Shown piece by piece: positions 1-64,000 of a stretch of 64,000 bases of DNA. Within the stretch, counting starts at the first letter, position 1, and the number at the start of each line of letters is the position of its first letter. The position numbers and the translations under genes are program-made. The DNA lies in IMG/VR virus record IMGVR_UViG_3300035698_011749, positions 1 to 64,000 of that record, one strand, 5' to 3'. The notes below the pieces were generated by a model, which saw nothing but the letters and a program-made list of their open reading frames with translations, was not told where the DNA came from and made no database searches. This stretch comes from a virus.

Positions 1-253
1 GTCGAGCACCATGAGATTGTCTATAAGGATATCGAGCTTTATAAGGTAAATATTTCCAAAGATGTTCACCGCAACAAATAATTTCAGAATCAAAGTCAAA
101 AGATACTTTATAAAGTTGTTTATATCCTTGAGGATAAACACCAATAACATCAGTTAAAGAACCATCACCAGCAATAACAATCTCGCCTAACTGAATATCT
201 TCAATATTTTTCCATCCAGCTGGAGTAGCAATTTTAGTTCCGTGTTTAAGAGC
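1..253 (-). other. N-terminal half of an intein in the terminase Walker A loop (probable class 3)
   Basis: Residues 77-160 of the terminase frame form an intein splicing domain. Block A starts at Ala77 (ALKHGTKIATPAGW, then IEDIQLGE). Block B is seen as IICCGEHLW with His140 at B:10 and Trp142 at B:12. The junction falls after the Lys of the P-loop, a classic intein insertion point. Residue 1 is Ala rather than Cys or Ser, so a class 1 mechanism is excluded. Class 3 inteins have a non-nucleophilic first residue and a Trp(B:12)-Cys(F:4)-Thr(G:5) triad, and the Trp is present here. Blocks F and G and any homing endonuclease lie outside the window. Confidence 0.8.
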
Positions 254-481
254 TTTTCCAATCCTATTCGCAGCCATAATACAGCGCTCAGAAAAAGTTT
301 TTCCGAGTTCAAAAAACTGCAAATGTTTTGCGTATTTATCTCTGGAAAGCGGGCCGGTTGATGGATAATACGCATCAATACGATTATGTAGCAGGCGTAT
401 ATTCTTCTCCTTTAGGAGTTTAAGATATTGTTCCTTATGCTCCCGAGAAGCTAAATTAATATTTTGATTAGTTAGGTTCAT
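1..481 (-). CDS. terL: Terminase large subunit, N-terminal part, interrupted by an intein (partial)
   Basis: The ATG overlaps the stop of the small terminase gene (ATGA). The first 76 residues match the start of T7-type packaging ATPases and end in AANRIGK, which is a Walker A motif stopping just before the expected Thr or Ser. From residue 77 the frame continues without a stop but changes to a Hint/intein sequence (see the next entry), and it runs off the window edge. The rest of the same ATPase (Walker B onwards) is at the other end of the window, on the same strand, as expected if the genome is circular or permuted. TerL pumps DNA into the prohead and makes the end cuts. Partial only because of the window edge. 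Confidence 0.85.
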   Translation of the reverse strand, partial: MNLTNQNINLASREHKEQYLKLLKEKNIRLLHNRIDAYYPSTGPLSRDKYAKHLQFFELGKTFSERCIMAANRIGKALKHGTKIATPAGWKNIEDIQLGEIVIAGDGSLTDVIGVYPQGYKQLYKVSFDFDSEIICCGEHLWKYLPYKARYPYRQSHGAR

Positions 482-1089
482 TTTTTGATATTATTAAATG
501 GATCGAATTCAGTATTATTTAGAGTTTCTTTAATTTCTTCTGATAGCTCAGGTTTAGGTACAACTAAAGGTTCAGGTTCAGGGTCATAATCAGACCGAGG
601 AATTAATTCAATGCCTCCTTCTCCATCAGCTGTTTCCTTACTATCTGTTTCAGCAAGCCCGCCAAACTGTGTCTTGCTAATTGATCCTTGCAAAGCAGTG
701 ATTTCAGCATCAATTTCTTCATCAGACTTAGTTTGAAAAACCATGTCGATGTTAAGTTTGTCTGGAGCTTTAAAACCAGACCTGTCAAGAACATCTTTGG
801 CAGCGTTAAGTTGAACAGATGCAGGAGCTTTCTGCTCGGGATCAAGCAATCGTCCGAGAGTTGTTAAAGCATTTTTGTTCATTGAAATAAGTTCTTTTCT
901 TACATCGATCGTAGCTTCTGTTATCTTGTCATTTAATCCATTCAAGTAAGCTTTGCCTAAAGGTGAATTTAAAACCTGAGAAATTGTTATTGTCGAGACG
1001 CCAATACGTTCAGCTATCTCAGGCGCCTTGAATCCGTTAAAAGACATCTGGATTATGTTTCTGTGATGGGCTTTAAGTTCTTTAAGCAT
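478..1089 (-). CDS. terS: Terminase small subunit
   Basis: The 203-residue protein has an N-terminal helix-turn-helix (about residues 5-45: HHRNIIQMSFNGFKAPEIAE then RIGVSTITISQVLNSP), a helical oligomerisation core to about residue 110, and a Pro/Glu-rich C-terminal tail. This is the usual plan of phage small terminases that recognise the packaging site and load the large subunit. It lies immediately upstream of terL with a 4-nt overlap, so the two are translationally coupled. It is part of the late leftward operon. The family is assigned from the HTH plus position; the tail is not diagnostic. Confidence 0.8.
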   Translation of the reverse strand: MLKELKAHHRNIIQMSFNGFKAPEIAERIGVSTITISQVLNSPLGKAYLNGLNDKITEATIDVRKELISMNKNALTTLGRLLDPEQKAPASVQLNAAKDVLDRSGFKAPDKLNIDMVFQTKSDEEIDAEITALQGSISKTQFGGLAETDSKETADGEGGIELIPRSDYDPEPEPLVVPKPELSEEIKETLNNTEFDPFNNIKK

Positions 1090-1124
1090 GGCTTGCCCTT
1101 ATTCGCTATAAGTCTTCCTGTAAG

Positions 1125-1301
1125 TTATTTAAGCGAGTCCTGTAATCGCTTATTTCGGTTTTTGATAGTCCTCGTGACAGATGAGCCAAGGTCACTATAC
1201 GTTTGCTTCTTTTCTGGTGTTGGTGCTGGTGCTGGTTCTTGCGCTTTGATTTCTGGCCCAGCTTTTAATGCCTTCTGCATCTCTTGATGATATTTGTTCA
1301 T
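1125..1301 (-). CDS. Small protein, first gene of the late operon
   Basis: The 58-residue basic protein has a Pro/Ala-rich stretch (EPAPAPTPEKKQ). The ATG is preceded by GGAGG at good spacing; an upstream in-frame TTG overlaps that ribosome-binding site and is not the likely start. It is the first gene behind the leftward promoter and precedes terS. No family is recognised. Its position suggests a packaging or late-regulation accessory role, which is only inference. Confidence 0.55.
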   Translation of the reverse strand: MNKYHQEMQKALKAGPEIKAQEPAPAPTPEKKQTYSDLGSSVTRTIKNRNKRLQDSLK

Positions 1302-1371
1302 TATATCCTCCAAAGTGATTTATGGTTATTAATCTTTTCATTGCTTCTTCAGATAGTGATTATTTTGACCT

Positions 1372-1401
1372 ATTGTACTATAGTCTAATGGGAGATGTCA
1401 A
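1372..1401 (-). promoter_or_regulatory. Sigma-70-type promoter of the late leftward operon
   Basis: Read on the minus strand, TTGACA is followed 18 bp later by TACAAT. It is about 70 bp upstream of the first late gene and points into terS/terL. The -35 box is consensus and the -10 differs at one position. Confidence 0.65.
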
Positions 1402-1575
1402 GGGAAAAATTAGTATTTTTAATGTTTTTTTCACTGGAAAAAGTGCCTTTTGGAGTATTTAAAATCTCCCCTTGGCTATATATCCAGTAAAGTTGGCTAA
1501 CCATTTAGCGTTGATAACCTGGTAAATGCTGCCAAAGTTAACGCAGCTAAAATCGTTCCCTGACTTCGTCAGTGT

Positions 1576-1589
1576 GTTCATTTATGAAC
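1576..1589. promoter_or_regulatory. Copy 1 of the dispersed palindromic site GTTCATnnATGAAC
   Basis: GTTCATTTATGAAC has perfect 6-bp arms and a two-base centre, here extended by one pair to TGTTCATTTATGAACA. The same 14-mer (in one or other orientation) occurs at four other intergenic places. This copy lies between the divergent promoters, as expected for an operator. Confidence 0.6.
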
Positions 1590-1829
1590 AGCCAGCTTTG
1601 CCATTCTAACTCTTTGACTGCTTCAACTCGTTGCCTGTTTCAACTTGTTGGTTTTTTAACTTTTGGGTGTTGAGTCAAGTAGACGCTTAAAATTGCTGGG
1701 ACTCGTAGAGATATATAGAAAGACTAATGCTCTATTTAAAATCGAGGCAACGACTTGCTTAAAGTTTCAATCAATCTAAAATTGTTCCCGTCAACAAGTT
1801 GACAGCTCAACAAGTTAATACCAATAGAC

Positions 1830-2067
1830 TGGCATGATTATTGCAATTGGGAATTATACAGACTGGCATAGGTATTGCATGTGCAGTCTGGCACAATGTT
1901 TGCATACCATTGAACTGGCATAGTTGTTGCATAGGTGACCTGGCATGGAAGTTGCATATCAACAAGTTGGCATGGGTATTGCAATGGGTAGGTATGGCAC
2001 GAGGTTTGCATATCAATATTTTTGAGCCTTTTAAACGATTAGCTGACCGTTTGGCACGCCTTTTGCA
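1830..2067 (+). promoter_or_regulatory. Array of eight tandem sigma-54-type (-24/-12) promoter elements
   Basis: Eight 16-bp elements fit TGGCAYRNNNNTTGCA, starting at 1830, 1864, 1889, 1916, 1941, 1968, 1995 and 2052, all on the plus strand. GG and GC are always exactly 10 bp apart, as in RpoN promoters (TGGCACG-N4-TTGCW). The unit spacing is 25-34 bp except 57 bp before the last. Outside the elements the spacers differ. The array is bracketed by GACAGCTCRACAAG at 1801-1814 and 2099-2112. It could be a multi-start promoter, a sponge for host sigma-54, or iterons that happen to resemble it. The match itself is read directly from the sequence; the function is inferred. Confidence 0.8.
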
Positions 2068-2184
2068 ATTCCTTATTATATAGGGCGTTTTGGGTTTTGA
2101 CAGCTCGACAAGATATAAAAACGTTTAAAAAGGATAGTGATTTTAATAGGTTATAAAATACTTTCAGAAAAGTGAAAAAAAGAC

Positions 2185-2213
2185 TTGACAAACCGGTTTG
2201 GGGTAATTATGAT
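2185..2213 (+). promoter_or_regulatory. Strong sigma-70-type promoter of the early operon
   Basis: TTGACA, a 17-bp spacer and TATGAT lie 75 bp upstream of the first early gene. This is very close to consensus and is expected to be read by the host housekeeping RNA polymerase at once after infection. Confidence 0.8.
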
Positions 2214-2287
2214 TAGAGCCAAATAAAACGGTGAACGGTTCTAACGGGCAGTAAGACCAAACTTTTTAAAATGAGAGGAGTAGCATC

Positions 2288-2767
2288 ATGGCAAAATCGA
2301 TTTATGACATCCTGGCGGACTTGGAAACAGAGACAAGTGTACCAGAACATGGAATGGTAGCGCATACCTTTCCACGTGACCTGTTGCCGACCGCGGAGGA
2401 GTTTGAAAACGGGGAGGAATTGCTCAATTGGGCCGAGGGTTTGGACGTTGTCCATGCCTGCCTGCAAAAAGGCGTGCAAAAATTCTTGATTGATCTGCGG
2501 GCAACTTTCAAAGCGGTCAAAAAAGATGAAACATGGACCTTTGAAAAAGGTCAGAAAGCGGTCGATGATGCGGTCTGGAACGTCACTAACCGGCCATCAG
2601 TCAATGATAAGGAAGCTGTCAAAAAGAAAACGATTTTCGATGCAAACTTGGCAATAGCCAAAGCCATGACCGCGACAAAGGGAATCAGTGAGAAAATGAT
2701 CATTGATACTCTGACCACATCTTGCGGAGCTGAAATGGCGCAGGAAATTGTTGATTCAATCAAGTAA
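2288..2767 (+). CDS. First early protein, unknown function
   Basis: The 159-residue, mostly helical acidic protein has a good ribosome-binding site (GAGGAG). It has its own strong promoter upstream and its own terminator downstream, so it is a monocistronic unit. Base composition is more GC-rich than in the following genes. No recognised motif. First-expressed phage proteins often redirect the host, but nothing in the sequence shows this here. Confidence 0.75.
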   Translation: MAKSIYDILADLETETSVPEHGMVAHTFPRDLLPTAEEFENGEELLNWAEGLDVVHACLQKGVQKFLIDLRATFKAVKKDETWTFEKGQKAVDDAVWNVTNRPSVNDKEAVKKKTIFDANLAIAKAMTATKGISEKMIIDTLTTSCGAEMAQEIVDSIK

Positions 2768-2782
2768 GTAACTTTTAACCAT

Positions 2783-2822
2783 AGGTCCGGTTTGCTTGCA
2801 TAGGAATCGGACCTTTCTTTTG
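2783..2822 (+). terminator. Rho-independent terminator after the first early gene
   Basis: AGGTCCG (2783-2789) pairs with CGGACCT (2808-2814), followed by a T-rich tail. It lies 16 bp after the stop codon. Confidence 0.7.
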
Positions 2823-2982
2823 GATTTAATTCCTCTTGCCGGTTATGCCGGTCTACCGATCCTACCCGCCAAACCGTTTTAAGCCGCCAAACCGCCACGA
2901 CAAGCGACAATTCCTATCTACCCTAACCGACCTATGAACCAAACCGGGAAACAGCCTGTATGGCTGTGTTTTGGGGTGATTT

Positions 2983-3304
2983 AATGGTGATCGATGTAAA
3001 CAGTATACAATAACCATAGTGCTGTTCGAAAGACAGACACCTAAAATTAGAGGGGAGGTTAATGGGTATAGGGATGTAATTGGTATAGGTATAGAGGGTA
3101 GGGTGGGGTGGGGGTCAGTCTTTCTTCTTAGAATTTTTTTTTTATGAATCCTCATTCATTTTTTGAACTGGGGAGGGCGCCACCCAATACCGGACCCCAA
3201 CTCTCGATTACTAACTCACCCCAATTTGAACCCTTTGTAATATGAGCACAGACACCCCCCCAAAGAGGTGTGGTTATTGTATACTGTTTACATCGATCAC
3301 CATT
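2983..3304. repeat. Perfect 34-bp inverted repeat flanking a 254-bp non-coding segment
   Basis: The arms are 2983-3016 and 3271-3304 and are exact reverse complements over 34 bp. Each arm contains the palindromes GTATAC and ATCGAT. Between them lie a G-quadruplex motif, a run of T and a small inverted repeat (ATGAAT...ATTCAT, 3144-3159). No convincing gene is present from 2768 to 3654. Candidate replication origin or a miniature element with terminal inverted repeats; the sequence does not decide. Confidence 0.85.
3096..3114 (+). other. Canonical G-quadruplex motif inside the inverted repeat
   Basis: Four G-runs of 3, 3, 4 and 5 are separated by loops of 2, 1 and 1 bases (GGGTAGGGTGGGGTGGGGG). 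This is the standard G3+N1-7 pattern with very short loops, which favours a stable parallel fold. It lies in the middle of the segment bounded by the 34-bp inverted repeat. Confidence 0.75.
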
Positions 3305-3350
3305 TTCTTGCCCACCAACCCATTGATAAATCAACCAACCAGCAGTTTGG

Positions 3351-3560
3351 GCTGGCAAGCCAGGTTGGTATTTCAACCAGTGGGTCAGCAAGCCGATGTT
3401 AGGCTGGCAAGCCAGTCAGCCACACCAACCAGCTGGCATGTTCCAACTTTTGGCACATTTCAGCCAGCCAAGCCAGGCTCAAAAGTGGATCGGCAAGCCG
3501 ATGTTAAAAGCTAAATCAGTTGGTACGAGCAAACCATTTTGCGTCAGCAAGCCAGTAGGC
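3351..3560 (+). repeat. Cluster of short GCAAGCC repeats upstream of an early promoter
   Basis: GCAAGCC recurs near 3355, 3388, 3407, 3493 and 3547. Two copies share the longer 14-mer GCAAGCCGATGTTA (3388-3401 and 3493-3506), and others lie in TGGCAAGCCA palindromes. CCAACC/GGTTGG motifs are interspersed. No gene fits here. The cluster sits just upstream of the next sigma-70 promoter and may bind a replication or regulatory protein. Confidence 0.5.
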
Positions 3561-3595
3561 ATCAGCCAAACAGTTAGACAGGGCTGAAAAAGTTG

Positions 3596-3624
3596 TTGAC
3601 AGTCACGGTTGGATGTGTTATTGT
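3596..3624 (+). promoter_or_regulatory. Sigma-70-type promoter for the main early operon
   Basis: TTGACA, a 17-bp spacer and TATTGT are followed within 50 bp by the first gene of the long early operon. It begins transcription again after the terminator at 2783. Confidence 0.65.
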
Positions 3625-3669
3625 TTACACGTACACTAAATATTAACCCATTACATGAAAGGATCAGTT

Positions 3670-3879
3670 ATGAAAAATTTTAATCTTGATGCAATGACAG
3701 CAGTTTTTAAAGCGGCGATTGAGGAGATTAAAACAGTAGTTAAGAGCTTGCCGACAGAGGAAGCAAGAGAATATGTCGTTTTTATATTAATCCTTATGGG
3801 CTGGAACCAGCAGGAAATGGGTTATATCATTCAAAAAGACGAAACGTTAAGATTGCTTTTTTCAGTTAATTTACAGTAA
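3670..3879 (+). CDS. Small early protein, unknown function
   Basis: The 69-residue protein starts MKNFNLDAMTAVF and is mainly helical. The chosen ATG has AAAGGA at proper spacing; an in-frame ATG 15 bp upstream has no ribosome-binding site. No family is recognised. The reading frame may once have extended further (see the adjoining start-less frame). Confidence 0.5.
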   Translation: MKNFNLDAMTAVFKAAIEEIKTVVKSLPTEEAREYVVFILILMGWNQQEMGYIIQKDETLRLLFSVNLQ

Positions 3880-4049
3880 ATTGGTTTAATGGTGATTTTA
3901 TTAATCAGTTAATTAAGGTTAAAGGTAAGAATGAAGCTAAAGTAATCTGTAAAAACCATTTGCTTCCTAATAGCTTTAAAATAGCTCTTAACTGGTTTAA
4001 TAGATATGAGAGATATTCGAAAGAAACTTGGGAAAAAATCTTCAAATAA
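3870..4049 (+). pseudogene. Start-less open frame of 59 codons, possible frameshifted gene remnant
   Basis: In the -1 frame relative to the preceding gene, an open frame with protein-like composition (FTVNWFNGDF, later IALNWFNRYERYSKETW) begins right where the previous protein ends. It has no ATG, GTG or TTG start. It ends in TAA shortly before the ATG of the next gene. It may be the C-terminal part of the upstream gene separated by a one-base change, or a gene fragment. Confidence 0.35.
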
Positions 4050-4059
4050 AAAGGCCAAT

Positions 4060-4347
4060 ATGAACCTCTTAACCATTATTTATTCCGAACAGATTGAATA
4101 CTTGGAACCATTCAAAGCCAAAGCAACTCATTGGTTGCCAGAAATTTGGAAAGACCCACCAAAAGAATATCAACCTACCGATGTAATCTGCACTACCAAG
4201 CAATCATACCTTGAGCTTGTAAAGACTCTCATTCAGGCAGGCAACATAAACCATTCAGAAGTCATTTATATTGTGAGCGATTCAACAGGGGCAGTTGCCT
4301 ACACTTTTGATAAGGCAGGCAACTTTAATAACTTTTTCAAAATATGA
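4060..4347 (+). CDS. Hypothetical early protein
   Basis: The 95-residue protein starts MNLLTIIYSEQIEYL. This internal ATG follows AAAAAGG and comes after the end of the preceding start-less frame. The longer frame from 4006 would overlap it and lacks a ribosome-binding site. The mixed alpha/beta look (VICTTKQSYLEL, EVIYIVSDS) is not assigned to a family. Confidence 0.5.
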   Translation: MNLLTIIYSEQIEYLEPFKAKATHWLPEIWKDPPKEYQPTDVICTTKQSYLELVKTLIQAGNINHSEVIYIVSDSTGAVAYTFDKAGNFNNFFKI

Positions 4348-4358
4348 AAGGAGCAACC

Positions 4359-4562
4359 ATGTATGTAGATCCAAATTTTAAAACCAAAAAGGCATTCAAA
4401 GAAGCAATATCAGCAGGTCAAAAAGTATCAGTATTCAGTCCTGGCATGTTTCCTGCCAAAACTGATGGTACTGAAACTATTGAAGGGCCACATTATCCAA
4501 AACCACACACCTGGTATGCACAAGTACAAGTTAAAAATGGTTATGTGACTAAAGTTAGTTGA
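4359..4562 (+). CDS. Hypothetical early protein
   Basis: The 67-residue protein starts MYVDPNFKTKKAF and has AAAGGAG 7 bp upstream of the ATG. An upstream in-frame ATG overlaps the preceding gene and is less likely. A small basic beta-rich protein with no family recognised. Confidence 0.5.
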   Translation: MYVDPNFKTKKAFKEAISAGQKVSVFSPGMFPAKTDGTETIEGPHYPKPHTWYAQVQVKNGYVTKVS

Positions 4563-4570
4563 TTATTTAC

Positions 4571-4642
4571 CCTGCCGATCATGGATCAGAGGAGTGAACA
4601 AACGTGCGCCCATTTAATTTGATTCACGGATTGATCGGCAGG
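4571..4642 (+). repeat. Intercistronic 11-bp inverted repeat
   Basis: CCTGCCGATCA (4571-4581) is the exact complement of TGATCGGCAGG (4632-4642), with a 50-nt loop. There is no U-run after it, so it is more likely an mRNA-stabilising or processing hairpin than a terminator. Confidence 0.5.
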
Positions 4643-4688
4643 CATGAGTAATCAACCGTTAACCTATAACAAAAAAGGAGTATGAGCC

Positions 4689-4883
4689 ATGAACATTTTG
4701 AAGCAAGTATTACTTAATAAGGGATTTAAACAATCAGACAATTCAAAACTTAAAAATATTAATAGCTTTGCGCAATGCAACTGCGGGCGTATTCTTAATT
4801 CTAAAGGTTTGTGTCCATTTTGTCATAGCACTTTCATAGCAACAACTACCAAAAACTTTAAACTACGAAAGAAAGGAGCATAA
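4689..4883 (+). CDS. Small zinc-ribbon protein
   Basis: The 64-residue protein has a CNCG...CPFCH zinc-ribbon pair at about residues 30-46. A strong AAAGGAG site precedes the ATG. Probably a small metal-binding, nucleic-acid or protein-interaction module. No specific function is recognised. Confidence 0.6.
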   Translation: MNILKQVLLNKGFKQSDNSKLKNINSFAQCNCGRILNSKGLCPFCHSTFIATTTKNFKLRKKGA

Positions 4884-4886
4884 ATT

Positions 4887-5135
4887 ATGATCGCTAAAAA
4901 CATCTTTACAGAAGAAGTTATCAGAGATCTGGACCCGTCCGATAATGAAAGTATTTACTACTCGATGGACAAAAGAGACTGGGAATTTTATGAAAAGTTT
5001 AGTCCAGAAGATGGTTTTTCAACAAATCCGATTGCGATCCTCTTTATAGATCGGAAAAAAAGATACATTTTCAGTCTTGCTAATTTGATATATGTTTATG
5101 TCAGTACGGCTGGCCATCTGATTAGATCTTATTAA
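4887..5135 (+). CDS. Hypothetical early protein
   Basis: The 82-residue acidic protein is rich in aromatic residues, with a hydrophobic end (YIFSLANLIYVYVSTAGHLI) that could be a core strand or weak membrane segment. GAAAGGAG precedes the ATG. No family is recognised. Confidence 0.55.
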   Translation: MIAKNIFTEEVIRDLDPSDNESIYYSMDKRDWEFYEKFSPEDGFSTNPIAILFIDRKKRYIFSLANLIYVYVSTAGHLIRSY

Positions 5136-5147
5136 AAGGAATAAACC

Positions 5148-5699
5148 ATGACCATGCAAGAAATGCAAAATTGGATAGAACAAAAAACTGATCAATATAT
5201 CGCAATTTGGAACAATCAGAGCGATGTAAAAGTCACCAATATTACAAGTCAATTCAATCTAAAAGGCTGTACGGCAGGCTATTTCTGCGCCAAGCCGGGC
5301 GGCAATTATTTTAGGTGGAACCTTTCATTGGCATTAGAAAACCAGTCCGAGTATCAACAAACTGTCGGCCATGAAGTGGCGCATTTAATTACCCGCACTC
5401 TGGATAAAGTCAACAATCGAAAAAGCAATCCACATGGCTGGCTCTGGAAAAGTGTTATGCATTCACTTGGGCTGGCTTCAAAAAGGACACATAGTTACAA
5501 AACAGAAAAGGCCAGAAAGGTCAAGCATCACATATCTTGGAATTGTCCATCTTGTGGAAGATCAGCCAAATTTACAATGACCAAATATCGAAACATGCTC
5601 AAAAGTATGGTTTCATCTTCAGGCAGAACTACTTACCGATGTGATTGTGGCCAATATGTGAATGTTCTTAATGATTGTAAACCTGACATAGAGATATAA
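5148..5699 (+). CDS. SprT-like zinc metalloprotease domain protein
   Basis: The 183-residue protein has the zincin motif HEVAH (about residues 76-80), a downstream HGWLWKSVMHSLGL third-ligand region typical of SprT/Spartan proteins, and a C-terminal zinc ribbon (CPSCG ... CDCG, about residues 133-170). SprT-like proteases cut DNA-bound proteins in eukaryotes; the role in phages is not established. It lies in the early operon among small genes. Both metal sites look intact. Confidence 0.85.
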   Translation: MTMQEMQNWIEQKTDQYIAIWNNQSDVKVTNITSQFNLKGCTAGYFCAKPGGNYFRWNLSLALENQSEYQQTVGHEVAHLITRTLDKVNNRKSNPHGWLWKSVMHSLGLASKRTHSYKTEKARKVKHHISWNCPSCGRSAKFTMTKYRNMLKSMVSSSGRTTYRCDCGQYVNVLNDCKPDIEI

Positions 5700-5713
5700 A
5701 GGCGGAGAATGAT

Positions 5714-6055
5714 ATGTTAAAAACTGATAAAGAACAGGAAATCTTGGAGCTTCAAGCAAAGAAAGAACTTTTAACTCCTGGACTCAAAGAAGCATTTGAA
5801 AACAAAACCAATGCATACAGAGCTTATATGGAATTAAACTTCAAATGGATGCGCCTAAGGGATGAGTTTGAAGCTTTTGATCGGGAAGAAAAACTAATCT
5901 TTTTTAGCATTCCAAAGAATAAAACCAAGCCAACTAAGAAAATGCCTAAAGATTATGCTAAAGAAGCGCAAGAGAATGCAAAGAAAACTGCCATGAAAGC
6001 CTTGGAAAGTTTACCAGCCGAACTTCGGGAACAAATTTTAAAGCAATTTAAATAA
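5714..6055 (+). CDS. Helical protein with the shared C-terminal LPxE tail
   Basis: The 113-residue, mostly coiled, charged protein ends with ALESLPAELREQILKQFK. Three other early proteins (6071, 11546 and 18165) end with a clearly related stretch while the rest of their sequences differ. This suggests a common docking or sorting tail. No known family is recognised for the body. Confidence 0.65.
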   Translation: MLKTDKEQEILELQAKKELLTPGLKEAFENKTNAYRAYMELNFKWMRLRDEFEAFDREEKLIFFSIPKNKTKPTKKMPKDYAKEAQENAKKTAMKALESLPAELREQILKQFK

Positions 6056-6070
6056 AGGAGAATTATAAAT

Positions 6071-6400
6071 ATGAAACGAGCTCTTTGCACTAATTGTAAA
6101 TTTAAAACTACTGATAAATGTTGGCCAGGCCCAGTAATGCTTTGTGGACATCCTTATTTTAAAAAAGCTGTCACTTATGAAGATGCAATTATTAAATGGA
6201 TAACTATGGATAATGGCGATAAAGAGGCTGTTTCGGATAAGTGTCCATGGCCAGAAAGTGAATGTGTAAAAACTTCTAACAATTCGATTTCTTTGCCACC
6301 TATCCAAATAACAGAAAAGGCAAGTAAAATGTTATTAAAATCTTTAGAAAATTTGCCAGCCGAAGTTCGGCAACAGATATTGAATCAATGGAATGCATGA
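6071..6400 (+). CDS. Cysteine-rich protein with the shared C-terminal LPxE tail
   Basis: The N-terminal half has cysteines CTNC...C...C and later CPWPESEC, suggesting a metal-binding fold (about residues 6-66). The C-terminus LKSLENLPAEVRQQILNQW is the shared tail also seen in the preceding gene. It has 109 residues and is preceded by AAAGGAG. Function is unknown. Confidence 0.65.
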   Translation: MKRALCTNCKFKTTDKCWPGPVMLCGHPYFKKAVTYEDAIIKWITMDNGDKEAVSDKCPWPESECVKTSNNSISLPPIQITEKASKMLLKSLENLPAEVRQQILNQWNA

Positions 6401-6441
6401 TTCTTTATATATTTATAAAAGATAAGGAAAGGAGGTAGAAA

Positions 6442-6678
6442 ATGAAAAAGATTAGAAAAAAGGATATTGAAAGATGGTTGAAGAGATCTAATGAAAAGGC
6501 AAAAATGGTTTGTCCAAGAGAAGCAGTTATACCTTGTGAGTTTTGCGAGCGACTGTTTCCAAAGATAGTAAAGACTTTTACGTGCCCTTGCGACACATAC
6601 AAACTCTCTTACGTCCGTTCACGCGCCCAGAGATACCTTAATGGAAATCTTCAACACTTGTTTGACGGTAGAACATAG
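6442..6678 (+). CDS. Small basic cysteine-containing protein
   Basis: The 78-residue protein has a strong AAAGGAGG site. It has a Lys/Arg-rich N-terminus and cysteines in CPREAVIPCEFC and FTCPC, a probable zinc site. No family is recognised. Confidence 0.55.
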   Translation: MKKIRKKDIERWLKRSNEKAKMVCPREAVIPCEFCERLFPKIVKTFTCPCDTYKLSYVRSRAQRYLNGNLQHLFDGRT

Positions 6679-6694
6679 GGAAAGGAAAAGAGTT

Positions 6695-6877
6695 ATGCTT
6701 ACTGGTAATTTAGACCTACCAAACACTGATGGAGTTGAAATTAAAGAAGGTATTATATTAATTGGGCAGCCTACTCCAAGACCTGATTTAGGACCTACAT
6801 CAATGATATGTTTAGCTAATATATTTGGTAATTTAGCATTAGTAGAATTAAAATTATCATTTAAATTAACAGATTAG
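6695..6877 (+). CDS. Small hypothetical protein
   Basis: The 60-residue beta-rich protein begins MLTGNLDLPNTDGVEIKEG. The ATG has GGAAAGGA upstream; the longer in-frame start overlaps the previous gene out of frame and lacks a site. No family is recognised. Confidence 0.5.
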   Translation: MLTGNLDLPNTDGVEIKEGIILIGQPTPRPDLGPTSMICLANIFGNLALVELKLSFKLTD

Positions 6878-6891
6878 CAGGAGGTGACATT

Positions 6892-7182
6892 ATGACAACT
6901 ATACTCGGACATAATATTAGGCTCATCAGGCCAGTATTGCAACACCAATGTAAGGTTTATAAAAATGAAAAGCCAAAAATCAAATACAATTATCGCGCCA
7001 AGGTTATTAAAGCCAACACTGGCAAAGTCATTACTGTTTGTGTCAGGCTAATTAATGGTGGTATTCGGTCGATGGCAGTACCAGCCACTCATTTCCAGGT
7101 ATGTGAGCAAATGGTTGGTGATATTAATAAGGTAGTTGCCGTAGGTTGGCAGCTTGATAATGGGAACTTTATTTGGAGATAA
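6892..7182 (+). CDS. Hypothetical early protein
   Basis: The 96-residue basic, beta-rich protein (YRAKVIKANTGKVITVCVRL) is preceded by an excellent AGGAGGTGA site. It could be a small OB or SH3-like barrel, but there is no diagnostic motif. Confidence 0.55.
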   Translation: MTTILGHNIRLIRPVLQHQCKVYKNEKPKIKYNYRAKVIKANTGKVITVCVRLINGGIRSMAVPATHFQVCEQMVGDINKVVAVGWQLDNGNFIWR

Positions 7183-7207
7183 TCATTTAAAAAAGGAGGC
7201 AACAATC

Positions 7208-7393
7208 ATGATTAGCAAAAGAAAACTTATTAAATGGCGTAAAGAAGCATTGATAAATCAAAATGACCAAAAACAATTAAGTGAAGATTGTGGAATGCCT
7301 GTAGTAAATTCAAGTCAAAATAGGTATGTTAAAATGGTACTTGAACTAACCCAGGAATTAATTGATCAGCAGCTTTTAAATGAAAAATCTTAA
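7208..7393 (+). CDS. Small hypothetical protein
   Basis: The 61-residue helical protein starts MISKRKLIKWRKEAL, with AAAGGAGG before this ATG. The longer frame starting at 7154 overlaps the previous gene and is unlikely. Function is unknown. Confidence 0.5.
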   Translation: MISKRKLIKWRKEALINQNDQKQLSEDCGMPVVNSSQNRYVKMVLELTQELIDQQLLNEKS

Positions 7394-7409
7394 ATAAGGA
7401 GAAATAATT

Positions 7410-7589
7410 ATGCCGACAAATAAAGAAATATCAACCAGCTTTGAGTTCAGAGTCATGTGTAGAAAAGCAGACATCAAGCCCACCAAACGCCAAGCATCGA
7501 AATTCAAAATGGGTAAAGGTTTTCTATATTTAACTAACGTAAAAAAGGTGAAAAATCTGTACTTGCCTAAAGAATGTAGATTTGCATAA
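7410..7589 (+). CDS. Small basic hypothetical protein
   Basis: The 59-residue Lys-rich protein starts MPTNKEISTSFEF and has AAGGAG 8 bp upstream. No family is recognised. One copy of the dispersed palindrome follows 12 bp after its stop. Confidence 0.45.
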   Translation: MPTNKEISTSFEFRVMCRKADIKPTKRQASKFKMGKGFLYLTNVKKVKNLYLPKECRFA

Positions 7590-7601
7590 CCAAGTCTGGC
7601 C

Positions 7602-7615
7602 GTTCATAAATGAAC
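7602..7615. promoter_or_regulatory. Copy 2 of the dispersed palindromic site
   Basis: GTTCATAAATGAAC lies between two small early genes and is followed by AGCC, like copy 1. Its ATG could also begin a ten-codon leader peptide, so both operator and leader roles are possible. Confidence 0.55.
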
Positions 7616-7652
7616 AGCCTTAACAGGCAATTTGTCAATTAGAGGTAATATC

Positions 7653-7793
7653 ATGAGAAAAGTAATTCAACATTTTATGAATTCTCAACATATTTATTGC
7701 CGACTAATTAATTTAGGCTTTTCAAAGAAACATGCAAGGAAACTTGCAATGGTTTATGAGCTTTGCTTGCACAAATTTATTTATCAATTTTAA
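7653..7793 (+). CDS. Very small basic protein
   Basis: The 46-residue protein starts MRKVIQHFMNSQHIY and contains GFSKKHARKLAMVYEL, a helical basic segment. AGAGG precedes the ATG. Spacing and strand agree with the operon. Function is unknown. Confidence 0.4.
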   Translation: MRKVIQHFMNSQHIYCRLINLGFSKKHARKLAMVYELCLHKFIYQF

Positions 7794-7805
7794 AGGAGGT
7801 ATACA

Positions 7806-8144
7806 ATGAAAACTGATTATCCAGAACTTGAGGGAAAAGAAATTACTTTTGCTAATGGTTCTCATACAATAAAAGGAAAAGTTTCCGGTTGTAATTATTA
7901 TATAGGAATTTCCATTGAAAATAAAGATAAATATTTACTTTGTCATAATGGAAAATCATCACCATTATATAAGAAATTTAAAAACCCAATGCCACGACAT
8001 AAATATAGAAAAATATTCCATTTAATTGTCAAACAAATTCAAAAAGGCCATATAGATGCAATAGAATTAGTAAGTATTCTGGATCAAGCTGGCTTTTCAA
8101 GCAATAAAGGACCAACAGCAAATAATTGTCCTTTTGCACAATAA
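7806..8144 (+). CDS. Hypothetical early protein
   Basis: The 112-residue protein has a beta-rich N-terminal half and a helical basic C-terminal half, with AAAGGAGG before the ATG. No family is recognised. Confidence 0.55.
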   Translation: MKTDYPELEGKEITFANGSHTIKGKVSGCNYYIGISIENKDKYLLCHNGKSSPLYKKFKNPMPRHKYRKIFHLIVKQIQKGHIDAIELVSILDQAGFSSNKGPTANNCPFAQ

Positions 8145-8155
8145 GGAGACGCTCA

Positions 8156-8491
8156 ATGGGAAATCCAATAGTTAATTTCAGATTATCAAAATACCAACTT
8201 GCTCGCGGACTACAAATTATTCGTAACCTGGAACCTGATTACCAACTTACGAGTATTAGTAAAATTGTGAAGGTTATTTACCTTGATTACCTGGCAAAAA
8301 TGTCAATAAACAAACAGGATAATGTGCCACAATACTTTATTGATGAAATTGAAAGTTTGCTTTATAAGCCAAAAAAGGTTATCAATAACTTGAAAGAATT
8401 TCAACAAGAAATAATAATCAACCAGTCAGATGAAGAATCAATTAAAAGTAATGTAGAAGATTTCAGGCCACCAAAAGATTGGCGAGCCTAA
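8156..8491 (+). CDS. Hypothetical protein, paralogue of the 9181 gene
   Basis: The 111-residue protein starts MGNPIVNFRLSKYQLARGL. ATAAGGAG precedes this ATG; the in-frame start 30 bp upstream overlaps the previous gene. Its first 50 residues align with the protein at 9181: both have FR[LI], LA[RK].L, P..LT.IS.I and a Tyr. The shape (strand then helices) could be a ribbon-helix-helix-like DNA-binding domain, but that is a guess. Confidence 0.55.
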   Translation: MGNPIVNFRLSKYQLARGLQIIRNLEPDYQLTSISKIVKVIYLDYLAKMSINKQDNVPQYFIDEIESLLYKPKKVINNLKEFQQEIIINQSDEESIKSNVEDFRPPKDWRA

Positions 8492-8493
8492 AA

Positions 8494-8805
8494 ATGTATT
8501 ATCTTAGAATGTTTATTCGTATAATATTTTGGTTTCCAATAATGGCTTTATTAATACTATTCTTATTGTTAATGCAATTATTTAGGAAAAAACTTATGTC
8601 CGGAATATGTTCAGCCTGTAAAAAACCCTGCGAAGTAATAATCACTGATAATGGCATAGGTCATTATGAATATTGGGGCGCACCAGGTGTAGATACACAA
8701 CTTGAAGCTGTTTCAGCCTGCTGTAATGCTCCAGCTTATTATAAAGACCCTAAAAATTTTATAACCGTCAAAGATATAAAGGAAGAACAATATGACAGAT
8801 CTTGA
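8494..8805 (+). CDS. Membrane-anchored cysteine-rich protein
   Basis: The 103-residue protein has an N-terminal membrane segment (FWFPIMALLILFLLLMQLF) followed by CSACKKPC and later CCNAP, a probable zinc-binding soluble part. The ATG comes 2 bp after the stop of the previous gene with no clear ribosome-binding site, so coupling is likely. Function is unknown. Confidence 0.5.
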   Translation: MYYLRMFIRIIFWFPIMALLILFLLLMQLFRKKLMSGICSACKKPCEVIITDNGIGHYEYWGAPGVDTQLEAVSACCNAPAYYKDPKNFITVKDIKEEQYDRS

Positions 8806-9004
8806 GGATAAAAATGACTTGCAAAATGCTATTAATATGGTAGAAGATCTTGTTGTTGAACTTAAAAATGATATCTTAACTTTGGTAGGCCGCTTATATG
8901 ATGAAGATGAAAACACTTTTGCGCCAGAAACAAGAGAAGTAATGAATAAATGGAAACCTGTTTTTAAAAATAAATATCTAAAAAACTCAGCTGGAGGAAA
9001 ATAA
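8792..9004 (+). CDS. Small acidic helical protein
   Basis: The 70-residue protein (MTDLEDKNDLQNAINMVEDL) is helical and acidic, has a GGAAG site, and overlaps the previous gene by 14 bp. No family is recognised. Confidence 0.5.
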   Translation: MTDLEDKNDLQNAINMVEDLVVELKNDILTLVGRLYDEDENTFAPETREVMNKWKPVFKNKYLKNSAGGK

Positions 9005-9005
9005 T

Positions 9006-9155
9006 ATGAGGCATTTTCTTAATTTTTTTGTATTATTACCAATAAAACTTATATTAATTATGCCTATAGGTATAATATTACTTTTTTTATCGCTACTTGG
9101 TTATGAAAAACTTGCGGATTGTTTAAATAGTTTTTTACTTGATTGGCATTTTTAA
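9006..9155 (+). CDS. Small membrane protein
   Basis: The 49-residue protein is dominated by a hydrophobic stretch (LPIKLILIMPIGIILLFLS), a single transmembrane helix. GGAGG stands 8 bp upstream of the ATG. One of several one-helix peptides in the early operon. Confidence 0.5.
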   Translation: MRHFLNFFVLLPIKLILIMPIGIILLFLSLLGYEKLADCLNSFLLDWHF

Positions 9156-9180
9156 TTTAAAAAAAGAAAGGGAAAATAAA

Positions 9181-9450
9181 ATGGCGACAACAATAATATC
9201 TTTTCGAATTAAACCTGAAGAATTGGCTAAGGCTTTAGAAGGACTAATTGAAACTGGTGTTGATCCTACCAGTTTAACAACCATTTCAGGTATTGCAAGA
9301 ACAACTTTTTATCATGGTATAATATCTTTATGCAAAAGCCCAGCTGAGCCTGCCAGCCAGAAAACAATGCAAACAATTAACCAGCTTCTTAATCAGGGAA
9401 ATCGAACTAAAAATATTAGTATTAAAAACCTTTTGAAAGGAGCAAACTAA
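9181..9450 (+). CDS. Hypothetical protein, paralogue of the 8156 gene
   Basis: The 89-residue protein starts MATTIISFRIKPEELAKALE. AAAGGGAAAA precedes the ATG. Its N-terminal 50 residues resemble the 8156 product. The following region is polar. The common domain may bind nucleic acid, but that is not shown. Confidence 0.55.
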   Translation: MATTIISFRIKPEELAKALEGLIETGVDPTSLTTISGIARTTFYHGIISLCKSPAEPASQKTMQTINQLLNQGNRTKNISIKNLLKGAN

Positions 9451-9692
9451 TGACTATAAACAAGCCAGAAATGTTACGTGATGCATTTTATTATCTTAAT
9501 AAAGATAGTGCAACTTCTTCAGAACAAGCTCGTGGAGTTTTAGTTGGTTTAGTTTCAGCTTTTATGTCTCAAGGAAAACATTTCAGTGAAGTAGTAAAAT
9601 TATTTAAGTTATATTTACCAAAAGATGAAGATATTAATAAAGAAGCTATTCCCGAATCTTGGAAAGAATGTTTTTTAAAGAAAGGAGCTTAA
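9450..9692 (+). CDS. Hypothetical early protein
   Basis: The 80-residue helical protein overlaps the previous stop (TAATG), with AAAGGAG just upstream. No recognised family. Confidence 0.5.
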   Translation: MTINKPEMLRDAFYYLNKDSATSSEQARGVLVGLVSAFMSQGKHFSEVVKLFKLYLPKDEDINKEAIPESWKECFLKKGA

Positions 9693-9923
9693 ATGGAAGA
9701 AATAGAAGCAGCAGAAATAGCCTTTCGTATTTTCGATAAGATTAAAAATTATTTTTGGGTAGTTGCATATCCTAATAAAGTAGCCTATGGTCCTGCTTGG
9801 GCATTTGGTCCTGACAGACCTCCAAAACCAGGACCAAATTCTCCTATATCTTGGAGACGACCAACTTTTGAAGATTTAATACAGAGAATATTACTTTTTG
9901 AAAATGATGAGGAGTCAACATGA
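9693..9923 (+). CDS. Hypothetical early protein with a Pro/Gly-rich middle
   Basis: The 76-residue protein has a helical start, the central AFGPDRPPKPGPNSPISW stretch and a helical end. AAAGGAG precedes the ATG, and the gene overlaps the helicase start by 4 nt. Function is unknown. Confidence 0.5.
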   Translation: MEEIEAAEIAFRIFDKIKNYFWVVAYPNKVAYGPAWAFGPDRPPKPGPNSPISWRRPTFEDLIQRILLFENDEEST

Positions 9924-11404
9924 TCAAATACAAAGGAAAAACTCTGACCGCCGAACAAGAGGCGCATATCAATACCATAATAAATTCTGATAACGATTAT
10001 GCAGTCCAGGCACCTCCAGGAAGTGGTAAAACATTTCTACTCCTTGCCTTGGCAAGAAAAATGTCTGGATATGGTTTATCAATTTCATTTAACAAAGCTC
10101 TGGCAATTGAAGCCAGTAAAAAGTTTTGCAAAACAGTAACATGTAAAACTGGACATGCTCTCGCTTATGGAGCTGTTGGCTACAAATATCGAGAGCGCCT
10201 CCGCAAATTGACTGGTAAACATTTATCAGAAATTGAAGATATTGGTGACTGGCAACTTTATAACAGTCCATCAAACAAGGGCTATCTTATTCTAAATACA
10301 ATTCGTAAATACTGCTATTCATCAGACAGGAATATTACCAAGCACCATCTGCCAAAACTATCAATCTTGTATGAATCAGATATCGAAACCATGCAAGATG
10401 ATTTGATCAATTATTCCAAACGGATTTTTAGAAAAATGGTTGACCTGGATAGCGATCTGCCTATCACTCATGATATATATCTTAAAATCTGGGCATTAGC
10501 TAACCCAATAATTAAAAAAGACTTTATATTTTTTGATGAATATCAAGACAGTAATCCAGTTATTGCTCAAGTAATCAAAAATCAAACCTGCCAGAAGATT
10601 TTTGTTGGTGATCAATTCCAACAAATCTATAGTTGGCGCGGCGCAGTCAATGCGTTACAAGACGAAACTTTAAAAATGCTTCATATTACGAAATCTTTCC
10701 GCTTTGGTGATGCTATTGCTGATGTTGCTAACAAAATCATTACAAATTACTACCCTCATGGTTTTGATTACATTGATTTTCATGGAAATGAAGCTGTTGA
10801 ATCTACAGTTTTATATGAGTCCAAAGAGCCTGACTGTATAATCTGTAGAACAAACAAAGGAGTTATTTCTGAAACCATTAGAATGCTGGATCAAGATTAT
10901 AGTATCCACATTCTTGGTGGAACACAACAAATCACTTATCTTATAAATGGTATTCAGCAATTAAAAACAAAAGGATATTCAAATCATCCAGAACTTTTCT
11001 TATTTAAGGGCTATAACGATCTTAAAGAATATGCTCAATCTCCAATGGGTGGCGATCTTAAGCCTATTTTGAAACTTATTGATACATATACCAGGGAAAA
11101 GTTACTTAACATTTTGGAATCAACATCTAATACGCCAGAAGAAGCTGATGTAACTATTACAACTACACATAAGGCCAAAGGATTAGAATGGCCAACAGTC
11201 AGGCTTGCTAATGATTTTAAATATCCAAAAGATAATACTATTCCAACAACAGAAGAAACCAACATTCTTTATGTAGCTGCTTCACGAGCATTGCATCATC
11301 TCGATTTATCTGATTGTAATGCATGCCAGCCCTCAATGATGCAGCGTGCGCATGATTTGAATAAGGAAAAGTTTTTGATTGATCAAACTTTAAAAAGTGT
11401 GTGA
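9920..11404 (+). CDS. UvrD/Rep-like superfamily 1 DNA helicase
   Basis: All main SF1 motifs are intact in 494 residues: Walker A APPGSGKT (31-38), motif II DEYQD (206-210), motif III GDQFQQIYSWRGA (230-242), motif IV SFRFG (259-263), motif V THKAKGLEW (416-424) and motif VI NILYVAASRA (448-457). DEYQD in place of DExQD is a common variant. It is shorter than bacterial UvrD and like other phage SF1A helicases that unwind 3'-5' in replication or recombination. It opens the replication module. Confidence 0.93.
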   Translation: MIKYKGKTLTAEQEAHINTIINSDNDYAVQAPPGSGKTFLLLALARKMSGYGLSISFNKALAIEASKKFCKTVTCKTGHALAYGAVGYKYRERLRKLTGKHLSEIEDIGDWQLYNSPSNKGYLILNTIRKYCYSSDRNITKHHLPKLSILYESDIETMQDDLINYSKRIFRKMVDLDSDLPITHDIYLKIWALANPIIKKDFIFFDEYQDSNPVIAQVIKNQTCQKIFVGDQFQQIYSWRGAVNALQDETLKMLHITKSFRFGDAIADVANKIITNYYPHGFDYIDFHGNEAVESTVLYESKEPDCIICRTNKGVISETIRMLDQDYSIHILGGTQQITYLINGIQQLKTKGYSNHPELFLFKGYNDLKEYAQSPMGGDLKPILKLIDTYTREKLLNILESTSNTPEEADVTITTTHKAKGLEWPTVRLANDFKYPKDNTIPTTEETNILYVAASRALHHLDLSDCNACQPSMMQRAHDLNKEKFLIDQTLKSV

Positions 11405-11443
11405 AAAAGATTGCCAAAAAAGGAAAAAAATGCGTTTTTTTGG

Positions 11444-11472
11444 TTGACAACCCGGATATTTTTTGGTAAAAT
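11444..11472 (+). promoter_or_regulatory. Sigma-70-type promoter between the helicase and the next gene
   Basis: TTGACA, a 17-bp spacer and TAAAAT begin 40 bp after the helicase stop. It drives the 11546 gene and probably boosts the nuclease-ATPase-SSB set downstream. A short GGGC...GCCC hairpin follows in the leader (about 11508-11519). Confidence 0.75.
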
Positions 11473-11545
11473 ATTTTTTTTACCGGATTGTGCCGGAAAC
11501 TCAACGGGCATCTTGCCCATAACCTCTAACAAAGGAGAAAGAATT

Positions 11546-11905
11546 ATGCCAATGATCAAAGTAGTAAGCAATGCAGCATCACGAGAAGTTAGTGTAACCG
11601 AACCTGATGTTCTCGGTCTCAGTGTGTTGGCCGAACTTGCAGAGGCCCAGGGCGAGGATTTGTGTGTAAACCAGATTCGGAATCAGAACAAAGTGTCTTT
11701 CAGGGCTGTCATTCGGCGGAAACTTGAAGAAAAAGATGACAATGATGATTTTGTCAATTCAGATGAAGCTATTTCAGAAGAAGATTATTCTGACTGGAAA
11801 TCCACTCTTCGAGTAACCAAGACTCCCGAGGAAAAAGCCATGGAAGCACTTGGAAACTTGCCGCCGGAAGTTCGGGAAGCTGTCCTGGCCAATTTTCAAG
11901 CTTAA
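11546..11905 (+). CDS. Acidic protein with the shared C-terminal LPxE tail
   Basis: The 119-residue protein starts MPMIKVVSNAASREVSV with AAAGGAGAA upstream. The middle is acidic (EEKDDNDDF), and the end EALGNLPPEVREAVLANF matches the tails at 5714, 6071 and 18165. It has its own strong promoter, so it is likely abundant. It could be a DNA mimic or adaptor, but no family is recognised. Confidence 0.7.
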   Translation: MPMIKVVSNAASREVSVTEPDVLGLSVLAELAEAQGEDLCVNQIRNQNKVSFRAVIRRKLEEKDDNDDFVNSDEAISEEDYSDWKSTLRVTKTPEEKAMEALGNLPPEVREAVLANFQA

Positions 11906-11925
11906 TCTCGGTTCTTAAATATGAG

Positions 11926-11954
11926 GCAGGCAATATGATGCATGTGTTGCCTGC
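11926..11954 (+). repeat. Intercistronic hairpin
   Basis: GCAGGCAA (11926-11933) pairs with TTGCCTGC (11947-11954), without a U-run. It stands between the abundant small protein and the nuclease gene, so it may be a processing or stability element. Confidence 0.5.
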
Positions 11955-11980
11955 TTCATAAACATTGAAAGGATTTCTAA

Positions 11981-12952
11981 ATGGATTACAAGAAAAAGAT
12001 TGATTATTCTTCATTATCAACCTACCTTGAATGTCCCAGAGAATTTTTATTCCAATATGTAATGCATCTTCGTCCAGCCGGGCAATCAATACATCTTGTT
12101 TTCGGTGCCTGCTGGCATTATGGTCTTGAGATTACTTATCTTCTTTTAATGGAAAATCCCAAAATGACTTCAGTAGATTGTACAGTAACCTCTATAAAAG
12201 CTTTCAATGCTTTATGGAAACTTGATGGTACTCCTTTCTGGAAAAATGAAGATTTAATTTTTCCTAAATCTCCCGGACATGCAGCAAACATGTATAAAGC
12301 CTATTGGGATCGCTTTCTCAAACTCGATACTCAACAACGTGAAATTATTGCGGTTGAAGCACCTTTTATTATTGATCTTAGTATTTATGAATCAAACCTT
12401 CCAAACTATGTTGGCAGATTAGACCTAATCCTATCTGATAATACTGGCATTGAAATTATTGACCATAAGACAGCTAAATCCTTATATAAAACTACACCAC
12501 AATCTTATGAGATGTCATATCAAACTGATGGTTATCTAACTGCTGGCCGCATTTACTATGATAAAATTCCATCAATTACTTATCGTCTTGCTTTGTGTCA
12601 AAAATCCAAGATTGACTTTCCTCCTATTACAATTAACAAACGCTCGGCAGCAATTGATAATTTCTTATCTGACCTAATTCATTATAGCAAAGAAATTCAA
12701 CATAATATCGAATTATTAGATGCCGACAAAGTTGAATGTACCAAAAGAGTTGATATTCCTAAATCATTTATTAAAAGTCCAGGCTATGCCTGCACAACTT
12801 TTAGTAGTACTTGTGCATATTATGATCTTTGTAGATTAAGAAATAATCCATTGCTTTGGTTACAAAAAGCCCCGCAGGGATTCCATTTTGATGAATGGGA
12901 CCCAGTAATGCATAATGAAAATATGAGAAAACGTCTAATGGAGGCAGCATAA
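11981..12952 (+). CDS. Cas4/RecB-family PD-(D/E)XK exonuclease
   Basis: The 323-residue protein has the nuclease core VGRLDLIL ... IEIIDHKTAK ... QTDGY (about residues 146-190), giving the Asp, D-x-K and QxxxY elements. An N-terminal Cys (LECPREF, residue 18) and a C-terminal CTTFSSTCAYYDLC set fit the four-cysteine Fe-S cluster of Cas4/AddB-type nucleases. In phages such enzymes make 3' single strands for annealing. The gene overlaps the Sak4-like ATPase by 1 nt, supporting a joint role. Confidence 0.88.
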   Translation: MDYKKKIDYSSLSTYLECPREFLFQYVMHLRPAGQSIHLVFGACWHYGLEITYLLLMENPKMTSVDCTVTSIKAFNALWKLDGTPFWKNEDLIFPKSPGHAANMYKAYWDRFLKLDTQQREIIAVEAPFIIDLSIYESNLPNYVGRLDLILSDNTGIEIIDHKTAKSLYKTTPQSYEMSYQTDGYLTAGRIYYDKIPSITYRLALCQKSKIDFPPITINKRSAAIDNFLSDLIHYSKEIQHNIELLDADKVECTKRVDIPKSFIKSPGYACTTFSSTCAYYDLCRLRNNPLLWLQKAPQGFHFDEWDPVMHNENMRKRLMEAA

Positions 12953-13749
12953 TGACAACAACACCACCAGGAAATAAAACCAAACTCGCAGCCAGGAAGC
13001 GAAAGTTTGATCTTAAATTCTTGTTAACTGGCAATTCTGGAAGTGGTAAAACTCATTTTACAGGTACTTATATTGATGGTCCTATTCATTATTACAACCT
13101 TGATAAAGGTGGAGAAAAAACAATCGAGAAGATTATGGGAAATCGAACTGACATAACAATCGATAATTTCTCTCCAAATGAAATACAGTTTTCTGATTTT
13201 TGGAGACAATATCAAGAGGATGAAAAGAATGGATTGTTTGACTGGTTACTTGAAAATTCTGGCCTGCTTGTTTTAGACTCTTTAACTAATGCAAACAAAA
13301 AAGCCATTACTGAAATTACTAAAAAATCAGGTGTAACTCCTTCTGGTATCGGCAAGAAGCTCGATATGAAACTTGGTATGGCTATTGCGCACTGGGGACA
13401 ACTTCTTAATTGGATGACAACATTAACATCTTCCATGCAAGAATTACCTTGTGCAGTAGCTATTACAGTTCACCTTCATGTCCTGATGAACAAGGAGCAA
13501 GAAGTTGTTGCTCGCTATCCAGCTGTTAATGGTCAGTTCAGGCAGTTACTTGCTACTGATTTTGATGAAGCATATCTGCTAACCTCTAAAGGATCTAAGC
13601 GACGAATTTATTTTACAGAAAAATTATCTTTTGAAGCCAAGTCCAGGGTGTTTGATATGGATAAGATTGAAGACATAACTATGTCTGATCTTGCCAGAGC
13701 ATATTTGGCTGGAAAGACTGTTATTAATCCAATTAAGAAAGGAGTCTAA
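12952..13749 (+). CDS. Sak4-like RecA-fold ATPase (phage recombinase)
   Basis: The 265-residue protein has Walker A LTGNSGSGKT (about 26-35) and Walker B GLLVLDSLT (about 105-112), and matches the AAA_24/phage nucleotide-binding group that includes Sak4 single-strand annealing ATPases. It sits between a Cas4-like nuclease and a DUF669-type SSB, the usual context for Sak4. Expected role: strand annealing in recombination-dependent replication. Confidence 0.85.
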   Translation: MTTTPPGNKTKLAARKRKFDLKFLLTGNSGSGKTHFTGTYIDGPIHYYNLDKGGEKTIEKIMGNRTDITIDNFSPNEIQFSDFWRQYQEDEKNGLFDWLLENSGLLVLDSLTNANKKAITEITKKSGVTPSGIGKKLDMKLGMAIAHWGQLLNWMTTLTSSMQELPCAVAITVHLHVLMNKEQEVVARYPAVNGQFRQLLATDFDEAYLLTSKGSKRRIYFTEKLSFEAKSRVFDMDKIEDITMSDLARAYLAGKTVINPIKKGV

Positions 13750-13750
13750 T

Positions 13751-13969
13751 ATGACAACAAAACTCCAAATTCTTACTCGAAAAAGAAATTTTGCTAAAAT
13801 GAGACTTAGAGGGATGATTGTTACAGCCAAAAAAATGTCAAAATCTCAAGAACTCACTGGTAATGAAGCTAATGAATTATTAAAAGTTATTAAAATTCTT
13901 AGCAACATTGAAAAGAGTTGGGATGGTTCATGGAAATTCTTAAAAGCAATGGTTAAATCAAAAAGTTAG
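13751..13969 (+). CDS. Small basic protein
   Basis: The 72-residue Lys-rich helical protein starts MTTKLQILTRKRNFAK, with AAAGGAG before the ATG. It lies in the recombination cluster. No family is recognised. Confidence 0.5.
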   Translation: MTTKLQILTRKRNFAKMRLRGMIVTAKKMSKSQELTGNEANELLKVIKILSNIEKSWDGSWKFLKAMVKSKS

Positions 13970-13990
13970 TTTAAGAAAGGATGTATTATT

Positions 13991-14494
13991 ATGGGTGATG
14001 AGGAAATCATTTGGGTAGATAAAAAATTTGCATCAAGATGGAAAAAACTTATTACCGAAAAAGCAACAAGGGATAAGCATTCTGAAGTGTTTGATGATTA
14101 TATCAAAAAGCTTGATGTTGATATAAGAACTGATTTTCGATTAACGTTAGAAGGTTTAGAAGAAGATGCAGCTATGTTCACAGGATTAATGCTTAAAGTA
14201 AAACAAACATTTGAGAAAGCAAAGAATGCACATTTGGAATCTTCATATGATTTATGGGAAAATTTTGAGAAAGAAATACCAAATGTAGCTACTAAAGTTG
14301 AATCACTTATTAAGGTTTTAAAACCTCTTGAATCTCAATTATCTAAAATAGAGTCTTTAATGCTTAAGATAAATATCCGATCTATGGATCAGTTGTCTGA
14401 ATCATTGGAAATATTATCTAATGCATATGGTAAGAATAAAGAAATGATTGAATTCTTGGTAAAACATTTCACTGTTGACGAACCAGTTTCTTAA
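13991..14494 (+). CDS. Coiled-coil protein of the recombination cluster
   Basis: The 167-residue, almost wholly helical protein has heptad-like leucine patterns, especially VESLIKVLKPLESQLSKIES. No catalytic motif. It lies between the Sak4-like and SSB-like genes and may be a structural or partner protein. Confidence 0.6.
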   Translation: MGDEEIIWVDKKFASRWKKLITEKATRDKHSEVFDDYIKKLDVDIRTDFRLTLEGLEEDAAMFTGLMLKVKQTFEKAKNAHLESSYDLWENFEKEIPNVATKVESLIKVLKPLESQLSKIESLMLKINIRSMDQLSESLEILSNAYGKNKEMIEFLVKHFTVDEPVS

Positions 14495-14566
14495 TTAACT
14501 ATATTAACCGGACAACAAACATCTTGTTGTTCATTTCATCAACCTCAAACAAAAGGAGAAAACATT

Positions 14567-14989
14567 ATGGGACTTATTCCAAACTTGTCAGACATTCCTG
14601 ACAAAACACCCGTAGAATCTGGTGAGTATGATCTCAGGATCACAAAAGCCAAAGAAACAAAATCTAAAAACACTGGCAGATATGGCTGCCAAATCATTGC
14701 TCAAATAGATGGTGAGGATAATGCATCTGATGTATTTCACACTCTCTGGTATGGAAATTTTAAAGATTTTCAGGGTGATGATGAGGAGAAGAATAACCTC
14801 ATGTGGCGTATGGTTAAAGATTTTCTGCGCGCTCTCGGTCTTGATCCTGATGGAGAGACTGATGAATCTGATCTGGTCGGTCTTGAATTTACCGCTGAAC
14901 TCGGGTATAATGACGGTATGGATACTGATGATGATGGCAATCCGATTAAACTCGGCAACCCGAGAAATGAGATTCTCAGGGTAGTGTAA
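14567..14989 (+). CDS. DUF669-type single-stranded DNA-binding protein
   Basis: The 140-residue protein begins MGLIPNLSDIPDKTPVESGE. The SGEYDLRITKAKETKSKNTG strand pattern, the FLRALGLDP turn and the DLVGLEFTAELGY segment are typical of DUF669 OB-fold proteins that act as phage SSBs. The acidic TDDDGNP loop and C-terminal half are usual for SSB partners. It is next to the Sak4-like and nuclease genes and has a strong AAAGGAG site. Confidence 0.75.
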   Translation: MGLIPNLSDIPDKTPVESGEYDLRITKAKETKSKNTGRYGCQIIAQIDGEDNASDVFHTLWYGNFKDFQGDDEEKNNLMWRMVKDFLRALGLDPDGETDESDLVGLEFTAELGYNDGMDTDDDGNPIKLGNPRNEILRVV

Positions 14990-15022
14990 TAAAAAATGTT
15001 CATTTAGTCAAAGGAGGATCAT

Positions 15023-15169
15023 ATGCTTACATATTGTAGGCGCACCGTGATGGTGGCCGGTGTTAAAAAAGTTGTTTTACTAACCAGAATTATCTGGACT
15101 CACAGCAATATATTTATTGCTGAAAACCCTTATAAGGGGCTAAGAGGTACTGGCAACCCACCTCTATAA
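15023..15169 (+). CDS. Very small basic protein
   Basis: The 48-residue protein starts MLTYCRRTVMVAGVKKVVL. A strong AAAGGAGG precedes the ATG. The gene end overlaps the hairpin that follows. No family is recognised. Confidence 0.4.
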   Translation: MLTYCRRTVMVAGVKKVVLLTRIIWTHSNIFIAENPYKGLRGTGNPPL

Positions 15170-15182
15170 ATAATGGGTTGCC
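15152..15182 (+). repeat. Intercistronic 9-bp hairpin
   Basis: GGCAACCCA (15152-15160) pairs with TGGGTTGCC (15174-15182), with no U-run after it. It overlaps the end of a small gene and may mark an mRNA processing boundary. Confidence 0.5.
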
Positions 15183-15218
15183 TATATTAACAAACAATTA
15201 CAAACATAACTAATTGCC

Positions 15219-15232
15219 GTTCATAAATGAAC
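15219..15232. promoter_or_regulatory. Copy 3 of the dispersed palindromic site
   Basis: GTTCATAAATGAAC is followed by ACCAAGTAAAGGAA. The right flank is nearly the same as at copy 4, and the ATG in it opens a four-codon frame (MNTK, stop) just before the ribosome-binding site of the HAD gene. Confidence 0.55.
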
Positions 15233-15252
15233 ACCAAGTAAAGGAATTTTAA

Positions 15253-15804
15253 ATGATTATATATCTTGATCTCGATGGAGTTATTATAAATTGGGTTGAA
15301 GGCGTATGTGATTGGTTCAACATTCCATATGAGCCTGAAAAAGTTACTTCATGGGATGCAATGCCAGAACTTACAAATACTAAATCTAAAGAATTCTGGG
15401 AAAGTCTTAAAACTCCTAATTTTTGGGAAAATTTAAAACCATACCCATATGCAGATTCTTTCATAAAACAACTTAAAGAACTTGGAACTGTTATTTTAAT
15501 GAGCAGCCCTGCGTATGGTTGTGCTGGTTATCGACAGAATTGGATTCAAAGTTATATACCTGACTTCTTTTATGTAGGCCACTATATTTTAACTCCAGTC
15601 AAATGGGCATGTGCTCATGAAGATACAGTATTAATTGATGATAGTGATAAAAACTGTTTAGATTTTTCTGAATTTGGCAATACAATAATTTATCCACAAC
15701 CATGGAATTTAGATAGATATTTATTTTCAGATAATACCAAAATAAAAGAAAAGAATGATTATATAATTAATAAAGTAAAAAAGCTAATTAACTTGGCTGC
15801 TTAA
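15253..15804 (+). CDS. HAD-superfamily 5'(3')-deoxyribonucleotidase-like protein
   Basis: The 183-residue protein has HAD motif I YLDLDGVI (Asp5 and Asp7), motif II VILMSSP (about 80-86) and motif IV VLIDDSDKN (about 126-134). The fold and length match phage and bacterial NT5C-like nucleotidases, which dephosphorylate dNMPs. Role in nucleotide pool control is likely. AAAGGAA lies upstream. Confidence 0.8.
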   Translation: MIIYLDLDGVIINWVEGVCDWFNIPYEPEKVTSWDAMPELTNTKSKEFWESLKTPNFWENLKPYPYADSFIKQLKELGTVILMSSPAYGCAGYRQNWIQSYIPDFFYVGHYILTPVKWACAHEDTVLIDDSDKNCLDFSEFGNTIIYPQPWNLDRYLFSDNTKIKEKNDYIINKVKKLINLAA

Positions 15805-15808
15805 TCAA

Positions 15809-15964
15809 ATGACAATAAAAGAATTCATAATATTTGCAATAGTATGCATCTTTTTTATTCTTGATATGTATTTAGCTGTAGAGCATCAATATTCAATGAT
15901 GGCTAATTTTATAGATTGGCTTGGAGATACATTTTACAATCCAAATTTAAGTAGGCTACCATAA
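15809..15964 (+). CDS. Small membrane protein
   Basis: The 51-residue protein has an N-terminal membrane helix (FIIFAIVCIFFILDMYLAV). It overlaps the ligase start by 1 nt, suggesting coupling. It has a similar hydrophobic start and IDWLGD-like segment to the peptide at 26903 (MDWLGM). Function is unknown. Confidence 0.45.
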   Translation: MTIKEFIIFAIVCIFFILDMYLAVEHQYSMMANFIDWLGDTFYNPNLSRLP

Positions 15965-17841
15965 TGACTAAAGAAAAACTAATTCAAGAAATTAGCGAAG
16001 CTAATGCTGCCTATGCAGCTGGCATACCATTCATAACTGATGTAGAATATGACCAGCTTTGGCAACAACTTCATTCTATTGATCCAACAAGTCCAATTCT
16101 ATACCATACAACACAAAACACCTATACAGGTGGTGATCTAATTAATCATAAATATCCCATCTATGGGACAAATAAAGCATTTAATATGGAGGATCTTAAA
16201 CCATTTCTTATACGCTTTGGTAATCAAAATCTTGTAATTGAACCCAAATATGATGGTTGCGCTGCTGTAATAACTCAGAGCCAGACTGGAATAATTATAA
16301 CTCTTGAAGGTAATGGAAAGTCTGGTAGTGATATAACTCATTTAATACCATATATTGAATATCCATTTCCTTTAAGGCATTTTCAAGCAGTAGAAATTTT
16401 AATTCCATATAAAGATTGGAATCCTGATTTTGGCAAGAATCCAAGAAACACTGTTGCAGGCTGGCTTGCTAGGAAATATGAAAAGCCACCTATTAAAATG
16501 ACAGCCATACCACATAATTTTGGTAATCTAAGTATACCATATCAATATGATGGCGATCTTGAAAATTTTGGGGAACTTTTACTGGAAATATTTTCTAAAT
16601 GGTTAAAGTTTTATCCAATGGATGGCCTCATGATTAAGGTTGCTAATGAAAAGTCACGATTAGTTGCCAGTAATAATGGTCAAGTTAATAATTGGTCAAT
16701 AGCTTGGAAGCCGCCTATCCAGACTAAAGAAACAACTGTAACCAATATTGAATGGAATGTCAGCCGAAAAGGTAGAATTATTCCAACAGTTGTTTATGAA
16801 CCACTTGAGCTTTGCGGTACTACTAATAGCAGAGTTACAGGAAATAATGCTCAATGGATAAAGAATAAACAAATCACAATAGGCTCTAAAATCTTGGTTG
16901 GCAAGGCTGGAGAGATAATCCCTAAGATTTTAGAAGTAGAAAATAGCCATTTAAAAACAGACCAAAAACAGCCCGAAAAAACGTCAAATATGCCCCCTGA
17001 CAGCCACGACACGGGCACAAAAAACGAAACAGGTACTGGCACACACCAAAAAGTAAAAAGCCCGTTACGGGCCGATTTTGACCCTATACTAACGAATTGT
17101 CCAAAATGTAAAGCGCCTCTTACCTGGGAAGGTGTGCATTTAATTTGTACTGGTCCAAGATGCATAACACAACTTGCTAATGCTGTAACATATTTTTATT
17201 CCCATAAAGGAATTTTCATTGATGGTCTTGGTCCAGCTCTTTCAGAAAAACTTTTATACAATGAAAAACTTTTTGAAGTTCTTTCAAATAAACTTTGGGC
17301 TTTACTTGATATTAACATTTATAATATTTCTACAGAAGTATTTTCTGTTTTTGGTGAAAAGCTTTTTATGAATATAATGACACAACTTACCAAAACAACT
17401 AACAAACACACAATGGCACATTTTATTGCTGGTCTTGGATTACCAGGATTAGGCTATAAAACTACTTTACGATTATGTCAATATATTAAGTCTGGCAAAT
17501 TAACAGTGCCAGTATCAAAACAAGCAATGAAAAGCTTTTCTGCTGGCATTTTAACTTTTAATTTCGCTACCAAAGAAATGAAAAACTTTCAGTTTGCTCC
17601 AATTCCTGAAAGAGCAAAAGCAATATATTGTATTACAGGTACTTTATTACAATCAAGAGAAGAAATGATTAAATTCTTTTCTGAGTATCATTATGAATTT
17701 TCTGATAACGTAACTCGAATAACTAATTATTTAATTGTTGGAGAAAATCCAGGCAAAGTAAAAATAAATTATGCCGAAAGATATAATATTCCACAAGTAA
17801 CCGAAGAGCAATTCATTAAACTTTTAACTAAGGAGAATTAA
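15964..17841 (+). CDS. ligA: NAD-dependent DNA ligase
   Basis: The 625-residue protein has all LigA parts: domain Ia (DVEYDQLWQQL), adenylation site EPKYDG with catalytic Lys95, an OB fold, a four-cysteine zinc finger (CPKCKAPL ... CTGPRC), helix-hairpin-helix repeats and a C-terminal BRCT domain (AIYCITGTL onwards). It seals nicks using NAD+. A Thr/Gly-rich linker (about residues 335-370) before the zinc finger looks inserted and is GC-richer than the flanks. Confidence 0.93.
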   Translation: MTKEKLIQEISEANAAYAAGIPFITDVEYDQLWQQLHSIDPTSPILYHTTQNTYTGGDLINHKYPIYGTNKAFNMEDLKPFLIRFGNQNLVIEPKYDGCAAVITQSQTGIIITLEGNGKSGSDITHLIPYIEYPFPLRHFQAVEILIPYKDWNPDFGKNPRNTVAGWLARKYEKPPIKMTAIPHNFGNLSIPYQYDGDLENFGELLLEIFSKWLKFYPMDGLMIKVANEKSRLVASNNGQVNNWSIAWKPPIQTKETTVTNIEWNVSRKGRIIPTVVYEPLELCGTTNSRVTGNNAQWIKNKQITIGSKILVGKAGEIIPKILEVENSHLKTDQKQPEKTSNMPPDSHDTGTKNETGTGTHQKVKSPLRADFDPILTNCPKCKAPLTWEGVHLICTGPRCITQLANAVTYFYSHKGIFIDGLGPALSEKLLYNEKLFEVLSNKLWALLDINIYNISTEVFSVFGEKLFMNIMTQLTKTTNKHTMAHFIAGLGLPGLGYKTTLRLCQYIKSGKLTVPVSKQAMKSFSAGILTFNFATKEMKNFQFAPIPERAKAIYCITGTLLQSREEMIKFFSEYHYEFSDNVTRITNYLIVGENPGKVKINYAERYNIPQVTEEQFIKLLTKEN

Positions 17842-17845
17842 TAAA

Positions 17846-18058
17846 ATGACAACTAATTGTGAGTCCAAAGTAACTGCGAATGTAGATTCTGATGTTTACA
17901 TTACAGTATCAAATAATTTCCATTATGGCCAGCGAACAATTTTTTTTAGAAAACTTTTTGAAGCTCTAAAAGAATTAGTTGAAGCTGACAAATGGAATGA
18001 AGTTACTGATTTTTTATATAAAGGATCTGATTTACTTCTTCCAGGACATAAAGACTAA
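17846..18058 (+). CDS. Small hypothetical protein
   Basis: The 70-residue protein lies between ligase and tRNA, with a strand-rich start and helical end (KLFEALKELVEADKWNEVT). AAGGAG precedes it. No family is recognised. Confidence 0.5.
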   Translation: MTTNCESKVTANVDSDVYITVSNNFHYGQRTIFFRKLFEALKELVEADKWNEVTDFLYKGSDLLLPGHKD

Positions 18059-18062
18059 AATT

Positions 18063-18150
18063 GCCCAAGTGGCGGAATAGGTAGACGCAAGGGACTTAAA
18101 ATCCCTCGACCAAATTGGTTGTACGAGTTCGATTCTCGTCTTGGGCACCA
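18063..18150 (+). tRNA. tRNA-Leu (anticodon UAA)
   Basis: Acceptor arm GCCCAAG/CTTGGGC, anticodon stem AGGGA-CTTAAAA-TCCCT giving anticodon TAA, a long class II variable arm, T arm ACGAG-TTCGATT-CTCGT and an encoded CCA end. It reads UUA/UUG codons, which fits the AT-rich phage coding. Confidence 0.96.
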
Positions 18151-18164
18151 TTTAGGAGTTTATT

Positions 18165-18443
18165 ATGCCTTTAATGAATAGAATATATTGTCAATCATTT
18201 CTGGAAATGTCTTACCCAGAGCAGGCAAAACTAATTGATAAGATCCGCTCAATTAGACTTGTATCTCTAAACGAAGTTAAAACAGCTTCTACAAGAGTTA
18301 CAAAATCTGCCATGAAAAATATTGCTAAAAATAAAGGTAAGCGAAAAATGATGAAAGACCCAGCAAAAAAAGCTAAAGATGCTTTAGCAAAACTTTCACC
18401 AGAACAAATTGCTTTGATTGCTAAACAATTTAAAGGAGTCTAA
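18165..18443 (+). CDS. Basic protein with the shared C-terminal LPxE-like tail
   Basis: The 92-residue Lys-rich protein has TAGGAG upstream. The end DALAKLSPEQIALIAKQFKG is a divergent member of the tail shared with 5714, 6071 and 11546 (Leu-Ser-Pro-Glu in place of Leu-Pro-x-Glu). Function is unknown. Confidence 0.6.
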   Translation: MPLMNRIYCQSFLEMSYPEQAKLIDKIRSIRLVSLNEVKTASTRVTKSAMKNIAKNKGKRKMMKDPAKKAKDALAKLSPEQIALIAKQFKGV

Positions 18444-19858
18444 TGATGAAATTATTCCAAATCGAAGAAAGAGAAATAAAAGACATAATTATCAAAGATC
18501 GTACCAGAATCGACATTGGTGACATAGCCAGTTTAGCTGAAAACATCAGTATGGTAGGCCAACTTTCTCCAATTCTTATAGATTCAAATAACAACCTAAT
18601 CGATGGTTTTCGTCGAATTCAAGCATTTAAAAAACTCAAAATAAATACAATTGAGATTAGAATTGTAGATGGCATTACAAAAGATGATCATTATTTAATA
18701 GAACTTCTTTCTAACATGGATGATAAAGAGTTTACTTGGTATGAAGATATTGAATTGAAATATAAGCTACATAACTATTGGAAAAATATTGCAAAAGAAA
18801 ATAAAAAATCCTGGGGCTATCGTGAAACAGCTAAAAAACTTCATTGCAGTATCGGTGGCCTATCAACTGATCTTGCTTTTGCTGAAGCTTTAAAAATTTT
18901 CCCTGAGTTGAAAGAACAATCTACCAAAGGACGTGCCAAGGAAGCATATAAAGCACTTGGAAATCAGGCTGATGCTATACAAAGAATGGAAAATTTTACT
19001 GATGAAGAAAAAGAAAGATTAGCAAAACTTCAATCAGGTACTTTAGAGACAATAACTAAAAATACTGTTGGCAAAGAAACATTAGAAGAAACTGATAAAG
19101 CTCGTGAAAAAGTTGCTGATTTAGAGCCAGAAGAGTCTGATCAAACAAACAATTCAATTAAAGTAATTTATGTTGCAGAAAATTATAAAACATTTCTTGA
19201 AAAAATTCCAGATAATTCAGTTGGTGTAGTTGAACTTGATCCACCATATGCAATTGATTTTGAAAATACATACGGAAAGACTTCAAAAATTGAAAGTAAA
19301 GCTATAGATTGGACAGAAAAAGAACTTTATGAATTTTATTATAATTATCTTCCTTTAATTTATGAAAAAATGCTTGATGCAAGTTGGGTATTATGCTGGA
19401 CTGGTAAAGAACACTTTAACCAAATCAACAAAATTGCAGTAGAGATTGGATTTGCTACTCAACTGCCTGGTTCTTGGTCTAAGCTTGGTGGAAGTACAAA
19501 TCAGCCAAAGAAAAATATGATTAGTAATTGGGAAATGTTTTTGTTATTTAGAAAAGGCAATGCACAATTTAATACTCCAAGTTTACCAGCTTCTTTTGAT
19601 TGTGCTACAGTTACGTCAAGTCAAAGAATTCATCAATGGGAAAAACCTATTGAAGTTTATGATAAGTTTCTTAAAGCAATAGGTAGGCCAGGTACAATAT
19701 TTCTAAGTCCTTTTGCTGGAAGTGGAAACTGCTTAATTAGTGCTGCTAAAATAAAAATGTATCCAATTGGTTGTGATAAAATACAGAAATATATTCCTCA
19801 ATTTTATCAAAATTTACAAAATTATTTTGGTGCAGGTACTAAGATAGATAAGGCATAA
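18443..19858 (+). CDS. ParB-domain/DNA methyltransferase fusion
   Basis: The 471-residue protein has an N-terminal ParB/Srx-like domain (about 15-90: ISMVGQLSPILID, DGFRRIQAFKKL), a helical HTH-like middle (RETAKKLHCSIGGLSTDLAF), and a C-terminal amino-methyltransferase with DPPY (266-269) and the SAM-binding FAGSGN near the end. DPPY indicates N6-adenine or N4-cytosine methylation. Such fusions are common in phages, possibly protecting DNA from restriction or regulating genes. The start may be either of two adjacent ATGs. Confidence 0.85.
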   Translation: MMKLFQIEEREIKDIIIKDRTRIDIGDIASLAENISMVGQLSPILIDSNNNLIDGFRRIQAFKKLKINTIEIRIVDGITKDDHYLIELLSNMDDKEFTWYEDIELKYKLHNYWKNIAKENKKSWGYRETAKKLHCSIGGLSTDLAFAEALKIFPELKEQSTKGRAKEAYKALGNQADAIQRMENFTDEEKERLAKLQSGTLETITKNTVGKETLEETDKAREKVADLEPEESDQTNNSIKVIYVAENYKTFLEKIPDNSVGVVELDPPYAIDFENTYGKTSKIESKAIDWTEKELYEFYYNYLPLIYEKMLDASWVLCWTGKEHFNQINKIAVEIGFATQLPGSWSKLGGSTNQPKKNMISNWEMFLLFRKGNAQFNTPSLPASFDCATVTSSQRIHQWEKPIEVYDKFLKAIGRPGTIFLSPFAGSGNCLISAAKIKMYPIGCDKIQKYIPQFYQNLQNYFGAGTKIDKA

Positions 19859-19874
19859 TAATAAGAGAAAGGTT

Positions 19875-20034
19875 AGTGTGAGCAGTCTTAAGTTGCCAAA
19901 AGCGCCGACTGTTCACACTTCCAACCCTGAACTCAAGCGGATAGAGTAGGACTATACGTATGTAGATAAAAATTTATCCTACCGGGCGGGAGAAAGAAAT
20001 GACTCGGACCGTCCCATGAAACACTTGAACGGAC
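19875..20034 (+). ncRNA. Candidate structured RNA upstream of the GC-rich block
   Basis: Three hairpins occur in series. The first pairs AGTGTGAGCAGTC (19875-19887) with GACTGTTCACACT (19907-19919) over 13 pairs including one G-U. The second is a GATAAA/TTTATC stem flanked by GTA/TAC (about 19962-19982). The third pairs GGGCGG with CCGTCC. No convincing gene lies here. It may be a small RNA or a leader of the next genes. Confidence 0.35.
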
Positions 20035-20092
20035 GAGATTATAGCCTCTCAGTGTTTGGGTTCAGAGTTGGGAATGGAAAGGAGGTGATAAT

Positions 20093-20224
20093 ATGCCGAA
20101 GAAAGACGGAACTGGACCACCTAAAGGAAGTGGTGGACCAAAAGATGGAAGCGGAAAAGGAAAAGGCCAGGCTCCTGGTAAGGGAACAGGTACAAAAAAA
20201 GGCGGGAAGAAGGGAAGTTGTTGA
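20093..20224 (+). CDS. Very small Gly/Lys/Pro-rich protein
   Basis: The 43-residue protein starts MPKKDGTGPPKGSGGPKDGS and ends in Ser-Cys. It has an ideal AAAGGAGGTGATA site. It resembles the short DUF5320-like peptides of anaerobic bacteria and archaea (MP..DGTGP...G.G...G). Probably disordered; function is unknown. The alternative frame from 20016 covers the same DNA but has no ribosome-binding site. Confidence 0.6.
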   Translation: MPKKDGTGPPKGSGGPKDGSGKGKGQAPGKGTGTKKGGKKGSC

Positions 20225-20242
20225 TTTAACTATTTAACAATG

Positions 20243-20262
20243 CTGCCGGGTAATACCGGCAG
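20243..20262 (+). repeat. Intercistronic hairpin at the start of the GC-rich block
   Basis: CTGCCGG pairs with CCGGCAG around a 6-nt loop, with no U-run. It comes 15 bp before the next start codon. Confidence 0.45.
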
Positions 20263-20277
20263 TATAAAGGAATTATC

Positions 20278-20781
20278 ATGACCAACTACGAAACGATATC
20301 ATCAGGCATTTGTCCGAAATGTCAAGAGGCTCTGCGTGGATCTGAGCATTCAGAGAACAATGGTTTTAATTATTACTGTGATAAATGCTTCCTGAGATAC
20401 ATCTTTCAGGATGATATGGGGCCGGGGAGCTATACCACGAAGCCCATGACCGAGCAAACCGAGCAAGAGCGGCTTAACAGGCTGATGGCAGAGAAGGTGA
20501 TGGGGTTTGTGGATGGTCCTGTAAAGGGGTGGTATTTCAAAAACCGCTATGATAGCGAGTTTATTAAGGCCTGGAACCCCTGGGGAGACATCGGGCAGGC
20601 GATGGAGTGCTTAATGGCCGCTAAGGGATATACAGGAGGTGTCTATCAAATTTCCGACGGAAGGTGGCTTGGATTCGTATCCCGGAGAAATGTTATTGCC
20701 GATATCAAGGCTATAGCCACCGAACCATCAACCGCAATCGTCAAGGCGCTCGAAGCGGCGGTGAAAGGGGGAGGGGGATGA
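20278..20781 (+). CDS. Zinc-finger plus phage ABA-sandwich domain protein
   Basis: The 167-residue protein has an N-terminal zinc finger (CPKCQ ... CDKC, about 12-38). It is followed by MAEKVMGFVDGPVKGWYF ... WNPWGDIGQAMECL ... AIVKALEAAV, the pattern of the phage ABA-sandwich/DUF2591-like family. Codons are more GC-rich than in neighbouring replication genes. Likely a moron gene. Confidence 0.7.
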   Translation: MTNYETISSGICPKCQEALRGSEHSENNGFNYYCDKCFLRYIFQDDMGPGSYTTKPMTEQTEQERLNRLMAEKVMGFVDGPVKGWYFKNRYDSEFIKAWNPWGDIGQAMECLMAAKGYTGGVYQISDGRWLGFVSRRNVIADIKAIATEPSTAIVKALEAAVKGGGG

Positions 20782-21273
20782 AAACAATACTATTCACACC
20801 TGATAAGGTTTGTGAGGAATTGGCTGTAATTATACAATTAATGTCAGAGCTTCCAGAGAATATGCCAAATAGTAATTGGGGCAAGGAGCATCTACTGTTG
20901 GACCTTCCCTACAAATGGAAGCTTTCTTTCGGTGTATATATTGGAGATGTCTTAAGGGGGCTTATATTTGCCTCTAATAAGTTGGGGAAATACCATATCC
21001 ATTATATAACCGTGGATAAAGGCATGAGGGGCGGCGGGGCTGGAAAGGCCATGATCAGGGAGGCCGGAAAACTTGCTATGTTGTATGGGTTAAGTGGCAT
21101 TACATTGAAGGTATTTAAATTGAATCAGCCCGCTATTGAATTTTACCGGAGGCAGGGATTCCAAGAAAAGAGCGCATCGGATGATTACCTGCTATTTGAA
21201 AAACTATCAGAGAGGATATCATAAAAATAGGGGTTCAACTTTTTAAATGGTGAAAGGGGGAGGGGGATGAAAA
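20760..21273 (+). repeat. Duplicated 25-bp ribosome-binding leader
   Basis: The same 25 bp (GGTGAAA, then G5-A-G5, then ATGAAAA) stands at 20760-20784 and 21249-21273, over the start codons of two unrelated genes. An identical leader at unrelated genes points to cassette shuffling by recombination at short homology. Confidence 0.8.
20778..21224 (+). CDS. GNAT-family N-acetyltransferase
   Basis: The 148-residue protein has acetyl-CoA loop MRGGGAGKAMIREAG (about residues 80-94) and the C-terminal NQPAIEFYRRQGF motif of GNAT enzymes. ATG overlaps the previous stop (ATGA) with a very G-rich ribosome-binding site. The substrate is unknown. It could modify a host protein or an antibiotic-like small molecule. 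Confidence 0.82.
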   Translation: MKTILFTPDKVCEELAVIIQLMSELPENMPNSNWGKEHLLLDLPYKWKLSFGVYIGDVLRGLIFASNKLGKYHIHYITVDKGMRGGGAGKAMIREAGKLAMLYGLSGITLKVFKLNQPAIEFYRRQGFQEKSASDDYLLFEKLSERIS

Positions 21274-21476
21274 TCAAAAACTGGGAGTGCCCACACTGTA
21301 AAATGGATTCAGGGGCAATGATTGAAGATCACGACTGCTTTGACTGGCAAATGCACTCACCGAACACCATGAAGCAACTTTGGAGATGTGATAACTGTAA
21401 TGGGTATTATTTCGTCTACTTTGAACTATCTTCAATAACGCCTCTCTGGGAGACAGAAAGAAAGGAGGCAAAATGA
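21267..21476 (+). CDS. Zinc-ribbon protein
   Basis: The 69-residue protein has paired CPHC and CDNC knuckles, a likely zinc ribbon. Same leader as the acetyltransferase gene. Function is unknown. Confidence 0.6.
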   Translation: MKIKNWECPHCKMDSGAMIEDHDCFDWQMHSPNTMKQLWRCDNCNGYYFVYFELSSITPLWETERKEAK

Positions 21477-21769
21477 AAAAGCTATTACTCGCGGCAATCG
21501 CGCTGGCCCTGTTCGCAGGACCGGCATGGGCAGAACCCCGAATCGAGAACCGGAATGACTGCGTCCGAGCATGGGCGCTGCATGAGTACAAAGCGGATAA
21601 CGATATTTTCACCCTGCCGCCCGGTTGCGAGAGACCGGAAGACCCGGAACCGGAGTGGGTATATCAGGCCGTCATAGACTACGTCCCAGCGGGATGTGAG
21701 TTTATCGAATGGCGGCAGATCGGCGGGAGGGCTGTGGCGATTGTGAAGTTTAGGCGGGAGGTGGAGTGA
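21473..21769 (+). CDS. Small secreted (signal-peptide) protein
   Basis: The 98-residue protein has a clear Sec signal peptide (MKKLLLAAIALALFAGPAWA, cleavage after Ala-Trp-Ala) and a mature part with three cysteines. Four-nt overlaps with both neighbours. Probably periplasmic, possibly acting in superinfection exclusion, which is inference. Confidence 0.65.
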   Translation: MKKLLLAAIALALFAGPAWAEPRIENRNDCVRAWALHEYKADNDIFTLPPGCERPEDPEPEWVYQAVIDYVPAGCEFIEWRQIGGRAVAIVKFRREVE

Positions 21770-22020
21770 TTATGGATATTACAAAATGCCCTGATTGCGG
21801 AGCAGAAATACAATATTACCACCATAAGAATCCTGCGGTTACAAGGTTAGTATGCAAAGAAAAATGCCAAGGGTGGAAAGTGTTGAAGGAGATTAATCGC
21901 CCAATGGCACCCATTAAAAACGGTAATTATTGGAACTGTCCGATATGCGGAGACAGTTACAAATATAAGGGTGGGGCTAATGGGTGTTGTTCCCGCCATG
22001 TTGAGGAGACCAAGCCATGA
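21766..22020 (+). CDS. Double zinc-ribbon protein
   Basis: The 84-residue protein has two knuckle pairs (CPDC ... CKEKC and CPIC ... CCSRH). It belongs to the GC-rich moron block. No function is recognised. Confidence 0.6.
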   Translation: MIMDITKCPDCGAEIQYYHHKNPAVTRLVCKEKCQGWKVLKEINRPMAPIKNGNYWNCPICGDSYKYKGGANGCCSRHVEETKP

Positions 22021-22418
22021 CCTACAAAGCGATGTGCGACGACGAGAGGATTCAGGGATTGTGGGTTCCGAAGGTGGGGGACAGGGTAAACATGGGGATT
22101 CTCTTAAAAATAGACGATGTAGACCCGGCAGCCCAAATACAATGGTATTATACTACGACCGGTAGATATCAACGAGCAGCCCTCACATGGCTCCCCTCGT
22201 TAGAGGATATCGGGGAGTGGTTGGAAGGCTTTAGGTGGCAGTATAAGCATGTTGATATGGCTTGCGGAGATGCTCACTGGACATATGATTGGACAAACAT
22301 AGAGGATGTTAAGTTATTTTCTGCCGACACCGAAGTCAAGGCCCGTCTTATGCTCTGGATGTGGGTTAAGCACGCCCTGACCTGGGCCGGGGAGTGGAAG
22401 CCTCATGGATTATTTTAG
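22017..22418 (+). CDS. Phage hypothetical protein, Trp-rich
   Basis: The 133-residue protein has many Trp residues (WLPSLEDIGEWLEGFRWQY). Similar small Trp-rich proteins (W.P..edi..wl) are common in phage accessory regions. It overlaps the previous gene by 4 nt. Confidence 0.6.
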   Translation: MTYKAMCDDERIQGLWVPKVGDRVNMGILLKIDDVDPAAQIQWYYTTTGRYQRAALTWLPSLEDIGEWLEGFRWQYKHVDMACGDAHWTYDWTNIEDVKLFSADTEVKARLMLWMWVKHALTWAGEWKPHGLF

Positions 22419-22429
22419 GAGGGAAAGAA

Positions 22430-22549
22430 ATGGTAAAAAAATGGTTGTTTCAGGAAATCTGGATGAATAATCTAGCTCTTCTGCTTATTAAGGCCATTTC
22501 CTTAATATTTGGTTTTATTTTAGGCTTTGCATTTAGCCTTTATCCCTAA
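22430..22549 (+). CDS. Very small membrane peptide
   Basis: The 39-residue peptide has one hydrophobic helix (ALLLIKAISLIFGFILGFAF). GGAGGGAAAG precedes the ATG. Its stop codon begins the repeated leader described next. Confidence 0.4.
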   Translation: MVKKWLFQEIWMNNLALLLIKAISLIFGFILGFAFSLYP

Positions 22550-22866
22550 CCGCACTACCAGGCTTTTGCCGAAAGGAGAAAAATGATCACCAATATATAC
22601 ATCAGGGAAGAAGTAGGCGACCGACAGGAAATCACATCGTCTATGATTGCACGGGCATACAGAAAAGCCTTAACGGAATCATGGGACAGTGAAAACAAAC
22701 GGATGGCCCAAATACAGGGTCAGCTTGCTCAGGCGCGGGGTGTGGCTTATAGTAATTATGGCCTCTGCGCTAATAATATGCTTGGTTATCAACTTGGGAG
22801 CAGCTTGTTCGGCAGATGCCCATGCTGTGGCAAATAACCGCACTACCGGGCTTGCTGAAAGGAGAA
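22548..22866 (+). repeat. Near-identical leaders flanking one gene cassette
   Basis: The sequence AACCGCACTACC-R-GGCTT...GAAAGGAGAA stands at 22548-22580 and 22836-22866, each starting inside a stop codon and ending before a start codon. The gene between is thus a cassette bounded by duplicated leaders, consistent with insertion or deletion by homologous recombination. Confidence 0.75.
22583..22837 (+). CDS. Hypothetical protein with C-terminal cysteines
   Basis: The 84-residue protein has a GAAAGGAG site, a helical middle and a C-terminal RCPCCGK. Last gene of the GC-richer block. No family is recognised. Confidence 0.55.
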   Translation: MITNIYIREEVGDRQEITSSMIARAYRKALTESWDSENKRMAQIQGQLAQARGVAYSNYGLCANNMLGYQLGSSLFGRCPCCGK

Positions 22867-22871
22867 TGGAA

Positions 22872-23135
22872 ATGCTTAATGATTTCAAATCAGGTCAAAT
22901 AATGAACAATAAAAAAGAACCAATTCATTGTTGCCTACATAAAAATATTGTTCCTCTCGAATTTGGTTTTGCACGTAAGACTTGGCCTAATGGATATAAA
23001 GCTGAACCGAATTATAATTTTGCTACAAATCTAATTGGTGCAGATACTGTTAGAGTTAGGCTTTACTTTTGTCTTGATTGTAAATGTGAAATTAAAGCAC
23101 CAAATCCAGGACAGTCTAAAAGGGATAGACTTTAG
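22872..23135 (+). CDS. Cysteine-containing hypothetical protein
   Basis: The 87-residue protein starts MLNDFKSGQIMNN; GAAAGGAG is 7 bp upstream. It has CC and CLDCKC cysteines. A longer in-frame extension (from 22689) overlaps the preceding gene; see rejected items. Codon use returns to the AT-rich phage type. Confidence 0.5.
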   Translation: MLNDFKSGQIMNNKKEPIHCCLHKNIVPLEFGFARKTWPNGYKAEPNYNFATNLIGADTVRVRLYFCLDCKCEIKAPNPGQSKRDRL

Positions 23136-23149
23136 AAAGGAGTCAATTA

Positions 23150-23308
23150 ATGCAAGGTAAACATTTTTCAGAAGAAATAAAAATGAAAATTTATAAAATT
23201 CGTATAAATGATAAACTAACATACAAAAAAATTGCTGAAAGGTTTAGTATAAATATAAACTCTATTGGTCCGATAGTTAGATCAGTACAAAAGAAACTTG
23301 AAAAATAA
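23150..23308 (+). CDS. Small helix-turn-helix protein
   Basis: The 52-residue protein contains LTYKKIAERFSININSIGPI, a simple HTH of the resolvase/homeodomain type. AAAGGAG precedes the ATG. It could be a transcription regulator. Confidence 0.5.
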   Translation: MQGKHFSEEIKMKIYKIRINDKLTYKKIAERFSININSIGPIVRSVQKKLEK

Positions 23309-23321
23309 AGGATAGCTTATA

Positions 23322-23735
23322 ATGCGTATTATTATTATTATATTATTAATCGTTATAAGTATTTCTATAAATACTCTTAATGATACTATTCATAAAGATT
23401 TATCTGAAATAAAAATTATTTTAACTAAGCCAAAAAACAATCATCACTTATATACAATAACAGCATACACAGCTCATAAATCAGAAACAAATAACAATTC
23501 TCAAAAAACAGCCATAATGGAAAAATCATTTCCTGGTCGGACATGTGCAGTCAGTAGAGATCTTATTCATTGGCTTGGTAAAAAAATCTATATTGAAAAT
23601 ATCGGAGTATTTAAAGTAAATGATTTAATGAATAAACGCTTTAAAAGACGAATTGATATTTGTGCTCCAACAAAGTCATTTGCAAAAATTTTTGGAAAAC
23701 GAACTAATATTAATGTAGTATTGCTTGAAAAATGA
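23322..23735 (+). CDS. Membrane-anchored 3D-domain (peptidoglycan-active type) protein
   Basis: The 137-residue protein has an N-terminal membrane anchor or signal (IIIIILLIVISISIN) and a 3D-like domain: TAYTAHKSE, a KTAIMEKSFPGRTCAVSRDL region, and VNDLMNKRFKRRIDIC carrying the key Asp residues. The 3D fold is shared with MltA-type lytic transglycosylases. Its early-operon place is unusual for a wall enzyme. Confidence 0.65.
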   Translation: MRIIIIILLIVISISINTLNDTIHKDLSEIKIILTKPKNNHHLYTITAYTAHKSETNNNSQKTAIMEKSFPGRTCAVSRDLIHWLGKKIYIENIGVFKVNDLMNKRFKRRIDICAPTKSFAKIFGKRTNINVVLLEK

Positions 23736-23746
23736 AAGGAAAATTT

Positions 23747-24121
23747 ATGAAAGCTGAAAGACCACAAACACTTAATGGATTTACACGAAAAATCAAAGCA
23801 GGTCTTGGTAATGTTTATATTACAATTAATGAGCTTGATAACATTCCATTCGAAGTTTTTGTTTCTACTGGAAAATGTGGTCAAAGTATTATGGCAAAAG
23901 CTGAAGTAGTTGGTAGACTTGTCAGTCTTGCCTTGAGAGCAAATGTTCCTATAAATGAAATTATTGCTCAACTTGAAGGTATTGCAGGAGAATATCCAAT
24001 TCCATATAAAGACGGTGTTATACTTAGTATTCCAGATGCTGTTGGAAAAGTACTTAAAGAAAAATATGGAGAAAATAAAAATGAAAAAGCAATACAACCG
24101 CAAAAAGAAAACAAACTTTAG
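23747..24121 (+). CDS. Stand-alone TSCPD domain (ribonucleotide reductase C-terminal type)
   Basis: The 124-residue protein (from MKAERPQTLNGF) matches the C-terminal TSCPD region of class II ribonucleotide reductases: GLGNVYITINE, PFEVFVSTGKCGQSIMAKAE, VGRLVSLALRANVP and SIPDAVGKVL. No catalytic reductase subunit is visible in the window. AAAGGA before this ATG decides the start. Confidence 0.8.
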   Translation: MKAERPQTLNGFTRKIKAGLGNVYITINELDNIPFEVFVSTGKCGQSIMAKAEVVGRLVSLALRANVPINEIIAQLEGIAGEYPIPYKDGVILSIPDAVGKVLKEKYGENKNEKAIQPQKENKL

Positions 24122-24347
24122 AAACCATACTAAAAACAGATTAAGTGAAAGATATAATGTTATTTTTACTAACCAAGATTTAATAAATATGGTAAATTTA
24201 ATTCAATCAAGAGAATCAAAAATAATCAAAGCTTTTTCAAATACCAGAACTTTACATAAAATTATTTATAAAGACATTGAAATGATTGTTATTTATAACA
24301 AGTACTATAAAGAAATCGCAACAGTTTTTGAAAAGGATATATTATGA
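24081..24347 (+). CDS. Hypothetical basic protein
   Basis: The 88-residue protein starts MKKQYNRKKKTNFRNH; GGAG is 9 bp upstream, inside the preceding gene, which it overlaps out of frame. RLSERYN ... TRTLHKIIYKDIEMIVIYN gives a small alpha/beta look like phage or toxin-type DUF proteins. Not identified. Confidence 0.5.
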   Translation: MKKQYNRKKKTNFRNHTKNRLSERYNVIFTNQDLINMVNLIQSRESKIIKAFSNTRTLHKIIYKDIEMIVIYNKYYKEIATVFEKDIL

Positions 24348-26893
24348 TAATACCAAAAATTAGTTCTACAACTACCAAAAAAGAGCAGAAAAAAACATTT
24401 GACGCTCTTGTAATAGAATGTCCACCAACTGATAATATTAAAACTGCAAAAATTGCTATGGTAGGTGAAGCACCAAGCAATATTGAATTGTTAAAAGGCG
24501 AGCCTTTTATTGGTCCTGCTGGAGCACAACTTAATAGAGTTTGTGCTGCTATCAGATTAGCAAGATATCAAATTTATTTGACTAATGCCTGTAAAGCAAA
24601 ATTACCAAATAATAATTCTGATAAACTTTGGACAATAAAAGGTTATCGACATCCTGATTGGAAAGAATTACAAACTCGCCTGATTGATGAACTTGCAGAA
24701 TTTGATGGTAAAGTAATAATGTTGCTTGGTGTAACAGCAATGATGTTATTGATTGATACACCACGCTTTAATTCAATAGGCAAATATCGCGGAAGTTTTT
24801 ATCCTGCCGAAGATTTCCCACATTTAAAAAACAAATTATCCGGAAAAGTAATTGGCTTATCTTATCATCCATCTTTTACAATGGATTACAAACAGCCAGT
24901 TCATTTCTATACAATGATTGCTGACTTTAGCAAGGCATTAAAAATTATTGACAAGCCTGAACTTTTGAATAATAATACAGATATCAAAATTCAATCATCA
25001 TTAGATGAAATTCTAAAATTCTATGCATTAGTAAAAACTAAAGAATATGTAGGATTTGATATTGAAGCTACACCGAAATTCATTACTTGTTTTAGTCTTG
25101 CAGTATATCATGAAGACAAAATAATTTCAATGTCAATTCCAATTATGAATAATCAAGGTAATATGTGGTCTGTTGAAGAAGAGATAAAAATTTGGATTGG
25201 TTTGGCAGAAATATTAGAAGATCCAAATATCAAAATACTTTGCCAAAATGGAATGTTTGATGTAATGTTTACACTTCGTACAATGAATATTAAAACAGAT
25301 AATTTCTTCTTTGATACAATGTTAGCGCAGCATAGAGTATATACAGAACTTCCAAAAGGTCTTGATTATTTAACAGCTGCTTATACATATTATCCATACT
25401 ACAAAGATGAAGGAAAACAATCACATCTTAAAGTTATTAAAGACTGGAAACAGTATTGGAATTATAATGCTAAAGATGCTGCATATCTTTTACCAATTAC
25501 CGAAGCTTTAATTACAGAATTGGAAGAATTTGAATCTACAAAATCTATGGATTATATGATGAATCTCCATAAACCATTAATGGAAATGGAATTTAATGGG
25601 ATATTAACTGATAGAAAAGGAATTATAAAAGCTTGTAAAGAATATAACGAAAAAATAATTGTAATACAAAAAGATTTAAATGAATTAGTCAGTAAACAAA
25701 CTAACAAAAGACTTAAAGAAATTAATCCTAACTCTCCAAAACAAATGATTGCTTATTTTTATGGATTTTGTATGATTAAGCCTTACATTAGCCGAATATC
25801 AGGTAATGCTACTTGCGATTCAGTTGCATTACATCGAATAGCCAAGAAAGGAAAGAAAGGAGCTGAAGAAGCTAAACTTGTAATTAAGATACGTAAATAT
25901 AAGAAATTAGTTTCAACTTATTTTGAAGTACCAATAGATAACGATAATCGTCTTCGATGTAACCATAAAATAACTGGAACCGTATCTGGTAGAATAGCTA
26001 CTGAACGTACTTATTTTGGCACTGGAACAAATCTTCAAAATCAACCTTATCTCTTTAAATATTATCTTATTTCTGATCCAGATTGGATTTTATGCGAATG
26101 TGACCTTGCCAAGGCAGAAGCTCACGTAGTTGCGTATCTTACTCAAGATGCAAATATGATTCAATCATTTGAATCAGGAATTGATGTACATTCATTTAAT
26201 GCGAGCAAAATATTTAACATACCTATTGAAGATGTTATTAAAGAAGCAAAAGAAAAGAAGATGGATCCAAAAAGTACAATGCGTTTCATGGGTAAAAAAG
26301 TTGTCCATGCGAGCAACTATTCAATGGGACCGCAAACCTTTTCAGATAACCTCGCTAAAGAAGAAGTTTTTATGTCACAGTCTGAATGTAAAATACTTCT
26401 TCAAAATTATCAGGATCGTTTTCCTGGTCTAAAAAGATGGCATCGTTCAATTGAAGAAGAAGTTCAAAATTCAAGAGTTCTTTATAATTTATTTGGCAGT
26501 CCAAGAAGATTTCTTGGTGTTATGGGGCCAGCCTTATTTAGAAATGCTTACAGCTATAAGCCACAATCAACAGTTGCTGAACTTCTAAATCGTGGAATGA
26601 TTAAAATTGCTAATGATTCCAGGCTTGGCAAAGATGGTTTTGATATTAGATTATTAACAACTGTCCACGATTCAATTCTATTTCAATTCCATAAAAGTAA
26701 ACTTCCCAACCTGCTTCAAATCTTACTAATAATTGAAGACCATATGACACATACATTTACTTACAAAGGTAGGAGCTTTACCATCGGCTTGGATGCAAAA
26801 ATTGGTACTCAATGGGCTGGTAAGACAGCAGAAATTAATCCATTTACCCAAGAAGAAATTGATGCATCAATTGAAAAGATTGGATTAGATTAA
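24344..26893 (+). CDS. Uracil-DNA glycosylase/3'-5' exonuclease/family A DNA polymerase fusion
   Basis: The 849-residue protein has three parts. The first (about 35-200) is a UDG-superfamily domain with GEAPSNIELLKGEPFIGPAG (41-60) and HPS (175-177). The second (about 225-400) is a DEDDy exonuclease with D239/E241 (FDIEAT), N302/D306 (QNGMFD) and Y374/D378 (YNAKD). The third (about 410-849) is a PolA core with motif A CDLAKAEAH (D587), motif B MRFMGKKVVHASNYSMG and motif C HDS (775-777). Motif C is HDS where most family A enzymes have HDE. The four-Cys Fe-S set of family 4 UDGs is not seen. Main replicative polymerase. Confidence 0.92.
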   Translation: MIIPKISSTTTKKEQKKTFDALVIECPPTDNIKTAKIAMVGEAPSNIELLKGEPFIGPAGAQLNRVCAAIRLARYQIYLTNACKAKLPNNNSDKLWTIKGYRHPDWKELQTRLIDELAEFDGKVIMLLGVTAMMLLIDTPRFNSIGKYRGSFYPAEDFPHLKNKLSGKVIGLSYHPSFTMDYKQPVHFYTMIADFSKALKIIDKPELLNNNTDIKIQSSLDEILKFYALVKTKEYVGFDIEATPKFITCFSLAVYHEDKIISMSIPIMNNQGNMWSVEEEIKIWIGLAEILEDPNIKILCQNGMFDVMFTLRTMNIKTDNFFFDTMLAQHRVYTELPKGLDYLTAAYTYYPYYKDEGKQSHLKVIKDWKQYWNYNAKDAAYLLPITEALITELEEFESTKSMDYMMNLHKPLMEMEFNGILTDRKGIIKACKEYNEKIIVIQKDLNELVSKQTNKRLKEINPNSPKQMIAYFYGFCMIKPYISRISGNATCDSVALHRIAKKGKKGAEEAKLVIKIRKYKKLVSTYFEVPIDNDNRLRCNHKITGTVSGRIATERTYFGTGTNLQNQPYLFKYYLISDPDWILCECDLAKAEAHVVAYLTQDANMIQSFESGIDVHSFNASKIFNIPIEDVIKEAKEKKMDPKSTMRFMGKKVVHASNYSMGPQTFSDNLAKEEVFMSQSECKILLQNYQDRFPGLKRWHRSIEEEVQNSRVLYNLFGSPRRFLGVMGPALFRNAYSYKPQSTVAELLNRGMIKIANDSRLGKDGFDIRLLTTVHDSILFQFHKSKLPNLLQILLIIEDHMTHTFTYKGRSFTIGLDAKIGTQWAGKTAEINPFTQEEIDASIEKIGLD

Positions 26894-26902
26894 GGAGACG
26901 GA

Positions 26903-27082
26903 ATGTATGAATTTTATAATGGCATAATGGATTGGCTAGGGATGTATTTGTCTACCTTTTATATACAGCTAATTATTATAGTCGTGATTGAACTGTATAC
27001 ATACATCATACTAAGCGGTACAGAGTGGGGAATGGGTAATGTTAAAAGAAAAGATATTATTGCTCCTTTGGACACATCTTAA
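26903..27082 (+). CDS. Small membrane protein
   Basis: The 59-residue protein has one membrane helix (FYIQLIIIVVIELYTYIIL) and AAGGAGA before the ATG. The MDWLGM segment recalls IDWLGD in the 15809 peptide. Function is unknown. Confidence 0.45.
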   Translation: MYEFYNGIMDWLGMYLSTFYIQLIIIVVIELYTYIILSGTEWGMGNVKRKDIIAPLDTS

Positions 27083-27171
27083 TAGTAAATATTCACCTAA
27101 GAACAAACATTCCAAATAATAAATACTATTAATAACTCAGTTAAATCTCATACAAAATAAGGAAATATTAT

Positions 27172-28434
27172 ATGGCGCGACAACTCTCCGACTGGCTCGA
27201 ATATTATATGAAATATACACAGCGTACAGAACCACCAGAATTATATCATTTATGGTCAGGATTAACAGCAATCAGCTCGGCATTACGTCGAAAATGTTTT
27301 TGTAATTGGGGCGCACTGAGAGGTCTAATTTATCCCAATGTTTTTGTATCTTTAGTTGGTCCGCCTGGAGGTAGAAAAGGAACTGCTATGAGAATAGCAA
27401 AAGATTTCGTACATAAACTTGATGCACCAATGGGGGCAGATTCTTTAGGCTCAACTCAGGCATTATATAGAGAATTAATGGAAAGTGAAGATTCATATGT
27501 AGACCCACAAGGAATCACTCGCAAACATAAAAGTCTTTCAGTATGGGCAGAAGAATTTCAAGTATTTTTATCTGATAGAGATCAAATGTTAATACCATCA
27601 TTAACTGATCTTTTTGATTGTGCTGATGTTTGGAAATATAAAACATTATCCAGAAAAACTGAAGATATATCAAATTGTTGGATTACAATCATTGGAGCAA
27701 TTACGCCAGATTTATTGCAAGACAAATTAACTCGCATTGCTGTTGGTGGTGGTCTTATATCTCGAATTATTTTTATAGTTGGTTACGGTCCAAAACAGCG
27801 AAAAGCACTACAATTTCTAACAGAAGAAGAAGAAGAAATACAACAAAAATTAAAAGATGATTTACAAGAAATTGCAAATTTATCGGGCCAATTTGTCCTA
27901 TCTAAAGATTTTCTTCGATCTTATGTTCGCTGGTATGAACAAGAATATGATGAATCTGGAGTTCCATCAGATAAATTTCTTGGATATAATCACAGGCGGC
28001 CACTTCATATAAATAAAGTTTGTATGTTATTATCAGCATCTGAATCTAATGATATGATTCTTACAGATAAACACTTTGAGAAAGCTTTAGCAGTTATGCA
28101 AATAACCGAGCAAGAAATGCCAAATGCATTTTATGGTCTTGGACTGGCAAGTCAAGCAAATGTATATGCAAAAATCTTATCTTTTATTGAAGCTAAAGAT
28201 TCTTTTGATTGGTCTGAATTATTACGTAATTTTCATCTTGATGTAGAAAACATTACTCAACTTCGTGGATATATTGAAATGGCAGAACAGTCTGGATTAA
28301 TAACTTGTGAATCTTCTGCCACTACTTGTGTATATACAGCGATTAAAACACCAACTATTATTCATGATCCAACTTATATTGAAAAAACTATTTTTAGGTT
28401 GATGGATCGGAATGTGATTAAACAACTGGAATAA
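27172..28434 (+). CDS. DUF3987-type replicative primase-helicase
   Basis: The 420-residue protein starts with ...YHLWSGLTAISSALRRK and carries a P-loop VSLVGPPGGRKGTA (about 60-73) and a Walker B-like LSVWAEEFQVF (about 123-133). These are features of DUF3987 RecA-like ATPases that work as phage replication helicases. GRKGTA has Gly where Ser/Thr usually follows Lys, then Thr. Lies next to the polymerase. Confidence 0.75.
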   Translation: MARQLSDWLEYYMKYTQRTEPPELYHLWSGLTAISSALRRKCFCNWGALRGLIYPNVFVSLVGPPGGRKGTAMRIAKDFVHKLDAPMGADSLGSTQALYRELMESEDSYVDPQGITRKHKSLSVWAEEFQVFLSDRDQMLIPSLTDLFDCADVWKYKTLSRKTEDISNCWITIIGAITPDLLQDKLTRIAVGGGLISRIIFIVGYGPKQRKALQFLTEEEEEIQQKLKDDLQEIANLSGQFVLSKDFLRSYVRWYEQEYDESGVPSDKFLGYNHRRPLHINKVCMLLSASESNDMILTDKHFEKALAVMQITEQEMPNAFYGLGLASQANVYAKILSFIEAKDSFDWSELLRNFHLDVENITQLRGYIEMAEQSGLITCESSATTCVYTAIKTPTIIHDPTYIEKTIFRLMDRNVIKQLE

Positions 28435-28958
28435 GGAGAAAATTTATGGGTGTTGACTGTAATCTTAAAATAAATAATAAATATTTTCAACTTGATAGAT
28501 GGTATGTTTTTTATTCAATTTTTAAATCAACAAAAATATATACAAAAACTGAGGCATTACTAAAAATTAATAATTTACTAAAAAAAGAAAATCTTGGAAA
28601 AGAATATCTTGAAAAAGAAGATATTGAGTATTACTCTTATTGGCTATTAGTAGCAAAGAAAGCAATTGAAAAAGCTAATAAAGATGATAAGATAATATTT
28701 TATAATGAAAATGATTTACCAGATGATGGTATAATTAAATTACCATAAGAATCTTTAGTCCTCCAATTGATGCTATAAATTCATTAAATTGATAATTCTT
28801 TATTATATTTTGAATCAATATATTATCGTCAAATGAATTATGGCTTAGACATAACTTTTATTAATGATTTTGTTATTAGAGTAAAAGAGTTTTATAATCA
28901 AAATACAGCAGGTCATATATTTTTATAAAATTAAAATCGGAATGTGATTAAACAATTG
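28406..28958 (+). repeat. Duplicated end of the primase-helicase gene flanking a small gene
   Basis: The 23-mer ATCGGAATGTGATTAAACAA-Y-TG occurs at 28406-28428 (last codons of the 27172 gene) and again at 28936-28958 in non-coding DNA. The 28446 gene lies between, so that cassette probably entered with duplication of the gene end. From 28749 to 29004 only this copy and a 31-codon frame (28834) are seen. Confidence 0.65.
28446..28748 (+). CDS. Hypothetical protein in a duplicated-end cassette
   Basis: The 100-residue Lys/Tyr/Ile-rich helical protein has AAGGAG upstream. No family is recognised. The very AT-rich make-up and the flanking repeat suggest a late addition. Confidence 0.5.
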   Translation: MGVDCNLKINNKYFQLDRWYVFYSIFKSTKIYTKTEALLKINNLLKKENLGKEYLEKEDIEYYSYWLLVAKKAIEKANKDDKIIFYNENDLPDDGIIKLP

Positions 28959-29004
28959 AAAGGAAGAAAATAATATTAACCACAATTAATCAAAGGAGAA
29001 AAAA

Positions 29005-29673
29005 ATGACAGATCAAATTGAAAGAAATGATGAAAAAAGAAATGATGAAGAAAGTAAAAAGATTTTATTCTTCGATACTGAGACATCAGATTTCATTAAA
29101 AAAGCATTATCAGCTAACGACCCAGAACAGGCATGGTGTGTTCAAATTGGCGCATTGCTTACAGATTTAGAAGGCAATGAAATTGATAAACTCAACGTAA
29201 TTATTAAAGCCAATGGTAGATCTATGAATCACTATGCTGAAGCAGTTCACGGCATTAGTGTCGAACATGCTGATGAATTTGGCATCGAGGAATTAGAAGC
29301 AGCTGAGCAGTTTGGCCTTTTATTGAGACAAGCCAACCTGGTTGTTGGTCATAATTTCGATTTTGATTGGAAATATGCCATGCATCTTCTTGAAAGAAAT
29401 ATGGATAAATTAAGTGACGAAGCCAGATCAGCTTTCTATCTTGATCTGCCAAATTATTGTACTATGAAAGACAAGATAGTTGTAAAATTTTGTGGATTAA
29501 AAAATAAAGCCAACAGGCCGAAGTGGCCGAAATTAATTGAGCTTCATTCGATTTTGTTTGATGAAGAGTTTGACGGAGCTCACGATGCATTTGCTGATAT
29601 TGTAGCTACAGCAAGATGTTATTTTGGATTGATTAAACGAGGTGTTATTGAATCAAAGTTGAATAATAACTAA
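29005..29673 (+). CDS. DnaQ-like (DEDDh) 3'-5' exonuclease
   Basis: The 222-residue protein has Exo I FFDTETSD (about 22-29), Exo II VVGHNFDFDW (about 112-121) and Exo III HDAFADIVATA (about 192-202) with the DEDDh His. A separate proofreading or repair exonuclease in addition to the one in the polymerase. AAAGGAG upstream. Confidence 0.87.
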   Translation: MTDQIERNDEKRNDEESKKILFFDTETSDFIKKALSANDPEQAWCVQIGALLTDLEGNEIDKLNVIIKANGRSMNHYAEAVHGISVEHADEFGIEELEAAEQFGLLLRQANLVVGHNFDFDWKYAMHLLERNMDKLSDEARSAFYLDLPNYCTMKDKIVVKFCGLKNKANRPKWPKLIELHSILFDEEFDGAHDAFADIVATARCYFGLIKRGVIESKLNNN

Positions 29674-29678
29674 TCGCT

Positions 29679-29692
29679 GTTCATAAATGAAC
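29679..29692. promoter_or_regulatory. Copy 4 of the dispersed palindromic site
   Basis: GTTCATAAATGAAC (extended to 16 bp with flanking T/A) lies 5 bp after the exonuclease stop; ACCAATTAAAGGAA follows, nearly the same right flank as copy 3. Confidence 0.55.
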
Positions 29693-29778
29693 ACCAATTA
29701 AAGGAAACTATTCCAGTTATTTTTGATGATATTAATAACTGATAACATAATTATTAACTCAAACAAAGGAGAGAAAAA

Positions 29779-30093
29779 ATGAATAATGAAGAATTTGATA
29801 TTGAATTAGAAAAATCTATCCTTCGAAGTAAAAAACTTCTAATGAAGAAAAAGTCAGAATATTCAGAAGAATCTGAAAATCGTCTTAACCAGTTTTATCG
29901 TGCCGGATCTGCACAAAACATTTATCCAACTGAAGCTCTAATAGGCATGGCTATGAAACATGTAACATCTATAGCTGATATGGTAAAAAATCCTTATAAG
30001 TATAATACACGCAAATGGAATGCAAAAATTACAGATCTTCGCAACTATACTTTCCTTCTTGATGCATTAATTAGAGATATGCAAATTGAATAA
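29779..30093 (+). CDS. DUF1599-like protein, last early gene
   Basis: The 104-residue helical protein (KKKSEYSEESENRLNQFYRA ... MKHVTSIADM ... KITDLRNYTFLL) resembles DUF1599-type phage proteins thought to act on nucleotides. The match is from pattern only. A terminator follows directly. Confidence 0.55.
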   Translation: MNNEEFDIELEKSILRSKKLLMKKKSEYSEESENRLNQFYRAGSAQNIYPTEALIGMAMKHVTSIADMVKNPYKYNTRKWNAKITDLRNYTFLLDALIRDMQIE

Positions 30094-30105
30094 ATATCCA
30101 TAATT

Positions 30106-30160
30106 AAAAAAGGGCTATTCAAAATCAATCTGGATAGCCCTTTTTTACTTTTTTATTACC
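30106..30160. terminator. Bidirectional terminator between the converging operons
   Basis: GGGCTAT (30112-30118) pairs with ATAGCCC (30134-30140), extendable by two pairs. A6 lies before it and T6 after it, so it works for both strands. It ends both the early plus and the late minus transcripts. Confidence 0.9.
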
Positions 30161-30178
30161 AACCTATTGAAAAAAAGT

Positions 30179-30649
30179 TCACGGTGCGGTATAAATCACT
30201 TTCCGATTCTTAGGACTCGCAGCAGAAGCACCACCAATTCTGATTCCACGGTATACCCACATCCTTCGCGGTTTCCACATCTTATCCTCTTTGCAGGTTT
30301 TAATAAGCTGCTTATCCCAAACAAGCCGCCATTCCTGCCCCATTTTTTCCATCCTCATCAATTCAAACCCGCCATCATGCTCAAGAGATCCCCGCATAAA
30401 TGACTTTAAGAAAGCCTTAAGCAATCTTTGGCCGATAAAGGGAATCCTATTGAAGAAAGCGGCAATGAACTTTGTCGGACCGCTCGGGCCGTCCCACGCA
30501 TACCCCCACTGAATTTTCAAAGTGCCGTCCGAAGTCAGCATTATAAAACGAGTACCGATAGTTTCCTTTGGATAGATGTCAACATGACCAACGTATGTTT
30601 CAGCAAGAATATAGATCCCGCACTTTTTATAATATTTAATGGTTTTCAT
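30179..30649 (-). CDS. DUF1353-like phage protein near the lysis genes
   Basis: The 156-residue protein begins MKTIKYYKKCGIYIL; GGAGG before this ATG decides the start. The GYAWDGPSGPTKFI and MRGSLEHDGGFELMRM motifs are like DUF1353-type proteins often found with phage lysis genes. Its biochemical role is not known. Confidence 0.6.
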   Translation of the reverse strand: MKTIKYYKKCGIYILAETYVGHVDIYPKETIGTRFIMLTSDGTLKIQWGYAWDGPSGPTKFIAAFFNRIPFIGQRLLKAFLKSFMRGSLEHDGGFELMRMEKMGQEWRLVWDKQLIKTCKEDKMWKPRRMWVYRGIRIGGASAASPKNRKVIYTAP

Positions 30650-30806
30650 TATCAGCCTCCCTGATCTGCTTTTTAACTCCGAGGTCAAGTGCTAAGGCTT
30701 TCCTTAATGCGAGATTGTTTTTCTTGCGTAAAGCCAAGAATTTTATAATTTTCTTTTTAAGCCTAATGTGCTCCTTCTCCAGCCACTTCAAGTTTTCTAT
30801 AGCCAT
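30636..30806 (-). CDS. Small basic helical protein of the lysis region
   Basis: The 56-residue protein starts MAIENLKWLEKEHIRLKKKI and is a probable coiled coil. GGAGG precedes the ATG, and it overlaps the next gene by 14 bp. Could be a lysis accessory; not identified. Confidence 0.5.
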   Translation of the reverse strand: MAIENLKWLEKEHIRLKKKIIKFLALRKKNNLALRKALALDLGVKKQIREADNENH

Positions 30807-30829
30807 GGCGGACCTCCTTAACTAAATAC

Positions 30830-31261
30830 TTAATCAGGACAAATGTTAATAAGATTTGATCTAAATAAATCTAAATCAAAATTCCTTCCAGGGCATGTTT
30901 TATTTGCAAACTCTTTGTGGCCTTTTACATTTAAATTAGAAATATTATATATTCTTTGTAACCAATTAACTAATCTAAGTCCAGCAGCCCACATATCTTT
31001 AGGTACTTTATCTATATCATAATTTCCAATAAAACAAATTCCAATAGATTTCGAATTCATTCCTATTACATGAGCACCAACTCGATCAGATATTCTACCT
31101 GCAATAATTTCATAATGCTTATTAACTAATTCAATTCCCCAATGATAACCTATCGCATTCCAGCCTAATGTTTTAGTATGATACTTGCGAATAGCATCCC
31201 AGGAAACTGTTCCACTATCTTTTGTAAGCGAGTGATGAATTATGACATATTTAGGAATCAT
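30830..31261 (-). CDS. Endolysin: N-acetylmuramoyl-L-alanine amidase (T7-lysozyme type)
   Basis: The 143-residue amidase_2 protein has zinc ligands in VIIHHS (His9/10), GHKEF (about residue 114) and KTCPGR (about residue 122), and the GYHWGIEL catalytic loop. Cleaves the amide between MurNAc and L-Ala. No signal peptide, so a holin is needed for release. Confidence 0.92.
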   Translation of the reverse strand: MIPKYVIIHHSLTKDSGTVSWDAIRKYHTKTLGWNAIGYHWGIELVNKHYEIIAGRISDRVGAHVIGMNSKSIGICFIGNYDIDKVPKDMWAAGLRLVNWLQRIYNISNLNVKGHKEFANKTCPGRNFDLDLFRSNLINICPD

Positions 31262-31264
31262 TAG

Positions 31265-31705
31265 TTACCTTCCAGCAATATCAAACCAAGCTTTAACCCA
31301 AGCAAGTAGAACAGCCCCAGATAAACCTCTATTCCACCAAGTTTGCTTAGCTTTAAGATCATTTGATGTTGTTTCTATTTCACTTAATTTTTGTTTAAAG
31401 CCAGCTTTTCCTTGCGTGCCTATTAAACAATGTTCTATATCAGCTACAGTTCCAAATAAACCTTTACTATCTGGAACATCTTTTATACCACAAACAATAG
31501 TTGTTAAATCAACAACATTACGAGTAATGCCACCAGTACCATCCAAACCAAATATAACTTTTTTTACTTCTTTTAAATTATTATCTATTTTATCACTAAC
31601 AATCTGAAAGTCTTTTTTAATTTCTTGTCTATGTTCTTTTATTTGAATATCAACTTTATTAGACATCTTTTCCATAGCAGTAAGAATTTCTCTTTTATCT
31701 TCCAT
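31265..31705 (-). CDS. Coiled-coil protein with a hydrophobic C-terminus (possible holin)
   Basis: The 146-residue protein has an N-terminal coiled coil (about 1-50) and a C-terminal hydrophobic segment (GLSGAVLLAWVKAWFDIAG). It lies directly before the endolysin. The plan is like XhlA-type holin components, but this is inferred from layout and one membrane helix. Confidence 0.5.
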   Translation of the reverse strand: MEDKREILTAMEKMSNKVDIQIKEHRQEIKKDFQIVSDKIDNNLKEVKKVIFGLDGTGGITRNVVDLTTIVCGIKDVPDSKGLFGTVADIEHCLIGTQGKAGFKQKLSEIETTSNDLKAKQTWWNRGLSGAVLLAWVKAWFDIAGR

Positions 31706-31721
31706 TGATATGTCTCCAAAG

Positions 31722-34700
31722 TTAATGGTTAACTAAAGCAAAGTAGCGTTTTCTTATTTGATTTTGGTGCTCAGTTAATTGACCAATTCTTTTACGAACA
31801 TTTGTAGTTTGTTCTAGTTTTTTAAGTTTATTAATCAAAGTAGTTACATTATTTACTGATTTTTTAAAATTTTCATAAATTTTCATCTGCTTAAAAGTAT
31901 CAGGATTGGTATTAAGAAAGAATCTTTTATCTTCTATTTCTTCAAAGTCTTTTTTAAACTTTCTAAATTCTTTTCCTGCTTTACTGAAATCCTGTTCCTC
32001 AATAGAAGGTCTATATTCAGTTCCTCGTCCAACACGCCAATATGCTAATTTTCCTATTAAAGGAATAGACTCTAAAAATCTTGATTCTTCTAAAGGATTA
32101 ACAAACATCTTTTTATTAGTAATATCTTTTCCAAAAGAATTTATAAACTTATATGGCGGAAGAACCATCTGTAAAGCAGCCGTACCAGCACCCTCTCTTC
32201 TTGCTTGCATTCTCACATATCTGTTAGCACCACCCATGGTCCAAAGATTTTCAATTACATTATCTGAAAATTTTGTTTCTTTTCCTGACATCCAATCTTT
32301 AATCTCATCTGCTCCAGCATTAGCCAGCGCAAGAGCACTGCCAATTACAATTAAATTCCTCATTGCTTCTAACTTCTGATGTGCATCGCCATCTTTAAAT
32401 TCTCTCCAAACTTCATTACGAAAGACATCAAACTGTTTAATTGTATATGTTTTAAGCATATATAATACTCGTAAATTACCACCTTTAAGATAATACTCTG
32501 TCATTTCAGACAATGAAACAGGTTGAAAATCTAACAATCTGGAATATAACAACATTTTTATATTCGCAGAAGGTTTCATAGAAGAATCTTTTTTTAATGC
32601 TAATAATTCATTAATAACACTATTAGATTTATTACCAAAAATTGGACGAATCTTTTTTAATAGTTTTTTTCTACCAATTTCTGTACTTGCCTGTCTTTTG
32701 TATGTATCAAAAGCATTATTAATAAGCAATTCTTTACCAATTGAATCAATTCTATCAAGCTGTACCAGTTTAAATACCTTAGAAACCAATTTGCTCATAG
32801 AATCAAAATCAGAAAATTCTTGCGCAATTCTTTCAATACCTAAATCTTCTTTAGCGATATCAGATTGCTTAAATGCTGCTTTAATTAAGTTCTTACCAAT
32901 ACCACCCCATCTCATAGGATTCCAAACTTCTCCAACATGCATAGCCCAGGCAAGGTCACCAATCTGAGTAATAGCTGAATATGGATTACCCATAATAAGA
33001 ATATAAGAAATATTCTTATATAATTGAGTTTTGCCAGTTGTACCATGCTCATGAAATCTGGCCTCTAAAATATCACGTAAAGCTTTTTCATCTTTTTTAT
33101 GCAACTTTCCGTAAATAATTAAATCATTAATATAAGCTCCGATGTTTTCTTTATAGTCAGACTGATTTTTATATTTTTCAAGATCAATATCATAATTTTC
33201 AACACGTTTTACTAAATCTTCTATTCTTTTTTCATGGGCTTCAACTAACTTTATTTTGTTATCATCAATCGCAGGTTCACTTTTTTCAAGTGCTACTAAT
33301 TGCTCAAGCTTAGTTAATTCTGTATTTGCTTTATTTCTTTTTGTTTTTATTTTAGCAATATTTTCTGGCATCTTACCAAAGAATTTTCTTGCTTCGATTT
33401 TCTTTGATATATTATAAACATATTGCATTAATGCTGCATCAGCATCCAGATAAAATTCTGCAAACTCTTGAGGAATAGTCTCAAAAACACGCTTTTGAAT
33501 ATTACCTGAACCACCAATTCCAGATGGGTTGCCAATAATAAGATTGCTACTAATATCTGCCGCAGAATCAGGAAAAGCTTCAATAAATTCATTAACATTC
33601 ATACCTAATTTATTAGCTTTTTCTTTAATAGCTTCTGTAAACACGGCACGATGATTACTTTTTTGGATTGCCTGTAAGAATCCTGCTTGATCTTTAATAA
33701 TACGTGGCCAATATTCTTCAATATAACCTACATTTAAACCAACAGCTATTGCGTCTTGCCTAATTTTATCTAACAATGTTCTGAGTTTAGTAAGAGATTC
33801 TTCAAAATTATATTTTTTAGCAAGCCGTAATACTTTACCTGAATCACCATCTTTACGTGCACGATCCCAAGCAGTTCTATCCTCTTTAGACATTTTTCTT
33901 TGATTTGAAATTATTTTTGGATGTGCTAATTCCAATATCGGTTGTGCTGCCTTCAGTATGGGCATAATTCTTTGAGCAATATCAAAATCAAGCCAGCGCA
34001 TTTTCATTGCTAAATCAGGTAATTCTAAATCTTTAAGCCGAGTAGATATTGGTGTTAACATTTTATTAAGCGTTAATGAAACATCTGTTGTATCCATTCT
34101 TGCAGATTGTTTAATCTTTTGGATTAAACTTGCTTTTTCTTGATGCATTTTTGTATATTCTTCATCAGTATGAAGTTGTTCTGGAAGAGGTTCACGAGTT
34201 TCAAATTGAGGACTTAATCTATCTTCAGATACTGCTCGCTGTGCTTCTTTCAGCGTTTTGAAAACACCTATTTGTTTCATATTTTCATTATATAAATGGT
34301 ATCCTGCTTTATTTGAACGGCCTTTTTGAATAGCATACTTTCGCTGTGGTATACCCCATTCATCCATCTTTCCAAATACTTCCCATGTTTCCGTATCTGT
34401 CTTTACCCATTGGAGTTCTTTCAGAAGTTCACGAGTTTCAAAAAGAGCATTTCCTATACCGCCTACAAAACCTTCCTCCTTTAACATTTTATCTAAAGTT
34501 TCCCATGGAGGAATACTTTTCTTTTCTTCAGCAGACATACTTAATCTTTTCTCAATAAGTCTGGCTTCCATTTCTCCTGGATTTCTGTAGTAATTATTCT
34601 TAGCCTGAACTTTAACTGTTGGAAGTTCTACACTCATCAAATCACTTTGAGACAATTTAAATTTATCTTTAAATTGATTTACAAATGGAAGTATTTGTTT

Positions 34701-37148
34701 ATTAAACCATTCTAAATCGCTACCTTGAATATTTCGAGAAAGTTCTTCATCAAGTTTTTGTCTTACTTCAGGATCAACTATTTTTTCACGTAAGACTTCT
34801 AACCTTCTTCTAATTTCTAACCCGGACTCAGTTTTAAGAGACGTACCTAAAAAAGCATTAACTTTTGAGTTTATTGCGTGTTGAAGTTCGTGATATAAAC
34901 TTTCTTTATCTAAGTCTGCAATGAATAAAGTATCAGTATCAGGATCATAATAAGAATTTTTTTCATTAGTCGTTCTTGCTTTAATTTCTTTAGCTTCTGG
35001 CATAGCTTTATAAAGTTCAGGATAGTCTAAAACATCAGGAAGTTTTATAGCTCCTTTTTCAAATTGAGATTTAAAAGCAAGTTTGTAGTCATAGAACTTA
35101 GCCTTGGATTCATCTATTTCATATCTCCACTTGCCATCTTTCCCAAGCCAGTAACCAGTCTTATCAAAAATTTCTTTATTGCGATAGAGCTTTTTATACT
35201 TAAGTCCTCCACCCGATAAGAATGATTTAGTTTGACTGATAAGATCATTAATTACTTTTGGAATTTTATTCATAGGAATTACTGTGAGTTGCGGATCAGT
35301 AGCTTCAACAACCCCATCACCAACCGTTCTCTCATAAAGCTTACCACTTTCAGCTTCTCTTGCTAAACCAGTAACATTCTGAAAATCTTGATTCCCACTA
35401 ACAGTTCTTTGTCCCATTACATAAAGTTGATTAAAAAAGTCAAGCACTTTCTGAATTATCTTGCCAAGTGGAGTATTGCGATATTTTTCTCGGGATGTCA
35501 TTAATTGAGCAAATGTATTCGCCCTGTTTTCTTTCATCCTCTTTATGGTATCTGGTTTACCTGTCTTATCATTTATTGCAGTACTAAGATCAAACTGAAG
35601 TTTATTTGCTTCACGAAGTTTGTTATATTCCTTATTAAGGGCTGCATCATCTTCTTTGGTAATAATTCCCAAGTTGTCAAGAACATGCTTATTTTCATGC
35701 CATAAAGTTTTATTATCAGCAAAATCAGCGTCAAGTGTAATTTTAGTACCTATTGTAAGTCCAGGAATTATTCCTTTTTCAGACATCTGACCAGTTTGCA
35801 TTGCATATTCAACAAAACCTTTACCAGCATCTTTAACATTTTCAATTGTAAAACCTTGCCCATTTTTTAGTCTTACAGATACTTGACCATCCTTATTGAT
35901 TGTAACATTTTGACCTGGAAATATTTTTTGAATATCAGCAAGCTGTAATCCCTGGCCAGGAGTTTGAGTTTCACGGATTTCAAAAGGTACTTCTATGGAA
36001 AATGATGTTCCTGTCCCGTCCCTGACGATCCACTCTGACTTAGGTATGCCCTCCATGGTTCCGGGGGTGCCGGTAAAGCCTGCTCCGGCTTCGCGGGCGT
36101 AGATTTCGCCTGCCAAAGATTTATATTTATCTTGTGATGATACAGTTCCGCTAATTAACTCGTCTGCTTGCTCATCAAGTTCTTTCTCTAACCTTTTTAT
36201 TTCTTTATTTATTGTTGACTTAGGAGCGGTGTCTTCGCCTGTGATAAGGATGCTCCCATTTCTCTCCCCATATTTTGCTAATATCTTCTTGTATTCATCG
36301 AGTAATCCAGCCGTAGCATCAACGGCATTCTTTGTGATTGGCATAAAACTTTCAGGACTCCCGCCCCTCGCAAAGCCCTCTATCTCCTGAATGGCGTGGC
36401 TGATTTCATGGAGGATAACGCCCTTGAATGACTCCTTATTTGATGGGTCGCCAACCCGAATTAATCCGTTGCGATATGATGCTCCGGTCCCAAGAAGTGG
36501 ATCGTACTGCACCTCAATATTCGTCAATTCTGGATATGCTTTATACAAATCAGGATGATCTATTAGCTCCCCAAGGGTTCTATTATACCTGTTAGTTTCA
36601 TCAAACTCGGATTGCATGTCTGATCTGAACTTCTTGTATGCCGTAAACTCTTTTCCTGACATATCAGAGACGCCTGGCCCCCGCCGCCCATATTTTTCTT
36701 TTTCTTTCACATTGAAAAACTGCTCCCACGTTTTTGCAATAGGCGGCTTTAGCAGCTTCGCCCCTGAATCATCAATCCTCCAAGCCCACTTCCCTGACGC
36801 CTCCCTGACCCACCCCGTTGCCTTGAAAACCTCGGCGTCGGTCTTGCTTTCGGAGTACATCGCTTCTGCTTTGGACAAGTTGCCTGTAGGCGCACCTATG
36901 GCATTCACTCCAACAATAGAAAAATTTGGAGTAATCTTTTCCGGAATAACAGCACCAGCTTCTTTAGCTTTAGTAAAAATATCACTCCGTTCAGCTTTTA
37001 AAAAATCAAGATGCCCATCCACAGCAAATACTTCTGCTTGATTTCCAGTATAACCATCATTTTTAAGATCAGTCAATAATGTTTTTATCGCTGCCTCATC
37101 GGCAGGGTCAAGCTTATGTATTTTCAAACAATTCGCAAGAGGCTTCAT
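31722..37148 (-). CDS. Giant polyvalent virion protein with three HExxH motifs
   Basis: The 1808-residue protein probably enters the cell from the virion. HExxH zincin motifs are at 247-251 (HEISHAI, followed by GFARGG, LPD23-like), 484-488 (HENKH) and 753-757 (HELQHAI). The first and third sit in repeated modules sharing GKW-x-[WY]-x-ID[DE]S-x-AK, LYKA-x-PE and HExxHAI. The C-terminal half is long and helical, with a MGNPYSAITQIGDLAWAMHV segment typical of polyvalent/LPD38-type proteins. DNA for the first 400 residues is GC-richer, a mosaic sign. Host-takeover protease functions are known only by family analogy. Confidence 0.8.
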   Translation of the reverse strand: MKPLANCLKIHKLDPADEAAIKTLLTDLKNDGYTGNQAEVFAVDGHLDFLKAERSDIFTKAKEAGAVIPEKITPNFSIVGVNAIGAPTGNLSKAEAMYSESKTDAEVFKATGWVREASGKWAWRIDDSGAKLLKPPIAKTWEQFFNVKEKEKYGRRGPGVSDMSGKEFTAYKKFRSDMQSEFDETNRYNRTLGELIDHPDLYKAYPELTNIEVQYDPLLGTGASYRNGLIRVGDPSNKESFKGVILHEISHAIQEIEGFARGGSPESFMPITKNAVDATAGLLDEYKKILAKYGERNGSILITGEDTAPKSTINKEIKRLEKELDEQADELISGTVSSQDKYKSLAGEIYAREAGAGFTGTPGTMEGIPKSEWIVRDGTGTSFSIEVPFEIRETQTPGQGLQLADIQKIFPGQNVTINKDGQVSVRLKNGQGFTIENVKDAGKGFVEYAMQTGQMSEKGIIPGLTIGTKITLDADFADNKTLWHENKHVLDNLGIITKEDDAALNKEYNKLREANKLQFDLSTAINDKTGKPDTIKRMKENRANTFAQLMTSREKYRNTPLGKIIQKVLDFFNQLYVMGQRTVSGNQDFQNVTGLAREAESGKLYERTVGDGVVEATDPQLTVIPMNKIPKVINDLISQTKSFLSGGGLKYKKLYRNKEIFDKTGYWLGKDGKWRYEIDESKAKFYDYKLAFKSQFEKGAIKLPDVLDYPELYKAMPEAKEIKARTTNEKNSYYDPDTDTLFIADLDKESLYHELQHAINSKVNAFLGTSLKTESGLEIRRRLEVLREKIVDPEVRQKLDEELSRNIQGSDLEWFNKQILPFVNQFKDKFKLSQSDLMSVELPTVKVQAKNNYYRNPGEMEARLIEKRLSMSAEEKKSIPPWETLDKMLKEEGFVGGIGNALFETRELLKELQWVKTDTETWEVFGKMDEWGIPQRKYAIQKGRSNKAGYHLYNENMKQIGVFKTLKEAQRAVSEDRLSPQFETREPLPEQLHTDEEYTKMHQEKASLIQKIKQSARMDTTDVSLTLNKMLTPISTRLKDLELPDLAMKMRWLDFDIAQRIMPILKAAQPILELAHPKIISNQRKMSKEDRTAWDRARKDGDSGKVLRLAKKYNFEESLTKLRTLLDKIRQDAIAVGLNVGYIEEYWPRIIKDQAGFLQAIQKSNHRAVFTEAIKEKANKLGMNVNEFIEAFPDSAADISSNLIIGNPSGIGGSGNIQKRVFETIPQEFAEFYLDADAALMQYVYNISKKIEARKFFGKMPENIAKIKTKRNKANTELTKLEQLVALEKSEPAIDDNKIKLVEAHEKRIEDLVKRVENYDIDLEKYKNQSDYKENIGAYINDLIIYGKLHKKDEKALRDILEARFHEHGTTGKTQLYKNISYILIMGNPYSAITQIGDLAWAMHVGEVWNPMRWGGIGKNLIKAAFKQSDIAKEDLGIERIAQEFSDFDSMSKLVSKVFKLVQLDRIDSIGKELLINNAFDTYKRQASTEIGRKKLLKKIRPIFGNKSNSVINELLALKKDSSMKPSANIKMLLYSRLLDFQPVSLSEMTEYYLKGGNLRVLYMLKTYTIKQFDVFRNEVWREFKDGDAHQKLEAMRNLIVIGSALALANAGADEIKDWMSGKETKFSDNVIENLWTMGGANRYVRMQARREGAGTAALQMVLPPYKFINSFGKDITNKKMFVNPLEESRFLESIPLIGKLAYWRVGRGTEYRPSIEEQDFSKAGKEFRKFKKDFEEIEDKRFFLNTNPDTFKQMKIYENFKKSVNNVTTLINKLKKLEQTTNVRKRIGQLTEHQNQIRKRYFALVNH

Positions 37149-37393
37149 TATATAGTCCCCGAAAGTGTAAGTGCTTCTAAAATTTCAAGTATTTCTCGAT
37201 CTTCTTGACTTATCAATTTAAGATATTTATACTTTTCTGGAAGTGGTTCATCCCACATACTCGAACCGAGATACTCACCACCACCTCCAGCAGAACTACC
37301 ACCTTGTTGTGCTGGTTGAGGTTTTTGTCCCCATGAGCCAGTTTTCCAAGCATCAGTTTTCCATGCTTTTAATGCCCATGCCCAAAATTGCAT
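37148..37393 (-). CDS. Small Trp/Gly-rich tail-region protein
   Basis: The 81-residue protein begins MQFWAWALKAWKTDAWKTGS, then a Gln/Gly-rich linker, then an acidic helical end. ATG overlaps the previous stop (TAATG). Probably structural. Similar Trp-repeat small proteins occur by phage tail-fibre genes. Confidence 0.5.
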   Translation of the reverse strand: MQFWAWALKAWKTDAWKTGSWGQKPQPAQQGGSSAGGGGEYLGSSMWDEPLPEKYKYLKLISQEDREILEILEALTLSGTI

Positions 37394-37728
37394 TATACTG
37401 GTCCCCAAGGATCAGCTTCTATGCCTACGCCTGTGACCGTTATTCCATTTACTTGCTTTACGTTGACATCTTTTACAGGTTCAATGCTTCCATAGGCATA
37501 TCTTTCTTCTCCAGTAAGATCCGCACTGTCCCAAACTACATAATAGTCAACCGTACTGTCATGGGTAACAAAATTATATTTATAACCACCTTTGGCTATT
37601 TCGGTCGCCGCCACACCATTGATAATTACAGAATTATCCGAAGTGTCATAGATATAAATAACCACATTGGCAAGTCCGGTCTTTGGGGAACCGTTCTCCG
37701 TAAATGTAGTTTTCAGCATCTTAGCCAT
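37393..37728 (-). CDS. Small beta-rich structural protein
   Basis: The 111-residue protein has an Ig-like beta pattern (KTTFTENGSPKTGLANVVIY) and resembles small phage proteins with 'GSPKTGL.. v.iy' repeats near tail-fibre genes. Stop and start codons of adjacent genes abut. Confidence 0.55.
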   Translation of the reverse strand: MAKMLKTTFTENGSPKTGLANVVIYIYDTSDNSVIINGVAATEIAKGGYKYNFVTHDSTVDYYVVWDSADLTGEERYAYGSIEPVKDVNVKQVNGITVTGVGIEADPWGPV

Positions 37729-37896
37729 CTATTCAGTTCCCTTCGCTTCTTCGTTCTGGGGTCCGATTTCGGCTTGAATCTTATTGAACAATGCTGACAA
37801 GGGGCTTTGTGTAATCCATTCCTTGTGTGGCCTGTCAGACAGATAATCAAAAACCGCCTCTAAAAGTCCCGCTGATACTACATAATATTTGGGCAT
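37729..37896 (-). CDS. Very small hypothetical protein
   Basis: The 55-residue protein starts MPKYYVVSAGLLEAVFDYLS; AGAGGAG lies upstream. Genes on both sides touch it. Probably a chaperone or adaptor for tail parts, but not identified. Confidence 0.5.
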   Translation of the reverse strand: MPKYYVVSAGLLEAVFDYLSDRPHKEWITQSPLSALFNKIQAEIGPQNEEAKGTE

Positions 37897-38177
37897 CACT
37901 TCTCCTCTTTCGTTAAAGTTACATCTGGGAGTTCCCCCACAAAGTCACCTTCAAGAACCTTCGGTATATCCTTGAAAGTATCCGGACTATCTGAGGCATC
38001 TGCCGCATTTAAATCGCCCACAACTTTGTTGAAGTCCACCTTGGCCTTTGTTATTGCGGCCTTTGCATGGCCAAGCCTTTTCACCAGATCATCCCCGGTA
38101 CAGGTTTCCTCTACGTCTGGTTGTTCCTTTAACTGTACATACATCTCGCGTTCTGCGTCCCAAGTTAGATTTGTCAT
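37896..38177 (-). CDS. Acidic helical protein of the tail-fibre region
   Basis: The 93-residue protein is acidic and helical (DDLVKRLGHAKAAITKAKVD). GGAGGATG site. Could be a fibre assembly factor; no family. Confidence 0.5.
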   Translation of the reverse strand: MTNLTWDAEREMYVQLKEQPDVEETCTGDDLVKRLGHAKAAITKAKVDFNKVVGDLNAADASDSPDTFKDIPKVLEGDFVGELPDVTLTKEEK

Positions 38178-38202
38178 GGTGCATCCTCCAAATATATGTC
38201 AT

Positions 38203-39447
38203 TTAATCAGCGTCTGATAGAAATCCGTCGTCGCTCAACGGTTCCCAAGTGCAATGCCAATCTATCGATCCACTCGCAAGAGCCGCGCTTAATACGACCC
38301 TTATGTAGGTAACCAGTCCGTTATCGGCAACAATGTCAATGGGGTTTTTAGGATCCTTAAACGAAGCGTTTTCAGTAACAGCGGGAACACCAGCGGGATT
38401 AGCTAAAGCAAGCGGATCACCAGCATGGCTATTGCGAACTAAAACCGCTCCAGAAACCACATTCTGTATTTGCAAGCCGGGGGAATCCGTTATGTCTACA
38501 CCTGAGTCAGACCATAACTGAAGGTAAATAGTGCTTGACGTACCTGGTATTACAGTTTCCACCATTCCCCAGATATCACTTATTCTAACACCCCCAGTTA
38601 CTTTAAATATGTTATATGTGGTATCTAACCCTGCAAAAGTAGTTGTATTGTGTTTGACATCATCATAATGGAAATCAGACCAGACATTTCCGTGGTCTTC
38701 GTCAACCCACCTTCCATCATCATGCCCTGTCGAGCAGTTGAGGAGTGTCCAGTTTTTGGAGCCTGTCAATATCGCATATCCAGCCCCTTCATGGCCTTCC
38801 GATGTGCAGTTTATTAAGGTTCCAGTATCAGCCCCACCGTTTATCTGATATCCTGTGGTTGCTGAGTTCCCAACCGTTTTACATTCATTGAGTCGGCCTT
38901 GTTGCCCCTGAATATCATAAGCTATCGAGATCGGATACCCAACCGCGTAATCATTAACCACTGTTCCTGAACCGGTCACGCAAAGCCCAACAATACCGCC
39001 TATGATTTTCCCGTCTGAGATTCGGCATTCATCCCCTGAAACCACCATGCCCGTAGCTCCTGATGCGGGGGTCAGCTTGTGATCGCCTACAACTCTGCAT
39101 GAGGCGCCTGATATGGTAAGTGCCGTGCCGGACGCAGGGTTAATAATGACTCCGATTTCAAACCATAGCTCGGCAGCATTGTTGGTTACATCGATCCCCG
39201 TCTCGGTATAGGTTCCCGCTTTGACATTAAGGGAATCCCCGTCAGACATAGCGGCTATTCCAGCCCCAATGGACGCAAAGGCAACGTCAGGGCGTTTGCC
39301 GCTATTGGCATCGGACCCATTGTTTTTGTCCACATACCAGATATCCCCACCGAACTTTGGGATATGGGAGGTCCGGTCAATGAAACTTGCCGAAACAAAG
39401 ACGGGGATGAGGATCAATAAGGCTGCAATTATTATTCTTTTTATCAT
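38203..39447 (-). CDS. Tailspike-like right-handed beta-helix protein with a Sec signal peptide
   Basis: The protein of about 414 residues starts MIKRIIIAALLILIPVFVSA (signal peptide), then WYVDKNNGSDANSGKRPDVA, the standard opening of pectate-lyase-like parallel beta-helices, repeated helix rungs and a distinct C-terminal domain. GGTGG before this ATG favours it over a GTG 9 bp upstream. The beta-helix fits a receptor-binding spike. A signal peptide is unexpected on a virion protein; it shares this with several neighbours. Confidence 0.8.
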   Translation of the reverse strand: MIKRIIIAALLILIPVFVSASFIDRTSHIPKFGGDIWYVDKNNGSDANSGKRPDVAFASIGAGIAAMSDGDSLNVKAGTYTETGIDVTNNAAELWFEIGVIINPASGTALTISGASCRVVGDHKLTPASGATGMVVSGDECRISDGKIIGGIVGLCVTGSGTVVNDYAVGYPISIAYDIQGQQGRLNECKTVGNSATTGYQINGGADTGTLINCTSEGHEGAGYAILTGSKNWTLLNCSTGHDDGRWVDEDHGNVWSDFHYDDVKHNTTTFAGLDTTYNIFKVTGGVRISDIWGMVETVIPGTSSTIYLQLWSDSGVDITDSPGLQIQNVVSGAVLVRNSHAGDPLALANPAGVPAVTENASFKDPKNPIDIVADNGLVTYIRVVLSAALASGSIDWHCTWEPLSDDGFLSDAD

Positions 39448-39449
39448 AT

Positions 39450-40799
39450 TTACCACCAGAATTCTACGCTATCAAAATAAAGGTTAATGGTGTCACCGTC
39501 TGTTAGAACAAGGTCAGATGCACCCCATATCGTTTCCGCGCCATTGGGAGTTAATGTGATATCGTTCCCAGATGATCCGCAATTAGATACTCTGTAATTC
39601 GTTCCGTCAACTCCTGCCGGTAAATTCACAAGGTAAGCTCCGCCGTCTGAATCAGCTAAGACAATATGATGAGTGGCGTCAAGGGTAGTAACCCCTGTGA
39701 TTCTGGTGGTATTCGCCACCCTGCCGCTTGTCGTGGTGAGTTTGGCGTGGGCCACATTGTCAGTCGTCAAAAGGCTCTGGTCAACCTGGATAACCGTGCC
39801 GTCAAAGAGTTGCCATGCAGGGCCAATATTCCCCCCGCCTAAATCCTTCGCCCAATGGCTGAATTGTCCTGCAATGTTACTTGTCGGGTCAACGCCCGTT
39901 GCCATGACAAGGCCCTTGGCTAAAGATGTAGGATTTACAGTCGCACCTATTAGGAGGTTTCCATCCAACAGACGCATGGTTTCAACAAAACCTGTCGTGT
40001 CATATAGCGCATTACCCCCAGGCCCAAAGCGTAATGCCTTGGCTTGCTTCCAATACAATGCAGGGCCGTAAGTATCAGACGCATAGAAGGATAAAAAATC
40101 TGTTGTACTGGCTACCCCAACCTGACCCGCTTCACTATCCCCACGAACATCAAAAGGCAGAAGCGGAGAATCTGTGTTAAGCCCGATATGTCCCCCACCA
40201 GCTTTAATTGCAAATCTGGTTCCTTTATCTGTGCCATTGTAATATTCTTTGAGGTTAAAATCTCCAGTGTTATCCTCTTCCAGCGTGTAATAAAAAGTTG
40301 CACTATAACCAATTCTTAAATTGTTTGCCGTGGTTCTGACAATATGCACTGGTTGGGTATGGCTAACAGTACCATCACCTGCAATAGCGATAGCTCCAGG
40401 GGTGGTAACCGATCCAATGTTTCCAGCATCGGGGATTATTAGGTTTTGATTAAACGAAACCGGCCCAGTCGTATCAAAGGCAAACGCCCCGCCGTTCGAG
40501 TTTACTCTATCGAGTTCAAGGGTATGCCCATCGTGCCTATGGTCTGTGGCAGAAGCACCTATATCGCCTAATATCTGCGCCGCAGTTCGGGACACGACAA
40601 CACCAGCGTTGGATACCAGTATATTCCCGGCTACCCCTGCGGCGATATTGCCAAGGGTCACATTCCCGCTGGCATCTTCAAGGGTCTGGGAGTTCTGAGC
40701 AACTTGGCCCGTTATACCATCAAACCGAATAAAGGCATTAGCAGTCGAGGATGATGGACCACGGATGCCTCTTAGAATTTGCTTGGCAAGCTCACTCAT
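39450..40799 (-). CDS. Tail fibre protein
   Basis: The 449-residue protein has an N-terminal helical anchor-like part (MSELAKQILRGIRGPSSSTA), followed by repetitive beta-rich Gly/Thr/Asn sequence and a phage-fibre-like distal part. No signal peptide. It directly precedes the spike gene in transcription. Probably host recognition. Confidence 0.75.
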   Translation of the reverse strand: MSELAKQILRGIRGPSSSTANAFIRFDGITGQVAQNSQTLEDASGNVTLGNIAAGVAGNILVSNAGVVVSRTAAQILGDIGASATDHRHDGHTLELDRVNSNGGAFAFDTTGPVSFNQNLIIPDAGNIGSVTTPGAIAIAGDGTVSHTQPVHIVRTTANNLRIGYSATFYYTLEEDNTGDFNLKEYYNGTDKGTRFAIKAGGGHIGLNTDSPLLPFDVRGDSEAGQVGVASTTDFLSFYASDTYGPALYWKQAKALRFGPGGNALYDTTGFVETMRLLDGNLLIGATVNPTSLAKGLVMATGVDPTSNIAGQFSHWAKDLGGGNIGPAWQLFDGTVIQVDQSLLTTDNVAHAKLTTTSGRVANTTRITGVTTLDATHHIVLADSDGGAYLVNLPAGVDGTNYRVSNCGSSGNDITLTPNGAETIWGASDLVLTDGDTINLYFDSVEFWW

Positions 40800-40848
40800 T
40801 CAATTACCGCCTCAAAGATAAAAATAAAAATTGTTTTTAAATATTCCA

Positions 40849-41190
40849 TCACTTATCATCCCAATTAAAATCATATCTAATAGCAATACCATCATTATTT
40901 CTAACTGGGATTACACTTTTGAGAGTTTTATTTTTAACAGGATCAACTTTTAAATTTTTATTCTCCATTGAAGATATTAAATTAGAAACCATTTTTAATG
41001 TTTCATCTGGAATGTTATTTGAAGATTCTACAGCTTTTTTAAGTGAAGTAACAGCATAGATTATACTTTTCATTAAATCTTCTATAGAAACAGTTTTCTT
41101 AGAAGGATCTATTTGTGCTTTCGTTTCTTTTATTTTAGCCAATTTAATTTCTTTGACTGACATAACATCTGTAAGTTTTCTTTGCTTCAT
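40849..41190 (-). CDS. Small virion-module protein
   Basis: The 113-residue protein is Lys-rich and helical with a C-terminal strand end (YDFNWDDK). It abuts the internal core protein gene. No family. Confidence 0.5.
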   Translation of the reverse strand: MKQRKLTDVMSVKEIKLAKIKETKAQIDPSKKTVSIEDLMKSIIYAVTSLKKAVESSNNIPDETLKMVSNLISSMENKNLKVDPVKNKTLKSVIPVRNNDGIAIRYDFNWDDK

Positions 41191-41191
41191 T

Positions 41192-43915
41192 TTATTTCAT
41201 CCCAGTTACGCAATTTAAAAGTTCTTCAATAGAACTTATTTGTCCATCATTTTCTATATAAGCATCATGTGCATCTATATCTACAGAATCATTTTCTGTC
41301 TTACCAGCCACAGATATAGGCATATTGATAGTAGTATTTTTAAGAGCTTCTATTTGTTCAGGCGAATATTCATCAATTTTTGGCACTTTCGGTGTTTCAG
41401 GAATAGCTATTCCACGCTTAACAAGCTCCCTGTCGGAGACACTACTCCCGTCCTCAAGCTCATAAATAGGAACAGGCTTGCCAGTCAAGGTGTCAAAGTA
41501 CTTGAACGTAGCCTTCGGCGGAGCTTTGGCATTTTCACGGGTTTCAAACTGAACATCACCTATTTCTGCATCATAAGTAGCTTGTTGATCACGTTGCTGT
41601 TCTAATTGCTTTTCATTTTCTAATTGCTGTTCACTTTTGAACGTACTTGGTTCGCCTTCTGTCTTGGCGCGTTCTTCCGCAAGAACTTCTTGCCTATAAG
41701 TTTCTTTATCAAAAATGACATTTGGCTCTACCTTACCGCCAAGTCTTTCAGTTGCTTTATCAATAAAAGTAGGGTCTTGTTGACCTAATATATGAGATTC
41801 AGGAGTTTCAATTAATGTAGAACTAACTCCTTCATTAATAAGTTTTTCTCTATTAAGAAGTGTGCGCTGCTGAAAATCACGAATTAATTTATCAATTTGA
41901 AATTTTTCTTCTGGTGTTTTTGCTAATGATTTAAGTTCTGCGATTTTTTGATTATGTCTTTCATCAAGTTCTTGTTCAGCAGGCCACCAAAGACTGTCAA
42001 TTTGCTGCTGTCTTTCTTGCCCAGCTAAATCAATAGAATCAGGAATAAACTTTTGGGCTAAATGTAACTGATCTCTTTCATAAACTTTCCATTCTTCATC
42101 AATTGCTTGTTGAATTTCTTGAGAGCGTTTAATTTCTGAGGATTCTTTAATTTTCTTAATTCTTTTTTGTCGATTTATTTCTGCCTGTTTTTGATCTTTT
42201 ATTGCCTGCTGTTCTCGATTCCAAACAAGTTCTTCTTTAGAATCTGCGGCTGGTATTTTAGTTTTTTTACGATCACCAAGCCAGTCTTTAAACATGGTTT
42301 GGTCCATTTTAGTAATATTGCCAAGACCTTTCCAACCTGGATCATAGTTGTTGAGATATAACTCTTTAGCAGCTTCTTCAGAATTAACTCCCATAATTAC
42401 TTTGTGTTCATCAAATTTACCAGTTTGTGGATCTATTTGGTCAACAATATAAACACGCGGACTTACTGTTGTGCCTGGCTTAATAAATACATCAACTTGA
42501 TCACCATCTTTTCCCTCAGTTCTGGCAAAATATCCATAATGACCAGCCATTTGAGTAGACCAGCTTTCTCCATCTTGATCTACTCCAGATCTAAAAGAGC
42601 CGGCAGGATTTTCAATTTTAATATCTAAATTATTTACTTTAATCGGAGCTTTTTTATAATTACCAGCTTCTTTTTGTTTGTCACTTGGATTAATATTAAC
42701 ATCTTCTTTATTTATTTGATCATCAACATTTTCAAGACCAACTTCTTTCATTAGACGCTTTTGCAGCTTTGTTGACAAGTCAAGTTTTTTATTTAAATTA
42801 GCAGTGACTTCTTCAACAGTTGTACCATAATCTTTAGTTCGACCAAGCACTGCTTGAGGATCATTTAACCAATTTTTAATAGCATCTACATCTTGACCTA
42901 TTTGAATAATTGATGCATTAATATTTTCTGACCCATTAGAAATGATGTTTTCAGCACGTTGATTTATTAACTTATCATCTTTTTGTGTCTGCTGCTTTTC
43001 AACTGCTTGAACAAAAGCATTTGCACCGCCACCCATTGCAACACCAGCCAACAATCCAGTTGCACCAGCCTTGCCTAAACCTTCATCTAATGGTTTGCCA
43101 AGCGCTGCATTAGACCAAACCTGCTCTTGAATAGATTGTGGTAATTCTTCTAAAACGCCTTCAGTAAAACCACCTTCAAGAATTCTTCGTGCAATACCTT
43201 TATTGGATTTTTCAGCAAATTTACCTTTTGCAAGTAATGTATCAATATCACCGATCTTGTATTTTTGTGCAATTCTACCACTAATAGCTCCAATAACACT
43301 GGTAATGGCACCAGAAGCAAGATTTTTAGCAATTTGTCCAGCAGTTAATGTACCAGTTTCAGTTTGTTGGCGTGTCTGTTCTGCTCCCATTCCAGCAGAT
43401 ACAGCACCTTCACCAATTGCACCAGCAATATATGGAGCAGCAACCATGCCAGTTTTTAACAAACCTTTTGCAATAGCAGTGCCACCAAACATAGATGGAA
43501 GTGATTCAAGAACTGTATGTACAATTGTACTTGGATTTTCAATAGATGTAGCTAATGTATCTAAAAAGCCGTCAGCTTCGCTAACTTTTCTAAAAGCTTC
43601 TTTTTGCGGATCAGAATATAAACTACCAAGCATCCTATGTGTTTCTTTAGGATCATATCCAAGATATTCTAAACCTTTGCCAGCATAACCACCAGAAACA
43701 AGATCAGCTAAACCAACAGCAGTTTCACCAACACCAATAATGCTTTTAGCTGCAGTTACACCAACATCACCTACATAATCAGAAAAACTTCGATCAGTTG
43801 ATCTTGGATCTATGCCAGGATTAACAATATTCAATCCTGAAGCTGATTGAGTAGTATCTTCATCCCATTTTATTCCAGCTTGCACTGGTTGTTCATTATT
43901 CCAAGTAATAGGCAT
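41192..43915 (-). CDS. Internal virion/polyvalent protein with an InPase-like domain (gp16-like position)
   Basis: The 907-residue protein has three parts. The first is an Ala/Gly-rich hydrophobic segment (about 130-300) that could cross the membrane during ejection. The second, about 410-545, matches the inorganic-pyrophosphatase-like (InPase) domain of polyvalent proteins (KEAGNYKKAPI, IENPAGSFRSG, HYGYFARTEGKDGDQVDVFI, YIVDQIDPQTGKFDEHK). The third is a charged coiled coil to the end. Position after gp13/14/15-like genes suggests a T7 gp16-type ejected core protein. Confidence 0.75.
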   Translation of the reverse strand: MPITWNNEQPVQAGIKWDEDTTQSASGLNIVNPGIDPRSTDRSFSDYVGDVGVTAAKSIIGVGETAVGLADLVSGGYAGKGLEYLGYDPKETHRMLGSLYSDPQKEAFRKVSEADGFLDTLATSIENPSTIVHTVLESLPSMFGGTAIAKGLLKTGMVAAPYIAGAIGEGAVSAGMGAEQTRQQTETGTLTAGQIAKNLASGAITSVIGAISGRIAQKYKIGDIDTLLAKGKFAEKSNKGIARRILEGGFTEGVLEELPQSIQEQVWSNAALGKPLDEGLGKAGATGLLAGVAMGGGANAFVQAVEKQQTQKDDKLINQRAENIISNGSENINASIIQIGQDVDAIKNWLNDPQAVLGRTKDYGTTVEEVTANLNKKLDLSTKLQKRLMKEVGLENVDDQINKEDVNINPSDKQKEAGNYKKAPIKVNNLDIKIENPAGSFRSGVDQDGESWSTQMAGHYGYFARTEGKDGDQVDVFIKPGTTVSPRVYIVDQIDPQTGKFDEHKVIMGVNSEEAAKELYLNNYDPGWKGLGNITKMDQTMFKDWLGDRKKTKIPAADSKEELVWNREQQAIKDQKQAEINRQKRIKKIKESSEIKRSQEIQQAIDEEWKVYERDQLHLAQKFIPDSIDLAGQERQQQIDSLWWPAEQELDERHNQKIAELKSLAKTPEEKFQIDKLIRDFQQRTLLNREKLINEGVSSTLIETPESHILGQQDPTFIDKATERLGGKVEPNVIFDKETYRQEVLAEERAKTEGEPSTFKSEQQLENEKQLEQQRDQQATYDAEIGDVQFETRENAKAPPKATFKYFDTLTGKPVPIYELEDGSSVSDRELVKRGIAIPETPKVPKIDEYSPEQIEALKNTTINMPISVAGKTENDSVDIDAHDAYIENDGQISSIEELLNCVTGMK

Positions 43916-43917
43916 AT

Positions 43918-45282
43918 TTATTTACCATAAAAATACTGTCCAGTAGGTTGGCGTACATTATTTCGATTCCAATTATAGAGCAAATCTACATTTTCAGTTG
44001 GAGAAACATTAGATTGAATCATTCTTGGATCAAAAGCAGGTCCTTTATTAACAGGATTTTGATTAGTGAGTTGTGCTAATGGAGTTGGCACTGGAGCTGG
44101 CACTGGATTCTGCTTTGTTTGATTATTAATTATATTTCCATCTTCATCTCGCTCATTACCATCTTCATCAATAATCCTACCATCTTCTAAACGCTCTACT
44201 TTTTTTCCATCAGAAGCAGTTCCCAGAGTCTTTTTATTTGATGTAATTGACTGCCTTACTATTGAGGATACAGTATAATCATCTTCTTCACGAGTAAAAT
44301 TAACATCTAAATTAAATGCCTTTGCATCTGCTTTAAGTTGTTGTGCTTTCTGTTCTGTTAAAGTTGGACCTGATATCATTCCTTGATATTCTATAAGCCC
44401 ATGTTTTCCCAGTAAATTTTCTATATTTATTTGACTTTCTTCAGCTCGTTTGCGGTCTTCTGCAGCATTTTTTCTTAGCTCAAGACTTTCTTGTGCTATT
44501 CTTTCTTGATAAGTTGGTTGTCTTGTAGATGCTCTTACTTCTGCTCTATCTTCTGCGTCTATCTTATACTGATTCGCTATTAAGCCATCCAAATCCTTTT
44601 GAGCCTGGGCAATGCCTTGTTGAGCTTGCCTTAAAAATACAGGATTTTTTTCAAGATATGGCGCAGCTTGATTAAGTATTTTTCGTTTGTTCAGAAGTTC
44701 CCGTTTAGTCATGCCAATGGGATCATCTTTATATCTTTTAAGTTCAGCCTCATACGCCTTCATTTTACTTTCAGGCAATCCGCCTGCAGCTATTCTGTCC
44801 TCAAGTAGCCTACGAGGACTTGAATTCATTACAATAATCGACTGAAGAGCTTTCATGTGGGGAGCAACAATCTTATCAGATAGCATCTGTCCTGTGTCAT
44901 TTCTTAATACGTTGCCCTTTATGGGATCAAAATGGACTCCATATCCAAGAGCCGAAGACAGCCCGTCATTACCTTCCATGATTCTCTTTGCCTGAAATTC
45001 AGCTTCGGGAATGCTATTCGTTTTACCAATCCGCATAGTAAATGGAGCGTTCTCTTTAGTCTCACGGATACCCTTCACTCTTTCCATTTCATCAATAATC
45101 GCAGTATCCTTAGTGTTTTGTAATTCTCGACTTTCTTGAGCAAATGCATCATTCCTGTCCAACATGTCAAGCCTACGATTCTGATAATCAATGTCCATTC
45201 GCTTTTCAGCAAGGGAATTCAATCTGCCTCGATGCGATCCTATCTGTTCCGTGAGTCCCCTTAGTGCATTTGCTATTGGCAT
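43918..45282 (-). CDS. Internal virion protein (gp15-like)
   Basis: The 454-residue, largely helical charged protein (EKRMDIDYQNRRLDMLDRND) has a Pro-rich low-complexity stretch near the C-terminus (PVPAPVPTPLAQL). The size, coiled nature and order match the T7 gp15 core layer. Assigned mainly by position. Confidence 0.6.
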   Translation of the reverse strand: MPIANALRGLTEQIGSHRGRLNSLAEKRMDIDYQNRRLDMLDRNDAFAQESRELQNTKDTAIIDEMERVKGIRETKENAPFTMRIGKTNSIPEAEFQAKRIMEGNDGLSSALGYGVHFDPIKGNVLRNDTGQMLSDKIVAPHMKALQSIIVMNSSPRRLLEDRIAAGGLPESKMKAYEAELKRYKDDPIGMTKRELLNKRKILNQAAPYLEKNPVFLRQAQQGIAQAQKDLDGLIANQYKIDAEDRAEVRASTRQPTYQERIAQESLELRKNAAEDRKRAEESQINIENLLGKHGLIEYQGMISGPTLTEQKAQQLKADAKAFNLDVNFTREEDDYTVSSIVRQSITSNKKTLGTASDGKKVERLEDGRIIDEDGNERDEDGNIINNQTKQNPVPAPVPTPLAQLTNQNPVNKGPAFDPRMIQSNVSPTENVDLLYNWNRNNVRQPTGQYFYGK

Positions 45283-45283
45283 T

Positions 45284-45682
45284 TTAATCTCCTAAATCCA
45301 TAATGATTCGTATATAAGGTTTTCCATTTGTATTTGTGAAATAACCGATAATCGTCCAACCTGTTTTTAAAGATGTTACAATCGCCCGTTTATTTTCTGT
45401 CTCTACCTGACCCAATAAGAATCGAATCCCACTATCTTTCATGTTTTTCCAAACTTGTTTAGCGAATTTGTATGAGAAATTCTTTTTGCTTTTTGCTGTC
45501 CTTTGAATATAGAAAGTCCGAGCGTCATGGAAATACCCTGAGATAAAGCCCTTGTATTCATCGCCATCATAAACCAGATAGACAATGGCCGGAACATGGT
45601 ACGGGTCTGGAGGAAAAGCCCTGTCATGGAGAATCCGATATTTCTCTCTGATATCGCTTATATTATATTTTTCGATTCTCAT
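45284..45682 (-). CDS. GNAT-like protein of the internal virion module
   Basis: The 132-residue protein has an acetyltransferase-like alpha/beta fold (YLVYDGDEYKGFISGYFHDA; LLGQVETENKRAIVTSLKTG). The usual R/Q-x-x-G-x-G/A acetyl-CoA loop is not seen, so it may be inactive. T7 gp13 holds a similar place in the gene order. Confidence 0.6.
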   Translation of the reverse strand: MRIEKYNISDIREKYRILHDRAFPPDPYHVPAIVYLVYDGDEYKGFISGYFHDARTFYIQRTAKSKKNFSYKFAKQVWKNMKDSGIRFLLGQVETENKRAIVTSLKTGWTIIGYFTNTNGKPYIRIIMDLGD

Positions 45683-46566
45683 TTGCCGCCTGCGCCACCA
45701 GCACCGCCATCTTGACCTGGGGCAGAATAACCGACACTTGGTCCTGCCTCAAAACTCATACCGCCACCATCTCCACTGCCGCCGCCCTCTCCCCATGATG
45801 AATAATTATTGCCGGAGTTGCCATACCCTTCGGCCCCGATCTCGCCCACCGCGTTCCCGTCAGCATCAAAGCCTGGAGAACCGATTGCAAGATCCCATCC
45901 GGGCGTCTGAGGTTCAGCATCAATGGAGCCCTTTGGAGCAGGTACTGGAGCCGGGGGAGTGTTATAGGCGTATAGGCCATTAACGCCTGGGCCTTCATTA
46001 TTTCCAAAATTAGCAGATTCTGCCGACGCCATTGCATCTGCATCGTAAGACGCTGTTATACCTTCGCCTTCGCCTATCTGTCCCAAAGAATGTCCCAGTC
46101 TTCCCAGTCCAAGACCAGTTGAAATTAAATTTGCAAGCCCAGAAGCAGGTCCCAACATCATTGGGCCTATCCCTTTCCCTACTGCAAGCATGGCTTCCGT
46201 GGGAGATAGGCCCTTTCCGCCTTGGTTGGTAGGTCCGGTAAGGCTGGAATCAGATCCTGAATAGGCATCTAACCCCGCCATGCCACCACCATCACCATTA
46301 TACATTTCAGGTGTACTTGCAGGCTTTAAAGAAGCAAGGCTCTGCGCTTGTTGTGGTTTCACGTTCAACGCTGCAATCTGTTTATCTAAATCGGCTAACT
46401 TGCTTGTTGTGTCAGATTCAAGCTGTGCCAATCGAGGGTCTGCACCAGGAATACTTGCAGGGTTTACAATATTATTCAAGCCAAGCCCTGCCTCTGCTAC
46501 TCTACTGCGTAATCCTCTTATCTTGGGTATCTGATATGCTGTTCTTCCTGATAATGAAAACGGCAT
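45679..46566 (-). CDS. Gly/Ser-rich virion protein
   Basis: The 295-residue protein has a short helical start, a hydrophobic Gly-rich segment (GKGIGPMMLGPASGLANLIS, about 130-160), and a very Gly/Ser/Asp-rich low-complexity C-terminus. Probably an internal virion component. GC-richer than its neighbours. Confidence 0.55.
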   Translation of the reverse strand: MPFSLSGRTAYQIPKIRGLRSRVAEAGLGLNNIVNPASIPGADPRLAQLESDTTSKLADLDKQIAALNVKPQQAQSLASLKPASTPEMYNGDGGGMAGLDAYSGSDSSLTGPTNQGGKGLSPTEAMLAVGKGIGPMMLGPASGLANLISTGLGLGRLGHSLGQIGEGEGITASYDADAMASAESANFGNNEGPGVNGLYAYNTPPAPVPAPKGSIDAEPQTPGWDLAIGSPGFDADGNAVGEIGAEGYGNSGNNYSSWGEGGGSGDGGGMSFEAGPSVGYSAPGQDGGAGGAGGK

Positions 46567-46584
46567 TTTTTATCCCCTATTTAC

Positions 46585-47196
46585 TTACCATAAACCAATA
46601 ATGTCATCAATTATACTTCCAGCAAAACTACCAGAAGTCAAAGCCTGTGTACCAAGTCCTGCAGCTAATGCACCACCATATTGAACCATTGGTTTTTGCT
46701 TTCTGAGAGCGTATGCAGTTCCTGCCCCCGCTAAAGCACCCGCCCCAAGAGATCCTGCAGAATATTGCCCTGCCCCTGGTCCTATTTTATTATAATCCTT
46801 CAATAATCCCAGTCCCTGCATTCCAAGTCCTGCGGCACTTATTCCAGCTGATATGTTTCCCTGGGTTTCAGTAAGCTCCTGTCTTTTTCTTTCAAGCTCG
46901 GCCTGTTTTCCAGCAATCGCTTCATTAGACTTCAGAGACGCAGCTGACAATACCCTGTTCAATTCGTTTTCACTTGAGGATATTCTTTCGCTTGATTCTC
47001 TATTAAGTTTGGCAAGGTCGGCTGTTTGTTCCAGTCCCCTGTTTTGAAGAGCTGCTTCTTCTGCAGCTTGCTTATTTGCGTTCTTTATGGCGTAAAGAGC
47101 CGGAAGTCGAGTAGCCGATTCTGAAATCAAATCACTCATATACAGAGACGGTTTTCTCTTGCCATATCTCAAAGCTGATTGTCCTAATAGTGACAT
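46585..47196 (-). CDS. Internal virion protein (gp14-like)
   Basis: The 203-residue protein has a long coiled coil (about 40-115), then a hydrophobic Gly/Ala-rich region (ISAGISAAGLGMQGLGLL; GALAGAGTAYAL) able to insert into membranes. This plan is like T7 gp14, which forms the outer-membrane pore during DNA entry. Confidence 0.65.
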   Translation of the reverse strand: MSLLGQSALRYGKRKPSLYMSDLISESATRLPALYAIKNANKQAAEEAALQNRGLEQTADLAKLNRESSERISSSENELNRVLSAASLKSNEAIAGKQAELERKRQELTETQGNISAGISAAGLGMQGLGLLKDYNKIGPGAGQYSAGSLGAGALAGAGTAYALRKQKPMVQYGGALAAGLGTQALTSGSFAGSIIDDIIGLW

Positions 47197-47208
47197 TGTG
47201 TTCTCCTA

Positions 47209-47748
47209 TTATCTCGGTGGTGCAGCATAATTATTAATAGGTGCATTATAATCATTAATAGGTCTATATCTGAGTCTCTTTAATGATTCAAGTTCTTCCT
47301 TTTCCTTCATGTTTATGAGAGCCTGCAAAGGAACTCCAGCTCCTGATATTAATGCTGATGGAAGCACTTGAGATTTGTCATATTCAAACGCAGCTCTTTT
47401 CAAATCAAGCCTACCATCATCAATTCCTTGCCTTGATTCTATTCCTGCAAGGCCGGTTTCTCTGCGGGTCAAGTCTGATGCTTTCGACATGCTTTCTCGT
47501 GATGCAATATTGGCCTTACTCGTATCCCCTGTCAAGGCTAATCTCTTTTCTTCCCGAGCAAGAAGAGCATTTCCACGTTCTTTATCAGCGCCGTGTTTAG
47601 CCAAGGTAATGTATTTGTCCATCTGTAATCCAGCATCTTTAGTCAAAAGACTTGATACAAGATTTGCATAATTGTCACCCTCACCCATTATGCGCTGTAT
47701 TTTCTTCTGTGTTCTTGAATCATTTGAATTAAAATTAAATGCTGTCAT
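47209..47748 (-). CDS. Helical virion-module protein
   Basis: The 179-residue protein is coiled and charged (REEKRLALTGDTSKANIA) with a hydrophobic patch (SALISGAGVPLQALI) and a repetitive PINDYNAPINNYAAP end. It overlaps the tail-nozzle gene by 4 nt. Likely an internal or connector protein. Confidence 0.55.
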   Translation of the reverse strand: MTAFNFNSNDSRTQKKIQRIMGEGDNYANLVSSLLTKDAGLQMDKYITLAKHGADKERGNALLAREEKRLALTGDTSKANIASRESMSKASDLTRRETGLAGIESRQGIDDGRLDLKRAAFEYDKSQVLPSALISGAGVPLQALINMKEKEELESLKRLRYRPINDYNAPINNYAAPPR

Positions 47749-50507
47749 TTTCTATCCTCCCTCATATAGCCTTTGTTTTCTTGATAGCCCCATCCTAAAG
47801 GCTGAAATCCATTTGTCGTTTCGTCCGTGTCAATAGAAAACTTCAGTCTATGCCAATATCCTCTTAAATTCAGAGGATTAGTCTGTCGTCTGGAAACATA
47901 TGATCCGTCACTTATGTTGACAGCCATAATAGATGTTCCACTCTCAGATGTGTCCTTATAATGCGTTATTTGAACCGTAGCATCTTCTGTCGCAACTCTG
48001 TTTGACAACCTAATCCTTCTCAATACAGTTTCGTTCCAGGCATTATTATCTAAGTAGAAATCTCCAGTTTCCACAGTCTGAGTAATGGCAGTTCCTATCC
48101 AACTCGTACCACTTTCCAGCCTGACCATATACCCGGTATCTATTCCGCCATAAACATATTGATTTCCCTTCGTATCTATAACAGGAATCGCTATCTGGAT
48201 ATTTTCCGCATCACCTGTTGACTTGGTAAACCACTTTGCGAAAGAGAAATTATAAACGAACCATAAATCACCCACCCTAAGATTCCATTCAGTATATATT
48301 GGATCATACCATGCAAAAGCATTTTCAATATTATCAGATCCAACATAATTAGAATCATTTTGATCAAAATATGAATTAATTCCACGTAATGGTTTAGGGA
48401 ATGAACCATCAAAAATATAAGGCCCAGATGGAGATAACCATACCAGAATATTTCTTTCTGGCTGTCCTTCCGACATAACGAATCCTATTTCAATAGATGT
48501 AAGGGTAAACGGCGCTGGACATCCTAAATCATCAGATATTTTATGCACCGTAAATCTACTGGAACTTTCAGGATCGGGATTAGTGCCCAATATAGTATAA
48601 AGCTCAGACCTCTTGAATACTACAAGCTGACTGTAAATCTGACTGCCAAATCTATTAAAGACAGACTTTGCGGTAATTATTTCTTCAGCACCACCAACAA
48701 ATAGGGATTGCCTCATATTGTCACTTGAATCCCTGCCATTCCATACCTCTGGTGCATTCACGGAGGAAAAGTCAATCCTGTTTGGAGTATTGCCTTTTAA
48801 ATAGCCAAATAGAAACACCCTATTTAAATGCAGAGCTGAAAACTTAAAATTATACAATTTGTATGGTGCTGTAATACCATAAATCCTATCTATTATTACA
48901 GCGTCTTCTGAAGCGTCTGTTCCACCTAAAGTTCCACCATAACTTATCTTGTAAAAATACCCAAACTGCCCGAACTTGTACTGCGTGTATTCATCTTCAT
49001 GCGCCGGAGGATGCCATGATAATGCACCAGATTGACCTAATGGCGTGACCCCTGTAATATCTGCCGTATTATCATACGTTACCCCTGAAGCAGTATATGA
49101 TGTTCCGTCCCAGTACGCAATAGTAGTATTAGGTCCAAAAGCGTTAGTGTTTCCTGATAACATTTCAAAATATAAAGCCTGAAGCCTATCTTCAAAACCG
49201 ACTATTATATGATCTGTAGATTTTAGATTTCCAACTTCAGCACCTATTGGAAACAGGTCACTTGAACCTTCATTCACCTCAAGGGTAAAGTCCTTATACT
49301 CCCCACTCCTACTTACCTGAAACGCTATAGAAGTTCTATTTACTTGATCCCATAAATCTACTAAATCCTGCCATGGAGTCGCTAATTTTACATTATAAAT
49401 AACTGCCGAACCAGCCGAAAGCTGGCCTACGTACCAATATAAAACCTGGCCCAAAAGGTATTTTGGTTTTGAAGTCTCTACCGTAGATGGAAAAGATACC
49501 TGCCCGTCAGCGGAAAGTCCTGCCGTACCGTCCGTTTCCGCCAACTCAACCCAGGTGGTTCCGCTCGTCCCTCTCCACTCTGAGAATTTTACAAAGGCTC
49601 CAGCCGTAGCATTTACTGATTGATTATAGAAACTTACACCAGAAATGGGTCTTGTAGCTCCAACCAGAAAATAAGCGGTTCCTCCAGAAGCATCAATCGT
49701 AACTCTTTCAAGGGATGTGTCGTATTCATTATTTACTTGTGCTGTAAAGTCTTTAGGGGATGTAATGTATTCTGTAATGCCAGAAGAGGACAGAATGAAC
49801 GTTCCAACTCTGGTTTCATTCCCGCCCCATATTTGAGATTCCACACCATTGGAGTAAATCACATGCCCCATTGGAGCATCAGAAAACCGTGCCCTTGGAG
49901 TGCTATATGTCAAAACTTGCGCTACTGAAATAGATCCAAATGTCGTTTTATGAGTCGTTCCAGTTGAAGATGCTACCGTGGCGAACTTAGTTTTGTGTGC
50001 AGTTCCAGTTGTGGAATTTATGCTTCCAAATTTTGTGTTATGACCATAAGTCCCTGTAAATATCCCAAATGATATATCTGAATGTATTTCAGTAGTGTCA
50101 AAATTCCCTTGATCCGGTATCGCTGTTTGATTGTCGTAAACTTTACTTTGCGTACCATCATAATTATAAAACTGCATTAAAACATGGGATTCACTCGGAT
50201 AATCCTTATTGAAATGGAACCCGGCCCTCGGTAAGTAATTATTAATATTATTGATCGTAGTGTTTATATAGGAGTAACCATTTACACCCTCTAAGCCTTT
50301 TTCGATAGGTCTTAAATTCGTTTGGGTTTTATAACCATTAAGTCCTATCAGTTCAGACTTGACATCCGGCAACCACATCTTGTCGAACTGGAAATATGAA
50401 TTACTCAGAACTTCAGGTTGAACCCTTGTGGCCTGTTGTGCATTGACGGCAAGGAAGGCCCCCAAAACGAGCGTAATTATAATAATCGGTATCCATCGGG
50501 TTTTCAC
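47745..50507 (-). CDS. Tail tubular/nozzle protein (gp12-like) with a Sec signal peptide
   Basis: The 920-residue protein has a GTG start overlapping the previous stop. Residues 1-23 are a signal peptide (WIPIIIITLVLGAFLAVNA, cleavage after Val-Asn-Ala). The large beta-rich body has features of podovirus nozzle proteins (RSELYTILG, LGCPAPFT, VWLSPSGPYIFDG). About 152-196 there are three tandem 15-residue repeats (GT-x-H-x-T-x-FGSI). Size and order match T7 gp12. The signal peptide on a core tail protein is unusual. Confidence 0.75.
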   Translation of the reverse strand: MKTRWIPIIIITLVLGAFLAVNAQQATRVQPEVLSNSYFQFDKMWLPDVKSELIGLNGYKTQTNLRPIEKGLEGVNGYSYINTTINNINNYLPRAGFHFNKDYPSESHVLMQFYNYDGTQSKVYDNQTAIPDQGNFDTTEIHSDISFGIFTGTYGHNTKFGSINSTTGTAHKTKFATVASSTGTTHKTTFGSISVAQVLTYSTPRARFSDAPMGHVIYSNGVESQIWGGNETRVGTFILSSSGITEYITSPKDFTAQVNNEYDTSLERVTIDASGGTAYFLVGATRPISGVSFYNQSVNATAGAFVKFSEWRGTSGTTWVELAETDGTAGLSADGQVSFPSTVETSKPKYLLGQVLYWYVGQLSAGSAVIYNVKLATPWQDLVDLWDQVNRTSIAFQVSRSGEYKDFTLEVNEGSSDLFPIGAEVGNLKSTDHIIVGFEDRLQALYFEMLSGNTNAFGPNTTIAYWDGTSYTASGVTYDNTADITGVTPLGQSGALSWHPPAHEDEYTQYKFGQFGYFYKISYGGTLGGTDASEDAVIIDRIYGITAPYKLYNFKFSALHLNRVFLFGYLKGNTPNRIDFSSVNAPEVWNGRDSSDNMRQSLFVGGAEEIITAKSVFNRFGSQIYSQLVVFKRSELYTILGTNPDPESSSRFTVHKISDDLGCPAPFTLTSIEIGFVMSEGQPERNILVWLSPSGPYIFDGSFPKPLRGINSYFDQNDSNYVGSDNIENAFAWYDPIYTEWNLRVGDLWFVYNFSFAKWFTKSTGDAENIQIAIPVIDTKGNQYVYGGIDTGYMVRLESGTSWIGTAITQTVETGDFYLDNNAWNETVLRRIRLSNRVATEDATVQITHYKDTSESGTSIMAVNISDGSYVSRRQTNPLNLRGYWHRLKFSIDTDETTNGFQPLGWGYQENKGYMREDRK

Positions 50508-50893
50508 TTAGTCACCCCGGATTCAACTTTTTCAATAATCCCGAATATTGTTTTTTTATCCTTTTTAGCTTCCAGGTCGGTCTTTAACTTCGGCCTAAAC
50601 CCATCTTTTTCCGTCCTGATCTCTGACGGACTGGCTTGATATGTTACGCTACCGGTTTTTAACAGGGCATCAATGGCGGCTTGGTCCCCCTCGACCAATA
50701 CAAGTAAATCAGTGCCTTTTTCAAATCGCTTCAAAACCTGCACTTTTGAGAAATCAGGCTTTACCCTACCATCCGATTTAAACGGATCAATACCGGGCCG
50801 GTTTCTCATGCCCGTTACAGAGGATAATGCGCGACCATTTCGAGGATCATAAAACCCCCTTGAAATCAATTTGAATTTAATCCAGGCTTCCAT
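50504..50893 (-). CDS. Small tail-region protein
   Basis: The 129-residue protein starts MEAWIKFKLISRGFYDPRNG; the ribosome-binding site AGGGAGA decides this ATG over an upstream TTG. Basic, alpha/beta. It lies between the Tat-signal protein and the nozzle gene. No family. Confidence 0.55.
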   Translation of the reverse strand: MEAWIKFKLISRGFYDPRNGRALSSVTGMRNRPGIDPFKSDGRVKPDFSKVQVLKRFEKGTDLLVLVEGDQAAIDALLKTGSVTYQASPSEIRTEKDGFRPKLKTDLEAKKDKKTIFGIIEKVESGVTK

Positions 50894-50901
50894 GGCTCTC
50901 C

Positions 50902-51738
50902 CTATGTAGTGATCGGACAAGTATTAGACGCAGCAACAAAGTAAAGGTTCCCTGGTAAATAACGATTCGCAATTTGACCTATGGTCGGTGTTGTCCCACT
51001 TCCAAAATTGTCATAAAGAGTTGCAAACGTGAGCAACTTGCCCGCATCGAAATCCCCTATTGCAGTGGGTTTAGTGCCTACTGTCCACCCGGCATAGGTA
51101 GTGACTCCATCACAAAATAAGCAGGCATAAATAATGCTTCCGGTTGTGATATTGTCCGTAGATGCCTGTAGCTCAAACGCGTTTTCAACGTCCTCCAACT
51201 GGACATTGAACTTATCAGACCTTACATCTATTTGAACCGTGCAGTTTACACCACCGATTGTATAAGTAAACGTATCCCGATCATCATACCCGGCCCCGAC
51301 ATTGATCTTCATGCAAAAGAAATACTTCGTCTGGCCCTTAAAGATACTGTCAAACCAATTTGTAGTCATTGTCCCATAATCACTCGTTCCATCCAGCAAC
51401 CTGGACGGCGGGGAGCCTGTGGCCCCTGGCATACCGGGGGCGTTTCCTGCAGTAGTACAGACCAAATCAACGCCCGAGACTATCCCCTGGCCTGCTTCGT
51501 CGCCTCCGTCCACTGCGTTTTCAAGGAGCATTATGAAGTGGTCCGTCACGTCTTCAGTCGTTTCATCCCAATCGGCCCAGGATGGTGAACTGACCCCTCC
51601 GCCACTGCTTACGACCGCTGGCAATATCCGCCACCCTCGGGCATCATTGACAGCCCCCATGCCGAGGCAGGCTATTCCGGCATATCCACCAATCTGGAAA
51701 CAGGATTTCAAAAACTCTCTTCGGGTTTTATCGTTCAC
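50902..51738 (-). CDS. Lectin/LamG-like protein with a Tat signal peptide
   Basis: The 278-residue protein (GTG start, AAGGA upstream) begins with a twin-arginine signal (TRREFLKSC, then GGYAGIACLGMGAV). The body has a concanavalin-like jelly-roll pattern (SRLLDGTSDYGTM onward; YFFCMKINV; IYACLFCDGV). It could bind surface sugars. Tat export of a phage late protein is very unusual. Confidence 0.65.
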   Translation of the reverse strand: MNDKTRREFLKSCFQIGGYAGIACLGMGAVNDARGWRILPAVVSSGGGVSSPSWADWDETTEDVTDHFIMLLENAVDGGDEAGQGIVSGVDLVCTTAGNAPGMPGATGSPPSRLLDGTSDYGTMTTNWFDSIFKGQTKYFFCMKINVGAGYDDRDTFTYTIGGVNCTVQIDVRSDKFNVQLEDVENAFELQASTDNITTGSIIYACLFCDGVTTYAGWTVGTKPTAIGDFDAGKLLTFATLYDNFGSGTTPTIGQIANRYLPGNLYFVAASNTCPITT

Positions 51739-51758
51739 TTTATTGCATCCTTAAGAAT

Positions 51759-52529
51759 TTATTTTGACCCCACGGAAGGAGATCCACTTTCGTAAACAAT
51801 CCAAAATCCATCGGCTGGAGAAATAAGGCTTATCCCCTCCCCTGTTGTACCACTTGTGCTACTACTACTCAGGTAATAATAACTTGTTCCAGCACCCGTC
51901 CCCGCTGCGAAAGAAGAATAATTAAGTATTTTATCAGCGGCATTTATCTGAAACCATAAGGTGGAACCGCTTATCATATCGTTAACAAGATAAGCGATTA
52001 CGCTATCCCCTTTAGTCGCGGCGGCGGCTATGCAAGTGACTTCAGAAGAAGCATACATATTCGTAACAATACCGCCACGTTGGGACACTCCTGATAGAGT
52101 TACCGTACCCGTTCTAACGTCAGTCGGGGGTATTTTTCCTGAAAGATATCCCGTTACTGCCGCATTGCCTTCAATTTCGATTGCGTCAATGTATATTTTG
52201 GCAAGTTCCCATGCCGTTACTCCAGCACCGATATCATCAGGTAGAATAATATCAGGTGGATCCTCGAGAGGGTCACTAAATACAGCCATATAAAAATACA
52301 GTCTTGACGTACCTGACTCCGCAACAATGGCTGTATCTTTAGGTCCAATACTAACCCCACTTACCGCACCATCAAGGGAATTAGCACCACTTCCAGATAA
52401 TGATGTAGCATACCAAACAGTAGCTGAATCATCATCATCTCCGGCAAAAGATAGTGCGGAAAATAATAACAGACATATTAAAACCAACGTACCTACACCT
52501 ATTCTTCCACCTATAGTCCAGATTTTCAT
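51759..52529 (-). CDS. Beta-rich late protein with a Sec signal peptide
   Basis: The 256-residue protein has a signal peptide (VGTLVLICLLLFSALSFA, cut before GDDDDS) and a Gly/Ser/Thr-rich beta body ending in a strand-rich SPADGFWIVYESGSPS segment. Resembles tail-associated or surface proteins. No specific family. Confidence 0.65.
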   Translation of the reverse strand: MKIWTIGGRIGVGTLVLICLLLFSALSFAGDDDDSATVWYATSLSGSGANSLDGAVSGVSIGPKDTAIVAESGTSRLYFYMAVFSDPLEDPPDIILPDDIGAGVTAWELAKIYIDAIEIEGNAAVTGYLSGKIPPTDVRTGTVTLSGVSQRGGIVTNMYASSEVTCIAAAATKGDSVIAYLVNDMISGSTLWFQINAADKILNYSSFAAGTGAGTSYYYLSSSSTSGTTGEGISLISPADGFWIVYESGSPSVGSK

Positions 52530-52551
52530 TACTAAAACCTCTTAATAAGAT

Positions 52552-53232
52552 TTATTTATTTTCTTTTATAATACTAGTTATAGCATTATTAATGCTTTCT
52601 AAATATTTATTATACATATTTGAAGACTCCATTTTATCCCTATCAAATGCTTTATATGTTACATAATAAATAAGTGCTTGATTATATTTAGCTGATAATG
52701 GAATTTCTTCTGTAATAGCAATTGTAGTTGGCTTGGCTACATAGAAAACAATTACTTTAGGTCCTCCAGTAACACCAGATAAAGTTGGAAAAATAATAAG
52801 ATTACTACCAACATTGCTTTCATACCAAAAAGTTGGATACTCTTCCATTCCTTGTGTAAGATTCATAGAAGTTGCTTTTCTTAGACCAGTCCAAAGATCA
52901 TCAGAATTAACATAAACTACATCTATAGTCTCTAAATACGCAGTAGCTCCAGATATGTCATATTGATAAGTATCAGCAATAAGACTTATTTCGTATGATC
53001 CTTGTAAACATTTACTGCGAGAAGCAATATCAAGAATTCCCTGATTAACCCAGTTAAGCATATCAGCGTCAGTATAAAAAGTATCACTAACTGCATTAAT
53101 GTCATATCTAATACGATCAATAATAGTCTGTGCAGTTGTTCCAGATGTATATTGTGACTCAGCAAGAGCATTAGAAGCAAATAAAAAGATAAAGAGAATA
53201 GATAAAAAATATTTCATTTTTATCGTTTTCAT
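52552..53232 (-). CDS. Tail-tube adaptor-like (gp11-like) protein with a Sec signal peptide
   Basis: The 226-residue protein has a signal peptide (YFLSILFIFLFASNALA, cut before ES). The remainder (IIDRIRYDINAVSDTFYTDA, then MLNWVNQGILDIASRS; ALIYYVTYKAFDRDKM) has the four-helix plus beta plan of phage adaptor/tubular-A proteins. Adaptors act in the cytoplasm during head completion, so the signal peptide is contradictory. One of the strongest members of the exported set. Confidence 0.75.
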   Translation of the reverse strand: MKTIKMKYFLSILFIFLFASNALAESQYTSGTTAQTIIDRIRYDINAVSDTFYTDADMLNWVNQGILDIASRSKCLQGSYEISLIADTYQYDISGATAYLETIDVVYVNSDDLWTGLRKATSMNLTQGMEEYPTFWYESNVGSNLIIFPTLSGVTGGPKVIVFYVAKPTTIAITEEIPLSAKYNQALIYYVTYKAFDRDKMESSNMYNKYLESINNAITSIIKENK

Positions 53233-53924
53233 TATGCATTCTCCGAAATAAGATTTATATTACGCTGATTGTAAGGAATATAAAGTTCTAATGCCTTCAA
53301 AGCAACAGAAAATAATTTTTGATGAATATCCATCATTCGATTACTTGTGCTTATAATAACTTCCCTATTTGTTTCGTGAATAATATCTTCTTTATTAATT
53401 AGCTTGCCAATATTCCAAACAGCATAATTACCTAAAAGACTTTCTTGTAAATGACTTGGAATTCCATTCGGAGTATTAGCATCATCACTCATATCAGTTG
53501 GCACTTTGTAATAGTGTATTGTAATTTCTGTAACAGTTGTAGGAATTCCTTGGTAATAAAAATTTCCACCAAACTCACAACATTCAACTACTGTACCTGA
53601 TTTATCCAATAATGGATATGTTTCAGCAAGAGACATAAATGTCTCAGCGATGTTAATTTCATTTCCTTCAGATAATGCTGCAAACTGAAGATTGCGTTGA
53701 AAATTGGTAGGCATTGCAACATAGGCTGCAGTAATGGAAGTATCAACCGTACCAATAGTAAACAAATCAGGCAATGGTGGTGTTAACCAATCACCTAAAG
53801 CAGATGGTATTCCACCAGCAATTTCAAGCTGACCCTGATTTAATAGACCACCAATCAAATGACTGTACTTATTATCCTGGACAATACTTTTTACATATGA
53901 TTGAAGTTCTTTATATGTAGCCAT
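53232..53924 (-). CDS. Head-tail adaptor protein
   Basis: The 230-residue protein (YKELQSYVKSIVQDNKYSHL, then IGGLLNQGQLEIAGG; helical end LFSVALKALELYIP) has the same adaptor type as its neighbour but lacks a signal peptide. Overlaps next start by TAATG. Probably joins portal and tail tube. Confidence 0.7.
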   Translation of the reverse strand: MATYKELQSYVKSIVQDNKYSHLIGGLLNQGQLEIAGGIPSALGDWLTPPLPDLFTIGTVDTSITAAYVAMPTNFQRNLQFAALSEGNEINIAETFMSLAETYPLLDKSGTVVECCEFGGNFYYQGIPTTVTEITIHYYKVPTDMSDDANTPNGIPSHLQESLLGNYAVWNIGKLINKEDIIHETNREVIISTSNRMMDIHQKLFSVALKALELYIPYNQRNINLISENA

Positions 53925-54253
53925 TATAAATCATCCCCAGTAACATAAGTAGCAGGAGTTAAAAAGTATCCATCTGTTGTAGCAGTAGCTGTAGGAGTTA
54001 CTTCAAAAGTTTCATCATCAACAGGTCCGCCAGCAGTAAGATCAATCATTCCATAAGAAGTTTCTTTTCGCAAGACTGGCACAGACTGCTTTTCACCAAG
54101 CGGCTTAGGTGGTGAGAATTGTTCATGTTTAGGTTCCCAACAAGTGTCAGCACAAACAAACCAACCATCCCAAGTCATTCTGCATTCACTTGCAAGTCGT
54201 GCAAAACCACAACGGTCACAAATAACCTTATAATCACCAGGTTTATATGGCAT
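53924..54253 (-). CDS. Small zinc-binding structural protein
   Basis: The 109-residue protein has a four-Cys/His zinc motif (ICDRCGF ... VCADTCWEPKHEQ, about 11-45), matching a widespread phage family (CdrCG..., tW.Gl.VC..CwE.rHPQ) next to tail genes. The rest is flexible. Confidence 0.7.
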   Translation of the reverse strand: MPYKPGDYKVICDRCGFARLASECRMTWDGWFVCADTCWEPKHEQFSPPKPLGEKQSVPVLRKETSYGMIDLTAGGPVDDETFEVTPTATATTDGYFLTPATYVTGDDL

Positions 54254-54265
54254 AATTTATTCCTA

Positions 54266-54757
54266 TTAATATATTACAAGAGTTGCTTTGAGAGTATTGA
54301 ATTGAGTCATTCCAGAAACTACGCCAAGCTTTAAATATTTAGCAGTTTCTGGAGTAAATGCCTGAACAACAGGTGTTGCTCCTGATAAAGCAATAGGGCC
54401 ACAAAATGCAGTAACTCCAGAACCAGCCCAAAGAGCATCATCGTCTTTGTTACTTACAGTGTAGACAAGATAATAAGTAGCTCCAGAACCATTGCCAGAA
54501 GTTATTGTTGTGTTATTTTGATCTGATAATGCAAGATCAACATCATATACTTGGACTGAAAATACTTTGTGTTCTGGCCTTACTGCTAAAACATCAATAG
54601 TAGTTGAAAACCAAGATACTCCACTATATGAAACTGATTGATTTAATGCAGTAGTAGTACCAGAAATACTTAACGTACCAACATAATCTCCAGCCATTAC
54701 AGATGTTGTTATGATTAAAATACTTAAAATACAAAAAAGCTTAAATATGTATTTCAT
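54266..54757 (-). CDS. Beta-rich late protein with a Sec signal peptide
   Basis: The 163-residue protein begins MKYIFKLFCILSILIITTSV; AGGAGA before this ATG rules out the longer TTG frame. Signal cut after Val-Met-Ala before GDYVGTLS. The mature part is beta-rich (VSYSGVSWFSTTIDV) and could be decoration or tail surface. It resembles the preceding gene's product in its signal and the GDY start of the mature part. Confidence 0.65.
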   Translation of the reverse strand: MKYIFKLFCILSILIITTSVMAGDYVGTLSISGTTTALNQSVSYSGVSWFSTTIDVLAVRPEHKVFSVQVYDVDLALSDQNNTTITSGNGSGATYYLVYTVSNKDDDALWAGSGVTAFCGPIALSGATPVVQAFTPETAKYLKLGVVSGMTQFNTLKATLVIY

Positions 54758-54868
54758 AATAAATCTCCTAAAAGAATCTATCAGGACCAGAGAAAAAGCA
54801 CATCTTCCAACAAGACGTGAGAAAAACTCCGATCCTAATAGACACAACCACCATACATGGATTTAAGG

Positions 54869-55624
54869 TTAAGGAAGATCCCTATCAACCATCTGAGCGG
54901 ATACCGCAGAATTATAAAACAATCTCCATGTACCCGTCTCGCCGTAGGCATCAATGCCTCTGCTGCCGGTAATTTTAGTCACCGTGACCACGCTTGAGCC
55001 GGAAGATACCATACCAGTCATGTTTTGCATTGGCGTAACTGCCGAACCGGGACCAATTATGGTAGTGCCTGTAAGAGGCGCAGGCCAAACATAAACCGTT
55101 GATGACCCAGATCCACCTGCCAATGACCCCGTAGTGGACCACACTATCGTGACAGTCTGCATATCATTTGCAGCTGTAGCAAGTGGTAAATGAGCAGTAA
55201 CTCCAGACCAGCCTTGAATTTGGGTTACACCAGTGCCGGTCGTCGATGCAGATTCATATATCTTCTGGCAGTCTACAAAGTATGTCTTGCCAGCTTCAGT
55301 CTGAAAATAAGAATCACCTGAAGCTGCGCCAGCAGCCCACGTTGATAGGTCAGAAATAGCGTCAATTACAACGATACTTCCAGGCCCGCCAGACAAAACA
55401 GGATTACCAGACGGTGCTTGAATCGTGTAAACATCACCTGTCTCAGACACTCTAAATTTTGTACTTTCATCCTTGTCAGTAAGCCTCAAAAGATCCCTGT
55501 CGGATGCAGCATCATCAGTTGTTGCCTTTACCTCCAAAGAACTATGTCGTGTATAATCTCCCGCAAAAGCAGGAGAACACAACATAAAAAGAGCTAAAAT
55601 AATAAAAATAAGAAGTCGTTTCAT
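54869..55624 (-). CDS. Beta-rich late protein with a Sec signal peptide
   Basis: The 251-residue protein has signal MKRLLIFIILALFMLCSPAF-A, cut before GDYTRHSS, and a beta-rich mature part with a collagen-like/fibre flavour (SGNPVLSGGPGSIVV). First gene downstream of the major capsid gene in the late transcript. AAAGGAG upstream. Possibly a minor virion surface protein. Confidence 0.65.
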   Translation of the reverse strand: MKRLLIFIILALFMLCSPAFAGDYTRHSSLEVKATTDDAASDRDLLRLTDKDESTKFRVSETGDVYTIQAPSGNPVLSGGPGSIVVIDAISDLSTWAAGAASGDSYFQTEAGKTYFVDCQKIYESASTTGTGVTQIQGWSGVTAHLPLATAANDMQTVTIVWSTTGSLAGGSGSSTVYVWPAPLTGTTIIGPGSAVTPMQNMTGMVSSGSSVVTVTKITGSRGIDAYGETGTWRLFYNSAVSAQMVDRDLP

Positions 55625-55701
55625 TTTAGTTTACTCCTTTAACTGATTGTCCCCGCATAACGAGAGGACAACCAATTTAAGTTAATGTAATTATAATTGA
55701 C

Positions 55702-55715
55702 GTTCATTTATGAAC
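55702..55715. promoter_or_regulatory. Copy 5 of the dispersed palindromic site (late operon)
   Basis: GTTCATTTATGAAC (equal to GTTCATAAATGAAC on the minus strand) lies 7 bp below the stop of the capsid gene. The only copy within the late operon; a hairpin (about 55647-55670, TTGTCC/GGACAA) follows. Could act on late expression. Confidence 0.5.
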
Positions 55716-55721
55716 ACCAAT

Positions 55722-56645
55722 TTATGCTGCCCCAGGAGATCCAAGAATAGTCCTTGGATCAGACCAACCAAAACTGCCCCGAAAAGTAGCTTTAAATTTA
55801 GCGTTTTCAGTATCGAAATCCTGCTCTGTACCAAAAGAATCTGCCCGACGCTCCATATATTTTAAGCCATCAGGACAATTAGTTTTAATAAACCAAGCAT
55901 CAGTGTCAGTAAGATAATGATTTACTGCAATGCCCTGCGGAAACTTCTTGGAAGCTCGAAGCGCATTAACATCATTATTTGCAGTACCAGACTGGCCAAT
56001 AGATTCCAAAATACGAAAAGCGTCAAACTCCAAATCCGGTGGAAGAATCAATTTCTGCGGCATAATTGCAATTGTAAGACCACGATCAGTTGTAAATCCA
56101 GCAATGTCGATACATGCCTGCTCCAAAGCAGCCTCACTAATATCGGCAGCAGTCTCAAGTTCATTACGCCAAGTACCGCCAGATTTATTCGGATGATCAT
56201 CAGCACATAATTCAATACCATCAGAATTAGCGCCCATCGTATAAGAGCTATTAAAAGCTCTATTGAGAATATTAGCACCAAGAATTTCTTTAGTCTGCCG
56301 GACCGAAAAAGCAAGTGCATTAGCCCTACGAAGTGCAATAGTAACAGCAATACCATCCTCATACATTTCACGAGTAATAATAAAGCCAAGTCCGTAAGTA
56401 ACATGCACATACCTGTTAACAAAACCCTGCTCTTGAGAGTCATAAGCGATGCCACCACCCTCAGTCTTAATAGCAGCAAGACCAAAGCCAGTAACACCAA
56501 CCTCCTCTTCAAAAGCCCGACCCGATTTCATAATTTCAAAGATATCCTTGTATTCCATTGGATACTCTTTGTACTTCTGACCAAACCAGGTCTTTACACC
56601 TGGCACCAAATCTTTTGCAAAATTACTGGTTGGGATAACGCCCAT
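55722..56645 (-). CDS. Major capsid protein
   Basis: The 307-residue protein has the HK97-like profile: helical N-arm (FAKDLVPGVKTWFGQKYKEY), E-loop-like EEEVGVTGFGLAAIKTEGGG, spine helix (LRRANALAFSVRQTKEILGA) and P-domain end (NAKFKATFRGSFGWSDPR). Comes after scaffold and decoration genes. Similar to phage gpT-like/major head proteins. Confidence 0.87.
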   Translation of the reverse strand: MGVIPTSNFAKDLVPGVKTWFGQKYKEYPMEYKDIFEIMKSGRAFEEEVGVTGFGLAAIKTEGGGIAYDSQEQGFVNRYVHVTYGLGFIITREMYEDGIAVTIALRRANALAFSVRQTKEILGANILNRAFNSSYTMGANSDGIELCADDHPNKSGGTWRNELETAADISEAALEQACIDIAGFTTDRGLTIAIMPQKLILPPDLEFDAFRILESIGQSGTANNDVNALRASKKFPQGIAVNHYLTDTDAWFIKTNCPDGLKYMERRADSFGTEQDFDTENAKFKATFRGSFGWSDPRTILGSPGAA

Positions 56646-56685
56646 TAGATATCCTCCATAATCGGTTTGCCGATTTTAATTAAAA

Positions 56686-57276
56686 TTAAACACCAACAAC
56701 AGTCACCTGCTCACGATATACATGCTCTGCCAGCAACACTTCCCATTTACAATGCGTTCCAAGAGCATTATCAGGCCGATTAACTGCACGAAGAATTCTA
56801 AGGTTTCCATCAGAGCCAGTATCACTAGAATCAAGTTCCATAGCACTTAAACCAGTTGTAGTAGATCCAGAACCAACAACAAAATTCGCAGCCAGCCCAA
56901 CCATGTCGGCATCAATATTATTATCGTCACTATCTTCCTGGACTTCAAAAATCACAAACGGATCATCAACAACTGCTACATACATCGCAACATTAGCGAG
57001 CCTATATTTCATGCTAAGATTGTCTGGATTAAACATAGCCTCCGGCTGAAGTCCAAAACCAATAACTACACCGATATTATCAGTATCTCCAGCAGCGGCC
57101 TGAGTTACAGTAGGATACATTCCAAGTGTATCAGCAGATCCAGCAAGATTAACTACATCACCAATAAAAAGTGCAGTACCATCACTAACATAATAAATAT
57201 TAAATTTCCCATTCCAGGGACCGCTAAACAAATGCTTAACAGGTTTTAATCCCGAAGGACGATCAAGATTTGCCAT
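56686..57276 (-). CDS. Head decoration (cement) protein
   Basis: The 196-residue beta-rich protein (MANLDRPSGLKPVKHLFSGP; IYYVSDGTALFIGDVVNLAG) is typical of capsid-decorating or associated proteins that precede the major capsid gene in podoviruses. Confidence 0.7.
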   Translation of the reverse strand: MANLDRPSGLKPVKHLFSGPWNGKFNIYYVSDGTALFIGDVVNLAGSADTLGMYPTVTQAAAGDTDNIGVVIGFGLQPEAMFNPDNLSMKYRLANVAMYVAVVDDPFVIFEVQEDSDDNNIDADMVGLAANFVVGSGSTTTGLSAMELDSSDTGSDGNLRILRAVNRPDNALGTHCKWEVLLAEHVYREQVTVVGV

Positions 57277-57307
57277 AATTTTTTACCTCACTAAAATAAA
57301 AAGATTA

Positions 57308-57718
57308 TTAAAATTGCACTGCTCCATGAAGACCATCTTTTCCAGGCTCTCCAGAATTTCTTCTAATCTCATTTTCGACAGCAGTAATTTTATCCTGAGC
57401 TACTTTTTTATCTGCAATGTGATATTTCTCAGGAAGCTCCATTAGAACTGCTCGAGTACCACCACCAACAGAAGTTTCTACAATGCTGCCGAGTTTATCA
57501 GATTTTCCGATTTTAGGATCACCTACTTGGATGTCTCCTTCGACGATTGAATAGCCAGCCTCTTTAAAACGCTGAACTCTATCGCCAATATCATTAACAA
57601 ATCGGCGCACGAATCCGGGCCTTTTCGGTGCAGTTAAGATGTTCCGTGTGCCTAACGGGATTCGCTTCCTTGATTGTTCACTGTTGTTATTCTCTGTAAC
57701 TTTTTTATCCTCAGTCAT
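57308..57718 (-). CDS. Head-module protein, paralogue of the 57765 product
   Basis: The 136-residue basic protein has RPGFVRRFVNDIGDRVQRFK followed by EAGYSIVEGD and RAVLMELPEKY. The same frame of motifs (GY/GF, VN-x-x-D, AG[YF]S[VI]VE, R-x-V-x-M) is in the 57765 protein. Family common just upstream of phage capsid genes. Function is unknown. Confidence 0.6.
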   Translation of the reverse strand: MTEDKKVTENNNSEQSRKRIPLGTRNILTAPKRPGFVRRFVNDIGDRVQRFKEAGYSIVEGDIQVGDPKIGKSDKLGSIVETSVGGGTRAVLMELPEKYHIADKKVAQDKITAVENEIRRNSGEPGKDGLHGAVQF

Positions 57719-57764
57719 TTTGTAGCTCCCTTAAGTTGTATTGCTAAAATTATTTTAAGAATTT

Positions 57765-58040
57765 TTATTTAATTGGTTTTTTAGACATCTTTTTTTCAGT
57801 AATCTTTTCAAGTTTCTTTTCAGGCACCTTTTCAGGCTTTTTAATAGGTTTTCTCATAATAACTGTACGTTGATTTATTCCAGTTCTAACTTCTTGTTCA
57901 ACAACTGAAAAACCAGCTTTCTTAAGTTTATTAATACGAATAAGTGTTTTTTCTGTCTGTTTGTTTGAATACAAATCAACTACATTATTAATAATTCGAT
58001 AGTCATAACCAGGGTCTTTATTAAAATTTCGTATAGGCAT
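57765..58040 (-). CDS. Head-module protein, paralogue of the 57308 product
   Basis: The 91-residue protein has GYDYRIINNVVDLYSN, KAGFSVVEQEVRTG and RTVIMRKP, then a Lys/Pro/Glu repeat tail (KKPEKVPEKKLEKITEKKM). Related to the next gene. Confidence 0.55.
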   Translation of the reverse strand: MPIRNFNKDPGYDYRIINNVVDLYSNKQTEKTLIRINKLKKAGFSVVEQEVRTGINQRTVIMRKPIKKPEKVPEKKLEKITEKKMSKKPIK

Positions 58041-58044
58041 ATTA

Positions 58045-58992
58045 TTACTCCTGCAGTTTTGCGATATCTTTAATATAAGCTTCTTCCGACATTATTCCAG
58101 ATTTTACAAATTGATTCATAATTGATAACTGATCTGAAGTAAGCTCAGCTTTTGTAAATGTTGATTTATTATTGCCTGAATTTGTAGGCGATTCAACTGG
58201 GCTTTTAGGGCCAATTGGTTTAGTAGTCGTTTCTTCGGTTGTAGTTTTCGATGTATTAGCTTCAAATTTTTCAGGAAAAACTTCAGCCACTTTATTTCTA
58301 ACTATTTTATAAAGTCGATCTAAAGGAGCACCCTGATATTGTTGCGCTATCGTTTCAGCGTATTGTGCCATTTCTTGATCATTCAAATACCATTGATTGT
58401 CTTTAATCCATTCACCATAAACTGGATTTTCTGAAGGTTCAGATTTTGTATTCTCTTTAGGCGCAACAAGACTTTTTGTAATATTTTCAATCTGTTTTTC
58501 AATTGCATCGACTTTTTCAACATCGGCTGATTCAACAGCAGTGCGTTTCTCCTTTGTAAGTGTTTCTATTTCGGCCTGCATACGTTGCACATCAGCTTTA
58601 TAAACTCTCTCATTATGATCTTTTAAAGATTCAACAGTTCCCTGCATATTTGAAAGCTGGCCTTTGAGTTCTTTATTATGATCTCGCATTGTTTCTTGAA
58701 TTTCACGAGATTTCAAAATATACGTGGAAGCATCAACTTTATCAGCACCTTCATAATCTGGATTCCAACCAATTTGAGTTGCCAGATCTGTGATAGATAC
58801 TTCTGGTTTTAAAGCAGGCTCAGTCGGTGTTTCCTTAACAGCTGGTGTTTCCTTAACAACTGGTGATTCTTCCTTAAGTGTTTCTTTAGCCTGATCTGAT
58901 ACTTCAGAAAGATTAGTTTCAAGTTCCTCAGCAGTTTGTTTTTCTGCTGGAATAGTCTCAGCCAAGATATCATCTACAAATTCCTCAGTCAT
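58045..58992 (-). CDS. Capsid scaffolding protein
   Basis: The 315-residue highly charged protein has an acidic N-terminus, a central coiled coil (about 105-180), and a C-terminal helical basic end (TSDQLSIMNQFVKSGIMSEE). Position between portal/co-chaperonin and capsid genes is standard for scaffolds. Confidence 0.75.
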   Translation of the reverse strand: MTEEFVDDILAETIPAEKQTAEELETNLSEVSDQAKETLKEESPVVKETPAVKETPTEPALKPEVSITDLATQIGWNPDYEGADKVDASTYILKSREIQETMRDHNKELKGQLSNMQGTVESLKDHNERVYKADVQRMQAEIETLTKEKRTAVESADVEKVDAIEKQIENITKSLVAPKENTKSEPSENPVYGEWIKDNQWYLNDQEMAQYAETIAQQYQGAPLDRLYKIVRNKVAEVFPEKFEANTSKTTTEETTTKPIGPKSPVESPTNSGNNKSTFTKAELTSDQLSIMNQFVKSGIMSEEAYIKDIAKLQE

Positions 58993-59003
58993 AATAGCTC
59001 CTT

Positions 59004-59324
59004 TTAAGAAAGTAATATAGCTAAAAGATCGTTATCGTTAAGTAGTATATAAGCAACATCATCTTTACCAGTTAAAGTAACACCAGCATAGCGAGCATAA
59101 CTTACATGATCACCGATCATGGCCCAAGGAGATCCATCATCAATATCTTTCCATGCTGATGGACCAATATCAATAAGAATTCCTAAAGTTGCTGCTGCCT
59201 GATCTTGGTCCCTGGTTGTTTCTGGTAAAATAATTCCACCAGATGTCTTTTCTTCGACTTTATCTGGAAGAACTAAGATGTGTCCACCTGTTGGTTCTAT
59301 ACCACTTTTATTAATCTCTTGCAT
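59004..59324 (-). CDS. GroES-like co-chaperonin
   Basis: The 106-residue protein has the Cpn10 barrel and mobile-loop pattern: GHILVLPDKVEEKTSGGIIL, PETTRDQDQAA, GILIDIGPSAW, IGDHVSYARYAG and ILLNDNDLLAIL. Phage co-chaperonins such as T4 gp31 adapt host GroEL to fold the capsid protein; the location between portal and capsid genes suits that role. Confidence 0.87.
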   Translation of the reverse strand: MQEINKSGIEPTGGHILVLPDKVEEKTSGGIILPETTRDQDQAAATLGILIDIGPSAWKDIDDGSPWAMIGDHVSYARYAGVTLTGKDDVAYILLNDNDLLAILLS

Positions 59325-59347
59325 GATTACCTCCTTAAATAAAGTTA

Positions 59348-59608
59348 TTATATGCCAGTACTCTGACCCTGCTCTTCAGTAGTATCCTCATCCTCGTCCT
59401 CATAAGCAATGTTTAATAATTGGTCAAGACCTTCAATTTGACCATACAACTTATTTGTAAGGCCATGCGTAATATCTGCTGATTCTCCAATTGTTAAACC
59501 CTTTGAAAAATTATCCAACAAATCTTTTTTAGCTATTTCTATTTCTGCAAAAACTTCTCTTGTTACTGGATGTGTTTTCCATTCGAGAAACATTTCTTTT
59601 GTAATCAT
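59348..59608 (-). CDS. Small head-module protein
   Basis: The 86-residue acidic helical protein (EMFLEWKTHPVTREVFAEIE ... YEDEDEDTTEEQG) is of a type often placed between portal and scaffold. Role unknown. Confidence 0.6.
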   Translation of the reverse strand: MITKEMFLEWKTHPVTREVFAEIEIAKKDLLDNFSKGLTIGESADITHGLTNKLYGQIEGLDQLLNIAYEDEDEDTTEEQGQSTGI

Positions 59609-59614
59609 GATTAA

Positions 59615-61738
59615 TTATTCCCCTTGATTATTAGTCTCTAAACCATACTCTCTTTTCATCGTACTTTCTGTTACTCCATCTGGAGCTTTACCAATACTTT
59701 GTTGAGTTCTACCAAGTTGAATTTGATTCAAAGCTGTTGCGCCGTCAATTGCAAGCTTTCTTTCGTCATTAACTATACCAGCACCAGTTTTTTGTTGACC
59801 AGAATACTCACTTTCAATTTTGGCATAATTAAGAGCAGTTTCTGATTGCATTTTTTCTATCTTTGCCTTAAGTTCTTCAAGCTCGATTTGAATTTTTTCT
59901 AATCCAAGCTGTTCTGCTGGATTTTCTTGATTTTCGTCAGGTATTATTTTTTCAATATCAGTAACATCTAATGCAAGTAAGTAACGCCTATTAATTTCTT
60001 GATCATTCAAACCTTGGCCACGTAATTCAAGCATGGCTTTTGCTTTCATTAGACGTTGCATCATAGTTGTACTATTTGGATTTGCAACAGGAATAACATC
60101 AAAATCATTTGTTGCAAAGTCTGCCTGAATATCAGCTGCATCATCATCTAATACAAGACTATAAGTCATCTGATCAAGATACAAAGCATTCAATCTACGC
60201 AGTTTAGAGAATTCTTTGTATTGAGAACGATATAATCTTTTATGGATAGCAGAATAAACTTGCATACCTTGTTCAATTAAGGCAAGAACACTTTCAGCAG
60301 GAACATTTGCACCAGGTGAAACTCCAGCTAAGATTTCTGTCAAGCCAGCAAGCTCTTTTCCTGCATCAATTAAAAGTCCTAACAAAGCAAATAATGTCTG
60401 GGAAGGCTCACGAATAGGCATTGGAAAAACATTTTTCTTTAAATCATCACCAGTAACATCAACATGTTTCCATTCACCAGCCTTGAGCTGAATTGATTTG
60501 CCTCTACCAAGACGAAGACCTCTACCAAGAAAGCCACTTTGCCTATTTGAAAGTGTGCCTGCATCAAGGAGTTGATTTATGATTGTGTTTATAGAAGAAT
60601 TGGTACTCATTAACAATGAGCCAAAACCCATACCATAAAAACCACCATCAATTGACGGCATAAAAACATATTTAGTAAAATAATGTTCAGGAATTATTTT
60701 GATTATTTGCCCATCTGGATTGGCAGAACCATCTTCATTTGGTTTTCGAATAATTCCATCTGTTGCAAATCTAGGCGCAATTCTAACAAGTTTTTGAGAT
60801 TCTTCATGGACAGTAACAATATAAGGCTCTTGATACCCATCATTATCAAGATCATACCAGCGATGCTGCTCTAAAAATAAGTGTGGTGTTTCTTCATCAG
60901 TATCGCTGGTTTTATCTGAAGTAGCTTCACCAAGTTCTGCAATATCAAACTCGGAAAATACTCCAGAATTGATACGCTCTATAATTTCATTATGATATAA
61001 ATTTATACGATGAGTAGCTCTTGGAGCTCTTTCTAAAGATTCAGCAAAATAATTTACAACCAAATCATCAGCGAAAACTATTTCAGATTTGTTACGCCTG
61101 TCAATACTGTCAAAATAACTCTTTTTGAAAACACATCCGATAGCAGGTAATGTAAAAAGAAGTTGATCAACACCTTCTTCCCAATCAGGCATTTCATTGA
61201 GTACTTGAAATGACATAAAATCGCAAATGCGATTGGCTCTGGCAAGTTTAGTTCCTTCTGAATCTTTGCCAACCACCTTGCTTTTAACAACTTGATCGTT
61301 TTTAATTAATTCTGGATATGCTCTGGCAGCGAATTGAATGCATGCATTAATGATTAAAGGAAATTTAACATTTGCAACAATTTCGCCAGCATAAGTTTTC
61401 TTCTGGACTAATAATTTTGCAAGATCAATGATTTGTTTATTGAGGTCTTCCCAATCTTTTCGACTTGCCAGATCGATTTTATAACCTTCGAGGACTTTTG
61501 TTGTCAAAGTGGCAATAGTATTCTGATCTTGTTTTGGCGCTATGTTGGCAACCAGAACTGCTGCTTCAGCTCGCAATACTTCTTTCTCAACAGCTTGAAG
61601 AAATCCATCATCTGGCGCAGCCTGTTCAGTTAGAATATCATCAACAGGCTCTTCCATTGCGAATACTGGACGCTGCCCTTCATTAGGCTCGTTCAAAATG
61701 CTTTCTTCATCTAATCCTGTTGTTGGATCTATTGGCAT
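59615..61738 (-). CDS. Portal protein
   Basis: The 707-residue protein has podovirus portal features: an N-terminal extension; a wing/stem core (FPLIINACIQFAARAYPELI; PAIGCVFKKSYFD; GSLLMSTNSSINTIINQLLD; ILAGVSPGANVPAESVLALI); and a C-terminal helical tail (LEKIQIELEELKAKIEKMQS). Twelve copies make the vertex through which DNA moves. Its start sequence (MPIDPTT) is duplicated upstream. Confidence 0.9.
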   Translation of the reverse strand: MPIDPTTGLDEESILNEPNEGQRPVFAMEEPVDDILTEQAAPDDGFLQAVEKEVLRAEAAVLVANIAPKQDQNTIATLTTKVLEGYKIDLASRKDWEDLNKQIIDLAKLLVQKKTYAGEIVANVKFPLIINACIQFAARAYPELIKNDQVVKSKVVGKDSEGTKLARANRICDFMSFQVLNEMPDWEEGVDQLLFTLPAIGCVFKKSYFDSIDRRNKSEIVFADDLVVNYFAESLERAPRATHRINLYHNEIIERINSGVFSEFDIAELGEATSDKTSDTDEETPHLFLEQHRWYDLDNDGYQEPYIVTVHEESQKLVRIAPRFATDGIIRKPNEDGSANPDGQIIKIIPEHYFTKYVFMPSIDGGFYGMGFGSLLMSTNSSINTIINQLLDAGTLSNRQSGFLGRGLRLGRGKSIQLKAGEWKHVDVTGDDLKKNVFPMPIREPSQTLFALLGLLIDAGKELAGLTEILAGVSPGANVPAESVLALIEQGMQVYSAIHKRLYRSQYKEFSKLRRLNALYLDQMTYSLVLDDDAADIQADFATNDFDVIPVANPNSTTMMQRLMKAKAMLELRGQGLNDQEINRRYLLALDVTDIEKIIPDENQENPAEQLGLEKIQIELEELKAKIEKMQSETALNYAKIESEYSGQQKTGAGIVNDERKLAIDGATALNQIQLGRTQQSIGKAPDGVTESTMKREYGLETNNQGE

Positions 61739-62041
61739 TTAATCCCTTATTTAGCTTTATTAAAAATATTATATAAATATATTGGATACCATTCTTTAAA
61801 TTTATCTAATGATAATTTTCTTAAATAAATTTTAAATAATTCTTCAGTAATGGAATTAAAATAATCTAAATTAAATATTTTTTCAAGAGTACAAATAACA
61901 TAACAATTAGTAACAGCAATTATTATATGATTATCAGTCTTTTCACCATTAAGAAATTCTTCTTTATATTGAAATACATCGCCAAAAAACATAATTAATA
62001 CCTCATAAGTAGCGCACTTTGTGTATTGGATCTATTGGCAT
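61723..62041 (-). repeat. Duplicated portal start codon region flanking an inserted gene
   Basis: TTGGATCTATTGGCAT is found at 61723-61738 (portal start, MPIDP on the minus strand) and 62026-62041 (overlapping the end of the 62032 gene). The second copy would read MPIDPIHKVRYL then stop. The gene at 61747 lies between, so it was probably inserted with a duplication of the portal start. Confidence 0.75.
61747..61992 (-). CDS. Hypothetical protein in a duplicated-start cassette
   Basis: The 81-residue AT-rich coding protein (MFFGDVFQYKEEFLNGEKTD) is hydrophobic and aromatic in the middle. Probably an inserted moron. No family. Confidence 0.5.
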   Translation of the reverse strand: MFFGDVFQYKEEFLNGEKTDNHIIIAVTNCYVICTLEKIFNLDYFNSITEELFKIYLRKLSLDKFKEWYPIYLYNIFNKAK

Positions 62042-62355
62042 CTGCCATCCTCGATCATTTCACGTGTCGCAATAAGTTGTTGCTTACCAAAAGCTCTTAT
62101 ACATGAACTAATATCATAAATTACTCTTCTAACCCCTGTAGGAAATTTATACCACTTTCTAATTCTAAAATAAAAACAGAGATTTTTTATTCTTTTACCA
62201 GTTTGATATCTATCAGTTTCAAAGTCATAATAAAATGAATAACGAAATATCCAAATAGGAATTATTAAAGAAAAACATATAAATGAATTTTCATTTTCCT
62301 TCCAATTTAAACCTAAATAATTAGGTTCACCTTCTTTTACTTTACGTATAAACAT
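62032..62355 (-). CDS. Hypothetical aromatic-rich protein
   Basis: The 107-residue basic protein (FSLIIPIWIFRYSFYYDFET) begins directly after the previous stop (TAGATG). Its last codons overlap the duplicated portal start, so it formerly preceded the portal gene directly. Confidence 0.5.
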   Translation of the reverse strand: MFIRKVKEGEPNYLGLNWKENENSFICFSLIIPIWIFRYSFYYDFETDRYQTGKRIKNLCFYFRIRKWYKFPTGVRRVIYDISSCIRAFGKQQLIATREMIEDGRCQ

Positions 62356-62706
62356 CTAATCTTCCTTTGAAACATTCCAATATTGCTTATAATTTTTACT
62401 AAACCAGGCAGCATCTTCAGGCGTATCAAAACGAATAAAATTATTGTTTTTCTTTGCATTATCAATAGCGTTTTTAGAATCTAATCGTTTCATTTTATTA
62501 CTTTGTTTATCATAAATAACTGTTGGATAAACATAATCCCCGTCATCAAAATTAGACCAAGCCATTGAATGAGTAGAAAAAGTACCGTCTTTATTATTTA
62601 ATACTGGATATTTATCTTTTTCTAATATTCGTTTTACAAAAGGCTTTTGCCTATTTTCAAGTAATATAGGAACCAATTTATTAAAATCTTCATTTACTTT
62701 TGGCAT
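62356..62706 (-). CDS. Phage hypothetical protein of the KPFVxRIL...STHxMAW type
   Basis: The 116-residue protein has KPFVKRILEKDKYPVL, GTFSTHSMAW, YVYPTVIYD and DAAWFSKNYKQYW. The same set is seen in small or multi-domain phage virion proteins. Function is unknown. A decayed copy of its 3' end lies just upstream. Confidence 0.6.
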   Translation of the reverse strand: MPKVNEDFNKLVPILLENRQKPFVKRILEKDKYPVLNNKDGTFSTHSMAWSNFDDGDYVYPTVIYDKQSNKMKRLDSKNAIDNAKKNNNFIRFDTPEDAAWFSKNYKQYWNVSKED

Positions 62707-62756
62707 CTAATCTTCCTTTGAAGCATTCTAATATTTTTATATCTTACTAAACCTAT
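62707..62756 (-). pseudogene. Decayed copy of the 3' end of the 62356 gene
   Basis: Minus-strand DNA reads GGTTTAGTAAGATATAAA then GCTTCAAAGGAAGATTAG, aligning with the last 16 codons of the 62356 gene with a 3-bp gap and few changes. It has two internal stops but keeps the SKED-stop end and then ATG. It shows an old tandem duplication of which only the end of the upstream copy remains. Confidence 0.6.
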
Positions 62757-62758
62757 CA

Positions 62759-62944
62759 CTAAATAAACCATGGAACAATTATAATAACATCCCAAATGAC
62801 ACCATCAACAAACTCTTCAGCCTCCTGCTCTGTCATTGCACGAGGACCATTCATGTCCACCGGTAAATTCCACACAGCACAGGAGTTTAGTAAAAACATC
62901 ATAGACAAAATCAATATTATGTGTTTTATTTTTGGTTTTGGCAT
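62759..62944 (-). CDS. Small lipoprotein
   Basis: The 61-residue protein has a basic N-terminus, hydrophobic stretch and lipobox (MMFLLNS-C), then a short mature part ending with a second hydrophobic segment (VIWDVIIIVPWFI). Predicted lipid-anchored. Placed between terL and the head genes. Could be an outer spanin-like or superinfection-exclusion lipoprotein; not decided. Confidence 0.6.
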   Translation of the reverse strand: MPKPKIKHIILILSMMFLLNSCAVWNLPVDMNGPRAMTEQEAEEFVDGVIWDVIIIVPWFI

Positions 62945-62984
62945 AGTTTTAAGTTAAATTACATTAAATTAAATTACAGTAAAG

Positions 62985-62999
62985 GTAGCGCACTTCGTG
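62985..62999. repeat. GTAGCGCACTTYGTG repeat, copy B
   Basis: This 15-mer stands just after the terL stop and again at 62009-62023 with one difference (T for C). Copy B forms a CGCAC-TTC-GTGCG hairpin. Possibly a recombination join or transcript-processing site. Confidence 0.5.
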
Positions 63000-63005
63000 C
63001 GAATG

Positions 63006-64000
63006 TTAATATCCAGTAATTAAATTAGCTTCATGATGTAAATAAGATTCAGATTCTTCCCAAGCCAGATGCTCCCAAAAAGGTTTAGCAATTGCACGAT
63101 CCAAACCAGACATAATCATATACCTGGTATCGTCCATCAAATGATCGTTTTCTTTCACAATTTTGCCATTTTCATCTCTGCGATATAGACGAAACTCAGC
63201 AAGCCAATTTACCAAGCTGCCGAATACTTTTAGTTTGTTTGTGCTTAACATTTGCCAGACTTTATATATACCAGCCTCAACAGATTTATTAGCATTTGCA
63301 ATATCAAGACCACAATCGAGATAAATATTAAAAAGCTGTTTGCCATCTTCTTGAGAACGGCCATGCGCAGCAGAATCAATCACACCAGGAATCCATACGC
63401 CCCTGGCTTTAATTCCTTCAGCATGAATTACTGGTTCAGCTTGACCTTGATAATATTCCGAATAAAGAAAAGTAATTTGAGATGTTGGATCAGTAGCGCT
63501 CCACAAACAGGCAGTCTTTTTCCATCCTACATCAAGCGCGTAGCAGCGTAGCCAATGATCTGGAATAGGAAAATCAGTTACAATAATATTAGACTCTTGG
63601 ATTGGGAAAATAGCGCCAGAACCGAGCTGAGGAATTCCTTTAGATCTGGCATCACGTTGATGTGGAGGTAAGGCCGCAAATAATCTATCTTTCTGCGGCT
63701 TGGTTAAGTGTGGAGCATCATCCCATGTCGCCATGATTAGGACTTTGCTGCCAGCATGATTTTCTTTAATTTGCCCGCCAGGCAGAAATTGCATAACGGT
63801 ATCAGTAAGTCCTTCAAGCGGCGTGAATGTAAGTAGGATCAAACCATTTGTTGTCATTGTTCTGGTTATACATTCTGTATATATAGACAGGGGGCACTCC
63901 TCGTCCAGCCAGATCAGATCTTGCTCTGTACCTTCGAATGATTTTCGTCCTTCTGCATAGGACTTTATTTTAATTCGAGAAATGCCCCCTGATATGTGGC
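63006..64000 (-). CDS. terL: Terminase large subunit, C-terminal part (partial)
   Basis: The visible frame (331 codons, open at the window edge) starts in the ATPase core: IKSYAEGRKSFEG, Walker B LIWLDEE, then ITRTMTTNGLILLTFTPLEG coupling motif. The nuclease domain follows with YALDVGWKKTACLW and GVIDSAAHGRSQEDG, carrying the acidic residues, and the C-terminus DDTRYMIMSGLDRA. This is the T7 gp19-type order. The N-terminal part with the intein is at the opposite window end. Confidence 0.92.
   Translation of the reverse strand, partial: HISGGISRIKIKSYAEGRKSFEGTEQDLIWLDEECPLSIYTECITRTMTTNGLILLTFTPLEGLTDTVMQFLPGGQIKENHAGSKVLIMATWDDAPHLTKPQKDRLFAALPPHQRDARSKGIPQLGSGAIFPIQESNIIVTDFPIPDHWLRCYALDVGWKKTACLWSATDPTSQITFLYSEYYQGQAEPVIHAEGIKARGVWIPGVIDSAAHGRSQEDGKQLFNIYLDCGLDIANANKSVEAGIYKVWQMLSTNKLKVFGSLVNWLAEFRLYRRDENGKIVKENDHLMDDTRYMIMSGLDRAIAKPFWEHLAWEESESYLHHEANLITGY

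Follow-up and report, generated by a model that had tools for sequence, protein, structure and literature searches.

Tailed-phage virions are taken to be assembled wholly in the cytoplasm; late genes whose products begin with export signals therefore raise the question of whether such signals are real and, if so, where the proteins would act. The window analysed here (the whole 64,000-nucleotide stretch, part of a 64,496-base IMG/VR virus record) poses this question for seven genes. A sequence-only reading had assigned export signals to seven late genes, had counted core tail parts among them, and had stated that no described phage was known to have this arrangement.

The late block lies on the minus strand and runs from the terminase (63006) through the portal, the capsid protein (55722), and the tail genes as far as the lysis-type genes near 31 kb; genes are designated by their lower coordinate (Table 1). 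The head module is of the Pam1/P22-like podophage type, with the portals of aligned related phages being 27%–39% identical and their capsid proteins 44%–55% identical to those of the window. Alcaligenes phage QDWS535, Pelagibacter phage HTVC023P, and phage DSL-LC04 have in common with the window the portal, the capsid protein, a GroES-like protein, and the order of genes as far as the capsid; however, export signals are absent from their adaptor and nozzle. In HTVC023P, gp45 and gp46 begin with signals.

Table 1. Late-block features of the window, with predicted signal segments (^, predicted cleavage site).
Feature	Position	Strand	Basis
Large terminase part	63006..63857	-	78%–79% identity to relatives
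Portal, without signal	59615..61738	-	phrog_1216, 2.1e-19
Major capsid protein, without signal	55722..56645	-	phrog_371; 87% identity to two closest genomes
Sec-signalled spike/fibre-like protein, directly after capsid gene	54869..55624	-	Scan; ortholog L310
Signal of 54869	55562-55624	-	MKRLLIFIILALFMLCSPAFA^GDYTRH (AFA^GDYT)
Sec-signalled small protein	54266..54757	-	Scan; start check
Signal of 54266	54692-54757	-	VMA^GDYV
Zinc-ribbon-like protein, without signal	53924..54253	-	Relatives keep it between the capsid and adaptor genes
SU10-type adaptor, without signal	53232..53924	-	PF24175 (Pfam), 2.9e-7; 47% identity to closest relatives' adaptor
Second SU10-type adaptor-fold protein, Sec-signalled	52552..53232	-	PF24175, 3.9e-17, residues 32-220
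Signal of 52552, 24 residues	53161-53232	-	ALA^ESQY
Sec-signalled protein, without family match	51759..52529	-	Scan; start check
Signal of 51759	52443-52529	-	SFA^GDDDD
Tat-signalled protein, mature part lectin-like by eye only	50902..51738	-	TRREFLKS
Signal of 50902	about 51634-51738	-	TRREFLKS motif
138-aa protein, without signal	50504..50920	-	4-bp overlap with 47745 start
920-aa Sec-signalled protein in nozzle slot, putative nozzle	47745..50507	-	Gene order, motifs, scan
Signal of 47745	50439-50507	-	VNA^QQAT
Tail-fibre-like protein, without signal	39450..40799	-	By eye; no PHROG or Pfam family match
Sec-signalled beta-helix/tail-fibre-like protein	38203..39447	-	phrog_9851 tail fibre, 9.9e-6; weak Beta_helix (Pfam)
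Signal of 38203	39388-39447	-	VSA^SFID

Export signals in the late block

A self-written, uncalibrated scanner was applied to 37 late genes, the criteria being a positive n-region, a hydrophobic core, and a small-x-small cleavage site, plus the Tat motif. It flagged the same seven genes as the earlier reading (38203, 47745, 50902, 51759, 52552, 54266, and 54869), with 47745 flagged only from its GTG start, and likewise divided them into six Sec-type signals and one Tat; no eighth signal was detected by the scanner among the 37. By eye, 62759 appears lipoprotein-like.

On this scanner, the six Sec genes each possess a positive n-region, a hydrophobic core, and a small-x-small site near residue 20–29, and score 27–33. 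Since a score of 18 is reached by only 4 of 3741 internal windows of the same proteins (and by 9 of 3600 whole-protein shuffles, a chance rate of around 0.1%–0.3%), chance is excluded as the source of the seven signals. Within the tail block (38203–55624), 7 of 18 genes are signalled. The same scanner found signals in 19 of 1094 genes downstream of related capsid genes, at 107 loci of which some come from the same phage and 95 hold no signal at all, and in 4 of 652 genes at 73 other phage loci. The corresponding enrichment (P ~1e-8) is descriptive only, since signalled genes cluster and the scanner is uncalibrated. The seven genes are mostly of spike, fibre, or lectin type, and one has a tail-adaptor fold; a lipobox with a cysteine after the signal occurs in none of the seven.

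The Tat candidate, 50902, contains an S/T-R-R-x-F-L-K motif (TRREFLK) followed by a mildly hydrophobic core. The pattern [STN]RRxFL[KRSAQ] is rare, being present in 2 of 9369 genes scanned, that is, in one besides 50902. No family match was obtained for 50902, and no relatives were found in viral contigs.

Hydrophobic N-termini might alternatively serve as uncleaved membrane tethers during assembly. The cores of the seven signals, at 10–17 residues, could anchor a protein, and the cleavage site of 50902 is weak (NDARG or NDA); however, good small-x-small sites are present in six of the seven, the lengths fit signals over anchors, and in two sets of relatives described below the mature starts are conserved despite diverged signals. 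Tethering is, on this balance, improbable.

Apparent signals could also arise from misplaced starts, from N-termini that are hydrophobic by chance, or from misassembly, and three starts are GTG or without clear ribosome sites. Gene 38203 begins at GTG 39456 or, probably, ATG 39447, with a clear ribosome site at neither and with the start running into the end of the preceding gene; 47745 begins at GTG 50507, in a 4-bp overlap with the previous stop, and the ATG that follows at codon 44 is not backed by a ribosome site; in 50902, a TTG downstream of the signal is a possible start. For 52552, 51759, 54266, and 54869, misannotated starts were rejected as the cause of the signals by a check of start codons and ribosome sites: all four have good ribosome sites, and none has a ribosome-site-backed start just past the signal. 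The start of 54266 was corrected in the process, the most likely one being the internal ATG 54757, with AGGAG upstream, rather than TTG 54847. The low chance rate, an ortholog of 54869 in the same slot, and recurrence of the pattern in independent contigs largely refute an artefact, which is thus a very remote prospect.

The adaptors and the nozzle slot

Genes 52552 and 53232 each score above the curated cut-off of the SU10_adaptor family (PF24175). The match of 52552 reaches 63.8 bits (cut-off 27) and covers positions 1–180 of the 194-position profile, its domain beginning just past the signal; a Sec signal before the domain is found in 52552 only, and in no other adaptor examined. Between codons 6 and 58 of 52552 there are zero in-frame start codons, and hence a signal-less form is impossible from standard starts. 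It is certain, as far as sequence prediction goes, that one adaptor-fold protein carries a signal. Tandem adaptors are ordinary in other relatives, with none of those examined being signalled; 52552 itself has no relatives in viral contigs.

Gene 47745 lies where relatives keep the nozzle. It has no match in PHROG, Pfam, or PDB, whether to the Hc3 head-closure/nozzle families (gp10/gp12-like) or to any other, and no relatives in viral contigs, and iterative nozzle HMMs did not recover it. An hhalign comparison with a nozzle profile aligned 250 columns in order, albeit with a weak E of 0.08 (controls reached at most 56 columns), and an AF2 model of the mature protein, made without homologs, had a pLDDT of 29. 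The proposal that core tail parts are exported is not supported in the form given by the earlier reading: 52552 does have the SU10-adaptor fold, but the adaptor conserved in the closest relatives is the signal-free 53232, and 47745 is a nozzle only putatively, from gene order and motifs.

These genes bear on a possible two-compartment assembly. In it, DNA-filled heads would be closed by an adaptor in the cytoplasm; the distal tail and spikes (52552, 51759, 50902, 47745, 38203, 54869, and 54266) would be exported via Sec or Tat, fold in the periplasm, and be joined to the heads at lysis. It would explain why predicted outer and distal proteins are signalled and why head proteins, internal proteins, and the conserved adaptor are not, and it accords with 52552 having no standard start that would omit its signal. 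Against this, besides the nozzle being only putative, the fibre-like 39450 carries no signal, relatives retain signal-free nozzles, and a DNA-filled head with a single adaptor may leak. Such an assembly appears doubtful, and its strictest form, with all of the distal tail (52552 and 47745 included) built in the periplasm and joined to 53232-closed heads, slightly more doubtful still.

Signalled genes beside the capsid gene

No family match was found for 54869, 54266, or 51759. Only one full-length relative of 54869 was found. This protein, L310, shares 54% identity along the whole length, and its gene occupies the corresponding slot in the order capsid, 54869, zinc-ribbon, adaptor. Its signal is identical to that of 54869 at only 9 of 21 residues, yet the lysine, core, and AxA-type site are kept, and both proteins have GDYTRH as their mature start. 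Divergence of the signal ahead of an identical mature start is what one would expect if the signal peptide works. Close relatives with starts lying after the signal segment had been named as evidence that would count against export; for 54869 this was checked, and the signal of L310 is intact.

The two closest genomes, G010 and G011, which we take from their IMG sample numbers to be groundwater virus records, share with the window 87% identity in the capsid protein, 78%–79% in the terminase, and 72% in the portal; their replication proteins are mostly 58%–78% identical, and gene order is the same. Their adaptor (47% identical to 53232) and their nozzle (phrog_8040) are without signals. Counterparts of the window's signalled genes are absent from both genomes; nevertheless, each has its own signalled genes between capsid and adaptor, the interval that holds 54869 and 54266 in the window and that also holds the signalled L310. 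In G010, the set comprises a lipobox spike/fibre protein, one lectin-like and one beta-helix-like protein, and a putative lipoprotein. Thus, although the exported sets differ, their place and type are still common to both. Because the adaptor and nozzle genes of the closest relatives are complete and signal-free, the exported parts may be other than virion parts.

Signalled spike cassettes in other phages

Around a dozen other phage contigs contain series of Sec-signalled genes for fibre, lectin, and beta-helix proteins, and with the two relatives at 87% capsid identity they show that the arrangement is not peculiar to this phage. Relatives of the G010 spike (family A5/A6) are signalled in 16 of 16 contigs (scan with alignment A5; two near-identical), most of which have between one and five additional signalled genes close by and which include podophages with unrelated portals (phrog_332). 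Distant fibre proteins matched via a short shaft motif are signalled in 0 of 63 cases. A search for the family found no member in 297 genomes or in cultured phages.

In an AF2 model, the C-terminal domain of the signalled spike reaches a pLDDT around or above 90, and the model matches the capsid spike of Pseudomonas phage Pa223 (9ny6_C; E 1.1e-6) and viral tail-fibre models; the domain also resembles a small capsid-gene-adjacent protein of other phages. The predicted fold is thus common to the Pa223 capsid spike (PDB 9ny6), phage tail fibres, and the relatives' spike family, which differs in its predicted export; the match is to the relatives' proteins, not to those of the window. The window's proteins gave no match to the A5/A6 C-terminal domain, the likeness being by type only, and its signalled genes have no homology to the cassette genes of other phages. 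Most signalled-spike members have a cysteine pair near the C terminus (both are lost in two), which would suit an oxidising compartment. For the window, a need for disulfides as the only cause of export was rejected, as most mature proteins of its signalled genes have one cysteine.

Cassette partners are Laminin_G_3 and Beta_helix proteins. Directly after the cleavage site, three lectin-like partners carry GSQEIRSVVGMAK and variants, with weaker similarity in a fourth; this peptide is positioned as a docking peptide would be. A mature-start motif in common with L172 (GSMTRDSSL) occurs in two sequences only. The cassettes adjoin lysis-type genes, and putative lipoproteins are among their members.

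Four Gluconacetobacter prophages, in G. johannae LMG 21312, G. azotocaptans LMG 21311, G. asukensis LMG 27724, and G. dulcium LMG 1728, each possess a fibre-type gene lying downstream of the capsid. Its signal varies among them, with VSAWA or APAVA preceding the cleavage site, but the mature part always begins with QYAPF. As these prophages are cultured, they make the export idea testable.

Where the exported proteins may act

Export by Sec or Tat is the best-supported reading of the seven proteins, and is well supported by ortholog conservation, family-wide signals in related cassettes, and the lack of an alternative 52552 start. We infer translocation, cleavage, timing, and place of attachment. 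Exported phage proteins are known as such. Inovirus coat proteins are virion proteins that use signal peptides, as is proposed here for the seven; however, the window has no filamentous-phage genes and points instead to a tailed particle with a DNA-filled head. The superinfection-exclusion lipoproteins Llp of T5 and Cor of phi80 are likewise phage-encoded and envelope-bound, but the window's seven have no lipobox, are larger, and in several cases have structural folds. On signals in structural or fibre genes of tailed phages, a phrase search of the open-access literature found no paper, which is not proof of absence elsewhere. The statement that no described phage has this arrangement stands to that extent, although similar blocks occur in other environmental phages.

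The favoured reading, with a probability of roughly 0.45, is that the seven are add-on virion-surface proteins that would be exported late and meet particles after lysis, or act on the cell surface, in either case outside the cytoplasm. Under it, a podophage with a conventional Pam1/P22-like head module would place export signals on proteins of the virion-surface class. Late in infection, host Sec (Tat for 50902) would carry these across the inner membrane, signal peptidase would cut the signals, and the proteins would fold outside the cytoplasm. Heads, the portal, the conserved adaptor 53232, and the large internal proteins (41192 and 31722) would remain cytoplasmic; once lysis mixes particles and periplasm, the exported spikes, fibres, and lectins may bind the particle or shed cell surface. 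Parts added after lysis are favoured on two grounds: the related family has a predicted fold similar to that of virion spikes, and the genes lie among structural genes.

Both observations weigh against secreted effectors, as does the similarity of the signalled spike family to tail fibres and to the small capsid-adjacent protein. As effectors, the fibre, lectin, and beta-helix modules would not be virion parts but would mask receptors, exclude later phages, or bind and cut surface polysaccharide around lysis. Lectin and beta-helix domains fit surface binding, the cassettes lie beside lysis-type genes and include putative lipoproteins, and the closest relatives already have complete, signal-free adaptor and nozzle genes. 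This role is a tentative possibility, nearly as likely as that of add-on surface parts; the two-compartment tail is weaker, with tethers and artefact both unlikely.

If spike, fibre, and lectin genes are recurrently signalled, either the particle matures in part outside the cytoplasm or phages release copies of their own receptor-binding parts. Either outcome would alter the recognition of receptor-binding proteins in genomes and could account for proteins unable to fold in the cytoplasm.

Export signals in other phages

Sec-type signals also begin both gp45 and gp46 in the late block of the cultured Pelagibacter phage HTVC023P (L005, 29263-31338). In another phage, which carries a phrog_1328 capsid, five signalled genes stand in a row flanked by structural genes (contig L305, 6968-12948), one of them encoding a Laminin_G_3 protein. 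On L116, a phage-like contig from an Acidobacteriia bin, the gene at 2516-3190 has a Tat motif, TRRWFLK, and lies two genes upstream of the one for terminase. Two small proteins without a signal (L078, 2987-3406; L146, 11511-11912), both encoded a short distance downstream of the capsid gene, have a domain in common with the signalled spike family.

Additional features of the window

On the early side, the product of the Sec-signalled gene has three cysteines in its mature part, after the cleavage site, and the G+C content around this gene is 0.47, above that of the flanking DNA. The lipoprotein-like gene adjoins the terminase gene on its downstream side.

Additional genes of the window
Feature	Position	Strand	Remark
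Sec-signalled gene	21473-21769	+	early side; textbook signal MKKLLLAAIALALFAGPAWA^EPR
Large polyvalent-type protein	31722-37148	-	probably internal, ejected
Large polyvalent-type protein	41192-43915	-	probably internal, ejected
GroES-like co-chaperonin	59004-59324	-	in head module
Small lipoprotein-like gene	62759-62944	-	LNSC lipobox, judged by eye

The GroES-like co-chaperonin is common to the window phage and its Pam1-like relatives, and an unannotated stretch of the archaeal Methanosarcina virus MetMV is 36% identical to the signal-free SU10-type adaptor (53232-53924, minus strand). The domains listed for the two large polyvalent-type proteins are inorganic pyrophosphatase-type (PF18823, DarB-like PHROG) and LPD23; both products are probably internal proteins that are ejected.
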